A DNA stretch of 64,000 bases. Source: Fistulifera solaris. Lineage: Eukaryota > Bacillariophyta > Bacillariophyceae > Naviculales > Stauroneidaceae. Numbering within the stretch: position 1 is the stretch's first letter; each line of letters opens with the position of its first letter. Location of the stretch: contig AP026169.1 in assembly GCA_030295235.1 (NCBI GenBank), positions 310,001 to 374,000 of the forward strand, given 5' to 3'. This document shows positions 1 through 64,000 of this stretch, piece by piece. The notes under the pieces are model-generated. The model saw only the letters and a program-made list of their open reading frames with translations, was not told where the DNA came from and did no database searches. The translations under genes and the position numbers were made by a program.

Positions 1-66
1 TTCGTCTTACCGTGCAAGGCACTTTTTTCAATGAAAAGACGAAACTCGTACAGTCCCCATGAACAT

Positions 67-1642
67 TTACATCCCAAAAAAGTCTTGTAATAAGCCTTCC
101 ATATTTCGTAATCGGACCTTCTCGGCAGAACCGCTAGCTTTTAGCACGTCATGAGGACTTCGCAAATCCGATCGACCTATTTCGGGTGAAGAACGCGCTT
201 CGACCTTTTCCGTGGGAGTGGCAGATCTTCCCGGCATGGCTCGCACCGAGCGGCCATCGTGATCATACTTTGAAAGGGAAGAATTAACATTTCAGACAAT
301 TATCAAATAATAGTACGAGTTTCGCACTGGAAACATACCTTTCGTTGCAACATCCGTCGAATTTCTTGCTCTTTGCGCATAACTTCTTCCATGAGTCGAT
401 TGTTCTTCGTCTCTTCTACTTGCACGAGATGTCTCCAGTGATTCCGATCGCTTTCCAATTGCTCCAACTGCTTGGCCCATTCTCGCTCTCGGGCTTCCAA
501 GGTGGCCTCCAATTGCTGCCGTCCCTGTGACTCGAGCTGCAATCGGGCTTCCAAGTCGCCGTGGACGCGTTCTAACTGTGCTAACCGGCGGTTTTGACTT
601 TCCAGAATGCGGGCGTATGATTTGATTTCATGTACCTCTTCTGTGACCAATCGTTCAAACAGAGGCGTCGGTGGGTTCATCGGTGGATCGTGGCGCGCAA
701 GGCTGATGCGATTGCTCACGGGCGGCTCTTGGTCATTCGTATTTGCGTAATCATCATTCTCCGCCGTGTGATTACGATCATTGTAGTTTCTTCTACTCAT
801 GTCTTGAGTCATCTCGGGAAAGTCGCACTGCAGTTTTTGAAGTCTGCGTATTTCCGCCTTTTCGCGTTGACGTTCCCGTTCCTTGTGCGCCTTTTCCGAA
901 TTCTTCTTTTCTTTTATCGATAATTCTTTCTTCCGTTTTCCGAATGGGTTATTTTTAATAGAGTTGGTTTGGAGAACCGAAGAAGACAAAGAAGAAGAAG
1001 ATATTCTAGACGGCTCGAAGGATTTTGCGACCGGGGCTACCAACGGCACTTCCGCCCCTCCGCTTTTATTCGGTTGCGGCCGAATCAGTGTTTCCTTTCT
1101 TGAATGGGCTGACCAGGAAAGAACTTGATTTCCTGTCAACAACGTTTCATTTGAAATGCAGAAACTGACGGCTTTATTCGAAAGTGAAAACGCAGCCGCC
1201 ACTTCTCGTTGTTGCAAGTTCACGGATCTTTTTTCGGGCGACGATGCTTTTGGCGGAGGCGGCGGCGCTGACCATCTGTCGTGAATGAATCAGTCACGTT
1301 TTTGCTTAGGGATTTTACCGTCCCTTCTTCAGCCAAGTTTGGAACATGGAGTCCGTTTTGTAAGCTTTCGCCATCTTTATTTTGATTACATGGAGGAAAA
1401 AGATGCTCTAACAGTCCACGAGAATATTCCGGGGCAGACGAGGATTGAAACACTTGATCATGGTGCTTTTGCGTCGACTTTTTGTCGAGACCTTTCGTGT
1501 CAAACGATGCAGAAAACGAGCTAGTTGTCTTTCTTGCAGAATCTTGCATGATTTTGTTAAGAATAACATTCGCTTTCAGAGTTTCTCTATCAGAGAATGA
1601 GCACCCAGTTCGCCGCCTCGTCGCCACTGGAAAAGGTGTCAT
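67..1642 (-). CDS. Coiled-coil protein of unknown function
   Basis: No family is recognised. The start at 1642 (MTPFPVATRR) opens a Ser/Lys-rich low-complexity N-terminal third. A strongly charged region then runs to about nt 360, rich in Glu, Arg, Gln and Leu with heptad-like spacing (LAQLERVHGDLEARLQLES), typical of a long coiled coil. A 71-bp intron is visible at 338..268 (donor GTATGT, acceptor TTTCAAAG). The last exon, 267..67, continues in frame (YDHDGRSVRAMPGRSATP) and ends LLQDFFGM-stop. The reading frame changes once between about 1255 and 1210. One extra base there, in the GG of the Gly-Gln region or the A-run just downstream, joins both halves into about 501 residues. An additional small intron there was considered, but no convincing splice pair was found. 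A structural or cytoskeletal role is only a guess. Confidence 0.6.
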
Positions 1643-2257
1643 GTTCTCGAGACAATCAATTTCAAATAATCCGAGTGATTCTTATCGATCAGCTTCCTCT
1701 AACGGCAAGAAAATACAAAATGATGGTGAAATTGAAACGCAGTTCGAATAGAAACTTGGAAATCAATAACGATGGTGGAACTTCTTATTTCTTGTTTCTT
1801 CATTCTACGCATCGCCCAATAATCTATCGCGATGACCACCTTTCTGTCTTGTCTTGTCTTGAAAACTCGAAAAAAAGAATGTGAATACCTTTCCTTCTAC
1901 ACTCAATGTTACAGTCATTTTCAGTTTCACATATCATAGAACGTGCTAGACTTTTTACCTTATCAAGACTCACTTTATGTCATTTTCCATTTTCTGTCAT
2001 TTCAAATATCTCATTTGTCCATTTTGAGACACGTCACCGACGGGTGTCATATTGGTTCCCAACCAAGCGTTACAAGTACGGTACCTCGCACCATCTATTC
2101 AATAATTCATCGTTAAAGCAATGCTGAGAGAAGTCTTGAGCTTGCTTAGATTTTATATCAATGAAAAAATGCTAATACGCGGACTAAGTTGACGGATACG
2201 ATCGTATAGCTTCCAGTTTTAAGCAGTTGCAGCAAGAGGAACAAATTGCGGTAAGCT
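1643..2257. other. Intergenic, upstream of the coiled-coil gene
   Basis: This gap lies between the start of the coiled-coil gene and the 3' end of the NOL8-like gene. It is AT-rich. No conserved reading frame, RNA gene or repeat was seen beyond a single GGTACC near 2079. Confidence 0.5.
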
Positions 2258-3991
2258 TCATCCAATCACCGCCCATATCTCTTTCGTTTCTGCGCAACTG
2301 CGTACTTTGTGCTTTCGACGCCAATCCAGAGTCAAAATGCGACGCTGTGATTCCCAATCGGCTTGGACTTGAGGATCTTCGCGGTAGGCAGCAATACCTT
2401 GACTCCTAATACGGCTTCCATCGCCTTGTGAGTAGAAAAAATTGACATATGCGTCTAGATCTTTGTCAGGAAAAGCGACTCCACGCCGAAAACGTTTTTG
2501 TATGGGTTCTTCATTCTCTATTTGCATAGGTTCCGCCAGAATTGACTCGGGTGCCTTTTTCTCAGTACTCTTGACAGGAAGGTGTACAATTGTTTCCGCC
2601 ACTGTCGGCTTTGGTTCTTGAACTTGAAATGAAAATGAGAAAGCACTTTGTTGGACAGGAACGCCGGTTGAAATGGATTCTGGCTCCCTGGACTCTTGCT
2701 CTCGATTTGCTTTGAACACCTGTTCCAATTTCTCCTGCTCGTATATCATTTCAGACATATCGTCTCCTGTCTTATTTTCAAAGTTCACATTGGACTCATC
2801 TTCTTCACTAGACACTATTTCCTCTCTACTATCGTCACCCCCTTTCATCTCCACCTCTTCATCCTCAGTCGTTGATCCTGACACCGATGGCTCTACGATA
2901 AATTTTTCGGATGACAACTGCGTCGGATCGAAACGGACCATTTGGCCCATCTCCGTCCAGCCCTTTCTCGTATCGCTGGATCCCTTCGGAGTCGCCGTTT
3001 CACTCTGACCTACTTCCGAGTGTGGTTTTTTTCCTTCCAAATCTGGAAAGATTTGCGCGAGAATGTTCAAATTGCTTTGGACATCTTCTGCTGATATTTC
3101 TTCGTGGTCCTCCTCCACTGAAGACGAATCGTCATGAATCTCATCCTTGGAAAGTACACTTTCCTCTTCCCTGGAAGTACTTTCCAGATGTGTTTTAGTG
3201 CTTTCATGTATCCTTTTTCGATCTTTATCGCTTGGTTTTTCTTTTTCATCGACATCATTTTCATCATCCGAGGAGTCCGACCAGACGTAGGCACCATTGC
3301 TTTTAATTTCTCGCACTTTGTTTTCCTTTGATGAGGCATTTGTCGAAGATGAAGAGGATTCGGTGTCAGAGACTTCGCTTTCTTCATCAGAAGCTGATAA
3401 TTCGAGGGAAGCTGGGTGGCTTAGTGGCCGAGAAAAAGCACCTTCTGCTTCTTTGAAACGAAGAAGAACGGCCCGGTTCCACGCAGATGAATTCAACGTT
3501 CGATTTTTCTTCTCCCTAGTTTTCGCTTGCTTTTCAATAAGCCGCGTCCTCATTTTACGAAACATTGACCAATCGGACACCTCGCACGGTTTCGTATCGA
3601 CTTTCCACGATTCTTCACCATACCCCCGTCGAATTTTCAAGTGCCTCGGAATCGGGACAGATTCTGGGAGTTCAGTTTCCTCTTCTTCAGCAGATACAAC
3701 CCGCTCTGCGCGTTCTTTCGCAAGTCGGTCCAAGTAGTGTGGCTTGGCAGCCTCAACCTTGAGTTTGCATCCTTTCCATTTCACGTTGTTGTAGAGCTTG
3801 CGAATTGTTTCCAAAGCGGATACTCCAGATTGTAGAGAGATTGCATTAAAATGACAATATGTTGATGAAAGGCACATATCTTGAAGCTCTACTTTGTCTT
3901 TGACATCGGCTGCAATTCGATGCATTACTTCCTCAACAGTCAAACGCGGAGGATCTACGCCGCCGACGTAGATTCGTTCCACTTCGACCAT
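2258..3991 (-). CDS. NOL8: NOL8-like nucleolar RRM protein
   Basis: An intact 577-residue frame. The N-terminus is an RNA recognition motif (ERIYVGGVDPPRLTVEEV, about residues 4-85). The characteristic NOL8 sequence follows directly: WKGCKLKVEAAKPHYLDRL, matching the family pattern in which the RRM ends in a 'WKG..L.I..AK..FL.RLA.ER' stretch. The middle is long, acidic and Ser/Glu-rich (about residues 190-450), as expected for a nucleolar protein. The C-terminal ~80 residues hold an aromatic and basic block (DAYVNFFYSQGDGSRIRSQG). In animals NOL8 works in ribosome biogenesis and interacts with Rag GTPases; here a role in pre-rRNA maturation is inferred from family membership. No intron or frame break is visible. 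Moderately to highly confident of the family. Confidence 0.72.
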   Translation of the reverse strand: MVEVERIYVGGVDPPRLTVEEVMHRIAADVKDKVELQDMCLSSTYCHFNAISLQSGVSALETIRKLYNNVKWKGCKLKVEAAKPHYLDRLAKERAERVVSAEEEETELPESVPIPRHLKIRRGYGEESWKVDTKPCEVSDWSMFRKMRTRLIEKQAKTREKKNRTLNSSAWNRAVLLRFKEAEGAFSRPLSHPASLELSASDEESEVSDTESSSSSTNASSKENKVREIKSNGAYVWSDSSDDENDVDEKEKPSDKDRKRIHESTKTHLESTSREEESVLSKDEIHDDSSSVEEDHEEISAEDVQSNLNILAQIFPDLEGKKPHSEVGQSETATPKGSSDTRKGWTEMGQMVRFDPTQLSSEKFIVEPSVSGSTTEDEEVEMKGGDDSREEIVSSEEDESNVNFENKTGDDMSEMIYEQEKLEQVFKANREQESREPESISTGVPVQQSAFSFSFQVQEPKPTVAETIVHLPVKSTEKKAPESILAEPMQIENEEPIQKRFRRGVAFPDKDLDAYVNFFYSQGDGSRIRSQGIAAYREDPQVQADWESQRRILTLDWRRKHKVRSCAETKEIWAVIG

Positions 3992-4406
3992 TATTGTATG
4001 AGCTGAAGCAGCTGCTTCTGTTGCGGAAGGACCAATGCTTCACAAATGGAACGTGTGGAGAGATAAATTTTTATATAACGACTCGTTTGAGGCGAAAATG
4101 ATGCTGGAACGAGAATGAAAGCATGCTTTTCCTGTCAAGGACTGTCAAGGAAAACGGTGCTTTTTTTTGTTGCAGATTTTTGGTTCGATTGTGTGGACCA
4201 GATAGCGGACGATGGACAAGCGCTAATGTTGCCCTGAACCCCTACGTTGAGCGAGTAGCTGTCAGCTATCACGATGATTGACCACATTAACCTAAAGAGC
4301 TATGAATAACCTCTTTCTTCTTCCACTATAAATGACTAAACAGTTACCAAATCGCCTTACGGCATAGACTTCACAAGACGTGAACGGTTATCAGCGATTA
4401 TGAGAT
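3992..4406. other. Intergenic between two minus-strand genes
   Basis: This is the upstream region of the NOL8-like gene. It contains a T8 run next to TTGCAG near 4160, which would look like a splice acceptor on the plus strand but has no partner gene. Nothing else was recognised. Confidence 0.5.
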
Positions 4407-5138
4407 TTAATGTAACTGTTCTAATCGTTCCATTTTGTCACAAGCGGCATCACGGCACTGGCCCAAGATCTCGTAACACAAAAAAATGCTATCCACCTTA
4501 TTGTTCTCTTGTAACAAGTGAAGGTACGAATTCAAGGCAGCTATGGTTGAACACAAAAGACCAGTGTCAGAAGACCTCTTACGCCTCATGTCCAGGAATG
4601 AAAGAGCGGCCTTTTCAGAAAAGTGCAGGGCTTCTTTTGAAAATGACGACGTGTTCCCATGGCAAAATAGAGCAATTGCAAAATTGTGCTCTATGCTTGC
4701 AATTTCTTGACGGCGACAATGAGTGGGCCGCTTGTGTATTTGTATGAGAAATGAAATCAATGATGACGGAGCTGTTTCAAGAATGTGCTGTAAAACATCA
4801 TCGCGATGAGCGTGGCATCCAGATTGTTCATCATCATCGTTGCTAGTCTCTAAGACTTCTAAAACTAGTTGTGTCGACTTCTCGCGGTGCGGATGGGTAA
4901 TGTTGTGCCAAACACGGGCCATAGTAGTTTGTAAGTATTTGGTCGAAACCCCTTTGCCGAGGCCGACTCTTCGGATTAAAAAGTAAGCGTTTTGAAAAGT
5001 AACCACGGCCTGCGAGTAGCAGTTCTGCAGAAGGAACTGAATTCCGATGTTGTTGAAGAATAATGCTGCTTCGAGACATCGGCTTTTCGAAGCCGATGTC
5101 CTGTCGAGCCTTTCTAGCTTGGTACGTTCGAATTTCAT
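4407..5138 (-). CDS. Helical TPR-like protein, unknown function
   Basis: An intact 243-residue frame starting MKFERTKLERLDR. Residues about 25-55 (AALFFNNIGIQFLLQNCYSQ followed by AVVTFQNAYFLI) have the small-large pattern of a tetratricopeptide repeat. A second TPR-like helix pair appears near residues 150-180 (NFAIALFCHG, EALHFSEKAA), and a third near 195-215. No enzymatic motif, signal peptide or membrane segment is seen. The pattern resembles small diatom proteins thought to be protein-interaction adaptors, but no named family is recognised. It sits 3' to 3' of nothing obvious, with a long empty upstream region. The gene is real on the basis of length and helical periodicity; its function is unknown. 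Confidence 0.55.
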   Translation of the reverse strand: MKFERTKLERLDRTSASKSRCLEAALFFNNIGIQFLLQNCYSQAVVTFQNAYFLIRRVGLGKGVSTKYLQTTMARVWHNITHPHREKSTQLVLEVLETSNDDDEQSGCHAHRDDVLQHILETAPSSLISFLIQIHKRPTHCRRQEIASIEHNFAIALFCHGNTSSFSKEALHFSEKAALSFLDMRRKRSSDTGLLCSTIAALNSYLHLLQENNKVDSIFLCYEILGQCRDAACDKMERLEQLH

Positions 5139-6033
5139 GATGATTATCGTGTATGAAAGTGTCTGCTTTTGCGCTCGTCTCTAAGAATAAAGACCACTCC
5201 AGCAGGTGAGGCGGTTCTTTATGCTTCTCGTCGTCAATTATGCTCGAGTCTTTTGTTTTCGTCCAATCTCTCTTTTCTCTCTGGAGAGCGTGAAGGTGAC
5301 TGAGAGAAAAATGTTGTCAAAAATCCAAAATGTACTCTCATTCGTACATAGTATTGTCAAATTCAAGTTGAACCCAAATTTGTTCTATACTAGACTTCAG
5401 TATAGACTATAGACTCCTGGTGAGCCTCAAGCTGGAAAGGAAAGTACTGTAGTAGGAAAAGAAGGATTGATACTTGATACTTATACATTGTACGCATTAC
5501 AAGAAAGTACACATGACTATGAGAACGGGGTACGTGTATGCAGTATGAACGTACGGAGAACAGAGAGAAGACTTCTTCGGGATTCTGGTTCATGGGAAAG
5601 AACTTTTCAACTTTAGCCCTAATTCTAGCTGAGATTGAGCCTCTTGTTTTTTGTTTTTGATTCGCGGTCGGATCTTGGGCCTTGTCGCCCGGTTGCCAGT
5701 CCCCCTCACCGAGTCAAAAAAGGAAAAGCTTGTGGAATACCAGGTACATTTGCCAAAATAGAGGCTTGAAACACGGGAGAAGTTGTCGTGCCGGTCGCCG
5801 ACTGATGGGTGACAACTCATTGTTGACAACTACCTCGAATAGAGACGTTGCGCGAAAGAGTTGATCAAGATTCTACGAGACGTTATTCCGAATGAAAGGA
5901 CTTCATCGGCTCGCTTAACCAAATTAACTCACAAATAGGACTGTAAGCTATATCACCATTGAAATGGCGATAAAAGGAGGTGCAGTTGCCGTCCAACCCA
6001 CCAAAATAACTTCTTCTAAGGTACTGGTATTTC
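5139..6033. other. Intergenic, ~0.9 kb
   Basis: This region separates the TPR-like gene from the 3' end of the GDT1-type gene. Short minus-strand frames of 67 and 79 codons occur at 5390..5829 but have neither a recognisable motif nor a domain. No RNA gene or repeat of note was seen. Confidence 0.45.
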
Positions 6034-6942
6034 TTACAATTCAAAGAAAATAGAGTGTAAACCAAAGAGAAGAAACAGAATTCCTCCCGACAACGCCACA
6101 GTTCGCTCCGAAATTCGAGCTGCCAACATTCTTCCACCAAGAACCGCCAACCCCGTACAAAAAAAGTGCCCCACCGAACAGCCAACTGTTACACCCCACG
6201 GATTGTGCGATGCAGCTAACGCAATTGTTGCTATTTGCGAACGGTCGCCCCATTCAGCGACAAATGTTAAAGTGAGCGACTGCACGGCAATCTTGTACCA
6301 AGGTGTGTGTCGTTTGGCTACATACTTTAGGCCCTCCTCTTCATCGACATCATCATCGTCTTCATTCTCTCCGTCTGCTTTTTTCTTTGATTGTAATCCC
6401 AGCTCTTCTTCAACTTCCTCGAGTTCTTCCGACGTTTTACCCGCGTTCATTCCCCGAGCTTCATACAGCAGCTTGCAGCCAAAATAGAGAAACAATATAC
6501 TTCCCAAAATGTGGGTGTATTTGCGCGGCAACACTTGCGGTAGGACCAGACCCATGGCAGTCGACAAAATGGTCATGATAACGAGAGCACCTATCGCCCC
6601 ACCGAACACCGCAGATCGACTGTGCTTCATGGATAAAATAGCCGCTATAAAGAACGTTTTGTCACCAATTTCGGTAGCCAGAATGACAGCAACGCCCGAA
6701 GTGAAAGATTTCCAGAACCGTTCATGCACTTGTTGTCCTTCTGAGGAAGATGGCCACCATTTGGGCTGCAGCAATTCGTAGCCAGCAATGAACTCTGGTC
6801 GGTCAATTGTTCCGTCGTGATTTTTGTCGATTTGTTGAAATAAGTCGTCGGCTGTATCGCCAGTGACCACTGCAGACACAGAAAGACATAACACAACCAT
6901 CCACCAAAAGGGGAGTCGTCTATTGGCAATTGAGTTCATCAT
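6034..6942 (-). CDS. GDT1: GDT1/UPF0016 family Mn2+/Ca2+ transporter with EF-hand
   Basis: An intact 302-residue frame. An N-terminal hydrophobic segment (RLPFWWMVVLCLSVSAVV) is a signal peptide. An EF-hand-like loop follows (DKNHDGTIDRPEF, about residues 39-51). The two family-defining motifs are both present: EIGDKTFFIAAI (about residue 90) and EWGDRSQIATIAL (about 230). Each acidic E-x-G-D-[KR]-[TS] motif sits in a membrane helix, and there are about six predicted transmembrane helices in two repeats separated by an acidic cytosolic loop (EDDDDVDEEEG). Family members move Mn2+ and Ca2+ in the Golgi (yeast Gdt1, human TMEM165) or plastid envelope/thylakoid (PAM71, CMT1). The signal peptide suggests Golgi or another endomembrane; a plastid location cannot be excluded. 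The lumenal EF-hand at the N-terminus is an uncommon addition. Confidence 0.9.
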   Translation of the reverse strand: MMNSIANRRLPFWWMVVLCLSVSAVVTGDTADDLFQQIDKNHDGTIDRPEFIAGYELLQPKWWPSSSEGQQVHERFWKSFTSGVAVILATEIGDKTFFIAAILSMKHSRSAVFGGAIGALVIMTILSTAMGLVLPQVLPRKYTHILGSILFLYFGCKLLYEARGMNAGKTSEELEEVEEELGLQSKKKADGENEDDDDVDEEEGLKYVAKRHTPWYKIAVQSLTLTFVAEWGDRSQIATIALAASHNPWGVTVGCSVGHFFCTGLAVLGGRMLAARISERTVALSGGILFLLFGLHSIFFEL

Positions 6943-7302
6943 CCTTTATGGTAATGCGACAGACTCTTATTCAGAGATAATTTTTCTTTTAAGAAACGAT
7001 TAGTTCTTGCTCGTGCTTGGCTGCTCGCTCCTCATGGTGAAAAGTGTCCGTTCACTTGCGCTTGAACTTGCGTTTAGTCGTTCCAGTGTTCAGTGTTCAG
7101 TGTCCCTGGTAGGTTACACCAATTCTGAATTCCAGATTCCGTTTTTTTAACGACACAACATGTCGCATACGACAATTTGCAGTATGCGAAAAGCGAAAAA
7201 CTTGTGGTCACACGCTTACAAACAAAAAAGAGGGGCAGCTGCAACCGATGGTCATCCAATTGGTGCAACAATTCAATTTGTTCGTAGCACTCACCACTAA
7301 AA
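6943..7302. promoter_or_regulatory. Divergent intergenic region, GDT1-like / UBL5
   Basis: 360 bp lie between two divergently transcribed start codons, so the promoters of both genes must be here. No TATA-like box is clear. A tandem CAGTGTTCAGTGTT sequence occurs near 7084-7102. Confidence 0.5.
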
Positions 7303-7594
7303 ATGATAGAGGTCATTTTGGACGACCGCCTCGGGAAGAAGGTACGCATCAAATGCAACGAGGATGATACCATCGGAGACGTGAAAAAGTTAGCGGCCGC
7401 GCAACTTGGTACGAGACCGGAAAAGCTACGTATTCAAAAATGGTACACCATTTACAAAGACCATATCACACTAGAAGACTACGAAATTCATGACGGCATG
7501 AGTCTTGAGTTGTAAGTTCAGCAAAATTTTCCATCACTCTTTTCAAACTGGAAGCGTACTCATAGATTCTCGACTTTTCAGGTATTACCAATAA
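7303..7594 (+). CDS. UBL5: Ubiquitin-like protein UBL5/Hub1
   Basis: Two exons, 7303..7511 and 7582..7594, encode exactly 73 residues, the usual length of UBL5/Hub1. The first exon ends within a Leu codon at a GTAAGT donor. After a 70-bp intron (acceptor CTTTTCAG) only L(completed)-Tyr-Tyr-Gln-stop remains. The C-terminal di-tyrosine followed by one residue is the hallmark of Hub1, which lacks the diglycine of ubiquitin and is not conjugated. The sequence [20 protein letters not shown] and the [13 protein letters not shown] end agree with the family. Hub1 binds the spliceosomal protein Snu66 non-covalently and alters 5' splice-site use. Identification is essentially certain. Confidence 0.97.
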
Positions 7595-8385
7595 AAATCC
7601 TTGCACACGGCGGATCTAGTACATCTTGATTGACGAAGAAATTCAGTTTCAATGTTAGTTACTCCGGAGTAGTTGACAACATATTCTAGTTTAGAATGAA
7701 CGAAGCATTTATCAGTATTCATTCGTCATGGTCAACTGATTCGGGTGACGGACAAGCGATGACGTCTTGCATCGCCGGGGCGTTTAAGGCGTGACAGTAC
7801 AAATTCTACTTATCTCATATTGAAAACCGGCATTAAATTTTTAGTTAGACATTTTTTTTTGAATAAGGACGTCACTTATGTAATTCCGCTTGCGTGCAAA
7901 GAATTTGGATGGACATTGTGACAATAAATATGATACTAGAGGCATGACTGGCGCGTGGATCCCATTTTCAAAACGTGGCCGCTGGCAACTCCTGCTCTCT
8001 TGGTTTGTTCTTTACCTATTCGTCGGTACAAAGTCTACAGAGCGGCTACGCCGTCGCGTCAGGGCTACAACACTGAGGAGAGCACATCGACGCGATTACG
8101 TTTTGCGTGACTTGCACCCTGTTACGAGGAAAGCATCCAACCTATCCTTTGCAAAGCTTTGTTGTTTTTCTTTTTCAAAATAAGAAATACAGCAGCGTTC
8201 AGCAAAAGGCTCGACTAGACCATCACTGTGCCACTGGAAGCTTTCGCCATTTAGAGTCAATCCTCTGCACGAATTATCACGTAGATCAGTGTGAAACCCA
8301 GTTTCTTAGAAAGGACTTTTCTTACCGACTCCAGTGACATCATAATCATTACAACGGTATTCCTTTCCAGTCATTTAACTGTATT
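7595..8385. other. Intergenic upstream of the EF-hand repeat gene
   Basis: About 0.8 kb. It contains TGACGT (near 7759) and ACGTCA (near 7869), the half-sites known as CO2/cAMP-responsive elements in diatoms, but these are short and common. A 97-codon frame at 7890..8183 has no recognisable domain and is not called. Confidence 0.4.
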
Positions 8386-11300
8386 ATGGAGAACGCAGAT
8401 CAAGAAAGCTCGGTCACTCGACCATCTTCGTTCACCCTCCAGATATCCAATCGAGACGCCGAGCACTTCCTCGACGCTTGCTCGGCAATGCGCACGCGAG
8501 CCGATGCGATGGGTGTCAAGTTTTCGTTGCCTTCGCCGGGTGAAGACAGCGGCTCAGGTGCTGTTTTTCATGAGAATCTCTATCAAGTGGCCATCAATTG
8601 TAAAAACCAGCAGGTCAAGCTTTTTCTCGAGCGAACGTCACAAGAATGCCAGGCCGACTTGAAAATGGGTTTGATTCTTTTCTGCGAAGCCAGCAAGGAT
8701 GAAAAGTTGCAATACCTTTTCTCGCATTTGTCGACTAGCGAAAAGCTTGGTGCATCCGAGCTGACGGCGTTGTTTCAAACCGTTCTTCTTTCGATTTCCC
8801 GTTGCACTTCCAGCATGGCAAACAAAGTTGTATTGGAAGGAAATCCCAGAGGCCAGCAGACCTCACCCGATAGGCTGATTAAGAAAGTAAAGAGAGAAGA
8901 TGATACGGTTTCTACAAATCCTCTCACCGAGTGCGGCGACTTGCAGTGCCAGTCTACCTCCTTTGATTCCTCTCTGGCAACACTACGAGACGAGGATGAA
9001 AAGTCTTGTGATATTTCATCACTGCAGGCAGAGATTACTGAATGGTCTCATTATGCAACGGATGCAGTCATTCATTTCTCAGGGACGTCACAAGTCGACT
9101 TCGCCCACTTTTTGAAGTGGTGCGACAACAAAGGAAGAGATGTTGCGCCTTGGCTCGAGTTTTTGGATCAGACACAGTGGAAGAGCCTAGCAAATATCAA
9201 ATCAGAAGCCGAACAAAAGACCACCGCCGTGGAATCTCCATCAAGTCTCTGGTCAGAATCATGTGATGTTCGCGCCATCCTTTCCTTTGATTTTAGCGAT
9301 CCAGCAGCTGCTAACCCAGCCATTGTCAACATTTCTGAAGACAACATTCTTGCCCTCAAGCATCTGGTGCAACGAACAGGTCTAAGCGAGCGTACACCGG
9401 AGGACTTGTGTCAAATTCTCATCACGATGTCATCCGGCGAAGACACCTTAAGTCGGAGCTCGTTCGAGGCCAACCACCAAAAGCTGTTTGGTGCTGGTGC
9501 GTTGTCTCGCTTGTCAAAATCAGAGAAGTCATTCTTCAAGGGCAATCTTCTTCACTTCTTTTCTGCTTTCGAGATAGGCGATAGTCGGAGTGTCAATCTG
9601 AGGGAGTTGGCTTTGGGATTCTGTCTTTTTCCTCGGGAAACAAGAGTACTAAACTCGCAATCGGATTTGAATTGATGGATTCCTCCCAAACTGGTTGCTT
9701 GTCAGAGGATGAGTTTCTTCGATATTTACGAGCGTACCTTGCTATGCTTGTAACTACCTGTCAACTCATCCCACTTTCGAAGAGCAAGACATTGCATGTG
9801 CCCAAGAAAATTTCTCTCCGCATGCAGTCGGCTGTTCACCGAGGAGCTGAATGGGCTTTTCGTCATTTTGTGAAAGCCATCTCACATTCTGATAGCCTCA
9901 CGTTTGACTCTTTTGCGAATTGGTATAGCACAGTTGGCTACAACGTCGCACCATGGCTTGAACTCCTCGACCTGAGTAAGGTATTTGCTCTTGTTCAAGA
10001 ACAAGATGCAAGCCCTTTCCGTCTCCCCTGCTTTGAAAGGCGCTTCGTTTACTGAGTCCCGTCCAATTGTGCGCGATCGTGTATCTTCTCTACGTAGGCA
10101 TCACTCCGTTCGGCGTGGGGCTAGTCCTCCAGAGGTTCTTTTACATTTCCGCTGGCAAACCGGCGCTCGCTGATTGTCCTCAAGGAAGATGCCACTTACG
10201 TGCGCCAAGTAGTTGAGCAACTGGGGCTGCTGTCAGTACGACCAGAGCATCTATGGGAGGCCCTTTCAAAAGCAGTAGAAGGTAGAAAACAGCGAGTTGT
10301 TTGTCATGAGGGGCCCGAATACGTAGACATGAAAACGTTCGTGCAGTGCGTTCAAGAAGCCTGCCCAAAAGTAGGTCGAAAGCGCTCCTGTCCATCTGAA
10401 GTGATGCCTATCAATTCTCCGTCGTCGGCAGAAGTCATCTCGAACTTCTTTCAATGTTTCGATCTTAACCGGACGGACAGAGTTGCGGTCGACGAGCTTA
10501 TGGGCGGCCTTTCCCTACTTTGCGGAGGAAAGAAGAGTACAAAGCTTTCCTTTGCTTTCAGTGTATTCGATACCAGGCCTGGCGCCCACGGTCGAAACAA
10601 GCCGAGGCATTTTGTCCATTCACTAAGCGGAGAAGACTTATTCCTGTTTCTACGGTCCGTTCTTATTGTCACTTTTTCCTGCTGTCGACAAAGTCTGGAC
10701 ATGAGTGACGAAATGGTGGGAAGATGCATAGCAGATACCGCGAACATGATTTGCAATGATGTCATGCGCTACCAATGGGAATCCAAAAAGATTGACAGGC
10801 TGGATTTTGACGAGTTTGGCCAGTGGTACAATGAGGGAGGATTTGAACGTGCGCCATGGCTTGAGCTGCTTGACCTTCATAAATGGGTGCTTGTCGACAA
10901 CTACGAAACTCTCGAAAGAAAGTTTCCAATGCGGCACCAGCTCCACTTGATCCTCCAGCATCGTTAAGGCTTCCGGAAAGCACTTTACCTCCACCGCCTC
11001 CGGAAGATGAGGTGGAAGGATTTTTGACGATAACGCTATCATGCCAATGGACAGTGTAAGTTTTGTGTGCCAGATTGTATCAACTACCGTGCGGACGCTC
11101 ACCGACGCTTTCTTTACACTAAAGATGGATGAAATGGATATAATGTTGATGGAACATTCCGACAAGAACTACGCTGTTCCCAGTCCGCATATGAATAATT
11201 TATACTTTGGATCTCCTGCCGATCATAGCTCGTTGAAAGGCAACACGCTTAAATTCCACATGGTGACCAACGAAAAGCACGGCGGTTACATGCTTTCCAT

Positions 11301-11994
11301 GAGTCAAGTGAGAATTAGTCATTTCAGATCACTCATTCTTCAAAGTGGTTTGAATCTTCTTGACCCAGAGACGGTGTGCAACGAAATACTTTCCAAGGCG
11401 TCAAGATCCAAGATTGCGAAACTTTCGTTTGACTTGGCTATGGAAGCGCTTTCGCCGAATCTGAAGAAGGAAGAGAAAACGATGCCTATATGGGATATTA
11501 TCACGGATATCTTTTCTGTGTTCGACCCTGACGGAACCGGTAGAGCTAATGCTGTGGCTGTCGCATGCGGCCTGACCTTATTATGTCAAGGCAAGAAGAG
11601 TGATAAGCTTGAATTTGCTTTCGGTGTTTTAGGCCGGAGCAAGCAGGGTCTCCTTTCGAAAGCTGACTTGACAGTTTTCTTGCAGTCGTTTCTTTCAGTT
11701 TTGCTAACGATTATTGCGTCTCCGGTGCTTCACAGCAATGGAGTCGATGACACTTTGTCTACCAGTAAAGGGAAGCCGTGCGACAACGCCCCAAAAACGA
11801 TTATGCGAGCCGTGAAGGCAGGAGCCCAGTGGGCTACCGACCATGCCTTTGCGGATATTCGACCGAATAGCACGTCTAAAAATCTCTCTATGTCATTCGA
11901 TGATTTCGCTTCGTGGTACACTGCTACCGGTTACAGCAGCATACCGTGGTTGGAGCTACTTGATCTTCACAAGTGGCTTCTGCAATCAGATTAA
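8386..11994 (+). CDS. Four-module EF-hand repeat protein, unnamed family
   Basis: About 1,160 residues once frame breaks are allowed for. Four tandem modules share one plan: an N-terminal helix (LKHLVQRTGL, VRQVVEQLGL, FRSLILQSGL), an EF-hand-like pair (FDPDGTGRANAVAV in module 4; FFQCFDLNRTDRVAVDEL in module 3) with the linker 'GLxLLCxGxKSxKLxFAF', and a C-terminal signature FxxWYxxxGYxxxPWLELLDLxKW. That signature occurs at about 9099, 9911, 10813 and 11905; module 1 is the most diverged (FLKWCDNKGRDVAPWLEFLD). A 128-bp intron fits at 11056..11183 (GTAAGT to TTCCCAG). Four single-base frame breaks are inferred at 9626-9630 (T5), 9980-9981 (GG), 10146-10148 (T3) and 10919-10921 (A3). Four breaks in one gene also allow a decaying pseudogene. 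A calcium-sensing role is inferred from the EF-hands only. Confidence 0.65.
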
Positions 11995-12047
11995 ACCTGT
12001 CTCTAAAATATTACATGATATTTATAAATTTTTGTCGCCACAACCTT

Positions 12048-14100
12048 TTAAACTGCTTTCAGCCAAAGAACATCTCCATTAGCTACAGGTTCATTTAAGC
12101 CAGCCCTCTGTCCGTTTCGCATGATCTTTTTGTCGCTTAGATCGTCTGTTGGCTTAGTCTCCTCTACAACAGCAAGGGCATCTCGAACGCATGCATTGCT
12201 TGGCAGTGTGATCAAACCGCCAAATTGATCAGATTCATCCTCGCTACCCATGAAAACGTAGACATTTGCCTCCCTTTTCTTCGCCAAATGTAAAGCGTCT
12301 AGGTAAGATTTGCTCGGCATACGTTTTTGGTAGACGAGCGACTGGTCGGTGCTGTTTTGTTCATGTTCACCGCAGAAGGGAGTCGCGGTCGCCGATTCGT
12401 CAGAACAAGGTTTTAATAGTCTCGTTACGGGCGCCCTGTCGCTGCTTCCCAGTTTATAGCACCAGTGGCTGGCAAATCCATGTTCCGCTGCATCATGCAT
12501 CTCTACGCTTCGAATTTGCACCTCGAAGGGAATGTGGACTTGACCAAGGAGTGCGATTTCCGACGTATGATGGAGACTTTGATAACCATTTGGTTTAGGG
12601 TACTGAATATAGTCCTTTACTCGACTAACACCCCACAAGGCACCCAAACGATTTTGTATGTAGTAGCAAAGCAATTTCTCCCTTTCTCTTACCAGCTCAT
12701 CGTCTTCGTCATTACTCCACTTCCGTGCACCTACGATTACTCGAAGAGCAACAAAATCAAAAACTCCCGAGGATACCAATCCGGATGGATAGGCCAGTGT
12801 GTCGGTTGATTCCTTGTCAAAAACAGCCGGTGTCGATGAAACACGTGCATAATCTCCCAACACCAAAGCTCGTCCTCGGCTCTTTTTGATAAGTTTTCTC
12901 CAAAGAGAAAGAGGCTCTTTCACCCGCGTCTCTACCTCTAGATTTTCTACCAAAGCCATGAGTTTTTCATCGTGTTGAAGTGTCTGTATCGCTTCTGTCT
13001 GCAGATAGTTTGCCACAGTATTCATCAAAGGGCCTACTTCGCTGTAGTAGGAAGTGACAGCTTGATATTGCCGTCGGTACAGGACGCGAAATGCAGCGTT
13101 TTCGATTTGTTTCTTTAGTTGAGATAGCCCCAAACGCCCCGCTAAAATGGAATACACTTGCAAACCATCTTTCGCCAAACGGATCGTTTGAGGGGATAAT
13201 TTTTGTCTCTTCATTGGCTACACCCTGCAGTCGATACAGACATGCCACACATCGAATCATCAAGGCCCGAAAATCATCGGTTAGAGAAAGCAGGAGACCT
13301 TGTACTCGATCCGACACAGTGTGCGATGGCGACAGTATAGACTGAATGAGTAATTCGGCCCTTTTAATGCGAGCAGCCGCCATACAGATCGCTTCTACTT
13401 CATTGCGCATCCGTACGGAGGCTTGAAAAGGAACAATTGCCTTGCAATCGACTATTTCCGTAGTAGCTTTGGATTGCAATCGCAACAATGTGGTGTCTTT
13501 CGCAAAATTCTCTTGGTGATGAAGCAAAACTTCGTGGACGTCTTCCTTGACACATTCCAAAGCACCACTTTTTCGGACCAAAACACACTTGACATAATGC
13601 TGGATGGACGCTTGTAACACTGCGGAAGAGAGAAAGATGGAAGACGCCAATTCCGAGGACAACGAATCCATGTAAATGTGGATGAAATCCATGCATCCCA
13701 GCGCCACACTCCGGTCAACCCGTGCAATTCGATTGATATCTTGTACAATATGTGAGACTTGAAAATCGTCCCAGCCCAAATGATGCAGTCGTTTTTCTAA
13801 AGCGTCGACTTGTTGAGTGACATCGTCCCCGGTGGCGACTTCGTGCTGTGTCAGCCATGGAGGGAGCTTGGAAGAGGCATCGGTAAGCGGTTCTCTCTGC
13901 GAAAATAAGTGCACCGAATACTGTACTGGCCGTCTTTCTAGTGGCATCCAAGGAGTGAATCCGTTGACTGCCACGAGGGAAAGCAAGATGAAAAGAGATC
14001 GGCACGAAGGCAATTGTTTCTCTATCCTCGTTCCGTCGGGTCGTTTTCGCTTGACCCCTGACTTCGGCGGATGCATTAGTCTCCATAAATGTTCGCTCAT
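12048..14100 (-). CDS. RSH: Plastid RelA/SpoT homologue, (p)ppGpp synthetase
   Basis: About 683 residues if the frame break at 13200-13204 (T5 on plus) is removed. The start at 14100 (MSEHLWRLMHPP) gives a hydrophobic signal (LFILLSLVAVNG) followed by FTPWMP; an aromatic at +1 of the cleavage site is the diatom stroma-targeting hallmark. The N-terminal half aligns with the HD hydrolase region, but no HDxxED motif is seen. The switch region (RCVACLYRL, then AKDGLQVYSILAGRLGL) and synthetase domain follow: VFDFVALRVIV, KDYIQYPKPNGYQSLH, FEVQIRSVEMHDAAEHGFAS. A TGS-like C-terminus ends the protein (NVYVFMGSEDE...GGLITLPSN). It transfers pyrophosphate from ATP to GDP/GTP to make the alarmone (p)ppGpp in the plastid. 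It converges with the EF-hand repeat gene at a 53-bp gap. Confidence 0.88.
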
Positions 14101-14453
14101 GTCGTTCAGCGTTGTGTTTTTTTTTTCGGAGAAAATGAACAGACAGTGGAGAGTTGACAAGCAATAGAGACGAACAAATCTCTCTGTTGCACTCGCAAGG
14201 TTGTTTCTTCGGTTCGAAGTTTTTTTTGAAACCACGTAAGCCAGAAAGGACTCATTTCCAAATTCCAAACCCGAAGCTTCGTGACCCATGCACGCGGGAC
14301 TCATTCGCCTTTTACTTCTTACCCATTTACTGAATACCTCAAACAACAAATTTTTTTTCAATTGGCTCAACCTTGCACTGCAAACAATTTTGTATGCCCC
14401 CGCGCCGTGGCCCGCCATACGATAATAATAGAATATAACTTTAATCAACCAAC
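14101..14453. promoter_or_regulatory. Divergent region, RSH / ribosomal L9
   Basis: 353 bp separate the two divergent start codons. The minus-strand frame stays open upstream of the chosen RSH start, up to 14448, but this extension has no targeting logic. T-rich tracts occur near 14110-14120, 14220 and 14350. The promoter of L9 must lie here. Confidence 0.5.
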
Positions 14454-15138
14454 ATGAAGACCGTCCTCGCAGCCCGCGCCGTTATCGTCCCCGAGAATGG
14501 TAGGTCGACATCGCGCCACTTCGTTTGATTCTTGCGTTCGATTTTTTCTCACACATTCTTTATATTTTATGATGCTTTCAGTTGAAGTTTCGATCAATGC
14601 TCGTAGTATCAAAGTCAAAGGACCTTTGGGTGAACTCACTCGCGATTTCAAGCACATTGCCATGGACATGCGCATTTGCAAAGGTGCCGATATTATGGAC
14701 TTTTTGAAAGACCCCCAAGAGGACCGCAACTACGTCAAGGTCGATTTGTGGTTCGCCCACCGCAAGCAACTGGCCAGTTGCCGAACGGTGTGCAGTCACA
14801 TTGAAAACATGTTTGTGGGTGTCACTCGTGGATTCATATACAAGCTCCGTGCTGTGTATTCCCATTTCCCCATCAACGTGACGCTCAGTGGCAATACGGT
14901 CGAAATTCGTAACTTTTTGGGTGAAAAGCGTGTACGCAAAGTGGAATTATTCCCCGGTGTGAAATACGTACGATCTGAAACTGTGAAAGATCAGATCGAA
15001 TTGTCGGGTATTGATATCACCGCCGTGTCCTTGACGGCGGCCCAAATTCAACAGGCCACCAACATCCGTAATAAGGATTTGCGTAAATTTTTGGATGGTA
15101 TTTACGTTGCGGAGAAGGGAGCTGTACCGGAAGAATAA
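14454..15138 (+). CDS. RPL9: 60S ribosomal protein L9 (uL6)
   Basis: Exons 14454..14499 and 14582..15138 encode 200 residues. The first exon gives MKTVLAARAVIVPEN; the 82-bp intron (GTAGGT to CTTTCAG) interrupts a Val codon. The second exon gives EVSINARSIKVKGPLGELTR and the diagnostic eukaryotic L9 motifs FAHRKQLASCRTVCSHIENM, GVTRGFIYKLRAVYSHFPIN and FLGEKRVRKVELFPG. A short N-terminal first exon before an intron is common for ribosomal protein genes. The protein is part of the large ribosomal subunit near the sarcin-ricin loop and stalk base. Identification is certain, and the frame is intact. Confidence 0.98.
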
Positions 15139-15543
15139 GCTCATAACAATTAAGATTAAGAGACTTGTGTTCTGTAAAACTTGTATCCGTATTCAATGAT
15201 GTTGAGCTTTGATTAGCTATGTCGAAAGCTAAAGAGAAAGGAATATAGCGGTGCGACATCCGGGTAGTCTGGCTAGCAACCTACTCAGAGTACTGCGTAG
15301 CCGAAAGATTTAAGCATTGTTGACTGAGTCAGTCCCTGACGATTGACTGAGCTTTTATGCTGCGTGTTGGAAGGACAAAGAAAGTCCGCGCGACGAAAAG
15401 GAGGAGAGAACGAAACACAAAGACATTTCCTAGAGAGAGATCGAACAACTTTTCTTTCTTTTTAGAATCAACACTGTTCCCGAAAGAGCCGTTCATACCT
15501 CCATTTGTTGTAACCACGCATATATATATTATATACAACTAGC
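15139..15543. promoter_or_regulatory. Upstream region of the VIT1/CCC1-type gene
   Basis: 405 bp contain an AT-rich TATATATATTATATAC block at about 15521-15536, immediately before the start codon at 15544, which could be a TATA-like or 5' leader element. Nothing else is clear. Confidence 0.4.
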
Positions 15544-16383
15544 ATGGGCCACGACAACGAACGAACACCCCTCACCGCACGAACGGCCTTTCAAGACAAG
15601 AACGCCGCCGCGAGTCGTCAATACCACGAGTCTCGTTCTTCGGCCGTGAAAAGTGAAGAAGCACATCAACAGGGCGGTGGGATGCTCAAACCAATCATCT
15701 TTGGTGGTCTTGATGGAATTTTGACGTCCTTTGCGATTGTCGCCGGTGCGGCCGGTGGCCGTCTCGATCCTTCCGTGGTGCTCATTCTCGGATTCTCCAA
15801 TATTTTCGCGGATGCCCTGTCGATGGGAGTGGGTGAATTTCTTTCGAGTAAGGCGGAGAATGAGTGGATTCTGTCGGAGCGTCGTCGAGAGGAATGGGAG
15901 TTTGAGAATTATCCGGAAGGAGAAATAGAGGAGATGATTGAAATTTACGAATCGCGAGGCATGTCACATGAAGATGCCAAGCTGGTAATAAATACCATGG
16001 CAAAGTATAAAGACTTCTTCGTGGATGTCATGATGACGCAGGAGCTAGAATTACAGCCCCCGGAAGAAAATTATTTACAAGAGAATCTTCGCGAAGGCGT
16101 GGTCATGTTTTCTTCGTTTGCAACCTTTGGGGCCATGCCGTTGCTCGGCTACGTCATCATCCCCTCCGCCTTTCCCGATTTAAGTACCGACTATCTCTTT
16201 GCGTGTGCTTGTTTGATTACTGGAATGGTCTTGTTCCTGATGGGATCCGTCAAGAGCTTCTTTTCGACTCAGCATTGGTTTCGTGCTGGTATGGAGACTC
16301 TCTCTCTGGGCGGAGCATGCGCAACTGTAGCATTTACCATCGGCCAGGCATTGCAGGCCCATTTCGGAGTATCTGATGTATAA
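15544..16383 (+). CDS. VIT1/CCC1 family Fe/Mn transporter
   Basis: An intact 279-residue frame. After a hydrophilic N-terminus, KPIIFGGLDGILTSFAIVAG is the signature first helix of the CCC1/VIT1 family. ILGFSNIFADALSMGVGEFL is the second conserved helix with its metal-path Asp, Met and Glu residues. A Glu-rich cytosolic segment follows (EWEFENYPEGEIEEMIEIYE, about residues 115-175), corresponding to the metal-binding domain of plant VIT1. Three further helices are at about residues 180-275 (FATFGAMPLLGYVIIP, LFACACLITGMVLFLMGS, ETLSLGGACATVAFTIGQ). Family members export Fe2+ or Mn2+ from the cytosol into vacuoles in exchange for protons. Here it probably buffers cytosolic iron; the same window has a possible iron-uptake protein cluster at 53-60 kb. 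The choice between Fe and Mn cannot be made from sequence. Confidence 0.92.
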   Translation: MGHDNERTPLTARTAFQDKNAAASRQYHESRSSAVKSEEAHQQGGGMLKPIIFGGLDGILTSFAIVAGAAGGRLDPSVVLILGFSNIFADALSMGVGEFLSSKAENEWILSERRREEWEFENYPEGEIEEMIEIYESRGMSHEDAKLVINTMAKYKDFFVDVMMTQELELQPPEENYLQENLREGVVMFSSFATFGAMPLLGYVIIPSAFPDLSTDYLFACACLITGMVLFLMGSVKSFFSTQHWFRAGMETLSLGGACATVAFTIGQALQAHFGVSDV

Positions 16384-17067
16384 ACAAATAAAATTGATTC
16401 TTTTTACAGAGGAGCCGTTATCGGGTACTTTTCTATTTGTTGTGCATGTGTTGCAAAAGCAAAACGAGTTGTGCGTACAAAGTAAGAATGAATAATAGAA
16501 TCTGTAGAATCTGTACTGCGAGCTACAACGACGAGCTAGTCATAATGAGGTGCTTCGTCTCCGTTTTGAATTACGGTCTTTTTTTGTAACACACAGGCAT
16601 TACTTCTCGCGCGTTTGAAACAGTTATGAGACAAACGACGGATTTCTTCACTCTAGTTCGTGTGTCTCGGCTAGCATAAAGGCAAAAACACTGCAAACTG
16701 ACGAAAGAAGGAACGACGAAAAAACAATAGACTACTTGATGCATTCAGACAGCTTTTAGCCCAAGTGAACGCCAAGAAAAGCATCCGGATGGTCAAGAGT
16801 TTACGAATTGCATAGTTTATACGATCGAAATCGGATCATGCTTTTTCAGCAGTCACTGCAATCGTATCTGTCGATAACCAATCAAGCCAGTAGTCATGCC
16901 CTTAGGTCGGAGTAGGTATTTTTTTGCTTAATTTGGTTAATCCCAGGCCAACGCAAAGAAGAAGAACATCCGATGTCGCTTTAAAGACAACAAGTTTTAC
17001 TAATAGGAAAGACTACCACATTGCTGTACGTACGTTTTTGTGTTTCTGTATCACCTCTTCTCGTCCT
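16384..17067. other. Intergenic between convergent genes
   Basis: 684 bp between the 3' ends of the metal transporter gene and the dsRBD-like gene. No coding frame, tRNA or repeat was recognised. Confidence 0.5.
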
Positions 17068-17763
17068 TCACCGCACTGGTAACATTTTGCGATACCGTGG
17101 CAATTGAGCTCTCATTTCTTCCATGCACAGTTCTTGTTCTCCCTCGGGTGGGGCAAATACCAACGTGAGTCCTCCCTTGATTTGTTGCCGTTGCGGTTTA
17201 ACCAATTGCAACGTCACAGGTTCCGATAGATTCGTAGGCAACGCCGGTTGCACGATCAATTGCGGTTGCGGAATAATATCGGCAACGGGTGGAGGTGGAA
17301 GTAAAACGGGGGGTGCACCCGGAGGCAGTCCGCCCGGTGGTAACGGCGGCGGAGGAGGAGGCGGTGGTGGCGGAAGATTCACCGTGGGTGCTTCCGTCAA
17401 ACAATCTTCATCCAACACAAAGTTTTTGTAACCATGCGCATTCACCAACGCAAAGGCGGCGCGGCAGGCACAATCCATCGCCGCTTCACGTGTTTTCCCT
17501 CGTCCCCATCCGAGATCCGTCCCCCCGACCCGCGTCGAAAACACGAAAGGTTTTTCGGGCGTCACTCCACAACTCCATCGCACATAGGCCGCATCTAACA
17601 TTCGATGAGCTTTGGTGTATTTGACAAAGGCTTCCATGGACGGATAGATGCGTTCTGCCCGGTACTTTTTGACTGCATACGTTTCACCCGTTTCGAGTTT
17701 GATGCGTTTATTTTCCGCGGATAACTCGTCCGGCTGGTTGTTGTTGCGTTTCTTGCGGCCCAT
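17068..17763 (-). CDS. dsRBD-like, proline-rich protein
   Basis: An intact 231-residue frame starting MGRKKRNNNQPDELSAENKR, whose Lys/Arg-rich start resembles a nuclear localisation signal. Residues about 60-110 (CGVTPEKPFVFSTRVGG, GWGRGKTREAAMDCACRAAF) resemble a divergent double-stranded RNA-binding fold: a short strand region followed by the 'G.GxxKxxA...AA..AL' helix. A run of ten prolines (about residues 132-141) and further PPG repeats form a flexible or profilin/WW-binding segment. The C-terminus (GGLTLVFAPPEGEQELCMEE followed by MRAQLPRY) is conserved-looking but unassigned. An RNA-binding, perhaps splicing-associated, role is an inference. The gene diverges from the bromodomain gene with about 390 bp between starts. 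Confidence 0.6.
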   Translation of the reverse strand: MGRKKRNNNQPDELSAENKRIKLETGETYAVKKYRAERIYPSMEAFVKYTKAHRMLDAAYVRWSCGVTPEKPFVFSTRVGGTDLGWGRGKTREAAMDCACRAAFALVNAHGYKNFVLDEDCLTEAPTVNLPPPPPPPPPPLPPGGLPPGAPPVLLPPPPVADIIPQPQLIVQPALPTNLSEPVTLQLVKPQRQQIKGGLTLVFAPPEGEQELCMEEMRAQLPRYRKMLPVR

Positions 17764-18154
17764 TACAGGAATAAGAAAGAAGGAAATGCGTCAAAAAAGG
17801 TCCAATGTGAAAATTCTACAACACTACCAGGTAACGATGCGTCGGCTGTCTTTTTTTTCGTGTTTGCGAGATTGTGCTGATTGATTGTGGCGACGACGCG
17901 AAGATGGGGCAGAAATCAGGCGAAGTAACACGGTTCATAAATATGTGCTTCAATGCCGTTTTCGACTTTTTGCGGTATTCGATTTCGATATGACACCTAC
18001 AATAAACGCGATAGTCTTTCGAGGGTCGATGCATCGGCGGTCCGGTCACAGCGCACCTCCACGCGGGAGGGGGACCATGACGATCATCAATTGAGCGGCT
18101 ACCGGTACCGCTTCTTTTCTGAATTGAAACAAGAATAGTATCTCCAATCCAGCC
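17764..18154. promoter_or_regulatory. Divergent region, dsRBD-like / bromodomain genes
   Basis: 391 bp separate two divergent starts. A CTACCGGTACCG palindromic element lies at 18099..18110, about 45 bp before the bromodomain start; it belongs to the GGTACC element set listed below. No other signal was recognised. Confidence 0.45.
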
Positions 18155-21100
18155 ATGACTACCCGTCCTGCCAAAAAGCCGAAAATTGAGGAACTCCCAT
18201 GGACCCGCGATCATCATTTGATCGGTAACACGATCACACGCACCGTCTTGGATCGTTCCTTCGATAACAAATATCAAAAAGTATCCACGAGTCTACCGAT
18301 TCAATACTTTCAACCCGAAGATGCGACAACACGGAAACCAGCATTATGGAGAGCGTTGTATTGTTCCTCTTCGGAGGCATTGGCGTGTGATGCGATTTCC
18401 GCTGATCTATTGCAATCATCCTCGACAGAAGCCGGAGATCTTTCCGCCGTCGTCAAACATCGTCTGCAAACGGTATTGTATCAACATGTCGTGCAAAACT
18501 GGATTCCTCCGCTAGTGATGGCCGCCATCTTGGAAGAATGTCAAGCTGTTTTGTTGACTCACATTCTCCGTCAACAGCAACAATCTCCGGCAACGAACGG
18601 TGCGGCATCGTCGTCCTTTCCGTATTATCATCAATCACCCAATTCGTATCTACCCACCACGAACGAGACACGGATGCTCGAGGATGGTTCCTCGACGTTA
18701 TTGCCGGTCAAACTGACACCGGGGCAATTGGTCGCACGCATTAAACAAGGCTGTGCGTTATTGTGGCAACAACAGGATCGACAGTCTGTTTTCTTGCCCA
18801 CAAACACCCGATCCAGTCGTCGCTTGGCGCAACAACAGCAGCCAACATCCGAAGAAACGAACGAAACGAATGAATTGTGGAAAGTGGTACCAGGTGGGAA
18901 AATTGCTACCTATCTTCAAGAACATTTGATCCATCGGGCCGACAATAGTCTCGAAGAGGAGGCTGACGATAACGGTGCGGAAGAAGAAATGGAAGACGAA
19001 GAAACCGATTTGTTGACGAACAATCCGTACTTGAAACTGCCCTCTGATGCTATCATGGAGTGGCTGGGAAAGAAAACAGCCAAGTTATTGTCTGCGAGCG
19101 ATTTAGAGGACGCCATGTCGGCACTCATATACAATACGCCGAAAGGAAAGAAAAAACCCAAGCTTTCGGGTCTTGACCTTTATCAGGCTGCTCCCCAATT
19201 AGACGATTCCTTGGCAAATCTCATCCCTCCGGCATTGTGGAAGTACATTTGTAACTTGGAGGATGCGAAGGCGCAAGACGATGACTGGCACGACGCCCGT
19301 TTGTCTTTGGTGAGTCTAGAAGACCAATCCGCGGATGCCGGGCAGATGAGTCGCCGTCCATTTCAAGTCAAAGTAGTGTGGGCTCCCGAGGTAGCGATAC
19401 GACGCAATGACCAGAATGCGGCGCAGTTGGCCGATGCGCAAGAAGAAGCCAAGAACGCGAGAAACTGGGCCACCTGGCGACATAAGGGAATTCACGGAGG
19501 CTACACAGTGTGGTCCTCTTGGTTGCAGGCTGTAGAGAAATGGCAAAACGAGCAGGACAGAGGGAATGGCGAGGTGACTTTGAACGGTACAGAGACCCTA
19601 TCGGAACCAAGTGCGGATCGTATCCCATCGGAAGGGGACACGGGGAAGACAGAAATGACCGACGAACAGATTGCCAAAGAACTAGAGGCAATGGCTGGGA
19701 GTCGGCGATCGAGACGATCTGAAAAAGGCGGAGGAGGAGGCATTTTTACGGAACACAATCCAACATGACTCCCAAACAAGTCATGGATGCTCTGCTCCGC
19801 TTAGTCTCCCAAAGTAAATACCAAACAACCGCGGCATTGATTGCTGCCGTTCCAGACGAAAGCTCGGATCCTTTGCGGAGAATTCGAGGCGCTATTGGGA
19901 AGCTTTTGTGGAAGCGTAACCAGTTGTCCAAACTGGAGGTCCAGACGGAATGGACCGATGCACCCGCCTGGGAGTCGCTGAAAGATGCTGGCCTGATCAC
20001 TATCGACAGCACCAAGATCATAGATGATAGAATCGATCCAAACGAGGTTACCGCATTGGTCAACTATATTCGCGAACTGCATCGAACAGAGCTGCGGTTA
20101 CGACGAATGTTGCTGGAGAATCTTACCGAGGTTCCCATCCCTGTAATTGCAACAGCGGCAGACGAGAAGGCGGGGTCCATGGAATCCATGGACGCCATGG
20201 ATTTCGAAGAAGAATCTGCTGCATCTATTCAGTGGTTGGCTTCAGGTCATGATTTGCTGGATAAAGTCATTTTCCGTCCTCCAGTGTCGTCGCAGATTGA
20301 TACCATCGCAGCTTGCGAATGGTTCCGTATTGTGGATTTCGCTGAAGTCGTAGAGTCCCCCCAAGTAGAAGACCCTTCGTTGCAGGAGAGGCCTCAAATC
20401 GGCCTAGCAAAAGAATCAAGGGTTGTAGAAAGACGCCGTCGATTTCATGCAGAGTCAGTTGATGGTGGGTCGTTCACTGAACGGTTGGTTTTGACCGAGG
20501 GGCAGGTCCTAGCAGGGTTGAAAGCAGCGCAGTTAGAAGAGAAAAAGAATGGCGGGGGATCCGGCATCTCCCTGACTACAAGGGTCCTCGCACAAATCCT
20601 TTTGCGGGTTCTAAATATCCAGAGATTACTCTAGTCGCTCCTGAGAACTTCGTTGCGCAGAATATATCGGGTGTTGTTGCTGCACACGACAGTAAAGTCG
20701 ATGCAAATGGTTCGCTAGAGCAACGAATTCTCGTTGTTCCTGACCATGGCAAGGAGTTCTGGGCAGCGCTTGTGTTTGCCGATAATGGGTCCATTATAGG
20801 CAGAATCGAAGGCGATAAAGCTAAACGCGACTACATTGTCCAACAGTTCGAATACCATTCGGGCTCGCAGGCTTACGAAGAGTGCAGGGCTATTGTAAAG
20901 TTTTTGGAACGCCATGCAAAAGCCGGTCCTTTCCTTGAACCAGTTGACCCTGTCGCGCTGAACATACCGACGTACTTTTCAGTCATCAAGAACCCAATGG
21001 ATATTTCGACGTTGTCTGCAAACCTGGAATCGGGGAAATATTCTACGATCCCCCCGAACCAAGCCCGAGGTCGAACCTCTGTGGCGCGAATGCTCAACGG

Positions 21101-22356
21101 CCCATTTCGTACAGATGTTGACCTAATATTCGACAATGCCGTAAGTCGTCGTGCGCTGTGTCGTGCTTACTGTTTAAAATCTGAAGCTTACCATCCTGTC
21201 CTCTACCCCAGATGCTATTCAATCCTCCTGGTGACTGGATTCACCAGGAAGCGTCTACATTAAAGAAAGCCGTGACAAGAAAATTCGATTTAGCCGTCAG
21301 TACTGCAGAGACTGGGGGTCGCTCGCAACCAAGGCAGAGTGTCTATTCCGAATATGAGTCCGACGTTGACATGTATGAGTACGAAAGCGACGCCGATGAC
21401 GACTTTGTTGCCTCGGGAAGATCGCGGCGAAAGCGAAATCAATCGTCGGCGCAGGCGCCAGTGAAAGAGGACGCCTCGTCCCGAGCTGTGGAACGACCTG
21501 TACGCCTACAAAGATTCTTTCCGAACAAGGAGTTCGTGGTTCTCTAACAAACATGCCCATATCCACGGATGTCTCCACCTTTTCTCTACCACCTGGATGG
21601 ACCTGCAGAGCGCGAATTGACGAGGGAGCTGCAGAAAATTCCGAGACGCACCTGGATAGCAATGGACTTGATGAGATCATCGCATTGCATGCAGCAATCG
21701 AGGAACAAGAGGCTAGCAATGTTCGACGCTCGACCAGGACTCACCAAGAGGATGATGTCCAAGAGAAGGGTAGCAACAAAAGTCGAAAGCTTGAGTTCTA
21801 CGACATGAGTTCGACCAGCTCGACTACCACCATCAAAAATCGTTTGCAGTTGGAGCTAGAATGTGAAAGAAATCACGAAACTCGATTTGCCAAAATGTAT
21901 CATAAGTTGCTGAAATTGGTTGATTGTTCGGAAGTAGGCCTGTACGCCGAAGGATCATTCCCACCGTATTTGGGAAGAGTGGTGCCTTTATCGACGAACT
22001 ACGATCTGAACGATGCCGGAAGTCAACAATGGGAAATTCGAGAAACTTATCTTGTACCTGCGTTGCGTTGGGTTCTTCGTGGGTTGATTCATTCGGAACA
22101 CGTACACGAATATGAATCGGTCGAAACGGCAAAGGACTCGGGCACGATTCTCCCCAATCATGTATACTATTTGGATCCTCAGCTAGAGCCACTGGATGTA
22201 GTGGACAGCAAAGAACTTACTCGCCGAAAGCGTGCTACCAACGCCGCCGCCGAAGAAAGCAGCGACGAAGACGTTGAATTGTCGGCCTATGAGAAAATGC
22301 GAGCGGAACGAGTGTCACGAAATGCGGAGCGTCTCAAGGCATTGGGCTTGGCTTAA
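18155..22356 (+). CDS. Large bromodomain protein (chromatin-associated)
   Basis: About 1,377 residues after allowing for three single-base breaks at 19743-19747 (T5), 20554-20558 (G5) and 21510-21512 (A3), with one 71-bp intron at 21141..21211. N-terminal part: KKPKIEELPWTRDHHLIGN, a Gln-rich stretch, an acidic patch and a conserved-looking KGIHGGYTVWSSWLQAVEKW. Middle: TPKQVMDALLRLVSQSKYQ and a helical block. A bromodomain is recognisable at about 20,870-21,260: AIVKFLERH, VDPVALNIPTYFSVIKNPMD, then DLIFDNA joined across the intron to MLFNPPGDWIHQEA, with the Asn of the acetyl-lysine pocket. The C-terminal part is acidic and then helical. It presumably binds acetylated histones. The combination with the N-terminal region is not a known animal or plant architecture to me. 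Confidence 0.75.
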
Positions 22357-22437
22357 CTTTAGGGAAGTAACAGAAATGATTCAAAACAACATGATAGTAA
22401 TGCAGTTGGCTACAAAGATTACTCTTCTCCGTACCGA

Positions 22438-22738
22438 TTAGCCGTTTCCTGCCGCGCTGATTCTTGGGATATCGTTGTGTTCGGTCAAATTGGAAAGTTT
22501 TGAATTGAACTCTTCCACTCGTTCACGATGACTTTTCGAAGCCACCTTTTTCAATTCTTCGAGTTCTCTCTTTTCTTTACGTTTCTTAGCAGCTTTTTCC
22601 GCTTCTGTCAGATCGGGTTCCTTATGAGCCTTCAATTCATGTTTCGCGGATGCTTCGTCTTTTTTGTGGGCCTTCTTTTTCTTTTTTCTTCTTGTCGCCC
22701 TTGAACGACAAAGTCCCTCGCTTGAATTCCGGATCCAT
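22438..22738 (-). CDS. FAM32A: FAM32A-like protein
   Basis: About 99 residues starting MDPEFKRGTLSFKGDKK at 22738. A Lys-rich tract follows. One base of the six-base A-run at 22682-22687 must be removed (or two added) to keep the frame into the conserved remainder KRELEELKKVASKSHRERVE and FNSKLSNLTEHNDIPRIS. This C-terminal block is diagnostic for FAM32A (human: ...RVEDFNRHLDTLTEHYDIPKV). FAM32A is a small, basic spliceosome factor seen reaching into the catalytic centre of the human post-catalytic complex, where it favours exon ligation. A second splicing-linked small protein in this window (with UBL5) is probably coincidence. Confident of the family. Confidence 0.88.
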
Positions 22739-23303
22739 CGGGTCCTAGTTACGTTGAATGCTTTTCTGTTAAGTTCCTGCCTTTTATAAAATCAAAAGGT
22801 TAACAATGAAATGAACAAAGCAAAAGAGCGTTGCCGCGTGCGGCGTAAAGTGTTTTTCGACCACGTGACTGGATTCTAGCGCTTTCAAGGTTTGCTTCCC
22901 TCTCTGGGTATAAAAAAATACGGAGTAAGCATTTACTGTACACGTGTGGTCAAGAAGTTGTTAGTGTCGAAAAGCCACGTTTTCCTGGCAATCGGTAAAT
23001 ATTTACTAATTGAAATACAATAAGGTTAGGACGAAGTAGCAAATAGGCCTGGTGGTCAAGAAGTTGGTAGTAGAATTCTTGAACACCGGATCATGCGCCG
23101 GACGAAGACGAGGTCTTGCCGTTGCGGTTATTGCGCGTTGCGCTCCCGTCGAATGATAACAAGAATTTATGTCATCAGAATAACTTACAGCAGGATTATG
23201 ATGTTGTGAGTTGCAAAGTAGATGAGGCAACCAAGGAAAGAGAAAACAAAGCACCGAGGTCATGAATAACCTGAAGAAGTATTGACGAGGATTGAATGTT
23301 GCC
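22739..23303. promoter_or_regulatory. Divergent region with two CACGTG sites
   Basis: 565 bp between FAM32A and the oxygenase gene. CACGTG E-box-like hexamers are at 22862..22867 and 22941..22946; the second is in the context ACACGTGT. A repeated GGTCAAGAAGTTG occurs at about 22947 and 23053. Either gene could use these. Confidence 0.45.
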
Positions 23304-24823
23304 ATGCCCCACCGATTATTGTTTGTTGCGATGATTCTTACAGCGCAAGCACCATTTGCATGGTCCTACGCCCCATTTTCTCCTCGATCGTCTTCGTCCA
23401 TCTTTCCATTATATGCCACGGATCAAAGTCATGACAAAATCACCCTCGCACAAGAGAATCTGCTATGTTCCATCCAAGATATTTTGCAAATAGACAAAGC
23501 CGACTGGAAAGAACGTCAAACGGCCATCATGAGTCGGATTGCCCAACAAATACAAGAGGATTTTGATGCATCGAATCTTGCCAAGGAAGACAAACAACTA
23601 GCGGCATCCACATTTGTCCACCCGCCGGACTTTGAATGGGTTTGTACCACCGAACCAGGATATCGTCTCGTAGCCCAATCGTTGCAGCCTATAATGGACC
23701 ACTCGGATGTAATAACATTACAGAACGAAGCCGAATCCGCATGGTGCACGGGACAAACATCGCGCTTTACGTATCAACGTCCGGGAAACTACGAAGTCCA
23801 TGTGACGGATCTTTCGACAAAAGCACAAGAAATAGTCAACGACTGCTTGCGAAACAGCATCTATCCCTGGATACAAACGGCATTTGGTCCTTTTCGTGAA
23901 ACCTTGCACGTCTATGATGCTCTGATTATCCGATACAATGCGACGGAAGCTATGCAGTCCGGTGCTGCTGTAGGAGCGGGGCAACCGTTGCACCGGGATC
24001 TAGGGTTAGTGAGCATCAACGTTATGCTGAATGAAGATTTTGTCGGAGGTGGGACGTTTTTGAAAATCAACTGGAAGATGAGGAGTCTTTTCAGCCTGTA
24101 AAACCATTGGGGGTCGGTCATGCCATCGCACACTATTCTTCGGAACGACATGCGGGCAGTGCTACGTTACAAGGAGTTCGCGATATTCTCGTCATTTTCG
24201 TATCTGGAAATGAAGCTGCTGTCAAGACTGCCATGTTAAAGCAATGCCGATCGATCTGTGAAGCTGAAAATGATGACGATATCGTTGGTGGAACCATGTG
24301 CCGAATTTGTCATCAGTTGATGGCTGTCGAACTAAGTCCCCATGACGGCGAAGCTTGGCAATATTTGGGAAGTTCTTTGATGGACTTTTCCACAATTCCT
24401 TTTGATCAAGCATCTCAAAAAATGGTACTGGCATGTGCATTGTCATGCTTCGACGCTGCTGTTCAGCTCACTCCTTGCGACTCGCGTAACTACAATAACA
24501 TGGGGGTTGTCAATGTCCGGCTGGCCAAATTTGCATCATCTGTTGATTTGCGCCATGAATATTTAACGAAAGCAGAGCTTGCGTACCAAAAAGGTTGGGA
24601 ACTTTTGACAAAATTCGAGCAAGTCGGCTGTGACGTTACTGCCGACTTCGACTATCTTACATTGAACTATGGTTTGCTGGTAGCAAATCAAGATCGGTTT
24701 GCTGAAGCCTGTTCCATCTTACAACTACTAGCTGCTAGCGTAGATGGGCGTTCAGATAGTCAAATTGCCAAGGATGCTTACATGCTATATTCTTTCTGCC
24801 AGAAGCACGTCCCACAACAGTAG
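23304..24823 (+). CDS. 2OG-Fe(II) oxygenase fused to a TPR-like region
   Basis: About 506 residues with one base added in the T5 run at 24057-24061. The ATG at 23304 gives a signal peptide (HRLLFVAMILTAQAPFAWS) followed by YAPFSPR, an aromatic +1 residue as in diatom plastid presequences. The oxygenase core carries the iron ligands HRD (GQPLHRDLGLVSINVMLN) and, after the break, the distal His and 2OG-binding Arg (ERHAGSATLQGVRDILVIF). This is the prolyl/lysyl-hydroxylase fold. The C-terminal ~190 residues hold TPR-like helices (GEAWQYLGSSLMDF, ACALSCFDAAVQLTP, NNMGVVNVRLAKF). It would hydroxylate a protein or small substrate using O2, 2-oxoglutarate and Fe2+; the substrate is unknown. The TPR part follows the catalytic part, the reverse of animal collagen prolyl-4-hydroxylase. 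Confidence 0.8.
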
Positions 24824-25874
24824 CATAACGGTACTGTTCTTGTGAACCTATTAAACTTTGTAAAAAATATCAATGAGAGAACACTTCTAAAGTGGCTCAA
24901 GATTGTTTTCACTAGTTACCTTTGCAAATCTTTTCCTATAACACCCGTTGGATACCATAGATTCACAAAGTTAGGCGCAACAAGGTAACTCATTGAATTA
25001 AGACCCTAGATTGCCTCGACTGATTGTCTTCTTACAAAGTATAGAAAAAATTTTTTGGAATCAATTTCATTGGCTGAGACGACTGAACTAGACCTCATAG
25101 CCATTTTCTCCTTAGCACGATGAATCGCACGTGATTGCCTTTATTGTTTGCGGCTGTCGTCGTCGTCAAAGGTCCAAGGCTGTGCGGCGTGGTGTTTCGT
25201 GTTCCATCACCATGGCGTCTGTGTTCCCTACTGTCCCCAAATGAGTGCCGAGTGCGGAGTGCGGCAACTGATAAGACTGCGAAATGACGAACTGATAAAC
25301 ATCTATTTGTGTAGTCGAACGACAGTGGTAAACTTATAATAAAAAATTGTGGTTCGTTGTTCAAGTTCGGCATCGTATGTCATGTCTATACTTGATACTT
25401 GATCATTCCATAAGTCAGGAAATGACGTTAAAATTCTGCCGCCAGTACAAGATTCTACGTGGCGTCCACGACGGGGCAGGATTTTAACGCCGTTTCAGTT
25501 TCCAGACAGTAAGACTTCAAACTTCAAACGCACTTTCATGTCCGCTCTAAGCGCGTAGCGCTAGCCCTTATTCTCCGATCGTGATTTGCCTAATTAAGGG
25601 CAGATATTACGAAAATGTCTCAGGAACATCAAAGAGCAGAAAAGATAGGTGACTCCGCGAAAAATTGTTGCGGGGTTTAGAAATGGAGCTCGGAGCAGTG
25701 ACTCTCGCGGAACATCTGTGCCCCCTCGCCACTCGCTCCTCTCCCCCCGCTACAAGGTAAACCTGGTAACAAAAACTCGTTTAGCTGCGAGCATTACTCG
25801 CAGCAGGCTCATTTGGCAGCCAACAACTATCGTTGTTTCATCCCGGCAAAAGAAAACGAATTCAATTTAATATA
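24824..25874. other. Intergenic ~1 kb upstream of the hybrid kinase
   Basis: Mostly AT-rich, with no reading frame showing a domain. It contains the nested inverted repeat annotated separately at 25426..25489, and a further TTCAAACTTCAAAC direct repeat near 25510. Confidence 0.5.
25426..25489. repeat. Nested inverted repeat (potential hairpin)
   Basis: The outer arms CGTTAAAATTCTGCC (25426..25440) and GGCAGGATTTTAACG (25475..25489) are complementary over 15 bases with one mismatch, which would be a G-U pair in one transcribed orientation. The 34-bp interior contains a second perfect palindromic stem, CGTGG-CGT-CCACG (25458..25470). The arrangement would fold as a long stem with an inner hairpin. 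It lies about 390 bp upstream of the histidine kinase start. A miniature transposon end, a terminator or a structured transcript are all possible. Confidence 0.6.
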
Positions 25875-27904
25875 ATGGTGTTGGCGATGAAGACGGAGAT
25901 AACAATGATCCGGAATGAAGCAGATTTCGAGGTGAATAAGAAAGCAGCGGATGATTCTCCCGATCAAACGAAAAAATGTTACAGTCGACAGGACCTGGAG
26001 GCGTTTAACCTTCTCAACCACCCGGTTTGGGTCTTTGACATACAAAACAAAGCCATGTGGTGGGCCAATACATCTGCTCTCAAGACGGTATGGAGCGCTG
26101 AATCACTGGATGCACTATTAGAACGAAATTTTAGCGACATGTCCGCGGCTACCGAACGTCGCCTGCTCGACTATTTAGATCGCTTCGAGAAAGGAGAGCA
26201 AATCACCGACTCGTGGACATTTTATCCCAAAGGAGGCGGACCGTGCACTGTTTATTGCACAATGAGCGGAATGTATGTGGAAAATGGCCGTATGGTTATG
26301 CTGAATGAAGCCGAACTGCGCACGACGACGGAAACCATCGACAAGGGTGCGGTGCGCGACACCGAGTTGTTGCGTCATTTGCCGGTTCCAGTAGGACAAT
26401 TCAATGCCAAAGGCAAAGTCATGGAGCAAAATCCGGAAGCACTCCACGTTTTTGGTGGAAACAAGTATTGCGACGGATCTTGTGAGCTCGCGGGGAAGGA
26501 ACGAAATCCTGGATGCAGTCTAATTGATCGATTTGTCGACAAGGAAGAGGGGAGACTGGCACTTGAAAAAGTGTTCAGTGACGGAGCTGATTACTCGAAT
26601 GAAATAGAGCAATACACCAAAACAGGCGTGCGCTGGTTTGCAGTGCAAATGAGGAGAGCAAAAGATCCTATCACGGGAGAGCATGTTGTTTTGTACAGTG
26701 CCCGCGACATTACAGCTCAAGTTGAAGCGAACAGTAATGCTATGGCGAGTGCGCTGGCGAAAAAAAGAAGCCGATGAAGCAAATATGGCGAAATCCGAAT
26801 TCGTTGCAGTAATGGGCCATGAAATGCGCACACCGCTCCATCACGTGCTTGGTTTTCTCGAATTAATAAAAGGGACAGAGCTGAGCCCCAAACAGGAAGA
26901 ATATCTGGGGCTCGCCGAAACGTCAGCATCAGCACTTATGGGAGTAGTAAATGATCTACTGGACTTTACCAAATTGGAAGCTGGAAAAATGCCCATGGAG
27001 CGACTGAGCACCAACATATGCGATGTGGCAACGGCTTCGGTGAAAGTAGTCGAATCCCAAGTGGCGGAGAAAGGCCTTAAGCTCAATACTTACATTGATA
27101 CCAGCATACCCCTCGTCATTGCCGATCCCGTTCGCATTCGACAAGTGTTATTCAACTTCCTTGGAAATGCCCTCAAGTTCACCAGTGAGGGGGGAGATAA
27201 CATTGTCCGTTCGAAGATTACCCAACAATGAAAATGACCGCGTGGTAATCCATTTCTCGGTACAAGATACTGGAATAGGAATTGATCCAGAACAGCAAAG
27301 CAGAATCTTCAGCAAATATCAACAAGCAAATCCTTCCATCGCACGCAATTACGGCGGTACTGGTTTGGGATTGGCGATTTGCAAAGTCATAGTTGAAACA
27401 CTCGGGGGAACGATAGGTCTCGAAAGTGACACTGGACGCGGCAGCCGCTTTTGGTTCCAGATATCGGTCGACCAAGCTCCTTGTGTAACGGAACACGTAA
27501 ACAGCACCAGCGAGAATGAAGAATACGCTTCGTTGCATGTATTAGTTGCGGAAGACAACAAAGTGAATCAAAAATTGATGGCTTCGTTCCTGAGACGCCT
27601 GGGTCACACTTTCACGATCGTCGAGAATGGGCTTCTCGCTGTTGAGGCCATCGAACGAGAGAAGTATGATCTGATCCTGATGGACATTCAGATGCCAGTA
27701 ATGGATGGCATAGATGCAACGCAACAGATACGTACAAATGGCTGGTCTATGGAAGCACTTCCAATACTGGGCTTGACCGCCGAGTTTCACACAAAAAATT
27801 ATGAAAAATTTCTCGCCATAGGTATGAACGACTGCGTGGGTAAACCCATCCGACTGGACAACTTGAAGAAATATCTCCAAGTGAAAGGAAAGAATCCACC
27901 CTGA
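25875..27904 (+). CDS. Hybrid sensor histidine kinase (PAS-PAS-HisKA-HATPase-REC)
   Basis: About 675 residues once one base is removed from each of A7 (26760-26766) and G6 (27189-27194). The start at 25875 (MVLAMKTEITMIRNEADFEV) is the first ATG in frame. Two PAS-like domains come first (HPVWVFDIQNKAMWWANTSA; then VPVGQFNAKGKVMEQNPEAL), followed by HisKA with the H-box VMGHEMRTPLHHVLGFLE (phospho-His near residue 315). The HATPase carries the N-box (FNFLGNALKFT), G1 (DTGIGI) and G2 (GGTGLGLAICK). The receiver domain is LHVLVAEDNKVNQKL with phospho-Asp in LILMDIQMPVMDG and Lys in GKPIRL. There is no membrane segment, so it is a soluble sensor, with input probably a small ligand, redox state or light through PAS. 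No response-regulator output gene is nearby. Domain assignment is secure; the signal is unknown. Confidence 0.92.
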
Positions 27905-28318
27905 AAATGTTTTTGATTTGAAGCAACATCAGATCTGGATTAAGTGAATCAATTTTTCTGCTCTTCAAGCGTATGTGATACACCGCATCACGCCTTGGGA
28001 TCATCGTCCAGAACCAGTCGGAATACTCACGAAACGGAGCGCTTACACCCTGAAACCATGACAATCGGCACAATGCTCCACGCGCTGCAAAGTATAGACT
28101 TAATTTTACTTTGCAATGAAATTCTCACTTTTGGTAACAAGAAGTAAAAGAGATCATCCTAGCTAGGTAAGTATTAGGTACCGGTACCTGGTAGCTAACT
28201 GTTTCCCCAGTGAAGTGTGTTTTACTTTGGGCTTTGGCTACCTTTCTATCCGTGACTCGCGATTCAAGATTCAAAATTGCGCGTCAAACTATCATGCTTC
28301 GCTTTTCTGCGGCAGACG
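27905..28318. other. Intergenic with a GGTACCGGTACC palindrome
   Basis: 414 bp between the histidine kinase and the Ser/Thr kinase. A perfect 12-bp palindrome, GGTACCGGTACC, lies at 28177..28188 and is flanked by AGCTAGG and GTAGCTA. No coding sequence was recognised. Confidence 0.5.
28177..28188. repeat. GGTACCGGTACC palindrome
   Basis: A perfect 12-bp palindrome in the gap between the histidine kinase and the Ser/Thr kinase. Confidence 0.7.
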
Positions 28319-29664
28319 ATGCCAAAGAATTCATTCTTTCGACTAATAGAACGGCTGTCACCGACATCCAAAGTTCAACTTCATCACCAAGAATTAGCCG
28401 TGGCCATGATACCACCACATGAATGGCCCGATGAAGTAGTACAACAGTATGAAGCCATTCGACCCGTGGGAAAGGGAGGATTTGCGTCGGTCGTTTTGGC
28501 GAAACATAAAGATACCGGTCACAAAGTCGCGATGAAGATTGTGGTGTCAACGAATCGACAACAAATGGGATATTGCAATCGCGAACTGGATATTTTAAAA
28601 GAACTTCATCATCCGAATATCATGAAATTAATTGATCACTGGCAACCCAGCGAGTATTGTGCCGTCATGGCTCTCAGTTATTCTCCTGGTCCTACTTTGT
28701 TGCAATTGCTTCGCTATCGAGGAGCTTTGAATTTTGTTTTTGCTCGAGTAATTATAGCCCAACTCGTCGACGCCATTTTGTATCTTCATTCGCGTGCTGT
28801 TGTTCATCGTGACATTAAACCGGATAATCTAATTGTTAGCGGGGCGTCTCTCGAACAAGACGAAATATGGGACAGCAGTACTTCGGAAAGCGATTCAGAT
28901 TACAAAGTGCTAGTTCAAAAATGGCACCTGACACTGATTGATTTTGGATTTGCGCGTGCCCTTACTCCTGAAGATATCAAAAGAAGCCACCGAAAGAAGA
29001 TATTGCTCAACTTGATCTCGACGCTTCCTTTCGACGAAAACGAAAAACATTATCGACCGCGGATCCGGATCTCTCGGTGGGATCGACGCGATCAATGTCC
29101 AGTGACTTGAATCGATCCCGACATTTGATGCGGAAAATGAGCGCTCTGGGGAATCGAGCATTCGCTGCTCCAGAAATAACCGACCGGATTCAGGATCAGG
29201 ATTTGAGTCAACACGATGTCTTCAATGCGACCGACACACTCTCGAGTCATGTTTCGTACTACGGTCTGCAAGTTGACGCCTATGCGGTAGGACGCACAAT
29301 GATGTATTGCTTGACAGGTGCATCACCGAATGAAGACGTCAACGAATTGATTGCTCTCAACAATCAGCCTCTTTTTGTCATTTTTCGTATGCTTGGATGT
29401 TGCCGCACAAAAGAACAATCGGTTCGATATCGACGCGTGAGTCAAATTCCCGATGAACCGTTGCATCTTATGAAGGGATTGTTGTTGGTTGACCCGCAAC
29501 AGCGTAAAACACTACGAATGGCTCGTCAATTGCCTTACATTGACAATATTTTGCAGAACTTGGATCGCCCTAACGTGAAGAAAGAGATTGAATTTCTTTC
29601 CTTTGTAAAAATACATCCCGCCGAAGCCGCTAATGACAATCACAATTCAGAGGTTACTAGTTGA
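28319..29664 (+). CDS. Serine/threonine protein kinase
   Basis: About 448 residues with one base added at the A3 run 28993-28995. The first ATG in frame is at 28319; a second at 28406 (MIPPHEWPDEVVQQYE) lies directly before the kinase domain and may be the true start. Motifs in order: Gly loop VGKGGFASVVLA, catalytic Lys in KVAMKIV, NRELDILKELHHPNIMKLID, catalytic loop VVHRDIKPDN, DFGFA, and after a long ~80-residue insert AFAAPE, then QVDAYAVGRTMMYCLTG. The insert between DFG and APE (Ser/Arg-rich, NRSRHLMRKM) greatly lengthens the activation segment. The C-terminal lobe is complete (LLLVDPQQRKTLRMARQLPY). The kinase should be active; its group is not identifiable by eye. Confidence 0.88.
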
Positions 29665-30177
29665 ATGCCAAAGGTGTACTTTTATGCCTTCATAAGGTCC
29701 TTTTTGTTAAATTTTAGTTCAATTTGTTTCTAAATTGCTATAATGCTACTATACTCTTAGAGTGTAAACGACCTTTGTCGTGACTTGGATGGAGTCATGA
29801 GTCATTATTGCTTTGGTGTGCGATTGGATTATTTCTCGCATCGTAACGATGGTCAGCATCTTTCTCTCAAAAACGAATTGTTGAGTTGCTTTACTACATA
29901 CTGCTAATTTGAAAGGCAGCCAACGCCTTGTCAACGTCTAGGAAACCACAATCGTTCGAGTACTTCAGTAGCACCGTTCGGCCCTTTATCCTGAACCCTC
30001 GCTTAGCACGTCCAAACGCAAAACGCAAAAATCCGCCGCAGAAATAGACCATGGCGACCAAAATCGGCAGCATTTCCCAGTCATCCCGCTTATTGACACA
30101 CCATTAGAAGAAACGCGGGCTCTTCTTCAGGATTGTTAGACAGTTGACTGCAGCTGATCAGCGATTCACATTCAAGG
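29665..30177. other. Intergenic upstream of the proteasome-like gene
   Basis: 513 bp. No frame with a domain, RNA gene or notable repeat was seen. Confidence 0.5.
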
Positions 30178-31275
30178 ATGAAGAATAGATCGCTAGCATG
30201 CACCCGAAAGTTGGGGACGCTTTGGTTCTTCCTTTCCTTTTCCCTACCACTAATCTGCACATGCTTGGCCAAAGTTCCGTGGCAAAAGACGTCGACCTCT
30301 GTTAAAGATGCACTGCTGTTTGAGGATCTCCCTCCCAACGTCTTTGCGCCGGGTGGAAGATTGTATTCCGTTGAAAAAGTGTTGCGAGCCGTTCACGACC
30401 CTAACAATTCTTGCAGCAATGTTGTGGTTGCCGTGTGTTACAAAGGGGGAGTGGTGATTGTGACGACGCTTCCTCAATCTCCTTACTTGTTTGTCGATGA
30501 TGCACCGTCTTCCGAAAATCTTAATCAGACCCAACCGAATGTTACGTATCGGACGAATGCCGAGATTGCAACCAGCACCTTGTTATACGATCCTAGCAAG
30601 AACCATCTCTATCATCCCTGTCCGTGGGTGCAACTCGATAGTCGGATCTTGGGTGTCACGGCTGGGCCCGTAGTGGATGGACAGATTTTAAGGCAGCGAA
30701 TGATGTTGGCGGCCCGGCAAACACGAGAAGCGCGTGGGAGTCTCCAAGCTTCTTGTCTCGCACGCAGTCTGGCCGATGCGTGTCAGATTCAATCTCAGAA
30801 AGCATCGGAAGGCAACTTGCTCGCTTGTTCGGGTTTATTAGTACAAGGGAATGAGCTTTGGCGTGTGGATCCAAATGGTCAATTTTGGAAATGTCATGGC
30901 ACAGTAGTCGGCCGTGGTGCGACAATGCGATCGGAAGAAGTCCTTTTCAACTTGTTAGCTCGTAGAAGCACCTTCGTGAATACTACAGACGACGAGTCTA
31001 ATCAAAGAATTTGGACCCGAGTTGAAATCCAGGAGGTGTTTGACCAAATAACAGAAGACGATGCGTTGGCAGCTGCTACGGAAACTATGCTACATGGTCT
31101 CTTCCAAAAAATGCAAAGTACAGCCGAAATAGACAAAGAGAAGGACAAGCTAAAAGATATGAAACTACTTGGAATGGTCATAGGTAGGTCGAAAGCTCGG
31201 TTTTTCTCGCACAAGGAGCTCATTGCGAATGTGGAGCATTCGCATGATAGGTACTTTGAGCCACGAATAAAGTAG
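30178..31275 (+). CDS. Secretory proteasome alpha-subunit-like protein
   Basis: An intact 365-residue frame starting MKNRSLACTRKLGTLWFF. Residues about 11-31 are hydrophobic (LGTLWFFLSFSLPLICTCLA), a clear signal peptide. The proteasome alpha N-terminal signature follows as FAPGGRLYSVEKVLRAV (family: FSPEGRLxQVEYAxxAV), then VVVAVCYKGGVVIVT, RILGVTAGPVVDGQIL, TREARGSLQASCLARSLADA, LWRVDPNGQFWKCHGTVVG and GRGATMRSEEVLF, matching alpha-subunit order ('YxxDPSGxxxxxxAxAIGxGS'). There is no catalytic Thr, as in all alpha subunits. Inserts occur between the early strands (SENLNQTQPNVTYRTNAE). Cytosolic 20S subunits have no signal peptide, so this copy is expected in the secretory pathway or, in a diatom, in the periplastid compartment around the plastid. 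Targeting is an inference. Confidence 0.82.
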   Translation: MKNRSLACTRKLGTLWFFLSFSLPLICTCLAKVPWQKTSTSVKDALLFEDLPPNVFAPGGRLYSVEKVLRAVHDPNNSCSNVVVAVCYKGGVVIVTTLPQSPYLFVDDAPSSENLNQTQPNVTYRTNAEIATSTLLYDPSKNHLYHPCPWVQLDSRILGVTAGPVVDGQILRQRMMLAARQTREARGSLQASCLARSLADACQIQSQKASEGNLLACSGLLVQGNELWRVDPNGQFWKCHGTVVGRGATMRSEEVLFNLLARRSTFVNTTDDESNQRIWTRVEIQEVFDQITEDDALAAATETMLHGLFQKMQSTAEIDKEKDKLKDMKLLGMVIGRSKARFFSHKELIANVEHSHDRYFEPRIK

Positions 31276-31298
31276 AAAGAGTGTCCTAATCCAAAGAC

Positions 31299-32664
31299 CT
31301 AAAATAATTTATGCTGTCGCTTGAGTTTAGTTTGCTTCCACTTGGGAAATGAGTAAAATTCAGTCTTGTCAACACCAAATACTTGTGCAAATTCATCCTG
31401 GGACAAATATTGCTCTCGGTTGTTATAATCCAGATCGGCAACCATTTTGGCTCTTAATAAATCCACGGCAAAAAACGGCCCTGGATAATCCGCAAACTGC
31501 CCTGCAACCCCTGTAGTTTTTGTATTTGTTATTATTGCAGGTGCTGGCCGAAACGGAGGAGCTTCTACCGGGGTCGATGGTACAATAGTTCGCGGTCGAA
31601 CCGGTTTGGAATCATCTTTGATGGAGGCTGAAAAAGTAGCGGGAATTTTTTGTGGGGTAGAAGAAACAAGTGCGGACTTTGTTGCTGACTTCTTTTCCAG
31701 TTTTATAGATGGCGCTGGTTCGTTCACAACAACAGAAGCTTGTACAGTTTGATCTCCGTTTTCGTCATCGGCATGTTTCCTTGCTACCATCTTCTCCATA
31801 GCGGATTCTCGTCTGGCTTTTACTTTCGAGTTAAATCGTTTCTTCTCCTCTTTCTGCTTTAGTTTTGCCTCCTGCGCAGCAAGTCGGGCGGCGAGGACCT
31901 GTTCTTCAAGCTTATGAATTTCTTCTTCCATTCGCTTGGCTTCTTGCAGCGCTTTCAACTTCGCTTCGTCCTCGCGCTGTTGCATTTTCAGACGTCGAGC
32001 CATTTCTTCCGCTGCTTTCTCATTTTTTTGCTCGCTCGGCAGCCAGTCGACGAGCTTCCTCTTCTGCTTGCTTTCGCTTTTCTTCCGCTTGTAAGAGAAG
32101 CCGACGGTTTTCCTCGTTTTCTCTTTTGATGCGTTCGGTGGCTTCCTCGGCGCGGATTCTCGCCAGTCGTTCCTCTTCTGCTTTCCGATAAAGTTCTTTC
32201 TTTTCTGCCATTTGTTTTTCCAGCTCTTCTCTCTTTGCGAGCTTCTCTCGTTCCATTTCTTGTCGAAGTTGTATTTCCTTCTGTCGTTGCAGCGCCGCTT
32301 CACGTTCTCGTTCGAATTGTTCCTCTTCTGCTTTGATTCTAGCTTCTTCCGCTTCCAGCGCCTTTTGCACTGCACTCTTTATTATTTGTTTTTTCTTTTG
32401 CTGTTGACCGGAAGGGAGCACGACCGTGTCGCCCGCGTCGCTATCTTCCGCTCGATCAACCATTTCCTCCTCTTCATTTTCCGAGTCAAACGTCACTTCG
32501 GTAAAGTCGTCCTCTTCATTTTCAAGCACCTCTTCCTCATAATATTCCAAAAACTCTTCCTCATCTTCTTCGTCTATCACTATCTCCTCATATTCGTCAT
32601 CGTCATAATCATCATCAGGGACCGCAACGACATCATGATGATATCCATCGGCGACCATCGTCAT
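31299..32664 (-). CDS. Coiled-coil protein with C-terminal villin headpiece
   Basis: About 454 residues if one base of the seven-base run at 32023-32029 is removed. The start at 32664 (MTMVADGYHHDVVAVPDDDY) opens an extremely acidic N-terminus (about residues 15-80), followed by a long Glu/Lys/Arg/Ala coiled coil (about 100-290) and a Pro/Thr-rich linker. The last ~36 residues are a villin headpiece: YLSQDEFAQVFGVDKTEFYS then FPKWKQTKLKRQHKLF. They include the hydrophobic core Phe residues, the Trp-Lys cap and the terminal Leu-Phe immediately before the stop. Headpieces bind F-actin. No gelsolin repeats precede it, so this is a dematin/supervillin-like partial architecture with a coiled-coil body. 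Actin bundling or tethering is inferred. Its 3' end converges with the proteasome-like gene, only 23 bp away. Confidence 0.82.
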
Positions 32665-33155
32665 TACGCGCGAAGGAATTTCTGCAGATTAGGATATGAT
32701 TTAAGGCCTCTTGCAGGCGTTTGTCCAGTTTGCTATGCGACCAAGCCGATGAACCTTGTCGACTGGGTGATGGCGTAGCACGATCGACGTGAAAGAGATG
32801 ATGTTGCAGAGCAGGGACGCTTACTTGGAAGATAAAGGACGAGACAGGACGAGGTTTCAAACAAGATGGCAGATGACCGTGTTGGGACACGAATGTCTCC
32901 GGAAGTGTAGGCTGGGTGACCCATACTGGGTTTCACTGTTTCTGAAACCCTTATCCGGCATGCGTGAAGCCCATGTCTACTTATGAATGCGACATGATGG
33001 ATCGGTTCAAGACTACTAAGTAACTATGGTAGCAAATTTAATTAGAAAACATGATCACCTGTCTTCCAATACGGCGATCCAACACTTTGCCACATTTTTT
33101 TCTCGTTTTACTTCCTGTATTTTCTTTAGCCAAATGTCTTTGCTTCTCACATTCA
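32665..33155. promoter_or_regulatory. Divergent region, headpiece / armadillo genes
   Basis: 491 bp between divergent start codons; both promoters should be here. No distinct motif was recognised. Confidence 0.45.
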
Positions 33156-34810
33156 ATGAAAAACCAAGACGAAAATCGAAGACGGAACAAAATCGAAAAC
33201 ACCAACAGCCAAGTGCTTATCGCCCGACGACTGGTAACCGACCTCCATGGAGCTTTGAGTGGTCATGACAGATTAATTGCTTTATATCACTTAACGCAAG
33301 GGGTCAGCGGAAAATGTGGAGATGCTTCCGTCATGGCGTTCTACTTGCTGGAGGAAAGGCTTCTACCGGCTCTCGTTCTTCATCTACATGCTGTTGTGCA
33401 ACGTTCGCAATCAAAAAGTGACGAAACGGCGCAAATTCTCCATCTAATGGATATTCTTCTCAAATTATGCCCTCGTCATCTGCAAGAACAAGTCAGTCTT
33501 GATTTGAATACACACTTCTTTGATTTTGCCTCTGCGGAACTTTTGCCGCAACACCGTGACTGCCAACTTCCGCACCTCTTGTTGATGCTGTCGGTGCTAC
33601 ACAGTTGTTCCGCAACCGCCTCGGGAAGTCAACAAATTTTACAATCACGGATAACACTCATGAGGATCATCTCGATCATGAAAATGAAGAAATTTCCGAT
33701 GACTGCCTCTTGGAGGCGCTCAATATCGTCAAGAACATATCTTATTTTGGTGAAAACCATCGGCTTTACTTGGTCAGTCTTCATGAATTCTTATCCAGCC
33801 TGAGTTCGTTGACCAGCCGATCCGTTTCAGAAAGCATACTGGAGCGTGTTTCCGCCGTCTTGCGAAACTTGGCGGTGGACCCCGAATGCCGAAAGCTCTT
33901 AACGCAATCTGCCGGAGTACTTCGTTCGCTGATCAAGATGATGGGAACGTGTTTCAATCATGTCATAATCAAAAACTGTTTGAAAGCGCTCATTTGTCTG
34001 GCAATGGAAACAGAATCGGTCGTTACCCTTCTGTATCATGGAAATGGTCAGCTGATGGATGTAATCAAACGACTGGTGCGAGTCAATCACAATCACACAA
34101 GTATCCGGAAAAGGGCGATGCGATTATTGAGACTGCTGGCCAAGCAGAAATCCGTTCACCTTGTTGCGTATGACAATGATCTCCTTGATTTACTGTCGAA
34201 TGTGGTAAAAGAAGATCAACACGATGAAATACGACAAGAGGCCATAGAGGCATTTACCAATTGCATCGCAGTTGTGACTTCCAGCGCCCCCAATTACAAG
34301 TCGGTATTGAATCAACTGGTCGAGTGGATCAACCAACGCAGCATATCACCCGAAATGTTCGCTTGTGTCATCAAGGATCAGGCTTCTTTTCCTGAAAATA
34401 GCTTTGTTTTGGCGGAACAAACCAAGATCATTGATATACTCAGCCAGATCGCCGTGAACGTCGATTCCCCACCTTCTGCCCGATACGATGCTTGTCACTC
34501 TTTATGGTTGCTTGCCAAAGAGAAAGAGAACCAGGTGAAGTTGATGACATCCCATTTCATTGTCGGCTCGTTGGTTAGAAATGCCGCCGATTTTCTGGAT
34601 GGTTTGGAAGAAATGGACAATTCGACTTCCTGTAGAGAAAGGGCCATTGAAACGATTGTGTACTTGGCACAATGCCGGTCAAATCGTAAAACGATGGTCA
34701 GCCATGACAAGCTTCTTCAAGTTTTGATCCAATTCGCATCGACAACGCATGACTATCGCATGAAAGACCAGGTAAAAGAAGTTATTCTGTGGCTTGTACA
34801 AGAGGCCTAA
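33156..34810 (+). CDS. Armadillo/HEAT-like repeat protein
   Basis: About 551 residues with one base added to the T4 run at 33637-33640. The start at 33156 is MKNQDENRRRNKIENTNSQV. The whole protein is alpha-helical with repeat periodicity: LERVSAVLRNLAVDPECRKL, NCLKALICLAMETESVVTLL, RAMRLLRLLAKQKSVHLVAY, EIRQEAIEAFTNCIAVV, ARYDACHSLWLLAKEKENQ and RERAIETIVYLAQCRSNRKT. Each has the armadillo helix-3 pattern. No other domain, signal or membrane segment is present. It should be a protein-binding scaffold; the partner is unknown. The gene faces a secreted EF-hand gene with an 81-bp gap between 3' ends. Confidence 0.72.
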
Positions 34811-34891
34811 TGGACGACATGTGATGATATTGTAGCTATAAGGTACCTGTAATCTTAACTTTATCCATCACTACGAAAGTTGGCACATCGC

Positions 34892-35443
34892 TCATAGATC
34901 GCATTCGGGGAAGAAGGAAGACTTGAATGCACGTCTTTTGAAGCAAGTCGCTAGGCAGTCTTCTTTATTGTTGCTCATGTCATAGTCCATGCTAATTGCG
35001 TCGTCCTTATCGACGTCACACTTTTATGACGAAAAGAAGGGCGCTTAGTGAGGCCGTGCGCAAAAAAACTTTAAAGCCACTAACGTCCGCCTTACCTTTT
35101 TCATCATTTTGTCCACGGAACCGAGAATCTTCAAGACACCTTGTGCATACCACGGCAACGAATCAATGGCCGCTTGAAGCTCGCTGCGATCCAATTTGTT
35201 ATTCTTGTTTGTGTCTAAATAAGCACCCGCACAGCGAATGATATGATCTCGGTCAGGGCATTTGGGATCGATAATGGGCTTTTCGGGTGGAGTTTCTACT
35301 TCCTCGGCTGCCGCTTCCACGACGGCGGCTTCTTGAATGCTCCCGTCCGCGGAGATCTCGACGTTTTCGACTGCAGCGACAACAACATCCCAGCGAAGCA
35401 CCGTAAGCAATGAACAAAGTTTTACAAAAGCATGGAACTTCAT
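34892..35443 (-). CDS. Secreted small EF-hand protein
   Basis: Exons 35443..35096 and 35020..34892, with a 75-bp intron (GTAAGG to TCATAAAAG). The ATG at 35443 (MKFHAFVKLCSLLTVL) opens a signal peptide, so it was preferred to the upstream non-ATG extension. An Ala/Glu-rich propeptide-like segment follows. The first EF-hand loop is DTNKNNKLDRSEL, and the helix is AIDSLPWYAQGVLKILG. The second exon begins with another calcium loop, CDVDKDDAISMDYDM, then ends with a Cys-containing tail (EDCLATCFKRRAF). Total about 158 residues. It is a secreted or endomembrane calcium-binding protein. The splice was chosen because it keeps the frame and adds the second EF-hand; splicing was not shown experimentally. 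Confidence 0.78.
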
Positions 35444-35966
35444 TTTTTTGAAAGTTATGATCAACTTACTGATGGCTTTGTCTTGTTGCAAGAAAGATGC
35501 ATTGCAAAATCCAAATGTTGCTTCTCATGTATTTTTATTTTCAACGTCAGTCACTTTGAATCCCACGTGCGGAGTTTTTGAGCAAGGCGCCGTTCAATCA
35601 CGGAGAAATATCAGGTACCGGTACCGGTAAGAGAGTAGCATACTTTTAGAACTGAGAACCGGGTCATTTTTCGCTGTAAAGGTGCCCACAGCGCACAGTC
35701 GAGGATAGACGAGGTGCGACAGAGGTTTTTTTCTTCGGGAAAACCTGCCTCGAGTCTTCGGTTATTGCTGCGATGGGCATCACCATTAAAGCCATTTGAA
35801 TGCTATTTTCCCAGCCCCGAACTGCCATATCTTGTAGTAAAACAGCAGATACACCCATCAAGGAATATCATCTGAAGCGAACGGTCTAGCGGTTGAAGAA
35901 AGTCATAGGATATATTGAACTCGCACTGTTTGTGCTTCGTATGATTCGGAAAGGAAACGCAGAAAG
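35444..35966. promoter_or_regulatory. Divergent region with GGTACC repeat
   Basis: 523 bp between divergent starts. A GGTACCGGTACCGGTAA element occupies 35614..35630. No coding frame with a domain was recognised. Confidence 0.45.
35614..35630. repeat. GGTACC tandem palindrome
   Basis: GGTACCGGTACCGGTAA: two and a half GGTACC units in the divergent region upstream of the secreted EF-hand gene. Confidence 0.7.
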
Positions 35967-37073
35967 ATGCCAGCCAAAGTCGACGTCGCCAGTGATCAAT
36001 TACAAGGTATCATTTCTGCTCTCCGTTCCATAGGAATGAGTTCCGGTGAAGCGAGGAGTAAGGGAAAAAATATTGCGCAGGCTATTTCCGAGGGAAAAGA
36101 CGCTGGAGATGTCGAGGCTCTCCTCCAATCACTCTACGAACTCCAGCACGAAGCTCCCAAAATCATGGCTGCTCTACAGACTGCTGGGTATGTACGCAAA
36201 AATAACGAAGCTGTGGAACAATCTGCTGACGACGAGAATGACGTTGATGAATATTATGAAGAAGGAGAAGAGGACGAACCGAATAGTGACGAGGACGACG
36301 GCCCCGCTGTTGGTCACGGCATTTCGGACGACATATCCATCATGAGTGATTTGACAACTCCAACGGTTATTAGTGGCGATGTGAATGACGAGGAGCATTA
36401 TCACGAGGTTCCGCTTCCCCCCTATGCGATCGGAAATGAATCATATGAGGGCCACGCAATGGTGGTGAAGGCACCAAAGCAGAAAAAGTTTAATACAACC
36501 TGTAAAAGCAGGACAGAAAAATTCCCGAAATACGAATCAGACTCAAAACTTTGCGCCAGCGCCGCAATCGACTAAAACATTGCCGTCTGGAGGCGGAGCT
36601 GCTGCGAAGCGAAGAAATCAATATACACAAAAATGGCTCGGTTAGGTGTTGCAACGGAATTGCAACAAAAACCTTTACCTAACGTTACGAGAACGAAGAA
36701 AAAAGGCAAGAGTGCGCGATTTAGTTTTGACGACATTGCTGTAGAGAGAAGCGCGTGGAACTCGGATGACCTGAGTACGAACGCCATTGAAACAGCAATC
36801 TATGGAGAAGCACCAAAGTCGCCAGTTTTGCCGTCATCAGGACGAAGAATAGGAAAACTTCAAACACAAAGCTTGATGGATGACACGGATGACTTGTTCG
36901 AAAGCGGGTTTGACGCCTTTGTGCCGTTCACCGAGGGAGCAACTCCACTCACTGATTTCCGAGATTCGTCGTCATCACCAGAAAAGACAAACTCAAGAAA
37001 AGGAAAGAGTAGGAACTCCAAGTCAGAGTCATCCTTTCGACGGAAGCCCCCGAAGAAGCTAGCACTGTTTTAA
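35967..37073 (+). CDS. Acidic/basic low-complexity protein, unknown function
   Basis: About 368 residues from MPAKVDVASDQLQGIISALR. Two run-associated breaks, at 36483-36487 (A5, one base too many) and 36629-36633 (A5, one too few), must be allowed for; they cancel in length. The N-terminal ~80 residues are helical (NIAQAISEGKDAGDVEALLQ, LYELQHEAPKIMAALQT), followed by a Glu/Asp-rich stretch (DEYYEEGEEDEPNSDEDD) and a Gln/Asn-rich linker. The C-terminus is basic with SARFSFDDIAVERSAWNSDD and DLFESGFDAFVPF, then KKLALF before the stop. No known domain is recognised. A nuclear scaffold is possible from composition only. Confidence 0.5.
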
Positions 37074-37411
37074 ATAGACGCGCGTCATCATCATGTAAGA
37101 TGCCGTCGTTGCTATTGCTAGTGGGTTACAAAATTCACTCAGGCCTATCGGCAATTACAAATACAACTATAAGCAGATTTTAATACCTCATGTTTCGTTT
37201 TGGTAGCGTGTTTGTTTCCAAAAGAGTGTGAAACAATGTTCTATCACATCGCATGGAGCTAAAAATGCACGGAAGTTGCACCTAGTTCTAGAATTATCCA
37301 GTACCAGTACGATTTTCTCGCGAGACAGACCCTGCATTTTTCGCACTTTTTGTTGGCCTTCAACAAAGCGATGAATGAATTAGATAGCAGTTTGATAGGA
37401 ATGGCAAGGTC
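37074..37411. other. Intergenic before the OTU gene
   Basis: 338 bp, AT-rich. It holds the promoter of the OTU gene. No motif or alternative frame was considered real. Confidence 0.45.
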
Positions 37412-38459
37412 ATGGGCAAAAAAGACAAGAGAAAAGGTAGCACAACACGCGATGATGGCAAGGGACACAATAAAGAACTACAGCGGGGGCGAAAATTTCG
37501 GCAGCACAAGGGACGAAATTGGAAAGCGGATAAAAATGATCCCATTCGGAAAGCGGTAGAGGCGGGTACGTGCGCATCCTCTGTATTCCTTCAGCTGCGT
37601 GTATGATTCGCTTAAAACTAAAAACCTCACTTTCTTGGACGAGGTGCAGATGGAACACGAACTATCGTTGATATGTCTGCGGATGGAAATTGTTTGTTCC
37701 GTGCCCTATCGGATCAGGTATGTGCATGATTTTATTTGTGCCTTGGTAATACATTTTTACACTATTTATCTCAAGATGATGTTACACATACTCTAGATCC
37801 ATGGTGATTATGGAAACCAGCATGCGGATGTGCGTACGGAAGTATGTGACTTTATGGAACTTCATGAAGACGATTTTAAAGTTTTTCTAATACTCGACGA
37901 AGACGACGAGGATGCTGCTGATTTCGAATCTTACATATCTGCCCTGAGGGAAGATGGGGAATGGGGCGGAAATCTAGAACTAGTCGCCGCAGCGCGTCAC
38001 TATCGGTACGTTGAATTTTCCTTCGTGTCGACACAGCTCGAAATCCGTCTCAATACTCTCCTTGATTTAGGCGCAATATCGTGGTTTTCTCCGCAGAACA
38101 AGCTGTGTTTACAATACACCACGCAAATAAGGGTAGCCCATCAGGCCCTGACTTGTTGCTGAGTTACCATGACAACGACCATTACAATAGTGTGAGATCG
38201 AATGCATCGACATCCGCGCCGCACATTCCGGCGCCAGTACATCGTAACAGCGACAATTTCGTCAAAGACAAAGGGAAAAAGAAAAAACGTGAAAAGGAGT
38301 GATCCCTGCACGTGCGGAAGCGGCATCACATACAAAAAGTGCTGTTTCTCGAAGGAAACAACCCAGGCGCGGCATCAAAAGCAAACGAGAAATAAAAAGG
38401 ACACGTCGTCGGATGCTGGAGACTCATGGGAAGAGAACTTTAGGGTTATGGCGATATGA
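37412..38459 (+). CDS. OTU-family deubiquitinase with C-terminal SEC-C motif
   Basis: Four exons: 37412..37565, 37650..37717, 37797..38005 and 38071..38459 (introns 84, 79 and 65 bp, all GT-AG). One A of the six-base run at 38282-38287 must be dropped; the result is 272 residues. Exon 1 is very basic (MGKKDKRKGSTTRDDGKGHN). Exon 2 carries the catalytic OTU motif DMSADGNCLFRALSDQ with the Cys nucleophile. Exon 3 continues IHGDYGNQHADVRTEVCDFM and GGNLELVAAARHYR; exon 4 gives RRNIVVFSAE and the catalytic His in LLLSYHDNDHYNSVR. The C-terminus holds DPCTCGSGITYKKCC, a SEC-C zinc motif. OTU enzymes cleave ubiquitin chains; plant OTU7-type proteins share this OTU plus SEC-C plan. All catalytic residues appear present. 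Confidence 0.9.
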
Positions 38460-39272
38460 ATAAAAAGCAGGTGGGGGTTGAAGTAATAGATATTAGCTAG
38501 GCAGCAATTTTGTTTAGCTTTCCTTCTGGTACTTGAGTGCCCTTAAAACTCGAAAAAGACTATTGAAAAAAGATTCATCAGTTTGTTCCTTTTCCTAGCT
38601 AGTTTATTGCGATACTCGGTACTAGAAAAGTATTAGTTTAGCAAATGGCGCAGAGGAAATAGGAAATAGGAAAGCATCCTATCTATTCGTGACTCAATTA
38701 ACTACTGGTCGTGCGTGCGCGCACGACGCGCGCGACACGTTTCCCGATCGAGAACGACGATGGACGACCCGTTCCCCCCTCCACCTCCACTGCACTCCAC
38801 GAAACACGCACAAAAAGCGCCACCCCTCTGTGGTTTCAAGAAAAAGTGCCTGACAACGCCCTCGTCGTCCGGACTCGTAAGAAGAGTTGCAATCGCAACC
38901 GTAAAAAAAGAAAAGTGAGTGAATGATGTTAAATATGTGCTGCTGCAACGTGCCCGATTCTTTTGAACGCAAAAAATTGAAAACCATCGGGAGGTTCAAA
39001 TTGGGCTCCAAAGAAACCCGGATGTGGCATTCTTTGTTCACTCGTTGCTGTGATTCCGATACTACTTTAATTTTGACAGTATGTTTGCCGGAATGTGGAA
39101 CGTTGAATACCACAAGTAAATCGTGGTGTTTCGTGAATAGATTCCAACCAAACAGGCCGATGCGTGAGCTTTGAAAACCAACATGCACCTCACACTCACA
39201 CATCTTCTCGTTGCCGCACCTCTTTCCAAATAATAGTAAACAGCTTTTCCTTTTCAACTTTTCGTTTGAATC
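38460..39272. promoter_or_regulatory. Upstream region of the PABP gene
   Basis: 813 bp. A GC-rich patch with CGTGCGTGCGCGCACGACGC lies at about 38709-38730. A GTGAGT donor-like site near 38916 and an acceptor-like AACAG at about 39242 suggest a 5' UTR intron, which cannot be confirmed. Frames of 60-190 codons on both strands here show no domains. Confidence 0.4.
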
Positions 39273-41270
39273 ATGGCTTCTACTGCCCCTCCTTCCGTCG
39301 ATGCAAGTAACGAAACCGGTCCTGGTGATGTCGGCCTAGCTCAGTCGAACGTCGGTGATGCATTCCGCACTCCGTCACTTTACGTAGGTGATTTGGCTCC
39401 CGATGTGAACGAGAGTCTTTTGTTCGAGATCTTTAGTGCTCTCGGACCTGTCGCCTCGATTCGCGTCTGCCGTGATGCTGTCACTCGTCGCTCTCTCGGA
39501 TACGCGTACGTCAACTTTCACCAGATGGCGGACGCCGAGCGTGCTCTCGACACGATGAACTTTTCGATGATTAAGAGCAAACCTTGCCGTATCATGTGGA
39601 GTCAGCGCGATCCTTCTCTCCGACGCTCTGGCGTAGGAAACATCTTCGTCAAGAACTTGCACGAATCGATTGACAACAAGCAGCTTTACGATACGTTCTC
39701 GTTGTTTGGAAACATTCTCTCGTGCAAAGTCGTCACGGATCGTGAAACGGGAGGATCGAAAGGATACGGATACGTCCACTACGAGACTGCTGAAGCGGCG
39801 AATGCTGCCATCGAGAAGCTTCATGGTATGTTGATTGATGGTCAAGAGGTGCAGGTGGGACACTTTATGCGTCGCAATGATCGCCCCGATGTGAATGCTT
39901 GGACCAACTGCTACGTCAAAAATATTCCGTACGAGTGGGACGATAATCGTTTGGAACAGGAGTTTGCGCAGTTCGGAGAAGTCATTAGTGCAGCTGTCTC
40001 GAAAGGAGTTCGCAAGGTCAAGAAGCCGGCCTCGGAAACGAAAGAAGGTGAAGAGGAACCCGTCCCGGAGGATGAGCCCAAGGAAGGAGAGAATGCTGCA
40101 AAGAAAGAAGAGTCGCTCGGATTTGGATTCGTTAACTTTGCTGACCACCAAGATGCTCTCGCTGCCTGTGAGAACTTGAACGGCAAAGAATACACGACGG
40201 TCGTGGATGGAGAAGAGATTACCCAAGAACTCTACGTCGGACGCGCTCAGAAGAAGAGTGAGCGCGAACGTGAGCTTCGCTCCAAGTTTGAGGCTGAGAA
40301 GATGGACCGTATTGCCAAGTTCCAGGGAGTGAACTTGTACGTGAAGAATCTCGATGATTCCGTTACAGACGAGATTCTCCGCGAGGAATTTGCCACCGTC
40401 GGAACCATTACTTCGGCTCGTGTCATGCGTGATCCGAAAGACAACCGCTCTCGTGGATTCGGCTTTGTGTGCTACTCCACACCTGAAGAAGCCAACCGCG
40501 CTGTTGGTGAACTGAATGGCAAGTTGATTGCCAACAAGCCAATTTTCGTGGCCCTTGCCCAACGCCGCGAAGTTCGACGTGCTCAACTTGAAGCCCAGCA
40601 CGCTAACCGTGTTGGTGGACCCGGTCAACCTGGCATGATGCGCGGACCGATGGGAGGTCCAATGGGATATCCTGGTATGGCCCCCATGTACATGCAACGA
40701 CCTGGTCCTGGAGGTGCCATGCAGCCTGCCTACCCCATGATGCCACAGATGATTGCGGGTGGACGAGGTGCCCCTCAGCAACAACAACGTGCTGGTGTCT
40801 ACCCGATGCTTGGACAACAAGGTCGTGGTGGCTACCCTATGCCGTATGCTGGTGTCATGCAAGGACAGCCTGGACGAGGAGGACGAGGAGTCGCTCCGGT
40901 ACAAGGTCGTGGTGGCCGAGGACGGGGTCCCACTCCTGCTCCTGGGCAACAACCCATCAAGTTTAACCAACAGGCCCGAAATGCTGGCGGACCTCCCATG
41001 CATGGGCAACCCGCTGGACAGCCTCCACAATCGCTAACGGCTTCGGCTCTCGCGTCCGCCACGCCGGAGATGCAAAAGAATATGATTGGTGAACGTTTGT
41101 ATCCGTTGATCCATCAATCACAACCCGAATTGGCGGGAAAAATCACTGGTATGCTTCTCGAGATGGACAACTCCGAGTTGCTGCATCTCTTGGAGAGCCC
41201 TGATGCTTTGATTTCCAAAATTTCAGAAGCTCTTCAGGTTCTCGAGGCGCATCAACAAAACGAGTCCTAA
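39273..41270 (+). CDS. PABP: Cytoplasmic poly(A)-binding protein
   Basis: An intact 665-residue frame. It has four RNA recognition motifs: RRM1 (SLYVGDLAPDVNESLLFEIF, about 35-112), RRM2 (NIFVKNLHESIDNKQLYDTF, about 123-200), RRM3 (NCYVKNIPYEWDDNRLEQEF, from about 212) and RRM4 (NLYVKNLDDSVTDEILREEF, about 350-430). RNP1 motifs such as KGYGYVHYE, GFGFVNF and RGFGFVCYS are present. A Gly/Met/Pro/Gln-rich linker follows (about 445-590), then a MLLE/PABC domain (KNMIGERLYPLIHQSQPELA, ITGMLLEMDNSELLHLLESP). It binds poly(A) tails, supports translation and protects mRNA. RRM3 carries an unusual ~30-residue charged insertion (about residues 250-280, KKPASETKEGEEEPVPEDEP). The codon bias fits a highly expressed gene. 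Confidence 0.97.
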   Translation: MASTAPPSVDASNETGPGDVGLAQSNVGDAFRTPSLYVGDLAPDVNESLLFEIFSALGPVASIRVCRDAVTRRSLGYAYVNFHQMADAERALDTMNFSMIKSKPCRIMWSQRDPSLRRSGVGNIFVKNLHESIDNKQLYDTFSLFGNILSCKVVTDRETGGSKGYGYVHYETAEAANAAIEKLHGMLIDGQEVQVGHFMRRNDRPDVNAWTNCYVKNIPYEWDDNRLEQEFAQFGEVISAAVSKGVRKVKKPASETKEGEEEPVPEDEPKEGENAAKKEESLGFGFVNFADHQDALAACENLNGKEYTTVVDGEEITQELYVGRAQKKSERERELRSKFEAEKMDRIAKFQGVNLYVKNLDDSVTDEILREEFATVGTITSARVMRDPKDNRSRGFGFVCYSTPEEANRAVGELNGKLIANKPIFVALAQRREVRRAQLEAQHANRVGGPGQPGMMRGPMGGPMGYPGMAPMYMQRPGPGGAMQPAYPMMPQMIAGGRGAPQQQQRAGVYPMLGQQGRGGYPMPYAGVMQGQPGRGGRGVAPVQGRGGRGRGPTPAPGQQPIKFNQQARNAGGPPMHGQPAGQPPQSLTASALASATPEMQKNMIGERLYPLIHQSQPELAGKITGMLLEMDNSELLHLLESPDALISKISEALQVLEAHQQNES

Positions 41271-41699
41271 ACTGCTGCGCGCAGGTTGCTCGTTAGTAAC
41301 TGTAAAATAGAACCGATATCAATCAAGTTTACAAAGTGATTGTTCTTCCAATAGGATCGAATGTTTATGTTTACCCAACCCAATCCAGATGATGATTTGT
41401 CTTTGGGTTGTCCTAACTGGCGCCTGTACGCCATCCGGTTTGTTAAACCGCACGTACACCAATCATCCTTATTGTGCCACAAGAACGTTTAGAGTATGGT
41501 TGGAAAACGTTTAGAGTATTATTTAGAGCATTGAAACCACCCAATGGGTGTCTTACCGGCACGCCAACGTCCGCCGCGTTATTTCGTAATAACACACCTG
41601 CGCTGTTGATTGGCAAAACTAGGATCATAACCACCAACGTTGAGACATACGGTTGCTTTTTGAGAAAAAGACTGATATTTGGCGAATTAGGCTTGGAAA
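41271..41699. other. Intergenic between PABP and the KH-WW gene
   Basis: 429 bp. An imperfect direct repeat, AACGTTTAGAGTATGG / AACGTTTAGAGTATTA, is at about 41485-41522. Nothing else was recognised. Confidence 0.45.
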
Positions 41700-43634
41700 A
41701 TGAGTGAAACAAACGAATCGGGAAAACGAGGTCGGGACGAAGACGAAACAGAGGTGGAAGCACCTCCGCAAAAAAGCCACCAAAGCCGACGACAGCCACG
41801 AAACAGCTACGGAGGTCCCCGCAGCATCGGCCAAGGCTCCCGAAGAATTGAACGTACCATCAGAACAAACACCGAACGGAGCAACGGAAGAAACGGAAGG
41901 CAAGAATGAGGAAACTACTCAATTTATTGTCGATCGCAAGGGTGAGGAAGAGCGCCAGGAGGAAGCGAAAGAAGAGGCTCCGGCTACAGAAAGTACCCCC
42001 GTGGAAAGTAGCATCCCCCCTCAGATCACGTCTCCACCGACGAGTTACGGTACGCTCCCACCACCTGCCGTCAATCCGAGCATCCCAGCTACGGTGGTGA
42101 ATCCGGATCAAATAGTGGAAGAAAGGGGAGAAATCCCAGCTCTCTACGTGGGAAAAGTGATTGGCAAGGTAAGAATACGCACACTTCATTATGTCGCGTA
42201 CATGTGTAGTAGTATGCGTCTCACTGCTAGTTCAGGGCGGAGAAATGATTCGAGATTTGCAAGCACGTTCAGCCGCTCGGATTGATGTGGACCAGAATGT
42301 GCCGGCGGGCATGCCCCGAGGCATCACGTATCGCGGTACACGCGCGACCGTCGATTTTGCGAAATACTTGGTCGCCATGTTGCAACAAGAGAACGTCACG
42401 GAAAACGACTTGCCGTTGGGACAAGCGTCGCGACGATTCCTTGTCATTCCGGCGTCAGCCGTTGGCAAAATCATCGGTCGTGGAGGCGAAATGATTCGCG
42501 AACTTCAAACCAAGTCGCAAGCAAAAATTCAAATCGATCATTCGGGATCGACGGGTTTGCCCCGGATAAGAAACAAGTGTCGATTACCGGATCCGAGCAA
42601 GCTGTTGTGAAGGGCGAGGAAATGATTAATTTTCTCGTAGCCAATCCTCTAATGGAGGGCCTGCAGTCGATTGCGATGCTAGTGGAAGAGAAGGCGAGGA
42701 GTGGAACTCAATGGGGCAGCGGACCTCCTTACATGGGTCTTCCAAACCACGGAATCAACATGCAGCCGGATTCGGGAGCTGCCTATGGACATCAGGCGTT
42801 TTCGGCGGGTGGATACGGGCCCAGCACAACGCACCTCCCACCCATGCCCAGTCCTTACGGGAATCCCGTACCCCCAGTGCAACCGGCTTATGGAGGATCT
42901 ATACCAAGTTACGGTGGACCTGGTGGCGGTCAGGAAGTAACCATCATGTACGTTCAGAAGCAGTATATGGGACGCATCATCGGGAAGAAAGGCGTGACGA
43001 TCAATGATTTGCAACGACGCTCCAGTTGCGACATTCAAGTTAACCAAAATGTGCCGCACGGACAGGATTGCGAAATCACTATTCGAGGAACACCTCAGGG
43101 AATTGAGTCGGCCAGGCAGATGATTCGTGAGATCATTGAAATTGGACCACAACACCCCGTAAGTATCATGGTTTTCTCAGCCTGTAAGACGCCATAACCC
43201 AAACTCGCAACTAATTTATCATCCTTTGTTTGTCAATTTAGTACGCAGGAGGAGCTGAAAGTGGAGGCATGGCATTTCAACAGCAAGGATACGGTCAGTC
43301 TTACGGAGGCCAACAAGGTGGTTACAGGGGTGCGTACAGTGGAGGGTTCCAAGCCCAGCAGCAGTCGTTCGCGCAGCCTTCCTATCAGCAGCAACCATCA
43401 TACACCCAAAGCACCCCAAGTTATGGAGCAGCGCCGGTGGCGTATCCACCCGCGCAGGTGCAACTACCTCCTGCGTACAGTCAGCCGGTTCCTGCGCCTC
43501 AATATGGCTATGGGCAGGTACCAGCACCAGTCGTGTCCGAGTGGAAGTCGGCTACTTCACCAGATGGCCAAGTCTATTATTACAACGAACGAACCGGTGC
43601 TACGCAGTGGGACAAGCCAGCAGGTATGCTGTAA
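41700..43634 (+). CDS. Three-KH plus WW RNA-binding protein
   Basis: Exons 41700..42168, 42236..43158 and 43242..43634 (introns 67 and 83 bp). Two single-base breaks, at 41770-41775 (A6) and 42560-42563 (C4), must be allowed for, giving 594 residues from MSETNESGKRGRDEDETEVE. KH1: ALYVGKVIGK joined across the intron to GGEMIRDLQARSAARIDV; KH2: VIPASAVGKIIGRGGEMIRE; KH3: MYVQKQYMGRIIGKKGVTIN. Each has the invariant GxxG loop (GKGG, GRGG, GKKG). A Gly/Pro/Tyr/Gln-rich linker follows (QQQGYGQSYGGQQGGY). The C-terminal WW domain is SEWKSATSPDGQVYYYNERT then GATQWDKP. The plan resembles FUBP/KSRP-type nucleic-acid binders joined to a splicing-type WW domain. A role in splicing or mRNA turnover is inferred. 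Confidence 0.88.
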
Positions 43635-43978
43635 GGAATTTGCATGCGTTGCGCTGTCATCAGAGCATTTATTCCTGTTTGTCGATTGGGGATCTTGCAT
43701 TCTTGTATTCGTTGTGCCAGTTTGAAAGAGATTATCATTTTGCGAAGCAGGTTTGCTTGATGACTTGATGTTGATAGCAGCGTTTGCGTTATATTCGAGA
43801 TGCTCGGTGTTTATTGTCTTGAATGCGAATATCAATGTTATTTATGCTGTCTATCTCCATATAGTTCTATTTGTTGTTGGAGTTCATTATTGAAATTATG
43901 TTTTGTAGATGGCCCATAATTACTACAGAACGAAGTTTCTTTGGCGCGGCGCAAGACAAAAATTAACGACACTTGACG
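43635..43978. other. Intergenic between convergent genes
   Basis: 344 bp between the 3' ends of the KH-WW gene and the TRF4-like gene. AT-rich; no feature was recognised. Confidence 0.5.
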
Positions 43979-45392
43979 CTACCTATGATTGCGTTTATCT
44001 CTACTTCTACTGCGCCCATTGTATTGCTTCTTGGTGTTACTTTTGAAATCTTGCGGGGCGTGGTCTCTTCCTCGTGAATACCCTCCGGTATGTCTCGCGG
44101 TCGGTTCACCTTCACGCTTCGCCGAGAGCGGCCGATCCCGTTTCTTGATATACTTTCGCGATGACATTTCGTCGCTTACCGGTAAAATGGATCCCAAAAT
44201 CGAGTTCGTCGGCTCAAATGGAACAGTCACATGTGCCATCAATGTTCGGTAAGCCAGAGCGAATGCGCGCTGCACCTGCAAAAGTCAATAGCGTCAGATT
44301 GAACTGCTACAAGGCAATCAGTAAGGTACAAAGTTATTTAGCACATACGCACCATTTGGAAACGAAAGGATGGTTTCCCAACATCGGAGGATGGATCGAG
44401 TGGATTTTCGAGGGCTAACAGATTCGTGCGGCCATCGTTGCAGAATATTTCCTTGCGTTCACCTTTGGGAAAGAAAAACCCATCATTCCGCACAGAAATG
44501 ACCGTCGTAAAGTAGTTAAAATCCAGTCCGTAAAATTTGAAGAATTCGACCAGTAACAAGCCTAAATTGTAGACCGTTTGCTTCCGATAGTTGAACGCGA
44601 GACGCTCTCGATGTTGCAGGAACGCCACAATCAATAACTGCAACATGAACGAACCAACTCCACCAGAATACGGCTCGTTGAGCGCGCGTGCTGCCAAGAA
44701 GTACTTGAGCACGAACGTCAGCGGTCGGAGTACGGGCATGGCATTGAGATAGGTTTTCATAAGTACCGCAGCGGGTGGTCCCGAAGGTTGATCAAACGAT
44801 ACATCCACCGATATGTTACTCTTTTGTCGGTAAACTTAACGAGTGGTATCCGCGTGTTTTCAATGGCTTCCAAATACGATAATCGGTCGATCCAGTTGGT
44901 CTGCAGCTCATCGGCAAATCTCCGTAATGGTGTTGACACTGATGGCTCCCATGTTTGTTCCTCATCAGCTTCCACCGCTTCTGATTTCGTTTGCGTAATG
45001 ATTACAATATCAATATCCGACGTCGGTAGCAGCAGACCAGTCGCTTGTGATCCAAACACCTCTACTTCCGCAGATGTCCCAAACAGGGATTGCACGACAT
45101 CCTTGACTTCCTGAATAAGTTTTTCACGTTGCCGGAATTCCTCGGACATGGGCTCCATCAAGTGTACAAAATCCACAATTTCATTGTGTAAGCTGACTAG
45201 TGGATGTATTTGATTCATGTCAACAGAATGATCCATCCAAGGAGGTAATTGATACGGGTCCATTTTCGGGACAACATCTTCCTCCTCGTCTACTTCGCTT
45301 TCCGATAGGTCGTCGCTCGCCTTTGGTGCAACGAAAGCCAAGAAATCGTCATTTTTCCAGCCTTCCTCGTCATCAAACTTTGATTCGGTCAT
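43979..45392 (-). CDS. TRF4/PAPD5-like non-canonical poly(A) polymerase
   Basis: Exons 45392..44353 and 44275..43979, with a 77-bp intron (GTGCGT to TTTTGCAG). One base is missing at the T4 run 44822-44825; with it the protein has 445 residues. After an acidic N-terminus, HNEIVDFVHLMEPMSEEFRQ leads into the nucleotidyltransferase core EVEVFGSQATGLLLPTSDID, with the Gly-Ser motif and the catalytic Asp pair. RPLTFVLKYFLAARALNEPY, SGGVGSFMLQLLIVAFLQH and NLGLLLVEFFKFYGLDFNY are the central domain. NPLDPSSDVGKPSFRFQM joins across the intron to VQRAFALAYRTL, the conserved TRF4 end. The tail is Arg/Ser/Lys-rich. TRF4 adds short A tails that mark nuclear RNA for exosome decay (TRAMP complex). High confidence of the family. 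Confidence 0.92.
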
Positions 45393-46003
45393 GTTTTACA
45401 ATCTCCTTCCTTGGCACCAACTATTCATAAAGGCCTTGTTTTATTTATCATGATGTCGTTCGCAATCTACTCCAGTTTGTCGTTTAATCATTGTCGATTT
45501 TTTTTTGTTATGCGGTCACCCAGTTGTGTGGAAAATTCATCACAATCACAAGGGTTCGAAATAGGTCTGTCATCAATAACCTTAGAAAAATTCTGCGTTG
45601 TCTCATTGGCAAAACCCATTTAAGTAACTTGTTTCAACGGAGATATGAGTATCGCCAGCTCGGATGCCTACAACGTTTTCCCTCTAATTAGAGGTCTATT
45701 TAACGATTAGTACGTCCGTTGAAAACGTTGAAAAGTTGTATAGTACTTTGTAAAGGTACTTGTAGTGTCCACGCATTGTTAGCAAAATGTCTTTTGCAAC
45801 TTTCCCACCCACAATCGACGACGAAGGGCTGAGATGCATTATACCCCGAGTTATATCATCAGCACTCATCATTCCAAATCCTCCGCAGCATCCTTTTCAT
45901 GCAATTAACGATTCGGATAAACTAGTTGAAGGAAAACGAGGCAAACGGATCCTGTTTTGGCGGCGGTGGCAAGTTTCCATTGGCTTTTGGTATCGCACGG
46001 ACG
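45393..46003. promoter_or_regulatory. Divergent region, TRF4-like / IQ-repeat genes
   Basis: 611 bp between divergent starts. The plus frame is open from 45926, but the first ATG in it is at 46004. An 80-codon frame at 45787 is not supported. Confidence 0.4.
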
Positions 46004-49000
46004 ATGTCTTCCCGATCATCATATTATGATGAGTTTCCTCGCGAGAAATATCACTCCAACCAAGCCGCGTGGTCGCCATCTTGGTTAACGAACGCTAGCA
46101 ATGGATCAACTTATGAAAAAGACTATAGAATTGGGGACGAGAAACGCATCGATCGAGGGGCTCCCCAAACGGAATTTCCCGTTACAACGGAAAGAACTCG
46201 TCATGTTAGTCACAATTTCCGCCACACAAACTATGATACAACAACATACGGCCCCCCTCAGGATGACTATCCCTTTCTTTTTAGTGATCCTGTCGATGGC
46301 GCAAGTGTACGGACGGGGATGAGTCAACAAGAATTGCTCCGTCAGAAAGCGAGAGAATCTAAACAACGGTACAAGAAATCCAAAACGAAAAAGCCCGTCG
46401 TACAAATCACCGGTTTTCTTTCTTCACGGAATGCGAGAAAGGTGACTGACGCGACTCGATTGGATGATCTCTCGACGGCAGAAACCACCGTGACGGATTC
46501 GTCGTTGCGACACCGTACGAAAAGCAATACTTCCTTTCCGTTGCGCGTGGTACTGGATGGCGGTGATTTAGTTCTTACGGCAAAGCAAAATCGGTTCAAA
46601 CCGGAGTTTACCAAGCGAGATGAGGATTTTCCTTTGCTCTCCCGAAGTGCCAGTGGCTCGTTTCAAATGGATTTTCTCAATCCAAGCGACTCCTCATCGG
46701 GGAGACGTTACGAACTGCCCAACCCTCACTCTATTGAGCGCGAGCGTTCTGCTGTTTATCGTGGGAATCAATTCCAGCAGGACTTTTCGAATGGCAAGAC
46801 AATACCTCGGACAAATTCTGCTGAGTTACGAAGTAATCAAAGCGACCAAAACTCGTCTTCTCGTGAGTGGCTTTTGCATTCAGCAGAAGGAAGGGCAAAG
46901 AAACAACATTCAAACCGATCCGTCCAATTTCGCGAAGAAATAGTTCGACCTGCATCATTTGATTCTAAACATAGTTCTCGGGAAATACTAAAGAATTGTG
47001 ACCAACAACCCAAGTCGATCCTACGCAAATCACGGTATCACGTTCAAAGTGGCGGAGTTCGGATGAGCTCAAGTCCATCCCGATTTATCATTCGAAAACC
47101 TGTAACACCCGAACGAAAAATTGGTCAACACTTGGCCAAGTCGGCTCCATCCTTATATTCACCGTCTGACGTTCTCGACGAAACCGGACGAATTTTCTCA
47201 CCTGTTATGCAAGACGCCGAGATCAGTGGATCTTCTGCATTCTCTGATGAGCGCTATCCGGACCCTCCTCTTGATAGCATCCCTGTAAGTACGCTGCAGC
47301 ATTCTGCAAGAATACATGATATTCTTGCTGATTCCTTTCTAACTCCACTGCAGATTGATGACGATGAAACAACGCTAGCCTCGAGGAATGACGCTTTCTT
47401 GGAAACAGTTGCTGCGATCGTTATTCAAACAAATGCTAGGCGATTTCTAGCGATGCGATACGTCGATAGGTTAACGGAGCAAATCGTAAACGAGATGCAT
47501 GCCAAGTATGTACGGCTCTACAAAAATGAGCACCGGATAAACGGGAACGTGGTGCATGAAATCACGCCCTCAACAAAGTCTGATACAAATCGCGCTCAAA
47601 CATCATTCAACGCAGTACCGGTATCTCCTCAGCGCACCGACCACAACCGAATATTAAAGGATGACATGCAACAGGAAATGGGGTATGATTTGTTCAATCT
47701 TGCTGCTATTCGGATCCAAGCGGCCTTCCGTGGATTCTGGGCGCGAGATTCGTTGGACGTTGAACATTTTTGCGCATCCCTGATCCAAAAATATGTTCGC
47801 CGGTATTTGTGCGAAACAAAGTACAAATATGGACATTATCATGTTTATCCTTATGCTGTTCGAATTCAAACCACGTGGCGTGGGGTATTGGCAAAGCAAA
47901 ACCTCCATCGATCGATAGGGGCAGCCATTCTCATTCAAGCGTACGCTCGAGGTTTCATTGAGCGCCTACCGAGCCAGAAAAGTGTGTTCAGCTATGCGAG
48001 GAGAACTGAATCGGGGCGTTATGCGAAGACTGAAAAGTTAAGGATGACTAATTCATCCGGCGACCCCTGGCAGAAAGGACTAGCCAATGACCTTTGGCAA
48101 GCACGAAAAAACAGAACCTCGGAAACCGACGACAAGAATGCCTTTCATCCACCACCGCATGTCATCAATAACGCCCCAACACATCCTACCATTCCTTCAA
48201 TGTCTTTTCGCAAGGAACAGAATCGATCAACGAGTTTCACATATCTGAGAGACCAGAGAACTGAAAGCAGTACAGCAATAGAACTGTCCCAGCCCTCTCA
48301 AGTTTCTGATGTGAAGGCACTAGCACCTCCTTATCAGCGGCCGGCCCCATCGAAGCTCGCCAATTTTGATCACGTGGCGGCCAATGAGATAATGGCAGCA
48401 ACCAAGATTCAAGCAAGGTACCGTACTCACACGTGCGAAAGAAAGCTGATTCGCTCGCTTGTCGATATCCTGATCGTACAAACTGTCGCTCGACGGTGGA
48501 TTGCGAGAAGACGTGCAGCTCGCCTCCGAACCTTGCGAGATCGTTGTCGCACTATTGTGGCGAATCGAGAGTCCGAGTCGAATAAATATAAACCCGCACC
48601 GGCTCGACTGGTCAGTCGTTCCGAATTTTTCCAGAATCGAATACTGCCCAAGGGACTCAATAGCCACCCTCAACTTGCAACCACACAGTCTGGGCCGTCC
48701 TTTGACGAGGATGAATATTATCAGTCCGAGAGGGAGCGAAGTGGTGATAGTCGTGACTCCTCTGTACATAGGGTGAAATCAATGGGTGGCAACAACCGAC
48801 AGAGTGTTAGTTACGGTGAAAGAGCAAGAGGACCAAGTATGGAGACAAGAGACCACCCAGTCTCGTCACAGCCCCCACAATGGGCCAATGTGTCACTTCG
48901 GTCAACCAAAAGCAAAGGTCCCGTCACAGTGAAGGAACGATCGGGGACAACACCCCAACTAATAGAGAGCTCAGGATCTGAATCTCGCGTTTATTCGATG

Positions 49001-49126
49001 CCATCTTACGACTCCGAAGCCACCAATGCGGCGATACAGAATGGGAGTTCAGCAAGAAGACAAGTTGTAGTAACACCGCCTGCTCTGCTCAAGAAGAATA
49101 CCGACAGAAAAGTGTTGCGACGATAG
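46004..49126 (+). CDS. IQ-motif (calmodulin-binding) repeat protein
   Basis: An intact frame of about 1,040 residues from MSSRSSYYDEFPREKYHSNQ. The N-terminal ~450 residues are Ser/Arg-rich and disordered, with possible phosphorylation sites. The central and C-terminal parts carry at least six IQ-type motifs: AAIVIQTNARRFLAMRY, AAIRIQAAFRGFWARDS, ASLIQKYVRRYLCETKY, YAVRIQTTWRGVLAKQN, AAILIQAYARGFIER and AATKIQARYRTHTCERK, plus ILIVQTVARRWIARRRA. IQ motifs bind calmodulin or myosin-type light chains without requiring calcium. There is no motor, kinase or coiled-coil domain, so this is a scaffold for calmodulin. The tail is again Ser/Arg-rich. It is the longest uninterrupted frame of the window. 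Partner and location are unknown; a cytoskeletal role is a guess. Confidence 0.8.
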   Translation: MSSRSSYYDEFPREKYHSNQAAWSPSWLTNASNGSTYEKDYRIGDEKRIDRGAPQTEFPVTTERTRHVSHNFRHTNYDTTTYGPPQDDYPFLFSDPVDGASVRTGMSQQELLRQKARESKQRYKKSKTKKPVVQITGFLSSRNARKVTDATRLDDLSTAETTVTDSSLRHRTKSNTSFPLRVVLDGGDLVLTAKQNRFKPEFTKRDEDFPLLSRSASGSFQMDFLNPSDSSSGRRYELPNPHSIERERSAVYRGNQFQQDFSNGKTIPRTNSAELRSNQSDQNSSSREWLLHSAEGRAKKQHSNRSVQFREEIVRPASFDSKHSSREILKNCDQQPKSILRKSRYHVQSGGVRMSSSPSRFIIRKPVTPERKIGQHLAKSAPSLYSPSDVLDETGRIFSPVMQDAEISGSSAFSDERYPDPPLDSIPVSTLQHSARIHDILADSFLTPLQIDDDETTLASRNDAFLETVAAIVIQTNARRFLAMRYVDRLTEQIVNEMHAKYVRLYKNEHRINGNVVHEITPSTKSDTNRAQTSFNAVPVSPQRTDHNRILKDDMQQEMGYDLFNLAAIRIQAAFRGFWARDSLDVEHFCASLIQKYVRRYLCETKYKYGHYHVYPYAVRIQTTWRGVLAKQNLHRSIGAAILIQAYARGFIERLPSQKSVFSYARRTESGRYAKTEKLRMTNSSGDPWQKGLANDLWQARKNRTSETDDKNAFHPPPHVINNAPTHPTIPSMSFRKEQNRSTSFTYLRDQRTESSTAIELSQPSQVSDVKALAPPYQRPAPSKLANFDHVAANEIMAATKIQARYRTHTCERKLIRSLVDILIVQTVARRWIARRRAARLRTLRDRCRTIVANRESESNKYKPAPARLVSRSEFFQNRILPKGLNSHPQLATTQSGPSFDEDEYYQSERERSGDSRDSSVHRVKSMGGNNRQSVSYGERARGPSMETRDHPVSSQPPQWANVSLRSTKSKGPVTVKERSGTTPQLIESSGSESRVYSMPSYDSEATNAAIQNGSSARRQVVVTPPALLKKNTDRKVLRR

Positions 49127-49597
49127 TGCTAGTAAAGCGAAGATGACACATTTTTTCGCAGAGACCATGAAGTTTTATGTTTCTCGTGTAGTCGCTAATG
49201 GTTGCTCGCAAAGTTACGTACAAGATTTTATTCTTTTGATGAAGACTCTTCGAAGCTATAGTTCACTCGTAGTCGTTTGATAGGATATAGGATATACGTT
49301 ATACTTCATGAGAACGAACTCATGTCGCATAGGTATATTTACTTTCATGTTAGGTATCCCGTCTTCCGTCTTGCTTGTTTCGCGAATATGAACACAATCG
49401 CCGGACCTGTCCGTTATGAGTGTTGTGATGCAGAATGAACAACTGCGGCCTGCGGCAAAGTGCGACCATGACAGACTTGCTTTGGCGGATCATTGAAAGT
49501 GACTTGCAAAAACTCGATCCGATCTTTTCATCTGTTGCTATTTTACTCTAGCGAAAAATAACCGAACAAAGGCTCAATAAATTGTAATAACTGGGAA
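49127..49597. other. Intergenic, 471 bp
   Basis: AT-rich. A GGATATAGGATATACG direct repeat is seen at about 49282-49297. No coding frame was recognised. Confidence 0.45.
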
Positions 49598-51204
49598 ATG
49601 AATGGTGTTCAGCATGACGACGATGATGATGATGATACAAAACCAAGCCCGATGAATGCCGCAGAGATTATCCGCACAATAGATTCTGCTTACGCAAAAA
49701 TGAGTACAAATGTATTTAGCGCTGCCCGCGATGCCGAAGAAGCGCGTGAGAACGCAAGAGTAGCTTCAGCGGTTGTTCGAAGGTATGCTTCCGCATCTCG
49801 AGCACCCTCCACACCGGCACCTCCATCGCCTCCATCACGATCTCCCATAATACATCCACCTAGCCAACAACAAAACAAGCATCCACCACCCAAAGTAGTA
49901 TTTGGTAGAAAGAATAGGCCACCGCCGCCTCCGCCACCACCCCGAATACAACCCAACAAAAAAAGCAATCAACGCCGAGTGCCTGGAGGGTCAAGGGAGT
50001 ATTTCGTATGAAAATTTGTCCACTGATAAGAGGCCGATGGAGTCGGCTCCACGAACTCCCATCGGTAGTTATACACCGACGGAGCGGCTGAGCAATGCCA
50101 ATGCCGAAGAGATGTTAGCGCTTTCTCTAGAATTGGAAAGGACGAAGCAAATGCTCGAACACGAAAAAACGATTCACGAAGATACAAAAACGGCACTGGA
50201 GCATTCCGAAGAGAAAAATGGTAAATTGCAGCATGAAATTGAAAAATTGTTAAATGAACTGGAGACACAACGGCAGAATTATGGATTGGAGGTCGAGTCA
50301 CTGGAGCGCGATCTAGAAAAGTCTCGTCGTCGAGTTCAAGCCGCCGAAGAAGATGCTGAGGTAGCGTTAGATCTGGCGAAAGGGAATTCGGAAAGTAGAG
50401 AGCAACTGGAGGCTTGGCTACAACGGGCTTTTTATGAGATTGAAACGTTACGAGAGCGCTTACTGTTAACCGACGGAAAGCGCGAAGACATCAATGGAAC
50501 AGCCCAACCATCCGTTTCACCAGGGCTGGAAGCTTTGCATCATGCTCCCAAAAATATCAAGTCACAATCCCAGCAACGCGTGGTTCGTTTTGCCGACGAC
50601 GAGGACTCATCAGAGATGGTTCCATTGCCCTCGCGGCCTTCACGCAAATTAGTCGCCGCTGGACGACAAATTCTGCAACGATCTTTGGCACCTCCAAAGG
50701 ATGCCTCACCGATTCATCGAGTAGTACCTCCGGAACTTTCTGCAGATCGTCTGCGTCAGCTACGATCGCGTCTGACAACGATGAGTGTGTCGCAATCGCT
50801 TCCTCCTCCGCCTCCAGGGCTTGGGCCGATGCGCAAAGAAGAGCTTGTAGCTAAAGTGCAAGCAATCGATGTTTGTCGCAATACTGCTCGGATATTGAGA
50901 CAGAGCGGGAAAAAATTACAATTTACAGGAAAATGCTTTGATGCTGGAGTAAGTTTTGACGTTGCAGATGACTTTCATCTGGAGACACTGGCAAGACAAT
51001 ACTGCGCAGCTGCGGAGGTGAGTTGATGATATTAGTGTGGACATGCCGGATTGGTCCCAGTTTTCTTACTTAATTTCATATTTTTTTATTACTCAGGTAT
51101 CAATCGATAACCAGAGGAAAGAAATTTTAGGATTAACATCGCTCGTTTCATTATGGGAGCAAAGTTTGCCATCTGATACAAAGTCAATACATCCTCGGGA
51201 ATAG
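49598..51204 (+). CDS. Coiled-coil protein with polyproline, unknown function
   Basis: Exons 49598..51017 and 51097..51204, with a 79-bp intron (GTGAGT to ACTCAG). One base of the A7 run at 49958-49964 must be removed, giving 508 residues from MNGVQHDDDDDDD. After an Asp run and a helical segment, a proline tract (RPPPPPPPPRIQP) occurs near residue 115. It is followed by a long coiled coil (about 160-290: LALSLELERTKQMLEHEKTI, ALEHSEEKNGKLQHEIEKLL, ETQRQNYGLEVESLERDLEK). The C-terminal ~120 residues are Arg/Leu/Pro-rich with a conserved-looking end (TARILRQSGKKLQFTGK, then across the intron VSIDNQRKEILGLTSLVSLW). No known domain is recognised. Its modular pattern resembles cytoskeletal or vesicle scaffold proteins, which is only a guess. 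Confidence 0.65.
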
Positions 51205-53018
51205 AGAAGGAAATTATTTTGTTGCATTTGTGGCGATGCAAGTTCTGTTGGGACGGACTGTAAAATGAAGAAAAGGACGGACTACCGTATCGTGGGGATA
51301 CATCCTTGAGACGCCTCACGCGTATCCACGGAGGATAGATAGGATCCATGGTCACTTTTTCAAAAATATTGATTACCTTTCCTTTTGATAAAAATTGAAG
51401 GCTTGGGGTCAGCAATGCCATGGCAACTCAATGTCAATTTCGGTAATAAGTGGATCTTCGCCAGAAGCTTCCTGCTTCGTTAGCATATTTGGAGCCTGCC
51501 AATCACTGATCTCGACATACCGCGGCACTAGGACATCAGACCTTCCGAACTAAAGTTTACATTCATATGCAGCTAGCCTAAATGAGGCGGTACTGCGTTG
51601 CGACGTTATCTTGTTGTGGTGCTGTAAACAGCTGTAGAAAGGGATAGTAAGACGGTAGTCACAGCAAATCAAGCATCGATTAAAAAACAGCCTCGGGCGT
51701 ATATCAGTTTGAAGGTCTGGGACTAAATAGTCGGACCATTGACAAGCTTTCCCTTGACGCCTAGGTCAACGTTGAGGTGCTTCCTCGAAGCGATTTAGCA
51801 CCAAATAAAAATATTCTTCTTTGAAGTGGAGTAGTAAGTAGTAAGGACTTTGTGCTTATTAAACGGGAATGAAATCATTTTGAGTCGTCGGCCTTTTTCA
51901 AGCCAAGGGCTAACCGCGTAGCTTTGATTCTTGAGTCGTAATACGGAGTAAGGATTACGGTACTGGGGTAACAGATTCAATTGAAACACGTCCGTGCTTC
52001 GAATCCGACGCCAGCAGACAAATAATAGGAAAAAACCTCAACTTCAATACTTCGTAAGGACCATTTTTAAAGCGACGCAAAGTGAAGACAAGGAGACGAC
52101 AAAAAAGACAATTAAGAACTAACAAAATCGATCAAAAGTCGTTTTCATCTCTCTCTCCTCCGGTAAATTTGAGAGGTAGACAGGTATAGATAGTAGATAT
52201 AGAGGCTCGCCCTTGAGTGACTGGAGACCAAAACCCAGGAGAACGAGGAGTTTTATTAGGAAAATAACATTCCCCTAATATTCATTCCTTGTTTCCTAAA
52301 GTCAAAATGCAATTTTGACAATCGATTTCTTTTGTTTTCTAGCTACTAGATTCGTACCTTTGTATGTCGTGAAACCAAATCTACTTGTACATGTATCTGC
52401 TTCATTGGCAATTAGCACGCAAAAGCATCCAAGCCCTACCAGGTAGTACAGGAGAGAGAGAGAGAGCTAAGAGCTAGCTTACCACTTACCACGACCTCCG
52501 TAAGAGTAAGACAAGAGAGGGCTACAGTTTTGGCTCAAATTTCAAATTTCAAACCAACAGAAGTTGGATCTTATCAAAGGTTGGATTTTGTAAGGATGTC
52601 TTTTCCGTTGAAGTCTAGTCCTCACACGGGAATGTGTGTCTACTTTGTACAAAGAATGTGCTACGTAGAGCAAAATTTGGCTAGTTTAAGAAAAAAAAAA
52701 GATTACCGGTGTAACGATTAATTTTACTTAAAGACTGGGTACCGATGCGCATGAGTGAGAGACGAGCTAGGATGGTCATGAGTCAATTTAAACTCCGTGT
52801 AGGAATTTCATGTTGTTGTGTCATCGGGAGCTTTTTTTTTCAGAACATATAATGAATGATGATGATAGTTGTTGAGTGAAAGTATTCTCCTTTGGAGTAG
52901 TTTGTCGACTTCCGGTCGTTATCACCTCTAATACCTGGGAGACACGGGAACGCACCACTGCTTGGTACATTTCTCTACGGGGGCCTACGTGATTGTACAC
53001 TTTTTCCGGCACCTTGCT

Positions 53019-53055
53019 GGTACCGGTACCGGTACGGTACGGTACCGATACCGGG
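53019..53055. repeat. GGTACC palindrome cluster
   Basis: Three overlapping GGTACC units, then a TACGGTACGGTACC stretch and GATACCGG: overlapping palindromes over 37 bp. This is the longest of six sites with this element in the window (others at 18099, 28177, 35614, 55195 and 60758). Confidence 0.75.
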
Positions 53056-53066
53056 AGGACGGAAAG

Positions 53067-53103
53067 CACCACGTGGTGGCTGGTGGCGTCCAAGTTGACG
53101 TCA
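53067..53103. promoter_or_regulatory. G-box and CRE-type palindromes upstream of paralog A
   Basis: CACCACGTGGTG (53067..53078) is a perfect 12-bp palindrome with a CACGTG core. TGACGTCA (53096..53103) is the full cAMP-response-type palindrome known to bind bZIP proteins. They are 17 bp apart, about 330-365 bp before the ATG at 53432. Confidence 0.5.
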
Positions 53104-53159
53104 CAATTGACAGGCTTCACAAAAAAAACAAAAGCGCTCGGACACGAAGCGCGTGCTCA

Positions 53160-53167
53160 ACACGTGC
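53160..53167. promoter_or_regulatory. ACACGTGC motif, possible iron-responsive element
   Basis: ACACGTGC lies about 270 bp before the start of paralog A. From memory, this octamer has been reported as an element of iron-starvation promoters in Phaeodactylum; that recollection should be verified. It fits the tentative iron-uptake identity of the gene. Confidence 0.4.
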
Positions 53168-53431
53168 CACCGCATGCGACGAAGCCTCGACGGACCGTCT
53201 GTACGCCCTCCCAAGCGTCGGCGATGAACAAGATCCACGAAAAACTTCATCGGCATTTTTTGGACGCGAGGATGCGCGTGTTCACGGGATGTTGACAGAT
53301 CTTTTTTGTTGACGGATTTGCGTTCTCTTGTCAACAAGGCTGAGAGCTCGTTGCACGCACTGATGTCATAAATTGCATTTACCTCTCGCAGGCTGCACAA
53401 TTTTTACTTGTGAAAACTTGAACAATCCATC

Positions 53432-55065
53432 ATGTTGTTAACCTCGATTGCCCTTGCAGCTTTGCTTGTTGGCTGCGAAGCCAAGATTGGAGCTCGTAAG
53501 CTCTCTTACCAAAAGATCTACAAGTTCACACCCAAGACGCAGGTTACGGATCATGTAAGTTTCGGCGACCTTGCTGTTCTTCATCATACTGTCGTTAGTA
53601 CGACTCATTTTATACTTTATGACCTTATTTGATCAGGCTGCCATTGATCTGGATCAGCAAGAAATTGAGACTTTGTTGACCGACCAGTATCTTTGGTCCG
53701 CTGCCCAAGCTGTTTACGAAAATGGTGCTCACTCCAAGTCGTATGCCGAAGTCACTCTTTCGACGCCCTTGACCACCACTATGGCAGCAGATGTCGAGAT
53801 TTCGGGAGTTGCCTTAGATGGTACCACTGTGAACGGAAAGATTATGGAGGAAGCTGCCAGTGGATCGTCGGTCATCAAAGTTCAGTACGCGACTTCGGAT
53901 AAGCAAGAAAAGTATGTTGGATGCCAGGTTGGAGGAAGCTCGGAGCCTGTAACAACTGGATGTAAGGTGTCGCCATTCGTTTGCTCGACCTTTCTTTTAC
54001 ATGTAACATGTTCTGACGACTGTTTCTCTTTCAGGCTTCGCCGACACTGGATCGCTCTCCATGTCGGGAACCACCCTTGACTACACTGCTGTCGCCAACA
54101 AAAACGCCCGAACCATCAGGGGTTTCAGCACCAACGACGCGAGACACCGTGTTGAAAGCAACCCGGATCAGGCGTATTACAAGGACATGCAAATGTTCGT
54201 TGACTACTACGGATCCTCCGACTACGCCGACAAGTGGATCATGGCTGCCCTTGCCAACGGATCCACCGGATACTCTGGACTTGGTGAAACCAACTTCTCT
54301 ACCCTCGATGACACTGGTCGAAAAGAAGCCGTCGTCAAGGGAACTGTCTTCCTTGCTATCTTCATGTACGTCATCCGCGAGCTTGAGGACGCCATCGATG
54401 ACTGCGTCGTTCAGTGCGATGCCGATACCTGCAACGACGATCCCGTGCATGCATTGGATGAGGCAGTTGCTTTCTACACTGGATCCCTCCACCTTACTGA
54501 AGGATCGGACGGCAACCTTCTTTTTTCTTTGGCTGAAAAGCGTTGTGAGAACTTCCTAACCTGCGAAAACGGAGAAGCCGCTGTCAACAACAGATTGTTT
54601 GTTCTATTTAACCGCATGCAGAACCTTTTGCAGCAAGGAAAATGCGAGGAAGCCGCCACTGTCGTTTCAGATATCACCAACATCATGTACGTCCCCATGA
54701 TTCAGGGAGCTTTCCGTTACGCCTACAAGAGTGGTGAGCAGGATGATCAGACTCCCAAGTCGGAAGCTGAGGGAGCTACTTTCGCCGCCGCCGTCCTTCC
54801 CAAAGTCCACAAGTGCAATGCCGCCGACGCGCAACTTATCTACGACAACATGAAGGTTGGTAACACCGAGCCCGTGGACTGGCCTGCCGTCAAGAGCGCC
54901 TTTGAGCGAAACTACCGATGCATGGGTATCACTTGTGCCGATGTTGGTGGTCAGAGCGATGGAGAACTCTATTTTGAAGGAGCCGGTCCCTGCAGTTCCA
55001 GCTTCATGACCTATGTCGGCCTAGCTCTTGGTCTTGCCGCTGCTTCTCTTATAGCCTTCTTCTAA
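53432..55065 (+). CDS. Paralog A: cysteine-rich surface protein, FEA1/ISIP2A-like
   Basis: Exons 53432..53554, 53637..53961 and 54035..55065 (introns 82 and 73 bp) give 492 residues. The signal peptide is MLLTSIALAALLVGCEA. The N-terminal domain has AAIDLDQQEIETLL, AAQAVYENGAHSKSYAEV and a Cys pair (VGCQVGG...TTGC). The second domain has YYKDMQMFVDYYGSSDYADK, DDCVVQCDADTC, HALDEAVAFYTGSL, EKRCENFLTCENG, KVHKCNAADAQLIYDNMKVG and NYRCMGITCADVGG. The protein ends in a hydrophobic tail (YVGLALGLAAASLIAFF) right at the stop, resembling a GPI-anchor signal. The spacing pattern recalls algal FEA1 and diatom ISIP2A (phytotransferrin) proteins, which assimilate iron at the cell surface; this assignment is from memory of the pattern and is tentative. 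It is the first of three tandem copies. Confidence 0.75.
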
Positions 55066-55930
55066 AGCATACATGTCAATAAATAAATGAATGTAGTAGA
55101 GAAACAGTGATTTGCTAATCCCATTGTTAGTCTGTATTAACTCGTCGAGACGTGTAGTTTGCTACAAGCGTGAATTCAAAAGAAGCACACCTGATACGGT
55201 ACCTGGTACCGGTACCGTTTTCTGGCAAATCATTGATTTTGACTAAGTGTACACGCGACCTTTCCAAACAGACACGGAGTACATTTCAGTCACGAGACAC
55301 TATTTTTCAAGACAGACGGCTACCTAACCTCTGTTTATTCTGCTCGACCGGTACACAACATTTGTCTTTATTACAGTGTATCTTCCTTTAACTGCCTTTG
55401 CAATGCACAAATCTCAAATCTATTTCTTACCTCGGAAATCCAGGCCATCCTTATCCTTGTACTCGGAGTAATTAATATGGACCCACTGTGTATGCGACCT
55501 TTGGCCACGACTGCGTTTCAGTCATGAATCGTGATGTCAATACCGACCGCTCTACTGGTACAGACCCATGAGTCACCTCAACTCGGTGTGCTAACTTGGC
55601 AGGCTACATTTTCTTTGTCACTATTCATGATGAATTAATAGTGGTCCAACGTTTAGATAACCACATACTCACGTGTAAAACCTTGTCAAAAAATACTAGC
55701 CGCATGAGTATCCCTAATCCTATTCGCGATTCGCTCTATATCTCTGTCAACCACAATCAACCATAAAGTTTGATAGAATGACCGTCACAAATTACGCACT
55801 ATGATCTTAAAAGTCTACAAGGGTGCAAAAGAGTCATTGCACTTTCCCATCGAGCCACCATAAAACATGCACCCAAATAGAATAATACGAGCAGGGAACA
55901 AAGACATTGCGATCAAAAGGAGAAACAACC
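55066..55930. other. Intergenic between paralogs A and B
   Basis: 865 bp. A GGTACC element (TACGGTACCTGGTACCGGTACCG) occupies 55195..55217, about 130 bp after the stop of paralog A. A CACGTG hexamer is at 55670..55675, about 255 bp before paralog B, a distance similar to the ACACGTGC site of paralog A. No gene was recognised. Confidence 0.5.
55195..55217. repeat. GGTACC tandem palindrome
   Basis: Three GGTACC units, one offset by CT, between paralogs A and B. It is similar in kind to the cluster at 53019. Confidence 0.7.
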
Positions 55931-57805
55931 ATGGCAGAGAATGATCGTCAACTATTTTCACTGAGTCAAGAGACTCTGGAAGTCCCTTTATATGAACCGA
56001 CTTTCAACTGGGCCAACGCGGTGAGTCCGAAAACGGCTTTTGCATCCCGATGCTGTTCTTGTTTTCGCTGATTTTAGTTCTCTCTCTTTCTTCAGATGAC
56101 TATCGATTTAGATATAGCCAAAATGAGTGAGCTCATGGCAAAGGGAACATTCGATGACTTTATGAAAGCGAAGCAAGTGTATGAGTTCGGTGCTTTTGCG
56201 TGGCCTTATGCGGAAATGCAAATTGACGGTGGTTCACCGGTCGAAGTGAAAAAAGGAACACCGGTGACGGGCTATACGATGCTGAATGATCCGGTTCATG
56301 GTTACGTGTTAGAGCATGTCAAACCACGACAAGGAAAATTTAAAATTGAATACGACATTGATAGTTTGTCGAAGCAATCGGCGACTTCGCAATGTTCCGT
56401 GGGAGGGAATCCAAATCCAAACTTCCGCAATTGTAAGTAATGCCGTGAAGGGACACAGCCAGTTAAAAAGAAAGTTCTAACCCACGACACACGCTCATGT
56501 AGGCTTTACAGAAAAAGGAGCTATACGGGTAGATGGAATTAAGGAACCCTTGCATTACGAATACAACAAAGAAGTGGATAACCGAAACTTTCGCACCATT
56601 CAACGTTTAAGTACACTAGCAGGCTCGAAAATGAAGATGTGTGCCAACTGTCAGTATTTTCACGACTTTAAGAAAGCCAACGACTATTTTCAACTTCCGT
56701 CGTATGCGGACGCGTGGATTACAGCGGCCCTGACGGGGACAGCGGTAGAAATTCCCGAAGGAGGAAGAGGAGGTGCTGATTTTTCGACCTTCAGTTTCAG
56801 TTCACGCGCTCGTAAGTACAGAAAACTCATTTGTTGAAGTGATTAGTAGCTGAAAGAAGCAGTACTAACGATCAACGTATTCGATTTACAGACGCGGTGG
56901 AATACGCCGCATCCTACATGGCAGTCACCCAATTTGTTCTCCGAGAGATGGAAGAAGCTTTCTATACGTGCCAAGCTGACTGCGACAATGGCACGAAGTG
57001 TTTCGAAACCGCTTTGCATCATGTAGACACGGCCGTGGCATTCTACACAGGCTCTCTCGTCCACACCAAGGGCGAAGACAAAGGGATACTATTGTATTCC
57101 CTAGCCAATCGAATGTGCACGAAATTCAAAACTTGCGGAAAGAACGGAAACAGCAATTACGGCACATCCGTTGTGAACAAACAAATCTTTGAGGAGTTCC
57201 ACAAATCGCAACAAGCAGCATTGCATGACCAATGTCCAACTGTTCGACAGGCGAAGGAGGCGATTGCTCATAAGATTAATGTTCCCTTGATTCAGGCTAC
57301 TTTGGAAGCTGCGTACAAACGCGATTCAATCACGGGAAAGGATAGTTCCCAAGAAGAAGAAGAAGAAGCGATTGGCGCCACCCTGGCAGCAACGGTCGAG
57401 CCGCTAGTCGCTGCTTGTAATCAAGCGGATTCCCAACTTATCCATGACAATCTCAAAACGGGAGCGGATAGTACGTCGTTTCTCGACGTAAAGAGGGCAT
57501 TGGAGAGAAATTACAAATGTATGGGTGTTACGTGCGAGATGATCGGTGCTTTACACAACAGCAGGACGGGGAAGCCGTATCCAGGTGCGGAAGCGTGTGT
57601 AACGCCCAGCGAAATGAAGGAAAAGCTGAAAACACATTTGCCGTGGGCTAGTATCACCTTCGTGCTGCTTGTGATATTCTCTTGGTGGTCCTACAAAAAG
57701 ATGCAAGCGAAGTGGAACGAGAGAAAGCGCCGTCTGAAGCGTATTGATGAAATGAATGACCTCTCAGATTCAGACGACGAAGACGAGCACATGATCTTTA
57801 CATAA
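55931..57805 (+). CDS. Paralog B: cysteine-rich membrane protein, FEA1/ISIP2A-like
   Basis: Exons 55931..56020, 56096..56432, 56503..56811 and 56892..57805 (introns 75, 70 and 80 bp) give 549 residues. The first two introns match those of A and C in position and phase; the third is unique to B. Conserved blocks: MTIDLDIAKMSELMAK, AKQVYEFGAFAWPYAEMQID, CSVGGNPNPNFRNC, NDYFQLPSYADAWITAAL, YTCQADCDNGTKC, HVDTAVAFYTGSL, NRMCTKFKTCG and NYKCMGVTCEMIG. A membrane helix (WASITFVLLVIFSWWSYKK) and a charged cytosolic tail (MNDLSDSDDEDEHMIFT) end the protein. Oddly, the start MAENDRQLFSLSQETLEVPL shows no signal peptide, unlike A and C. Either an upstream exon was missed or this copy is not secreted in the usual way. 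Family assignment is tentative, as for A. Confidence 0.72.
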
Positions 57806-58624
57806 GTCACGAAGGACTCTCTAGTTTCCTGTGTAAGACACGGGTTTCTTACTTCGAATGGCAAGTTGTGTATCATTCCTTCATAAAACATCTACAAGTG
57901 ATATCTTTAGGTAGTTCTAGACTAAAACACTGCAAATAATATACTCTCTTGAACTACAATAAGGCAAATCCTAGAGTGAGTGAAACGTCGCGCACATTTG
58001 TCGATAGTTCGTCTCCTGGTAGCCCTAGACAATTATCTACTTTCTAGCTAGATAAGTGCATGTCGTGCTGGGTTACCAACGGGAATGAACCGTGCCCATC
58101 GCGCACTTCCCCAAGCCAATGCCTGTCAAACCGTAAAACGCACCTCTTTTTTTCGTTGGCAGCTAGACCTATCACGAATCACGACAGGCAATCAATTTTT
58201 AGACAAATGCACGTCAGAAACGGCAACTGAACTCAAGACCGAAGCGGGGGGCAATTTTGAAACAAGTGTGCGAGAACGAGTCACGCCCGAATTTCTTTGT
58301 ACAGTCATGTATCTCATCGGATCGGATCGTTGCTCGGAGACAGATATTTGGCAAAGGATTTCATGTACAATGTCACTCTTTGCGGGTTAGTTCATGGTAT
58401 TGAATCACCTAAGTAAGCTAAGACAAGAATTTTTCTCATCTAAGTAATTTTGGCAGACGCACAATAATTATGGCTTCATTTGTCTGAAAAGAGGGAGTAT
58501 CGTTCAAATGTATACGGCGGAACGACTCAACGGGGATCAACTGAAGAGTTTTTCATTTTCTTTTGCCTGCACTTCTTTTTCTCTTCAGAAACATCTTTAC
58601 CTTTTCATCATTGCTTTATAAACT
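57806..58624. other. Intergenic between paralogs B and C
   Basis: 819 bp. A 101-codon frame at 58085..58390 (MNRAHRALPQANACQTVKRT) has no recognisable domain and no paralog similarity, so it is not called. No CACGTG is present, unlike upstream of A and B. Confidence 0.45.
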
Positions 58625-60526
58625 ATGAAGATTATAGCTTCTCTACTATTAGGCTCTTTGACGTTGGCTCACGCTAGTCAAGCAGGACAAAGGCGTCTTG
58701 AGAAGGTACGTTTCGTGGGTGACCAACGACGCACTGTGGGGATCCTATCTTCTCACAACACCATTCTCTCAAAAGAGTACGCTGGCTGGATATCAACCCC
58801 AAACCCAAATTACAAATGAAGCTGCGCTGGATCTGGATCAGCAGATTCTAGAGGAACGCGCGGGTGTTGCCGATTTCGATCATGCGCAGAGGATCTACTC
58901 GAACGGAGGTCACTCGGGCAGTTTCGCTCTCATCACGCTCATTGCTCCCCCGGACAACAAATCCTACAAAGCTGGCACTACCGTCATGGGTTTCACGGAA
59001 CGAGGCAGCGATTTGATCGCCTCTTTGAAAGAAGACACCGAATGGGGAGTTGTCAACGGCGGAAACGTCACTATTGAAGTGCTGTATACCGTGTCGGACG
59101 AGCAGTCGCACCATGTGGACTGTATGGTGGGAGACTTGTTTGCCTTGGAAGCAGCGTATCGTGTCGGATGTAAGTAACAGAATCCGGCGGAAGGTCTTGA
59201 ATGTACCAGCGCTACAAAATATAGCTCATATTATTTTCTCTTTCAGGCTTGAAACCCTCGGGAGAAATCGAAATCATCCCCGTGACACCCTCCCAGACCA
59301 TCGACAAATTCACATACGAATACGACGCACGACTTGATAACATCAACTGGTTGACATTGCAAAGTCTCAGCACAAACGCCGAAACAACTATGAGAAGCTT
59401 GTCGGGTAGCTATTATAGTGACTTTCAAAAGTTTGTTGAATTTTACGGCGATACCAATTATGCCGACAAATGGGTTCTAGGAGCTGCCAATGGTGAAGAT
59501 ACTGCTTTTAGCAAGAACCGTGGAAACGCCAACTTCTCGGCCTTGTGGCACACGGGTGGTGGAAAAGGACGCGTCGAAGCGATGACTCATGGTGTCTGGT
59601 TGTTGAACGTATGGATGTATGTGATCCGCCAGATGGAGTATGCCATTGATTTGTGCAGTGTGGAGTGCACCGAAGCTACCAAGGATGCCTGCGAAGACCA
59701 TGCAGTCGCCGAATGGGACAAGGCGGTGGCGTATTATGCTGGGTCGTTGGCGGGTGAGAACGGTGATGGACACGGTGTTTTCCCCTACGCGTACGCCAAC
59801 ACCCGCGCCAAGGAATTCAAGACGACTGGATACAACAGTGACGACGTTTCTGGAGCATCCTATGTCAACTTGGAAGCCATCTATCTATTCCAGCGGGGAC
59901 AGGGCATTCTCATGGAAGACATTGGATCGGCCAGCCGTTGCGATTCGGCTAAGAATATCAAGAACTCGATCACCAATCTCATGAAAGTTCCGTTGATTCA
60001 GTCAATCTACCGCTTTGCGTGGATGCGTGAGTTTCAGACTAATTTTGATGAAAAGCACCAAGCAACTGCAGCAACGTACGCTGCTGCTCTCTTACCCTAC
60101 GTTCATGAATGCAAAGCCTCCGATTCTTCCTTCCTTTACGATCATATGAAAATCGGTGCCCATGCTGATAATGCCGAGGGTAGTTTCGCCAAAATTAAGT
60201 CTAAATTGGAGGGAATCTACGACTGTCTTGGTGTAACGTGCTCACAAATTGGTGGAATTTACGCGGACGGTGAATACGCGGAAGGTGCCGAACCTTGCAA
60301 GGATGGGTCGTTCGTGATTGACCGCACTCCGGAAGGAATGCGACAAAGTGAGGGTGCCCCACAAAATGACCGAAACCCAGTCGTCACTTTGGGAGCTATC
60401 GTTGCTGTATTCGCCTTGCTAGGACTGGCGGGTGTCGTCTATTTACGCCGGAAAGCACCCAAGGAAATCGAAGATACCAAGAATATTGCGGCAGTAACCG
60501 CCATTTCTGATGTCGATTTGGCGTAA
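58625..60526 (+). CDS. Paralog C: cysteine-rich membrane protein, FEA1/ISIP2A-like
   Basis: Exons 58625..58705, 58776..59169 and 59247..60526 (introns 70 and 77 bp) give 584 residues. The signal peptide is MKIIASLLLGSLTLAHAS. The blocks of A recur: EAALDLDQQILEERAGV, AQRIYSNGGHSGSFALITLI, HVDCMVGDL...YRVGC, YYSDFQKFVEFYGDTNYADK, DLCSVECTEATKDAC, EWDKAVAYYAGSLAGENGDG, YVHECKASDSSFLYDHMKIG and IYDCLGVTCSQIGG. One Cys pair of A (RCENFLTC) is lost here (RAKEFKTTG). It ends with a membrane helix (LGAIVAVFALLGLAGVVYL) and a ~30-residue cytosolic tail. Surface iron assimilation is a tentative inference, as for A. Intron position and phase match A and B. Confidence 0.75.
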
Positions 60527-61260
60527 CCCTTGATATTGTGCTCTGAGGATGTCAGCGAGCCTCTCAGGTAACAGTTCACTTCTATGGATGACAAAAGCCT
60601 TTGTTGAATGAAGTCTCTTATGCATACCGTAAATTTTTTCATTTTTTTTTACAAAAATTTTCATTGAGAAAATAGCTTACACAACATGTCGAAAGCTACA
60701 GATCGAACACAAACACTGCAACAAAATACATCAATGCTTACGGTGTGATGAAGTCGAGGTACCCCTACCGGTGCCTTATTATACCCAGAGAAGATAAGAA
60801 GTTCACGATCGCCCTAGGTATAACCTTGCCTTTTACGTGATACGGAGTAATAAACCTTAAAAGTAGAAAAGTCGGTCCTTTCGTGACTCGATAGTAGAAC
60901 ATCCCCCAAAGTACGTTTTGGTTCCCAGTCACTACTATGCGCGGTCACAATAATGGTCCCAATTATAACTCCACAACAACATTTCCGCGTCGCGCGGTCA
61001 TGGGATGCTTTGCTATTTTTCTGTTTCACTCCTTTTGCATCCCATCACTGCGAAAATTGCCATTGGAAAGCAAAATTGCTTCTGGTGACGAGTCGGCACA
61101 CAAGTCGATGTTATATGCAAAGAGTCCGCTGGGTGGATATTGAATTTAAGATTTTGTAACGCTTCGAACGGTTCGCTTCTTCATCGCGCAAAGGAATTCA
61201 CGCACCTAAAAGGTTGACCGTCTACTTCTTCAGCAAGAAAATTCTTGGAACCAGAAAGCT
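60527..61260. other. Intergenic after the paralog cluster
   Basis: 734 bp. A degenerate GGTACC element (GGTACCCCTACCGGTGCC) lies at 60758..60775. Short frames at 60814..61159 have no domain. Confidence 0.45.
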
Positions 61261-64000
61261 ATGGCTTCGATGGAAAGGCTCGCAAAACCGTTTCGGCGCA
61301 AAAATCGAACTTTGAAATCACAGGATGATCTTCATATTTTCCGCTCATCGGATACGAGTTCTTCAGCAAATGTTATTGAGCGGAAAATGGTGCGAGACGA
61401 TTCTGATATTGGAAGAAATTCTCGCACTATCATCAGTGCTATGACGCCCAAATTACTTAGTCTGAAAACGGCACCCAAAAGGGGAACTCCTGGAAGAGCT
61501 CGACGAAGGAGACGAAACACGGACGACTCGGTGGATTCCAGTAGTGCTTCCACGCGTGCATCGATGATCGGACGGTTGTTCTCTCGAAAGAAAAACGGGA
61601 CACCCACGTCTTCCCGCTTTCATATAGGTCGAAGTGAATCAATCAGCAGCGGGGACGGTTCTATGGATAAGGATTTTGCTCGGGTGTCGATTGAAATGGA
61701 TGGCGTCCCCGAATTACCGCGGGGGATTCTCAAAAACTCACGCGGGCGTCAAGCTGCGAAACAGACACCGACAAAACTCAACGATCCAACACACACTCCT
61801 TATCAACTTGAGACGACTTCCGACCGGAACACGGCGGATGCCACGGAAAATGCCGAGGACGTGCAGTACGATTACGACGATACCGACCCTATGCCGCGGC
61901 GAACTCCCGGCGAACGTGCGCGCTACAGTGTTTATCATGGTCAAGTCAAGCGCAAGATGCGTGTGCGGCCGTACCATTTGTTCCCTCTCGATTTCAAAAT
62001 GACGGAAGAAGAAATCTATGCCGATAGTATGAAGCCATCGCAAAACTTTATCTTCCTTAAATCCTATCTGGCCCCGACTTCAAAGGAAGTTGAGAAGATG
62101 GATGCGCCTATAGCTGTGTCTCAGTTGTTTGGGTCACCACAAGAAGACGCACGTATTGGTGCTCTCAGGGTTGAGGTACTGGGATGCATCGCTCTGCCAC
62201 GGACAAAGCCGGATATAGCGGTGTATATGGTTTGCGGCGATGCAGCTTTCGCCTCTGACGTTCTTTCAGGCTACCGCTCACCTATCTGGCCGTCGCTTTC
62301 CAGACGAGCAGCGGTCTTTCCGCTGCACCACGCGTTTGCTCAACTTTATGTTGGAGTTTTTGATGTGCGAGCGAACAAGAATAAAGAGAATGACGTGTTT
62401 TGCGGGAGGGTTTCACTTGATATTGCTGCTTTGAGATCAGACACGGAGTACGACGTGACATTCCCTCTTCGTGCGTCTACTTTTGTTTACGATAGAAGAA
62501 AGCGAGGAGTAATTCGGTTACGATTTTCGGTTCATTGGTTTAGTGAGAGGGCTGCACTCGTTTCTTATTTCAAGAAACCAAAAAGTCTGACCTCTTGTGC
62601 GCCTTTGTATCACGGAAGTCCAACTATTCCCTGCGCAGACCCGAAGACTTTCCGCAATGTTGCTTTCACTGTATACGGCCAAGATCTTCCAGGAAAGTAT
62701 TCTCGAAATGCTTTCAAGTCAACAATGCGAGAATACACTCTCTACCAGCAGAACACAACTTTGCTGGCCCAAATGCTAGCTTTGGATGCAATTTTCTATG
62801 AGCGACCGCACATCTCTTTATATCTCTTTCTCTCTGGCATGTACTGTATTTCGTCGAATTCTATAAGTCTGGTACCCGCTGTATTTGTTGGGTACATCAT
62901 CATTTTGTTCATTGAGAACTACATGCATTACATCGACGGAACAAAATTCAATATGGGATACAGACCCCACACCTTGCAAGAAATTCTAAATGGTTTAATT
63001 GGCCATGCTTCCGGAGCTGGTGGATTTTTCGAACCGGCGCTGGTAGAGAAGAAAACGAAAAGGAAACGTGGGTACGAGTGCGACGCGAAAGACGACAAAG
63101 ACGAGGTTGAAATCGAGCCATTGGATCACCGCGAGTTTCCCTTCTCTGACCGCGATGCATATCCCAAATGGTCTGTTGAAGACGCTCTGGCACCAAGCTC
63201 AAATAAGAAAAATGGTAAGTGCATGAGCGGAAGCTTTGGTTGAATATTCTTTCTTTCATCTCAATCTCACCGCCTCGGATCTACCAACAGGAGGAAACAC
63301 GAGGCTTCACGGACGTCTGTCGGTATATTACACTGCTGCCCCACCAACAGGAGGAGACAAAGCTCGGGGCGAGGACGAGGACGATGCGAGTGAAGATAGC
63401 GAAAACGACGATGAAACTATTGACACAACAGACACCATGTTCAATCTTGATTATGACGTCGACGACGACCTTGACGAATCTGAGCACGAAACTCTGCACA
63501 ACGCTTACCAACACCAAGACAATCTTTTGAATCCAACCGTAACGAAAACTCGGTACAAACTTGGCCCGCCGCAGGACGTAGATAAAAGAGGAGCCAAGGT
63601 ACCCCCACAACTCCAGCTGCAAAAAACTGAACGAAGGATACACGACTATTCCTTCAAAATTGCGGTAGAGCCAATTTTCGCTCCTACAAATATTGAAACC
63701 GGCTTAGACGTCGGTATCACCAAAAACACTACAGTTGAAAGTCGAGAGATGATGATGTTGAACGATCAGAATTCCGCTTTGAAGAAGCGAAAAGCAGTCT
63801 ACGACGAATTCGATAAACTTCTTGGGTTGAAAAGTCGCTCTGCGAATCCATTGAATCGAATCATGTCGTCATTTCTTGGACCGCTAATGCGAATGTGCCG
63901 TATCAGTCTCTATGCATTCCGAATCTCCTACCATACCTTTAGCTGGAGAGATCCATTCTTCTCTTTCTGGTCTTGGTGGCGCTTTGCGCAGTTTGCCTTA
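61261..64000 (+). CDS. C2-domain membrane protein (partial, runs off the window)
   Basis: Exons 61261..63214 and 63291..64000, with a 76-bp intron (GTAAGT to CCAACAG); the frame is still open at the window end, giving 888 codons so far. The N-terminal ~200 residues are basic and Ser-rich (MASMERLAKPFRRKNRTLKS). Residues about 295-430 resemble a C2 domain: GALRVEVLGCIALPRTKPD, AQLYVGVFDVRANKNKENDV, CGRVSLDIAALRSDTEYDV and RGVIRLRFSVHW. At least one membrane region follows (YLFLSGMYCISSNSISLVPA, VFVGYIIILFIENYMHYIDG). After an acidic stretch a second amphipathic region starts (MCRISLYAFRISYHTFSWRD). The plan, C2 plus C-terminal helices, recalls MCTP/extended-synaptotagmin-like proteins that tether membranes. 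Confident of C2, unsure of the family. Confidence 0.75.

What the first reader, a model, noticed from the sequence alone, without database searches (positions are those of the whole stretch)
53432..60526. Tandem trio of cysteine-rich surface proteins, possibly FEA1/ISIP2A-type iron assimilation
Three genes in the same orientation share two intron positions with the same phases (phase 0 after the leader; phase 1 inside a Cys codon), a conserved Cys pattern, and blocks such as 'YADKW', 'AxxYxGSL' and 'CMGxTC'. Local tandem duplication followed by divergence is clear. The pattern recalls FEA1 and ISIP2A proteins, but the name is from memory only. If right, this is an iron-uptake gene cluster in a genome region that also has a VIT1-type metal transporter.
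Basis: partly seen in the sequence, partly recalled or inferred. Interest (0 to 1): 0.75.

Follow-up and report, generated by a model that had tools for sequence, protein, structure and literature searches.

The report
Three ancient diatom phytotransferrin-like genes
A diatom carries three neighbouring genes for surface proteins of the algal iron-catching (phytotransferrin) family; they look like old relatives rather than recent copies, only the first keeps nearly all of the family's conserved residues, and relatives in marine archaea often sit beside transferrin-type iron-uptake genes.

Summary
The trio is real and belongs to the FEA1/phytotransferrin (ISIP2A-like) superfamily. The window is Fistulifera solaris DNA: gene 1 is identical to FisN_8Lh165. 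The window proteins themselves miss Pfam Fea1, but two partial relatives about 80% identical to gene 1 pass its cut-off, and 36 of 48 alignment members match it.

Recent local duplication is not supported. Genes 1 and 3 each join proteins of other, unnamed organisms, and a trio clade is rejected. The shared phase-1 intron also occurs in family genes on other contigs.

Gene 1 looks like the canonical iron binder: it keeps 18 of 19 residues conserved in algae and archaea; gene 2 keeps 8 and gene 3 keeps 11. All three are under purifying selection. VIT1 is 37 kb away.

Beyond the window, prokaryotic FEA1-related lipoproteins (49 of 52 loci archaeal by title) precede transferrin-domain or Fec-type ABC genes in 36 of 44 loci; the transferrin neighbour matches PF00405 in 20 of 20. 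Five literature searches listed no report of this. Iron binding and regulation were not testable.

The parts
53432..55065 (+). Gene 1 (492 aa; exons 53432-53554, 53637-53961, 54035-55065; introns phase 0 and 1). Canonical phytotransferrin-like protein, likely signal peptide, GPI-like hydrophobic C-terminus
   Evidence: splicing; identical to FisN_8Lh165; homeolog dN/dS 0.088; AlphaFold2 model pLDDT 90.7, pTM 0.88; 18 of 19 cross-domain residues
54112..54996 (+). Gene 1 helical (Fea1) domain, residues 176-470
   Evidence: model of this stretch alone pLDDT 92.3, pTM 0.92; partial relatives P0002 and P0003 match PF07692 at their residues 76-220 and 100-303
55006..55062 (+). Gene 1 C-terminal hydrophobic stretch, residues 474-492, with no residue after it (GPI-anchor-like)
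   Evidence: mean hydropathy 1.94 over 19 residues, tail length 0; helix 476-491 in the model
53160..53167 (+). ACACGTGC, a low-iron promoter motif, at -272 to -265 of gene 1 (published screen: 150 to 250 before the start)
   Evidence: 3 in window, 1.83 expected by chance; homeolog has GCACGTGC at the aligned place; motif from passages of PMC3491386
55931..57805 (+). Gene 2 (549 aa; exons 55931-56020, 56096-56432, 56503-56811, 56892-57805; introns phase 0, 1, 1). Divergent member, no leader found, weak C-terminal TM and acidic tail
   Evidence: 8 of 19 cross-domain residues; long branch 1.61; homeolog dN/dS 0.072 with three single-base indels
57638..57694 (+). Gene 2 possible transmembrane stretch, residues 495-513
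   Evidence: mean hydropathy 1.45 over 19 residues, just under the 1.5 used as threshold; 36 residues follow
58625..60526 (+). Gene 3 (584 aa; exons 58625-58705, 58776-59169, 59247-60526; introns phase 0 and 1). Divergent member with likely signal peptide, TM and tail
   Evidence: clade of 7 rows with P0121, P0122, P0125, P0126, P0127, P0129 at 99/96; 11 of 19 cross-domain residues; homeolog dN/dS 0.056
60383..60439 (+). Gene 3 predicted transmembrane stretch, residues 538-556
   Evidence: mean hydropathy 2.57 over 19 residues, 28 residues follow
60482..60523 (+). Gene 3 tail NIAAVTAISDVDLA, residues 571-584
   Evidence: pattern [NQ][ILV]AAVT[AE] in the last 40 residues of 10 of 178 retrieved proteins; the six of these that are in the tree all fall in gene 3's clade

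Best explanation
The trio encodes three cell-surface proteins of the FEA1/phytotransferrin superfamily in the diatom Fistulifera solaris. Gene 1, the one modelled, has an N-terminal beta-rich domain and a helical Fea1 domain; it is probably secreted and held by a GPI-like anchor, whereas gene 3 and, less clearly, gene 2 have a transmembrane stretch and a tail. [quoted passage not shown] Genes 2 and 3 are old paralogues under purifying selection that have lost many of the conserved polar residues; they most likely bind something else or act as partners of the binder. Shown here: homology, gene structure, selection, predicted fold of gene 1, tree position of genes 1 and 3, residue losses. Inferred: iron as ligand, carbonate dependence, endocytosis, induction by low iron, division of labour.
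For: Homology: 763 relatives, some named low iron-inducible periplasmic protein; PF07692 in 36 of 48 alignment members and above its cut-off of 25 bits in P0002 and P0003, partial proteins 78-81% identical to gene 1 (25.7 and 26.8 bits); NCBIfam FEA1-related lipoprotein down to 1e-52 in algal-type relatives, below that model's own cut-off. Passages say that ISIP2A carries PF07692 and binds ferric iron (PMC7966952, PMC7676907). Confident model of gene 1. Purifying selection on all three genes. Of 19 residues conserved in both algal and prokaryotic sets, genes 1/2/3 keep 18/8/11. Prokaryotic relatives have transferrin-domain or Fec-type ABC genes within three same-strand genes downstream in 36 of 44 loci, and a flavodoxin, a low-iron marker by general knowledge, in four more. 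Low-iron motif upstream of gene 1.
Against: The three window proteins do not themselves match PF07692 at E below 1, and gene 1 does not match NF038033. No solved structure matches in sequence or fold. P. tricornutum ISIP2A was not compared. Gene 2 has no recognisable leader. The promoter motif is slightly outside the published range, its exact form is absent from the homeolog, and gene 3 has no CACGTG within 500 bases. Other metals are not excluded: Ostreococcus FEA1 also responds to zinc (PMC4855317 passages). Eight of 92 algal relatives also keep 13 or fewer of the 19 residues, so such loss is not rare.
Confidence: 0.72

Rival explanations
1. The three genes are recent local tandem copies that diverged fast within the Fistulifera lineage, all with the same iron function.
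For: Same strand, adjacent, shared intron 2; the tandem order itself suggests duplication at some time.
Against: Gene 1 groups with P0009 (4 rows, 100/99) and gene 3 with P0125, P0126, P0127 and P0129 (7 rows, 99/96); a clade of the trio with its closest relatives is rejected, AU p 5e-36, and of genes 1 and 3 alone p 1e-37. The tests were run after the tree was seen, though the trio was named by the finding. Introns matching intron 2 and gene 2's intron 3 occur in C19/C20 genes on other contigs, so they predate the array. Gene 2's place is unsure (long branch).
Confidence: 0.05
2. The proteins are surface receptors of the Fea1 fold for another metal or anion, such as zinc, manganese or cobalt, and not for iron.
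For: Ostreococcus FEA1 is also regulated by zinc (PMC4855317 passages); genes 2 and 3 have lost many conserved polar residues.
Against: ISIP2A binds ferric iron (PMC7676907 passages); prokaryotic relatives neighbour transferrin-domain, FecCD, HugZ-like and flavodoxin genes. The zinc-responsive diatom protein ZCRP-B is NikA-like and reported not similar to ISIP2a (PMC9010474 passages).
Confidence: 0.15
3. Gene 2 is a decaying gene rather than a working surface protein.
For: No leader found, 8 of 19 residues kept, long branch, three single-base indels in the homeolog.
Against: dN/dS 0.072 between homeologs, computed in gene 2's frame with gapped codons dropped; the window copy is open through four exons; two of the three indels lie in A runs, so sequencing error is possible.
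Confidence: 0.2

Closest known systems
ISIP2A / phytotransferrin (pTF) of Phaeodactylum tricornutum
   Same: Same Pfam family through relatives; N-terminal domain plus C-terminal Fea1 domain; surface location (passages)
   Different: Not compared directly; gene 1 ends in a GPI-like stretch without a tail, whereas pTF is reported to have a C-terminal endocytosis motif; genes 2 and 3 have lost many residues conserved in the family
FEA1 / FEA2 of Chlamydomonas
   Same: Fea1 domain (the profile's namesake), iron assimilation protein proposed to act in the periplasm (passages)
   Different: Cr-Fea1 is said to lack the N-terminal region of Ot-Fea1; gene 1 has a beta-rich N-terminal domain and all three have a C-terminal hydrophobic stretch, weak in gene 2
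T. oceanica ISIP2x8 and other multi-domain FEA1 proteins
   Same: Same family (passages); the F. solaris genome also has multi-repeat genes on C28 and C29
   Different: The trio are three separate single-domain genes
NCBIfam NF038033 FEA1-related lipoprotein of prokaryotes
   Same: Homologous helical domain in relatives (P0020 2.5e-23, P0125 1.3e-6, P0007 1e-52); 19 scored conserved residues shared
   Different: Gene 1 itself gives no match and all algal matches are below the model's cut-off of 250 bits; the algal cysteines are not among the shared conserved positions; encoded next to ABC importer genes
Transferrin (PF00405)
   Same: Analogous function in the literature
   Different: No transferrin in the Foldseek and VIA lists for gene 1's models; that absence is not proof

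Membership tests
Fea1 (PF07692) | Own sequence matches the Pfam profile above its cut-off | tested here: not met
   no match to PF07692 at E below 1 for genes 1, 2 and 3
Fea1 superfamily (broad) | Homology over most of the length to proteins that do pass the cut-off | tested here: met
   P0002 and P0003 (partial, 78-81% identical to gene 1) score 25.7 and 26.8 against cut-off 25; P0013 and P0020, 46-47% identical over 95-99% of gene 1, score 45.3 and 36.5
Phytotransferrin / ISIP2A type | N-terminal domain followed by C-terminal Fea1 domain | tested here: met
   gene 1 only: beta-rich part to about residue 175, helical domain 176-455; Isip2a layout from PMC4855317 passages
Phytotransferrin / ISIP2A type | Signal peptide | tested here: inconclusive
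   best 12-residue mean hydropathy in the first 45 is 2.63 (gene 1) and 2.26 (gene 3) but 0.67 (gene 2); no dedicated predictor was run
Phytotransferrin / ISIP2A type | Single C-terminal membrane anchor, genes 1 and 3 | tested here: met
   hydrophobic stretch 1.94 with no tail (gene 1, GPI-like) and 2.57 with 28-residue tail (gene 3)
Phytotransferrin / ISIP2A type | Single C-terminal membrane anchor, gene 2 | tested here: inconclusive
   1.45, just under the 1.5 that I used as threshold for relatives
Phytotransferrin / ISIP2A type | R/K-E/D-x-x-E motifs (two in Isip2a per PMC4855317) | tested here: inconclusive
   gene 1 has one (RELED 264), gene 2 one (REMEE 263), gene 3 has Q in place of the first E there and three matches elsewhere
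Phytotransferrin / ISIP2A type | Sequence orthology to P. tricornutum B7FYL2 | not tested
   its sequence did not appear by name or 54
Phytotransferrin / ISIP2A type | Carbonate-dependent ferric binding, endocytosis, induction by iron starvation | not testable with these tools
   needs experiments; only a promoter motif hint
Transferrin (PF00405 fold) | Periplasmic-binding-protein type transferrin lobe | tested here: inconclusive
   no transferrin in the Foldseek and VIA lists for gene 1's full model or helical domain

The most novel reading that the evidence does not exclude
The FEA1/phytotransferrin family began in prokaryotes as a lipoprotein partner of iron ABC importers. In marine Poseidoniales archaea it is encoded next to a membrane-anchored, apparently bilobal transferrin-family protein with its ABC permease and ATPase. 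Two carriers often described as separate solutions (recalled), transferrin in animals and phytotransferrin in algae, would thus be parts of one uptake system in archaea. Algae kept the FEA1 half, and diatoms split it into an iron binder (gene 1 type) and non-canonical surface partners with a conserved tail motif (gene 3 type).
Probability: 0.3. Interest if true: 0.8.

Novelty: new member of a known kind. Interest (0 to 1): 0.52.

Why it matters
Phytotransferrins control much of diatom iron uptake, and I found no solved structure that matches this family. The trio offers one genome with a canonical member and two conserved members that lack many of the shared residues, a natural test of which residues matter. 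The residue set shared by algal and prokaryotic relatives names candidates for the metal and anion site. The archaeal gene pairs, a FEA1-type lipoprotein next to a transferrin-type lipoprotein with its ABC importer, would tie two iron carriers into one uptake system and make the question of their origin testable.

Tried and rejected

Limits of the counts. One search scored 7996 candidates and listed 120 of 763 hits. The 19-residue set was picked by me out of the 40 positions printed: polar residues, Tyr and Trp of the helical part and its end; left out were Y32, H41, D47 and Y68 in the N-terminal part and all Phe, Gly, Ala, Pro and aliphatic positions. Adding those four gives genes 1/2/3 21/11/14 of 23 by my reading. 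The set is conserved in 92 algal (85% or more) and 46 prokaryotic sequences (80% or more), so high scores in those sets are partly by construction; gene 1 (P0001) was in the algal set, genes 2 and 3 were not. 46 of 52 prokaryotic proteins were used (350 aa or more). Against a simple story for gene 3: clade members P0127 and P0129 keep 15 and 13 of 19 and have neither K251H nor E265Q. Neighbour clusters were made by BLAST single linkage; one representative of each was identified by Pfam, except the transferrin cluster, tested on 20 of 20. At 80% identity the 52 loci fall into 9 groups, the transferrin neighbour in 2 and the Fec-type neighbour in 4, so the independent evidence is smaller than 36 of 44. 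One search used two peptide patterns, so the list is not a full census. Three of 52 record titles are bacterial (L054, L064, L082); L064 sits inside the archaeal clade, so misbinning is likely; L054 was not in the tree. The tree carries a long-branch warning for L082. CACGTG upstream of 3 of 4 family genes was noticed after the fact. The AU tests were run after seeing the tree.
Full report
What is there. The window lies at G000:C24:310001-374000 of a 51.7 Mb genome. Gene 1's protein is 100% identical to FisN_8Lh165 of Fistulifera solaris, a diatom with two subgenomes (recalled). Three genes run head to tail from 53432 to 60526. Splicing gives open proteins of 492, 549 and 584 aa, with introns of 70-82 bases and GT and AG ends. 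Contig C23 carries the same three genes in the same order, with dN/dS 0.088, 0.072 and 0.056 and the start, stop and GT/AG splice ends in place. These are genuine genes under selection. The C23 copy of gene 2 has three single-base indels, two in runs of A, and one in-frame deletion of 6 bases; for gene 3 the alignment shows one extra base at the stop codon, which still reads TAA. Decay and sequencing error cannot be told apart for gene 2 on C23.

Family. Gene 1 has 763 relatives at E 0.001 among 7996 candidates scored; 120 were listed, 97 of them with precomputed PF07692 by my count. But P0002 and P0003, partial proteins 78-81% identical to gene 1, pass the cut-off of 25 bits at 25.7 and 26.8. 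36 of the 48 members of alignment A1 match PF07692, best 1e-13; the 48 include the three window proteins. Relatives also match NCBIfam NF038033, FEA1-related lipoprotein: P0020 2.5e-23 and P0125 1.3e-6, P0163 3e-46 and P0007 1e-52, all below that model's cut-off; gene 1 itself does not match. According to the passages read, ISIP2A carries PF07692 (PMC7966952) and is a phytotransferrin that binds ferric iron with carbonate (PMC7972479; PMC7676907), and Isip2a has a C-terminal Fea1 domain (PMC4855317). I did not obtain the ISIP2A sequence, so I file the trio in the superfamily and not as ISIP2A orthologues.

Age of the trio. In a tree of 56 proteins gene 1 joins P0002, P0004 and P0009 (100/99), and gene 3 joins P0121, P0122, P0125, P0126, P0127 and P0129 (99/96). 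The C19/C20 genes elsewhere in the genome join P0174, P0175 and P0177 (100/99). Gene 2 is a long branch of unsure place. P0009 (54% identical to gene 1) and P0125 (45% to gene 3) come from unnamed organisms, presumably other diatoms. A clade of the trio with its close relatives is rejected, AU p 5e-36, and of genes 1 and 3 alone p 1e-37 (run after the tree was seen). The phase-1 intron in the Cys codon is also in C19 and C20, and gene 2's third intron matches a phase-1 intron there. P0009 appears by eye to carry unspliced insertions at gene 1's intron 1 and gene 2's intron 3 sites. So these introns are older than the array, and they are no evidence for recent duplication. Whether the three were born side by side long ago remains open.

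Anchors and tails. Gene 1 ends in a hydrophobic stretch with nothing after it, as for a GPI anchor. Of the 92 sequences of A2, gene 1 and some partial proteins included, 31 end so, 54 have 8 or more residues after the stretch, 1 has fewer, and 6 show no stretch (simple hydropathy). Gene 3 has a clear transmembrane stretch and tail; gene 2's stretch is weak (1.45). Gene 3's tail NIAAVTAISDVDLA recurs as [NQ][ILV]AAVT[AE] in 10 of 178 retrieved proteins; the six of them in the tree all lie in gene 3's clade.

Conserved residues. I aligned 92 algal and 46 prokaryotic proteins; 40 positions are conserved with the same residue in both, and I scored 19 of them (choice explained under Tried and rejected). 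Gene 1 keeps 18, gene 2 keeps 8, gene 3 keeps 11, C19 10 and C20 9. 78 of 92 algal proteins keep 18 or 19, partly by construction, and 8 keep 13 or fewer. Gene 3 and P0125 share the exchanges K251H and E265Q, but P0127 and P0129 of the same clade do not. So the altered state is shared by two lineages and is not simple decay in one genome, but it is not uniform in the clade.

Regulation. ACACGTGC, reported around -200 of low-iron genes in three diatoms (PMC3491386 passages), lies at -272 of gene 1. The homeolog has GCACGTGC at the matching place inside a conserved block. CACGTG also lies at -261 of gene 2 and at -249 and -266 of C19 and C20, but not within 500 bases of gene 3 or of the C23 copies of genes 2 and 3. 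In the whole window CACGTG occurs 14 times against 15.3 expected. This is a hint only.

Surroundings. VIT1 is at 15514-16380 (E 2.6e-65), 37 kb from gene 1, and a GDT1-type cation antiporter with an EF hand at 6037-6945. The long ORFs on either side of the trio, 49899-51023 and 61210-63240, match nothing in Pfam at E 0.001. Of the 41 ORFs, 30 were scanned, 3 are trio exons and 8 were not scanned. I see no iron cluster beyond the trio in what was scanned.

Prokaryotic relatives. A pattern scan of one genome per prokaryote species with an alignment of algal-type relatives gave 52 loci, 49 with archaeal titles (Poseidoniales, Thalassarchaea or Euryarchaeota). Three of their proteins were scanned and all hit NF038033 (L046 9.6e-118, L088 4.6e-107, and L082 1.7e-67, the last below its cut-off). 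By eye their N-termini look like lipoprotein signals. Of 44 loci with an ORF downstream, 20 have within three same-strand genes a protein of 470-822 aa that I call transferrin type, 16 have Fec-type genes, and 8 neither; of these 8, three have the ABC ATPase and PhnE-like permease clusters, four the flavodoxin cluster and one none of these. The transferrin-type protein matches PF00405 in 20 of 20 (best 4.7e-28) and PF12974 in 20 of 20. Against solved chains two representatives match lactoferrin at 6e-18 and 4e-21. The consensus has the SCHT and SGA(L/I)(K/R)CLSE motifs twice, hence 'apparently bilobal'. In the alignment an Asp, two Tyr and the Thr of SCHTG line up at places that I recall as iron and carbonate ligands, not checked one by one. 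In a quick tree of 39 rows the 12 prokaryotic and 27 algal-type proteins form two sides of one branch (SH-aLRT 99, with a long-branch warning for L082).

Literature on that pairing. Five searches showed 8 of 8, 10 of 29, 12 of 19, 10 of 13 and 7 of 7 papers, as titles and starts of abstracts; none is about it. After these searches I read passages of two of the listed papers for it. The main phytotransferrin paper (McQuaid 2018) was not read and may mention archaeal relatives. [quoted passage not shown]

Verdict. Gene 1 is probably a working phytotransferrin; genes 2 and 3 are conserved but altered members. The archaeal FEA1-transferrin pairing is the most surprising thing found, and it lies outside the window.

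Noticed in passing
L046, L049, L055, L088 and 16 further loci: A FEA1-related lipoprotein gene stands upstream of a transferrin-domain protein gene (PF00405 in 20 of 20), in many of these loci followed by ABC ATPase and PhnE-like permease clusters.
   Followed up: partly
L048, L073, L078, L090 and others: A second arrangement places the FEA1-related lipoprotein before Peripla_BP_2, FecCD and ABC ATPase clusters, often with a HugZ-like CREG-domain gene and a flavodoxin nearby. A CREG1 protein also accompanies phytotransferrin in a diatom (PMC7972479 passages), though HugZ-like and CREG1 proteins are separate subfamilies (PMC7883536 passages).
   Followed up: partly
L040 (C29) and L041 (C28): F. 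solaris has very long genes with several Fea1-like repeats, like T. oceanica ISIP2x8, on two contigs; the C28 copy is split over frames where C29 is open.
   Followed up: no
L042 (C46:355808-357607): A gene with two Fea1-like repeats.
   Followed up: no
L037 (C23 copy of gene 2): Three single-base indels in coding sequence despite dN/dS 0.072; two in A runs.
   Followed up: partly
window 55232-55263 and 55471-55502: A 72% direct repeat of 32 bases in the spacer before gene 2; the second copy overlaps a block conserved on C23.
   Followed up: no
window 25785-27901: PAS domain, histidine-kinase-type ATPase and response regulator matches in neighbouring ORFs, a possible hybrid sensor kinase.
   Followed up: no
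window 12051-13217: RelA/SpoT domain match on the - strand.
   Followed up: no
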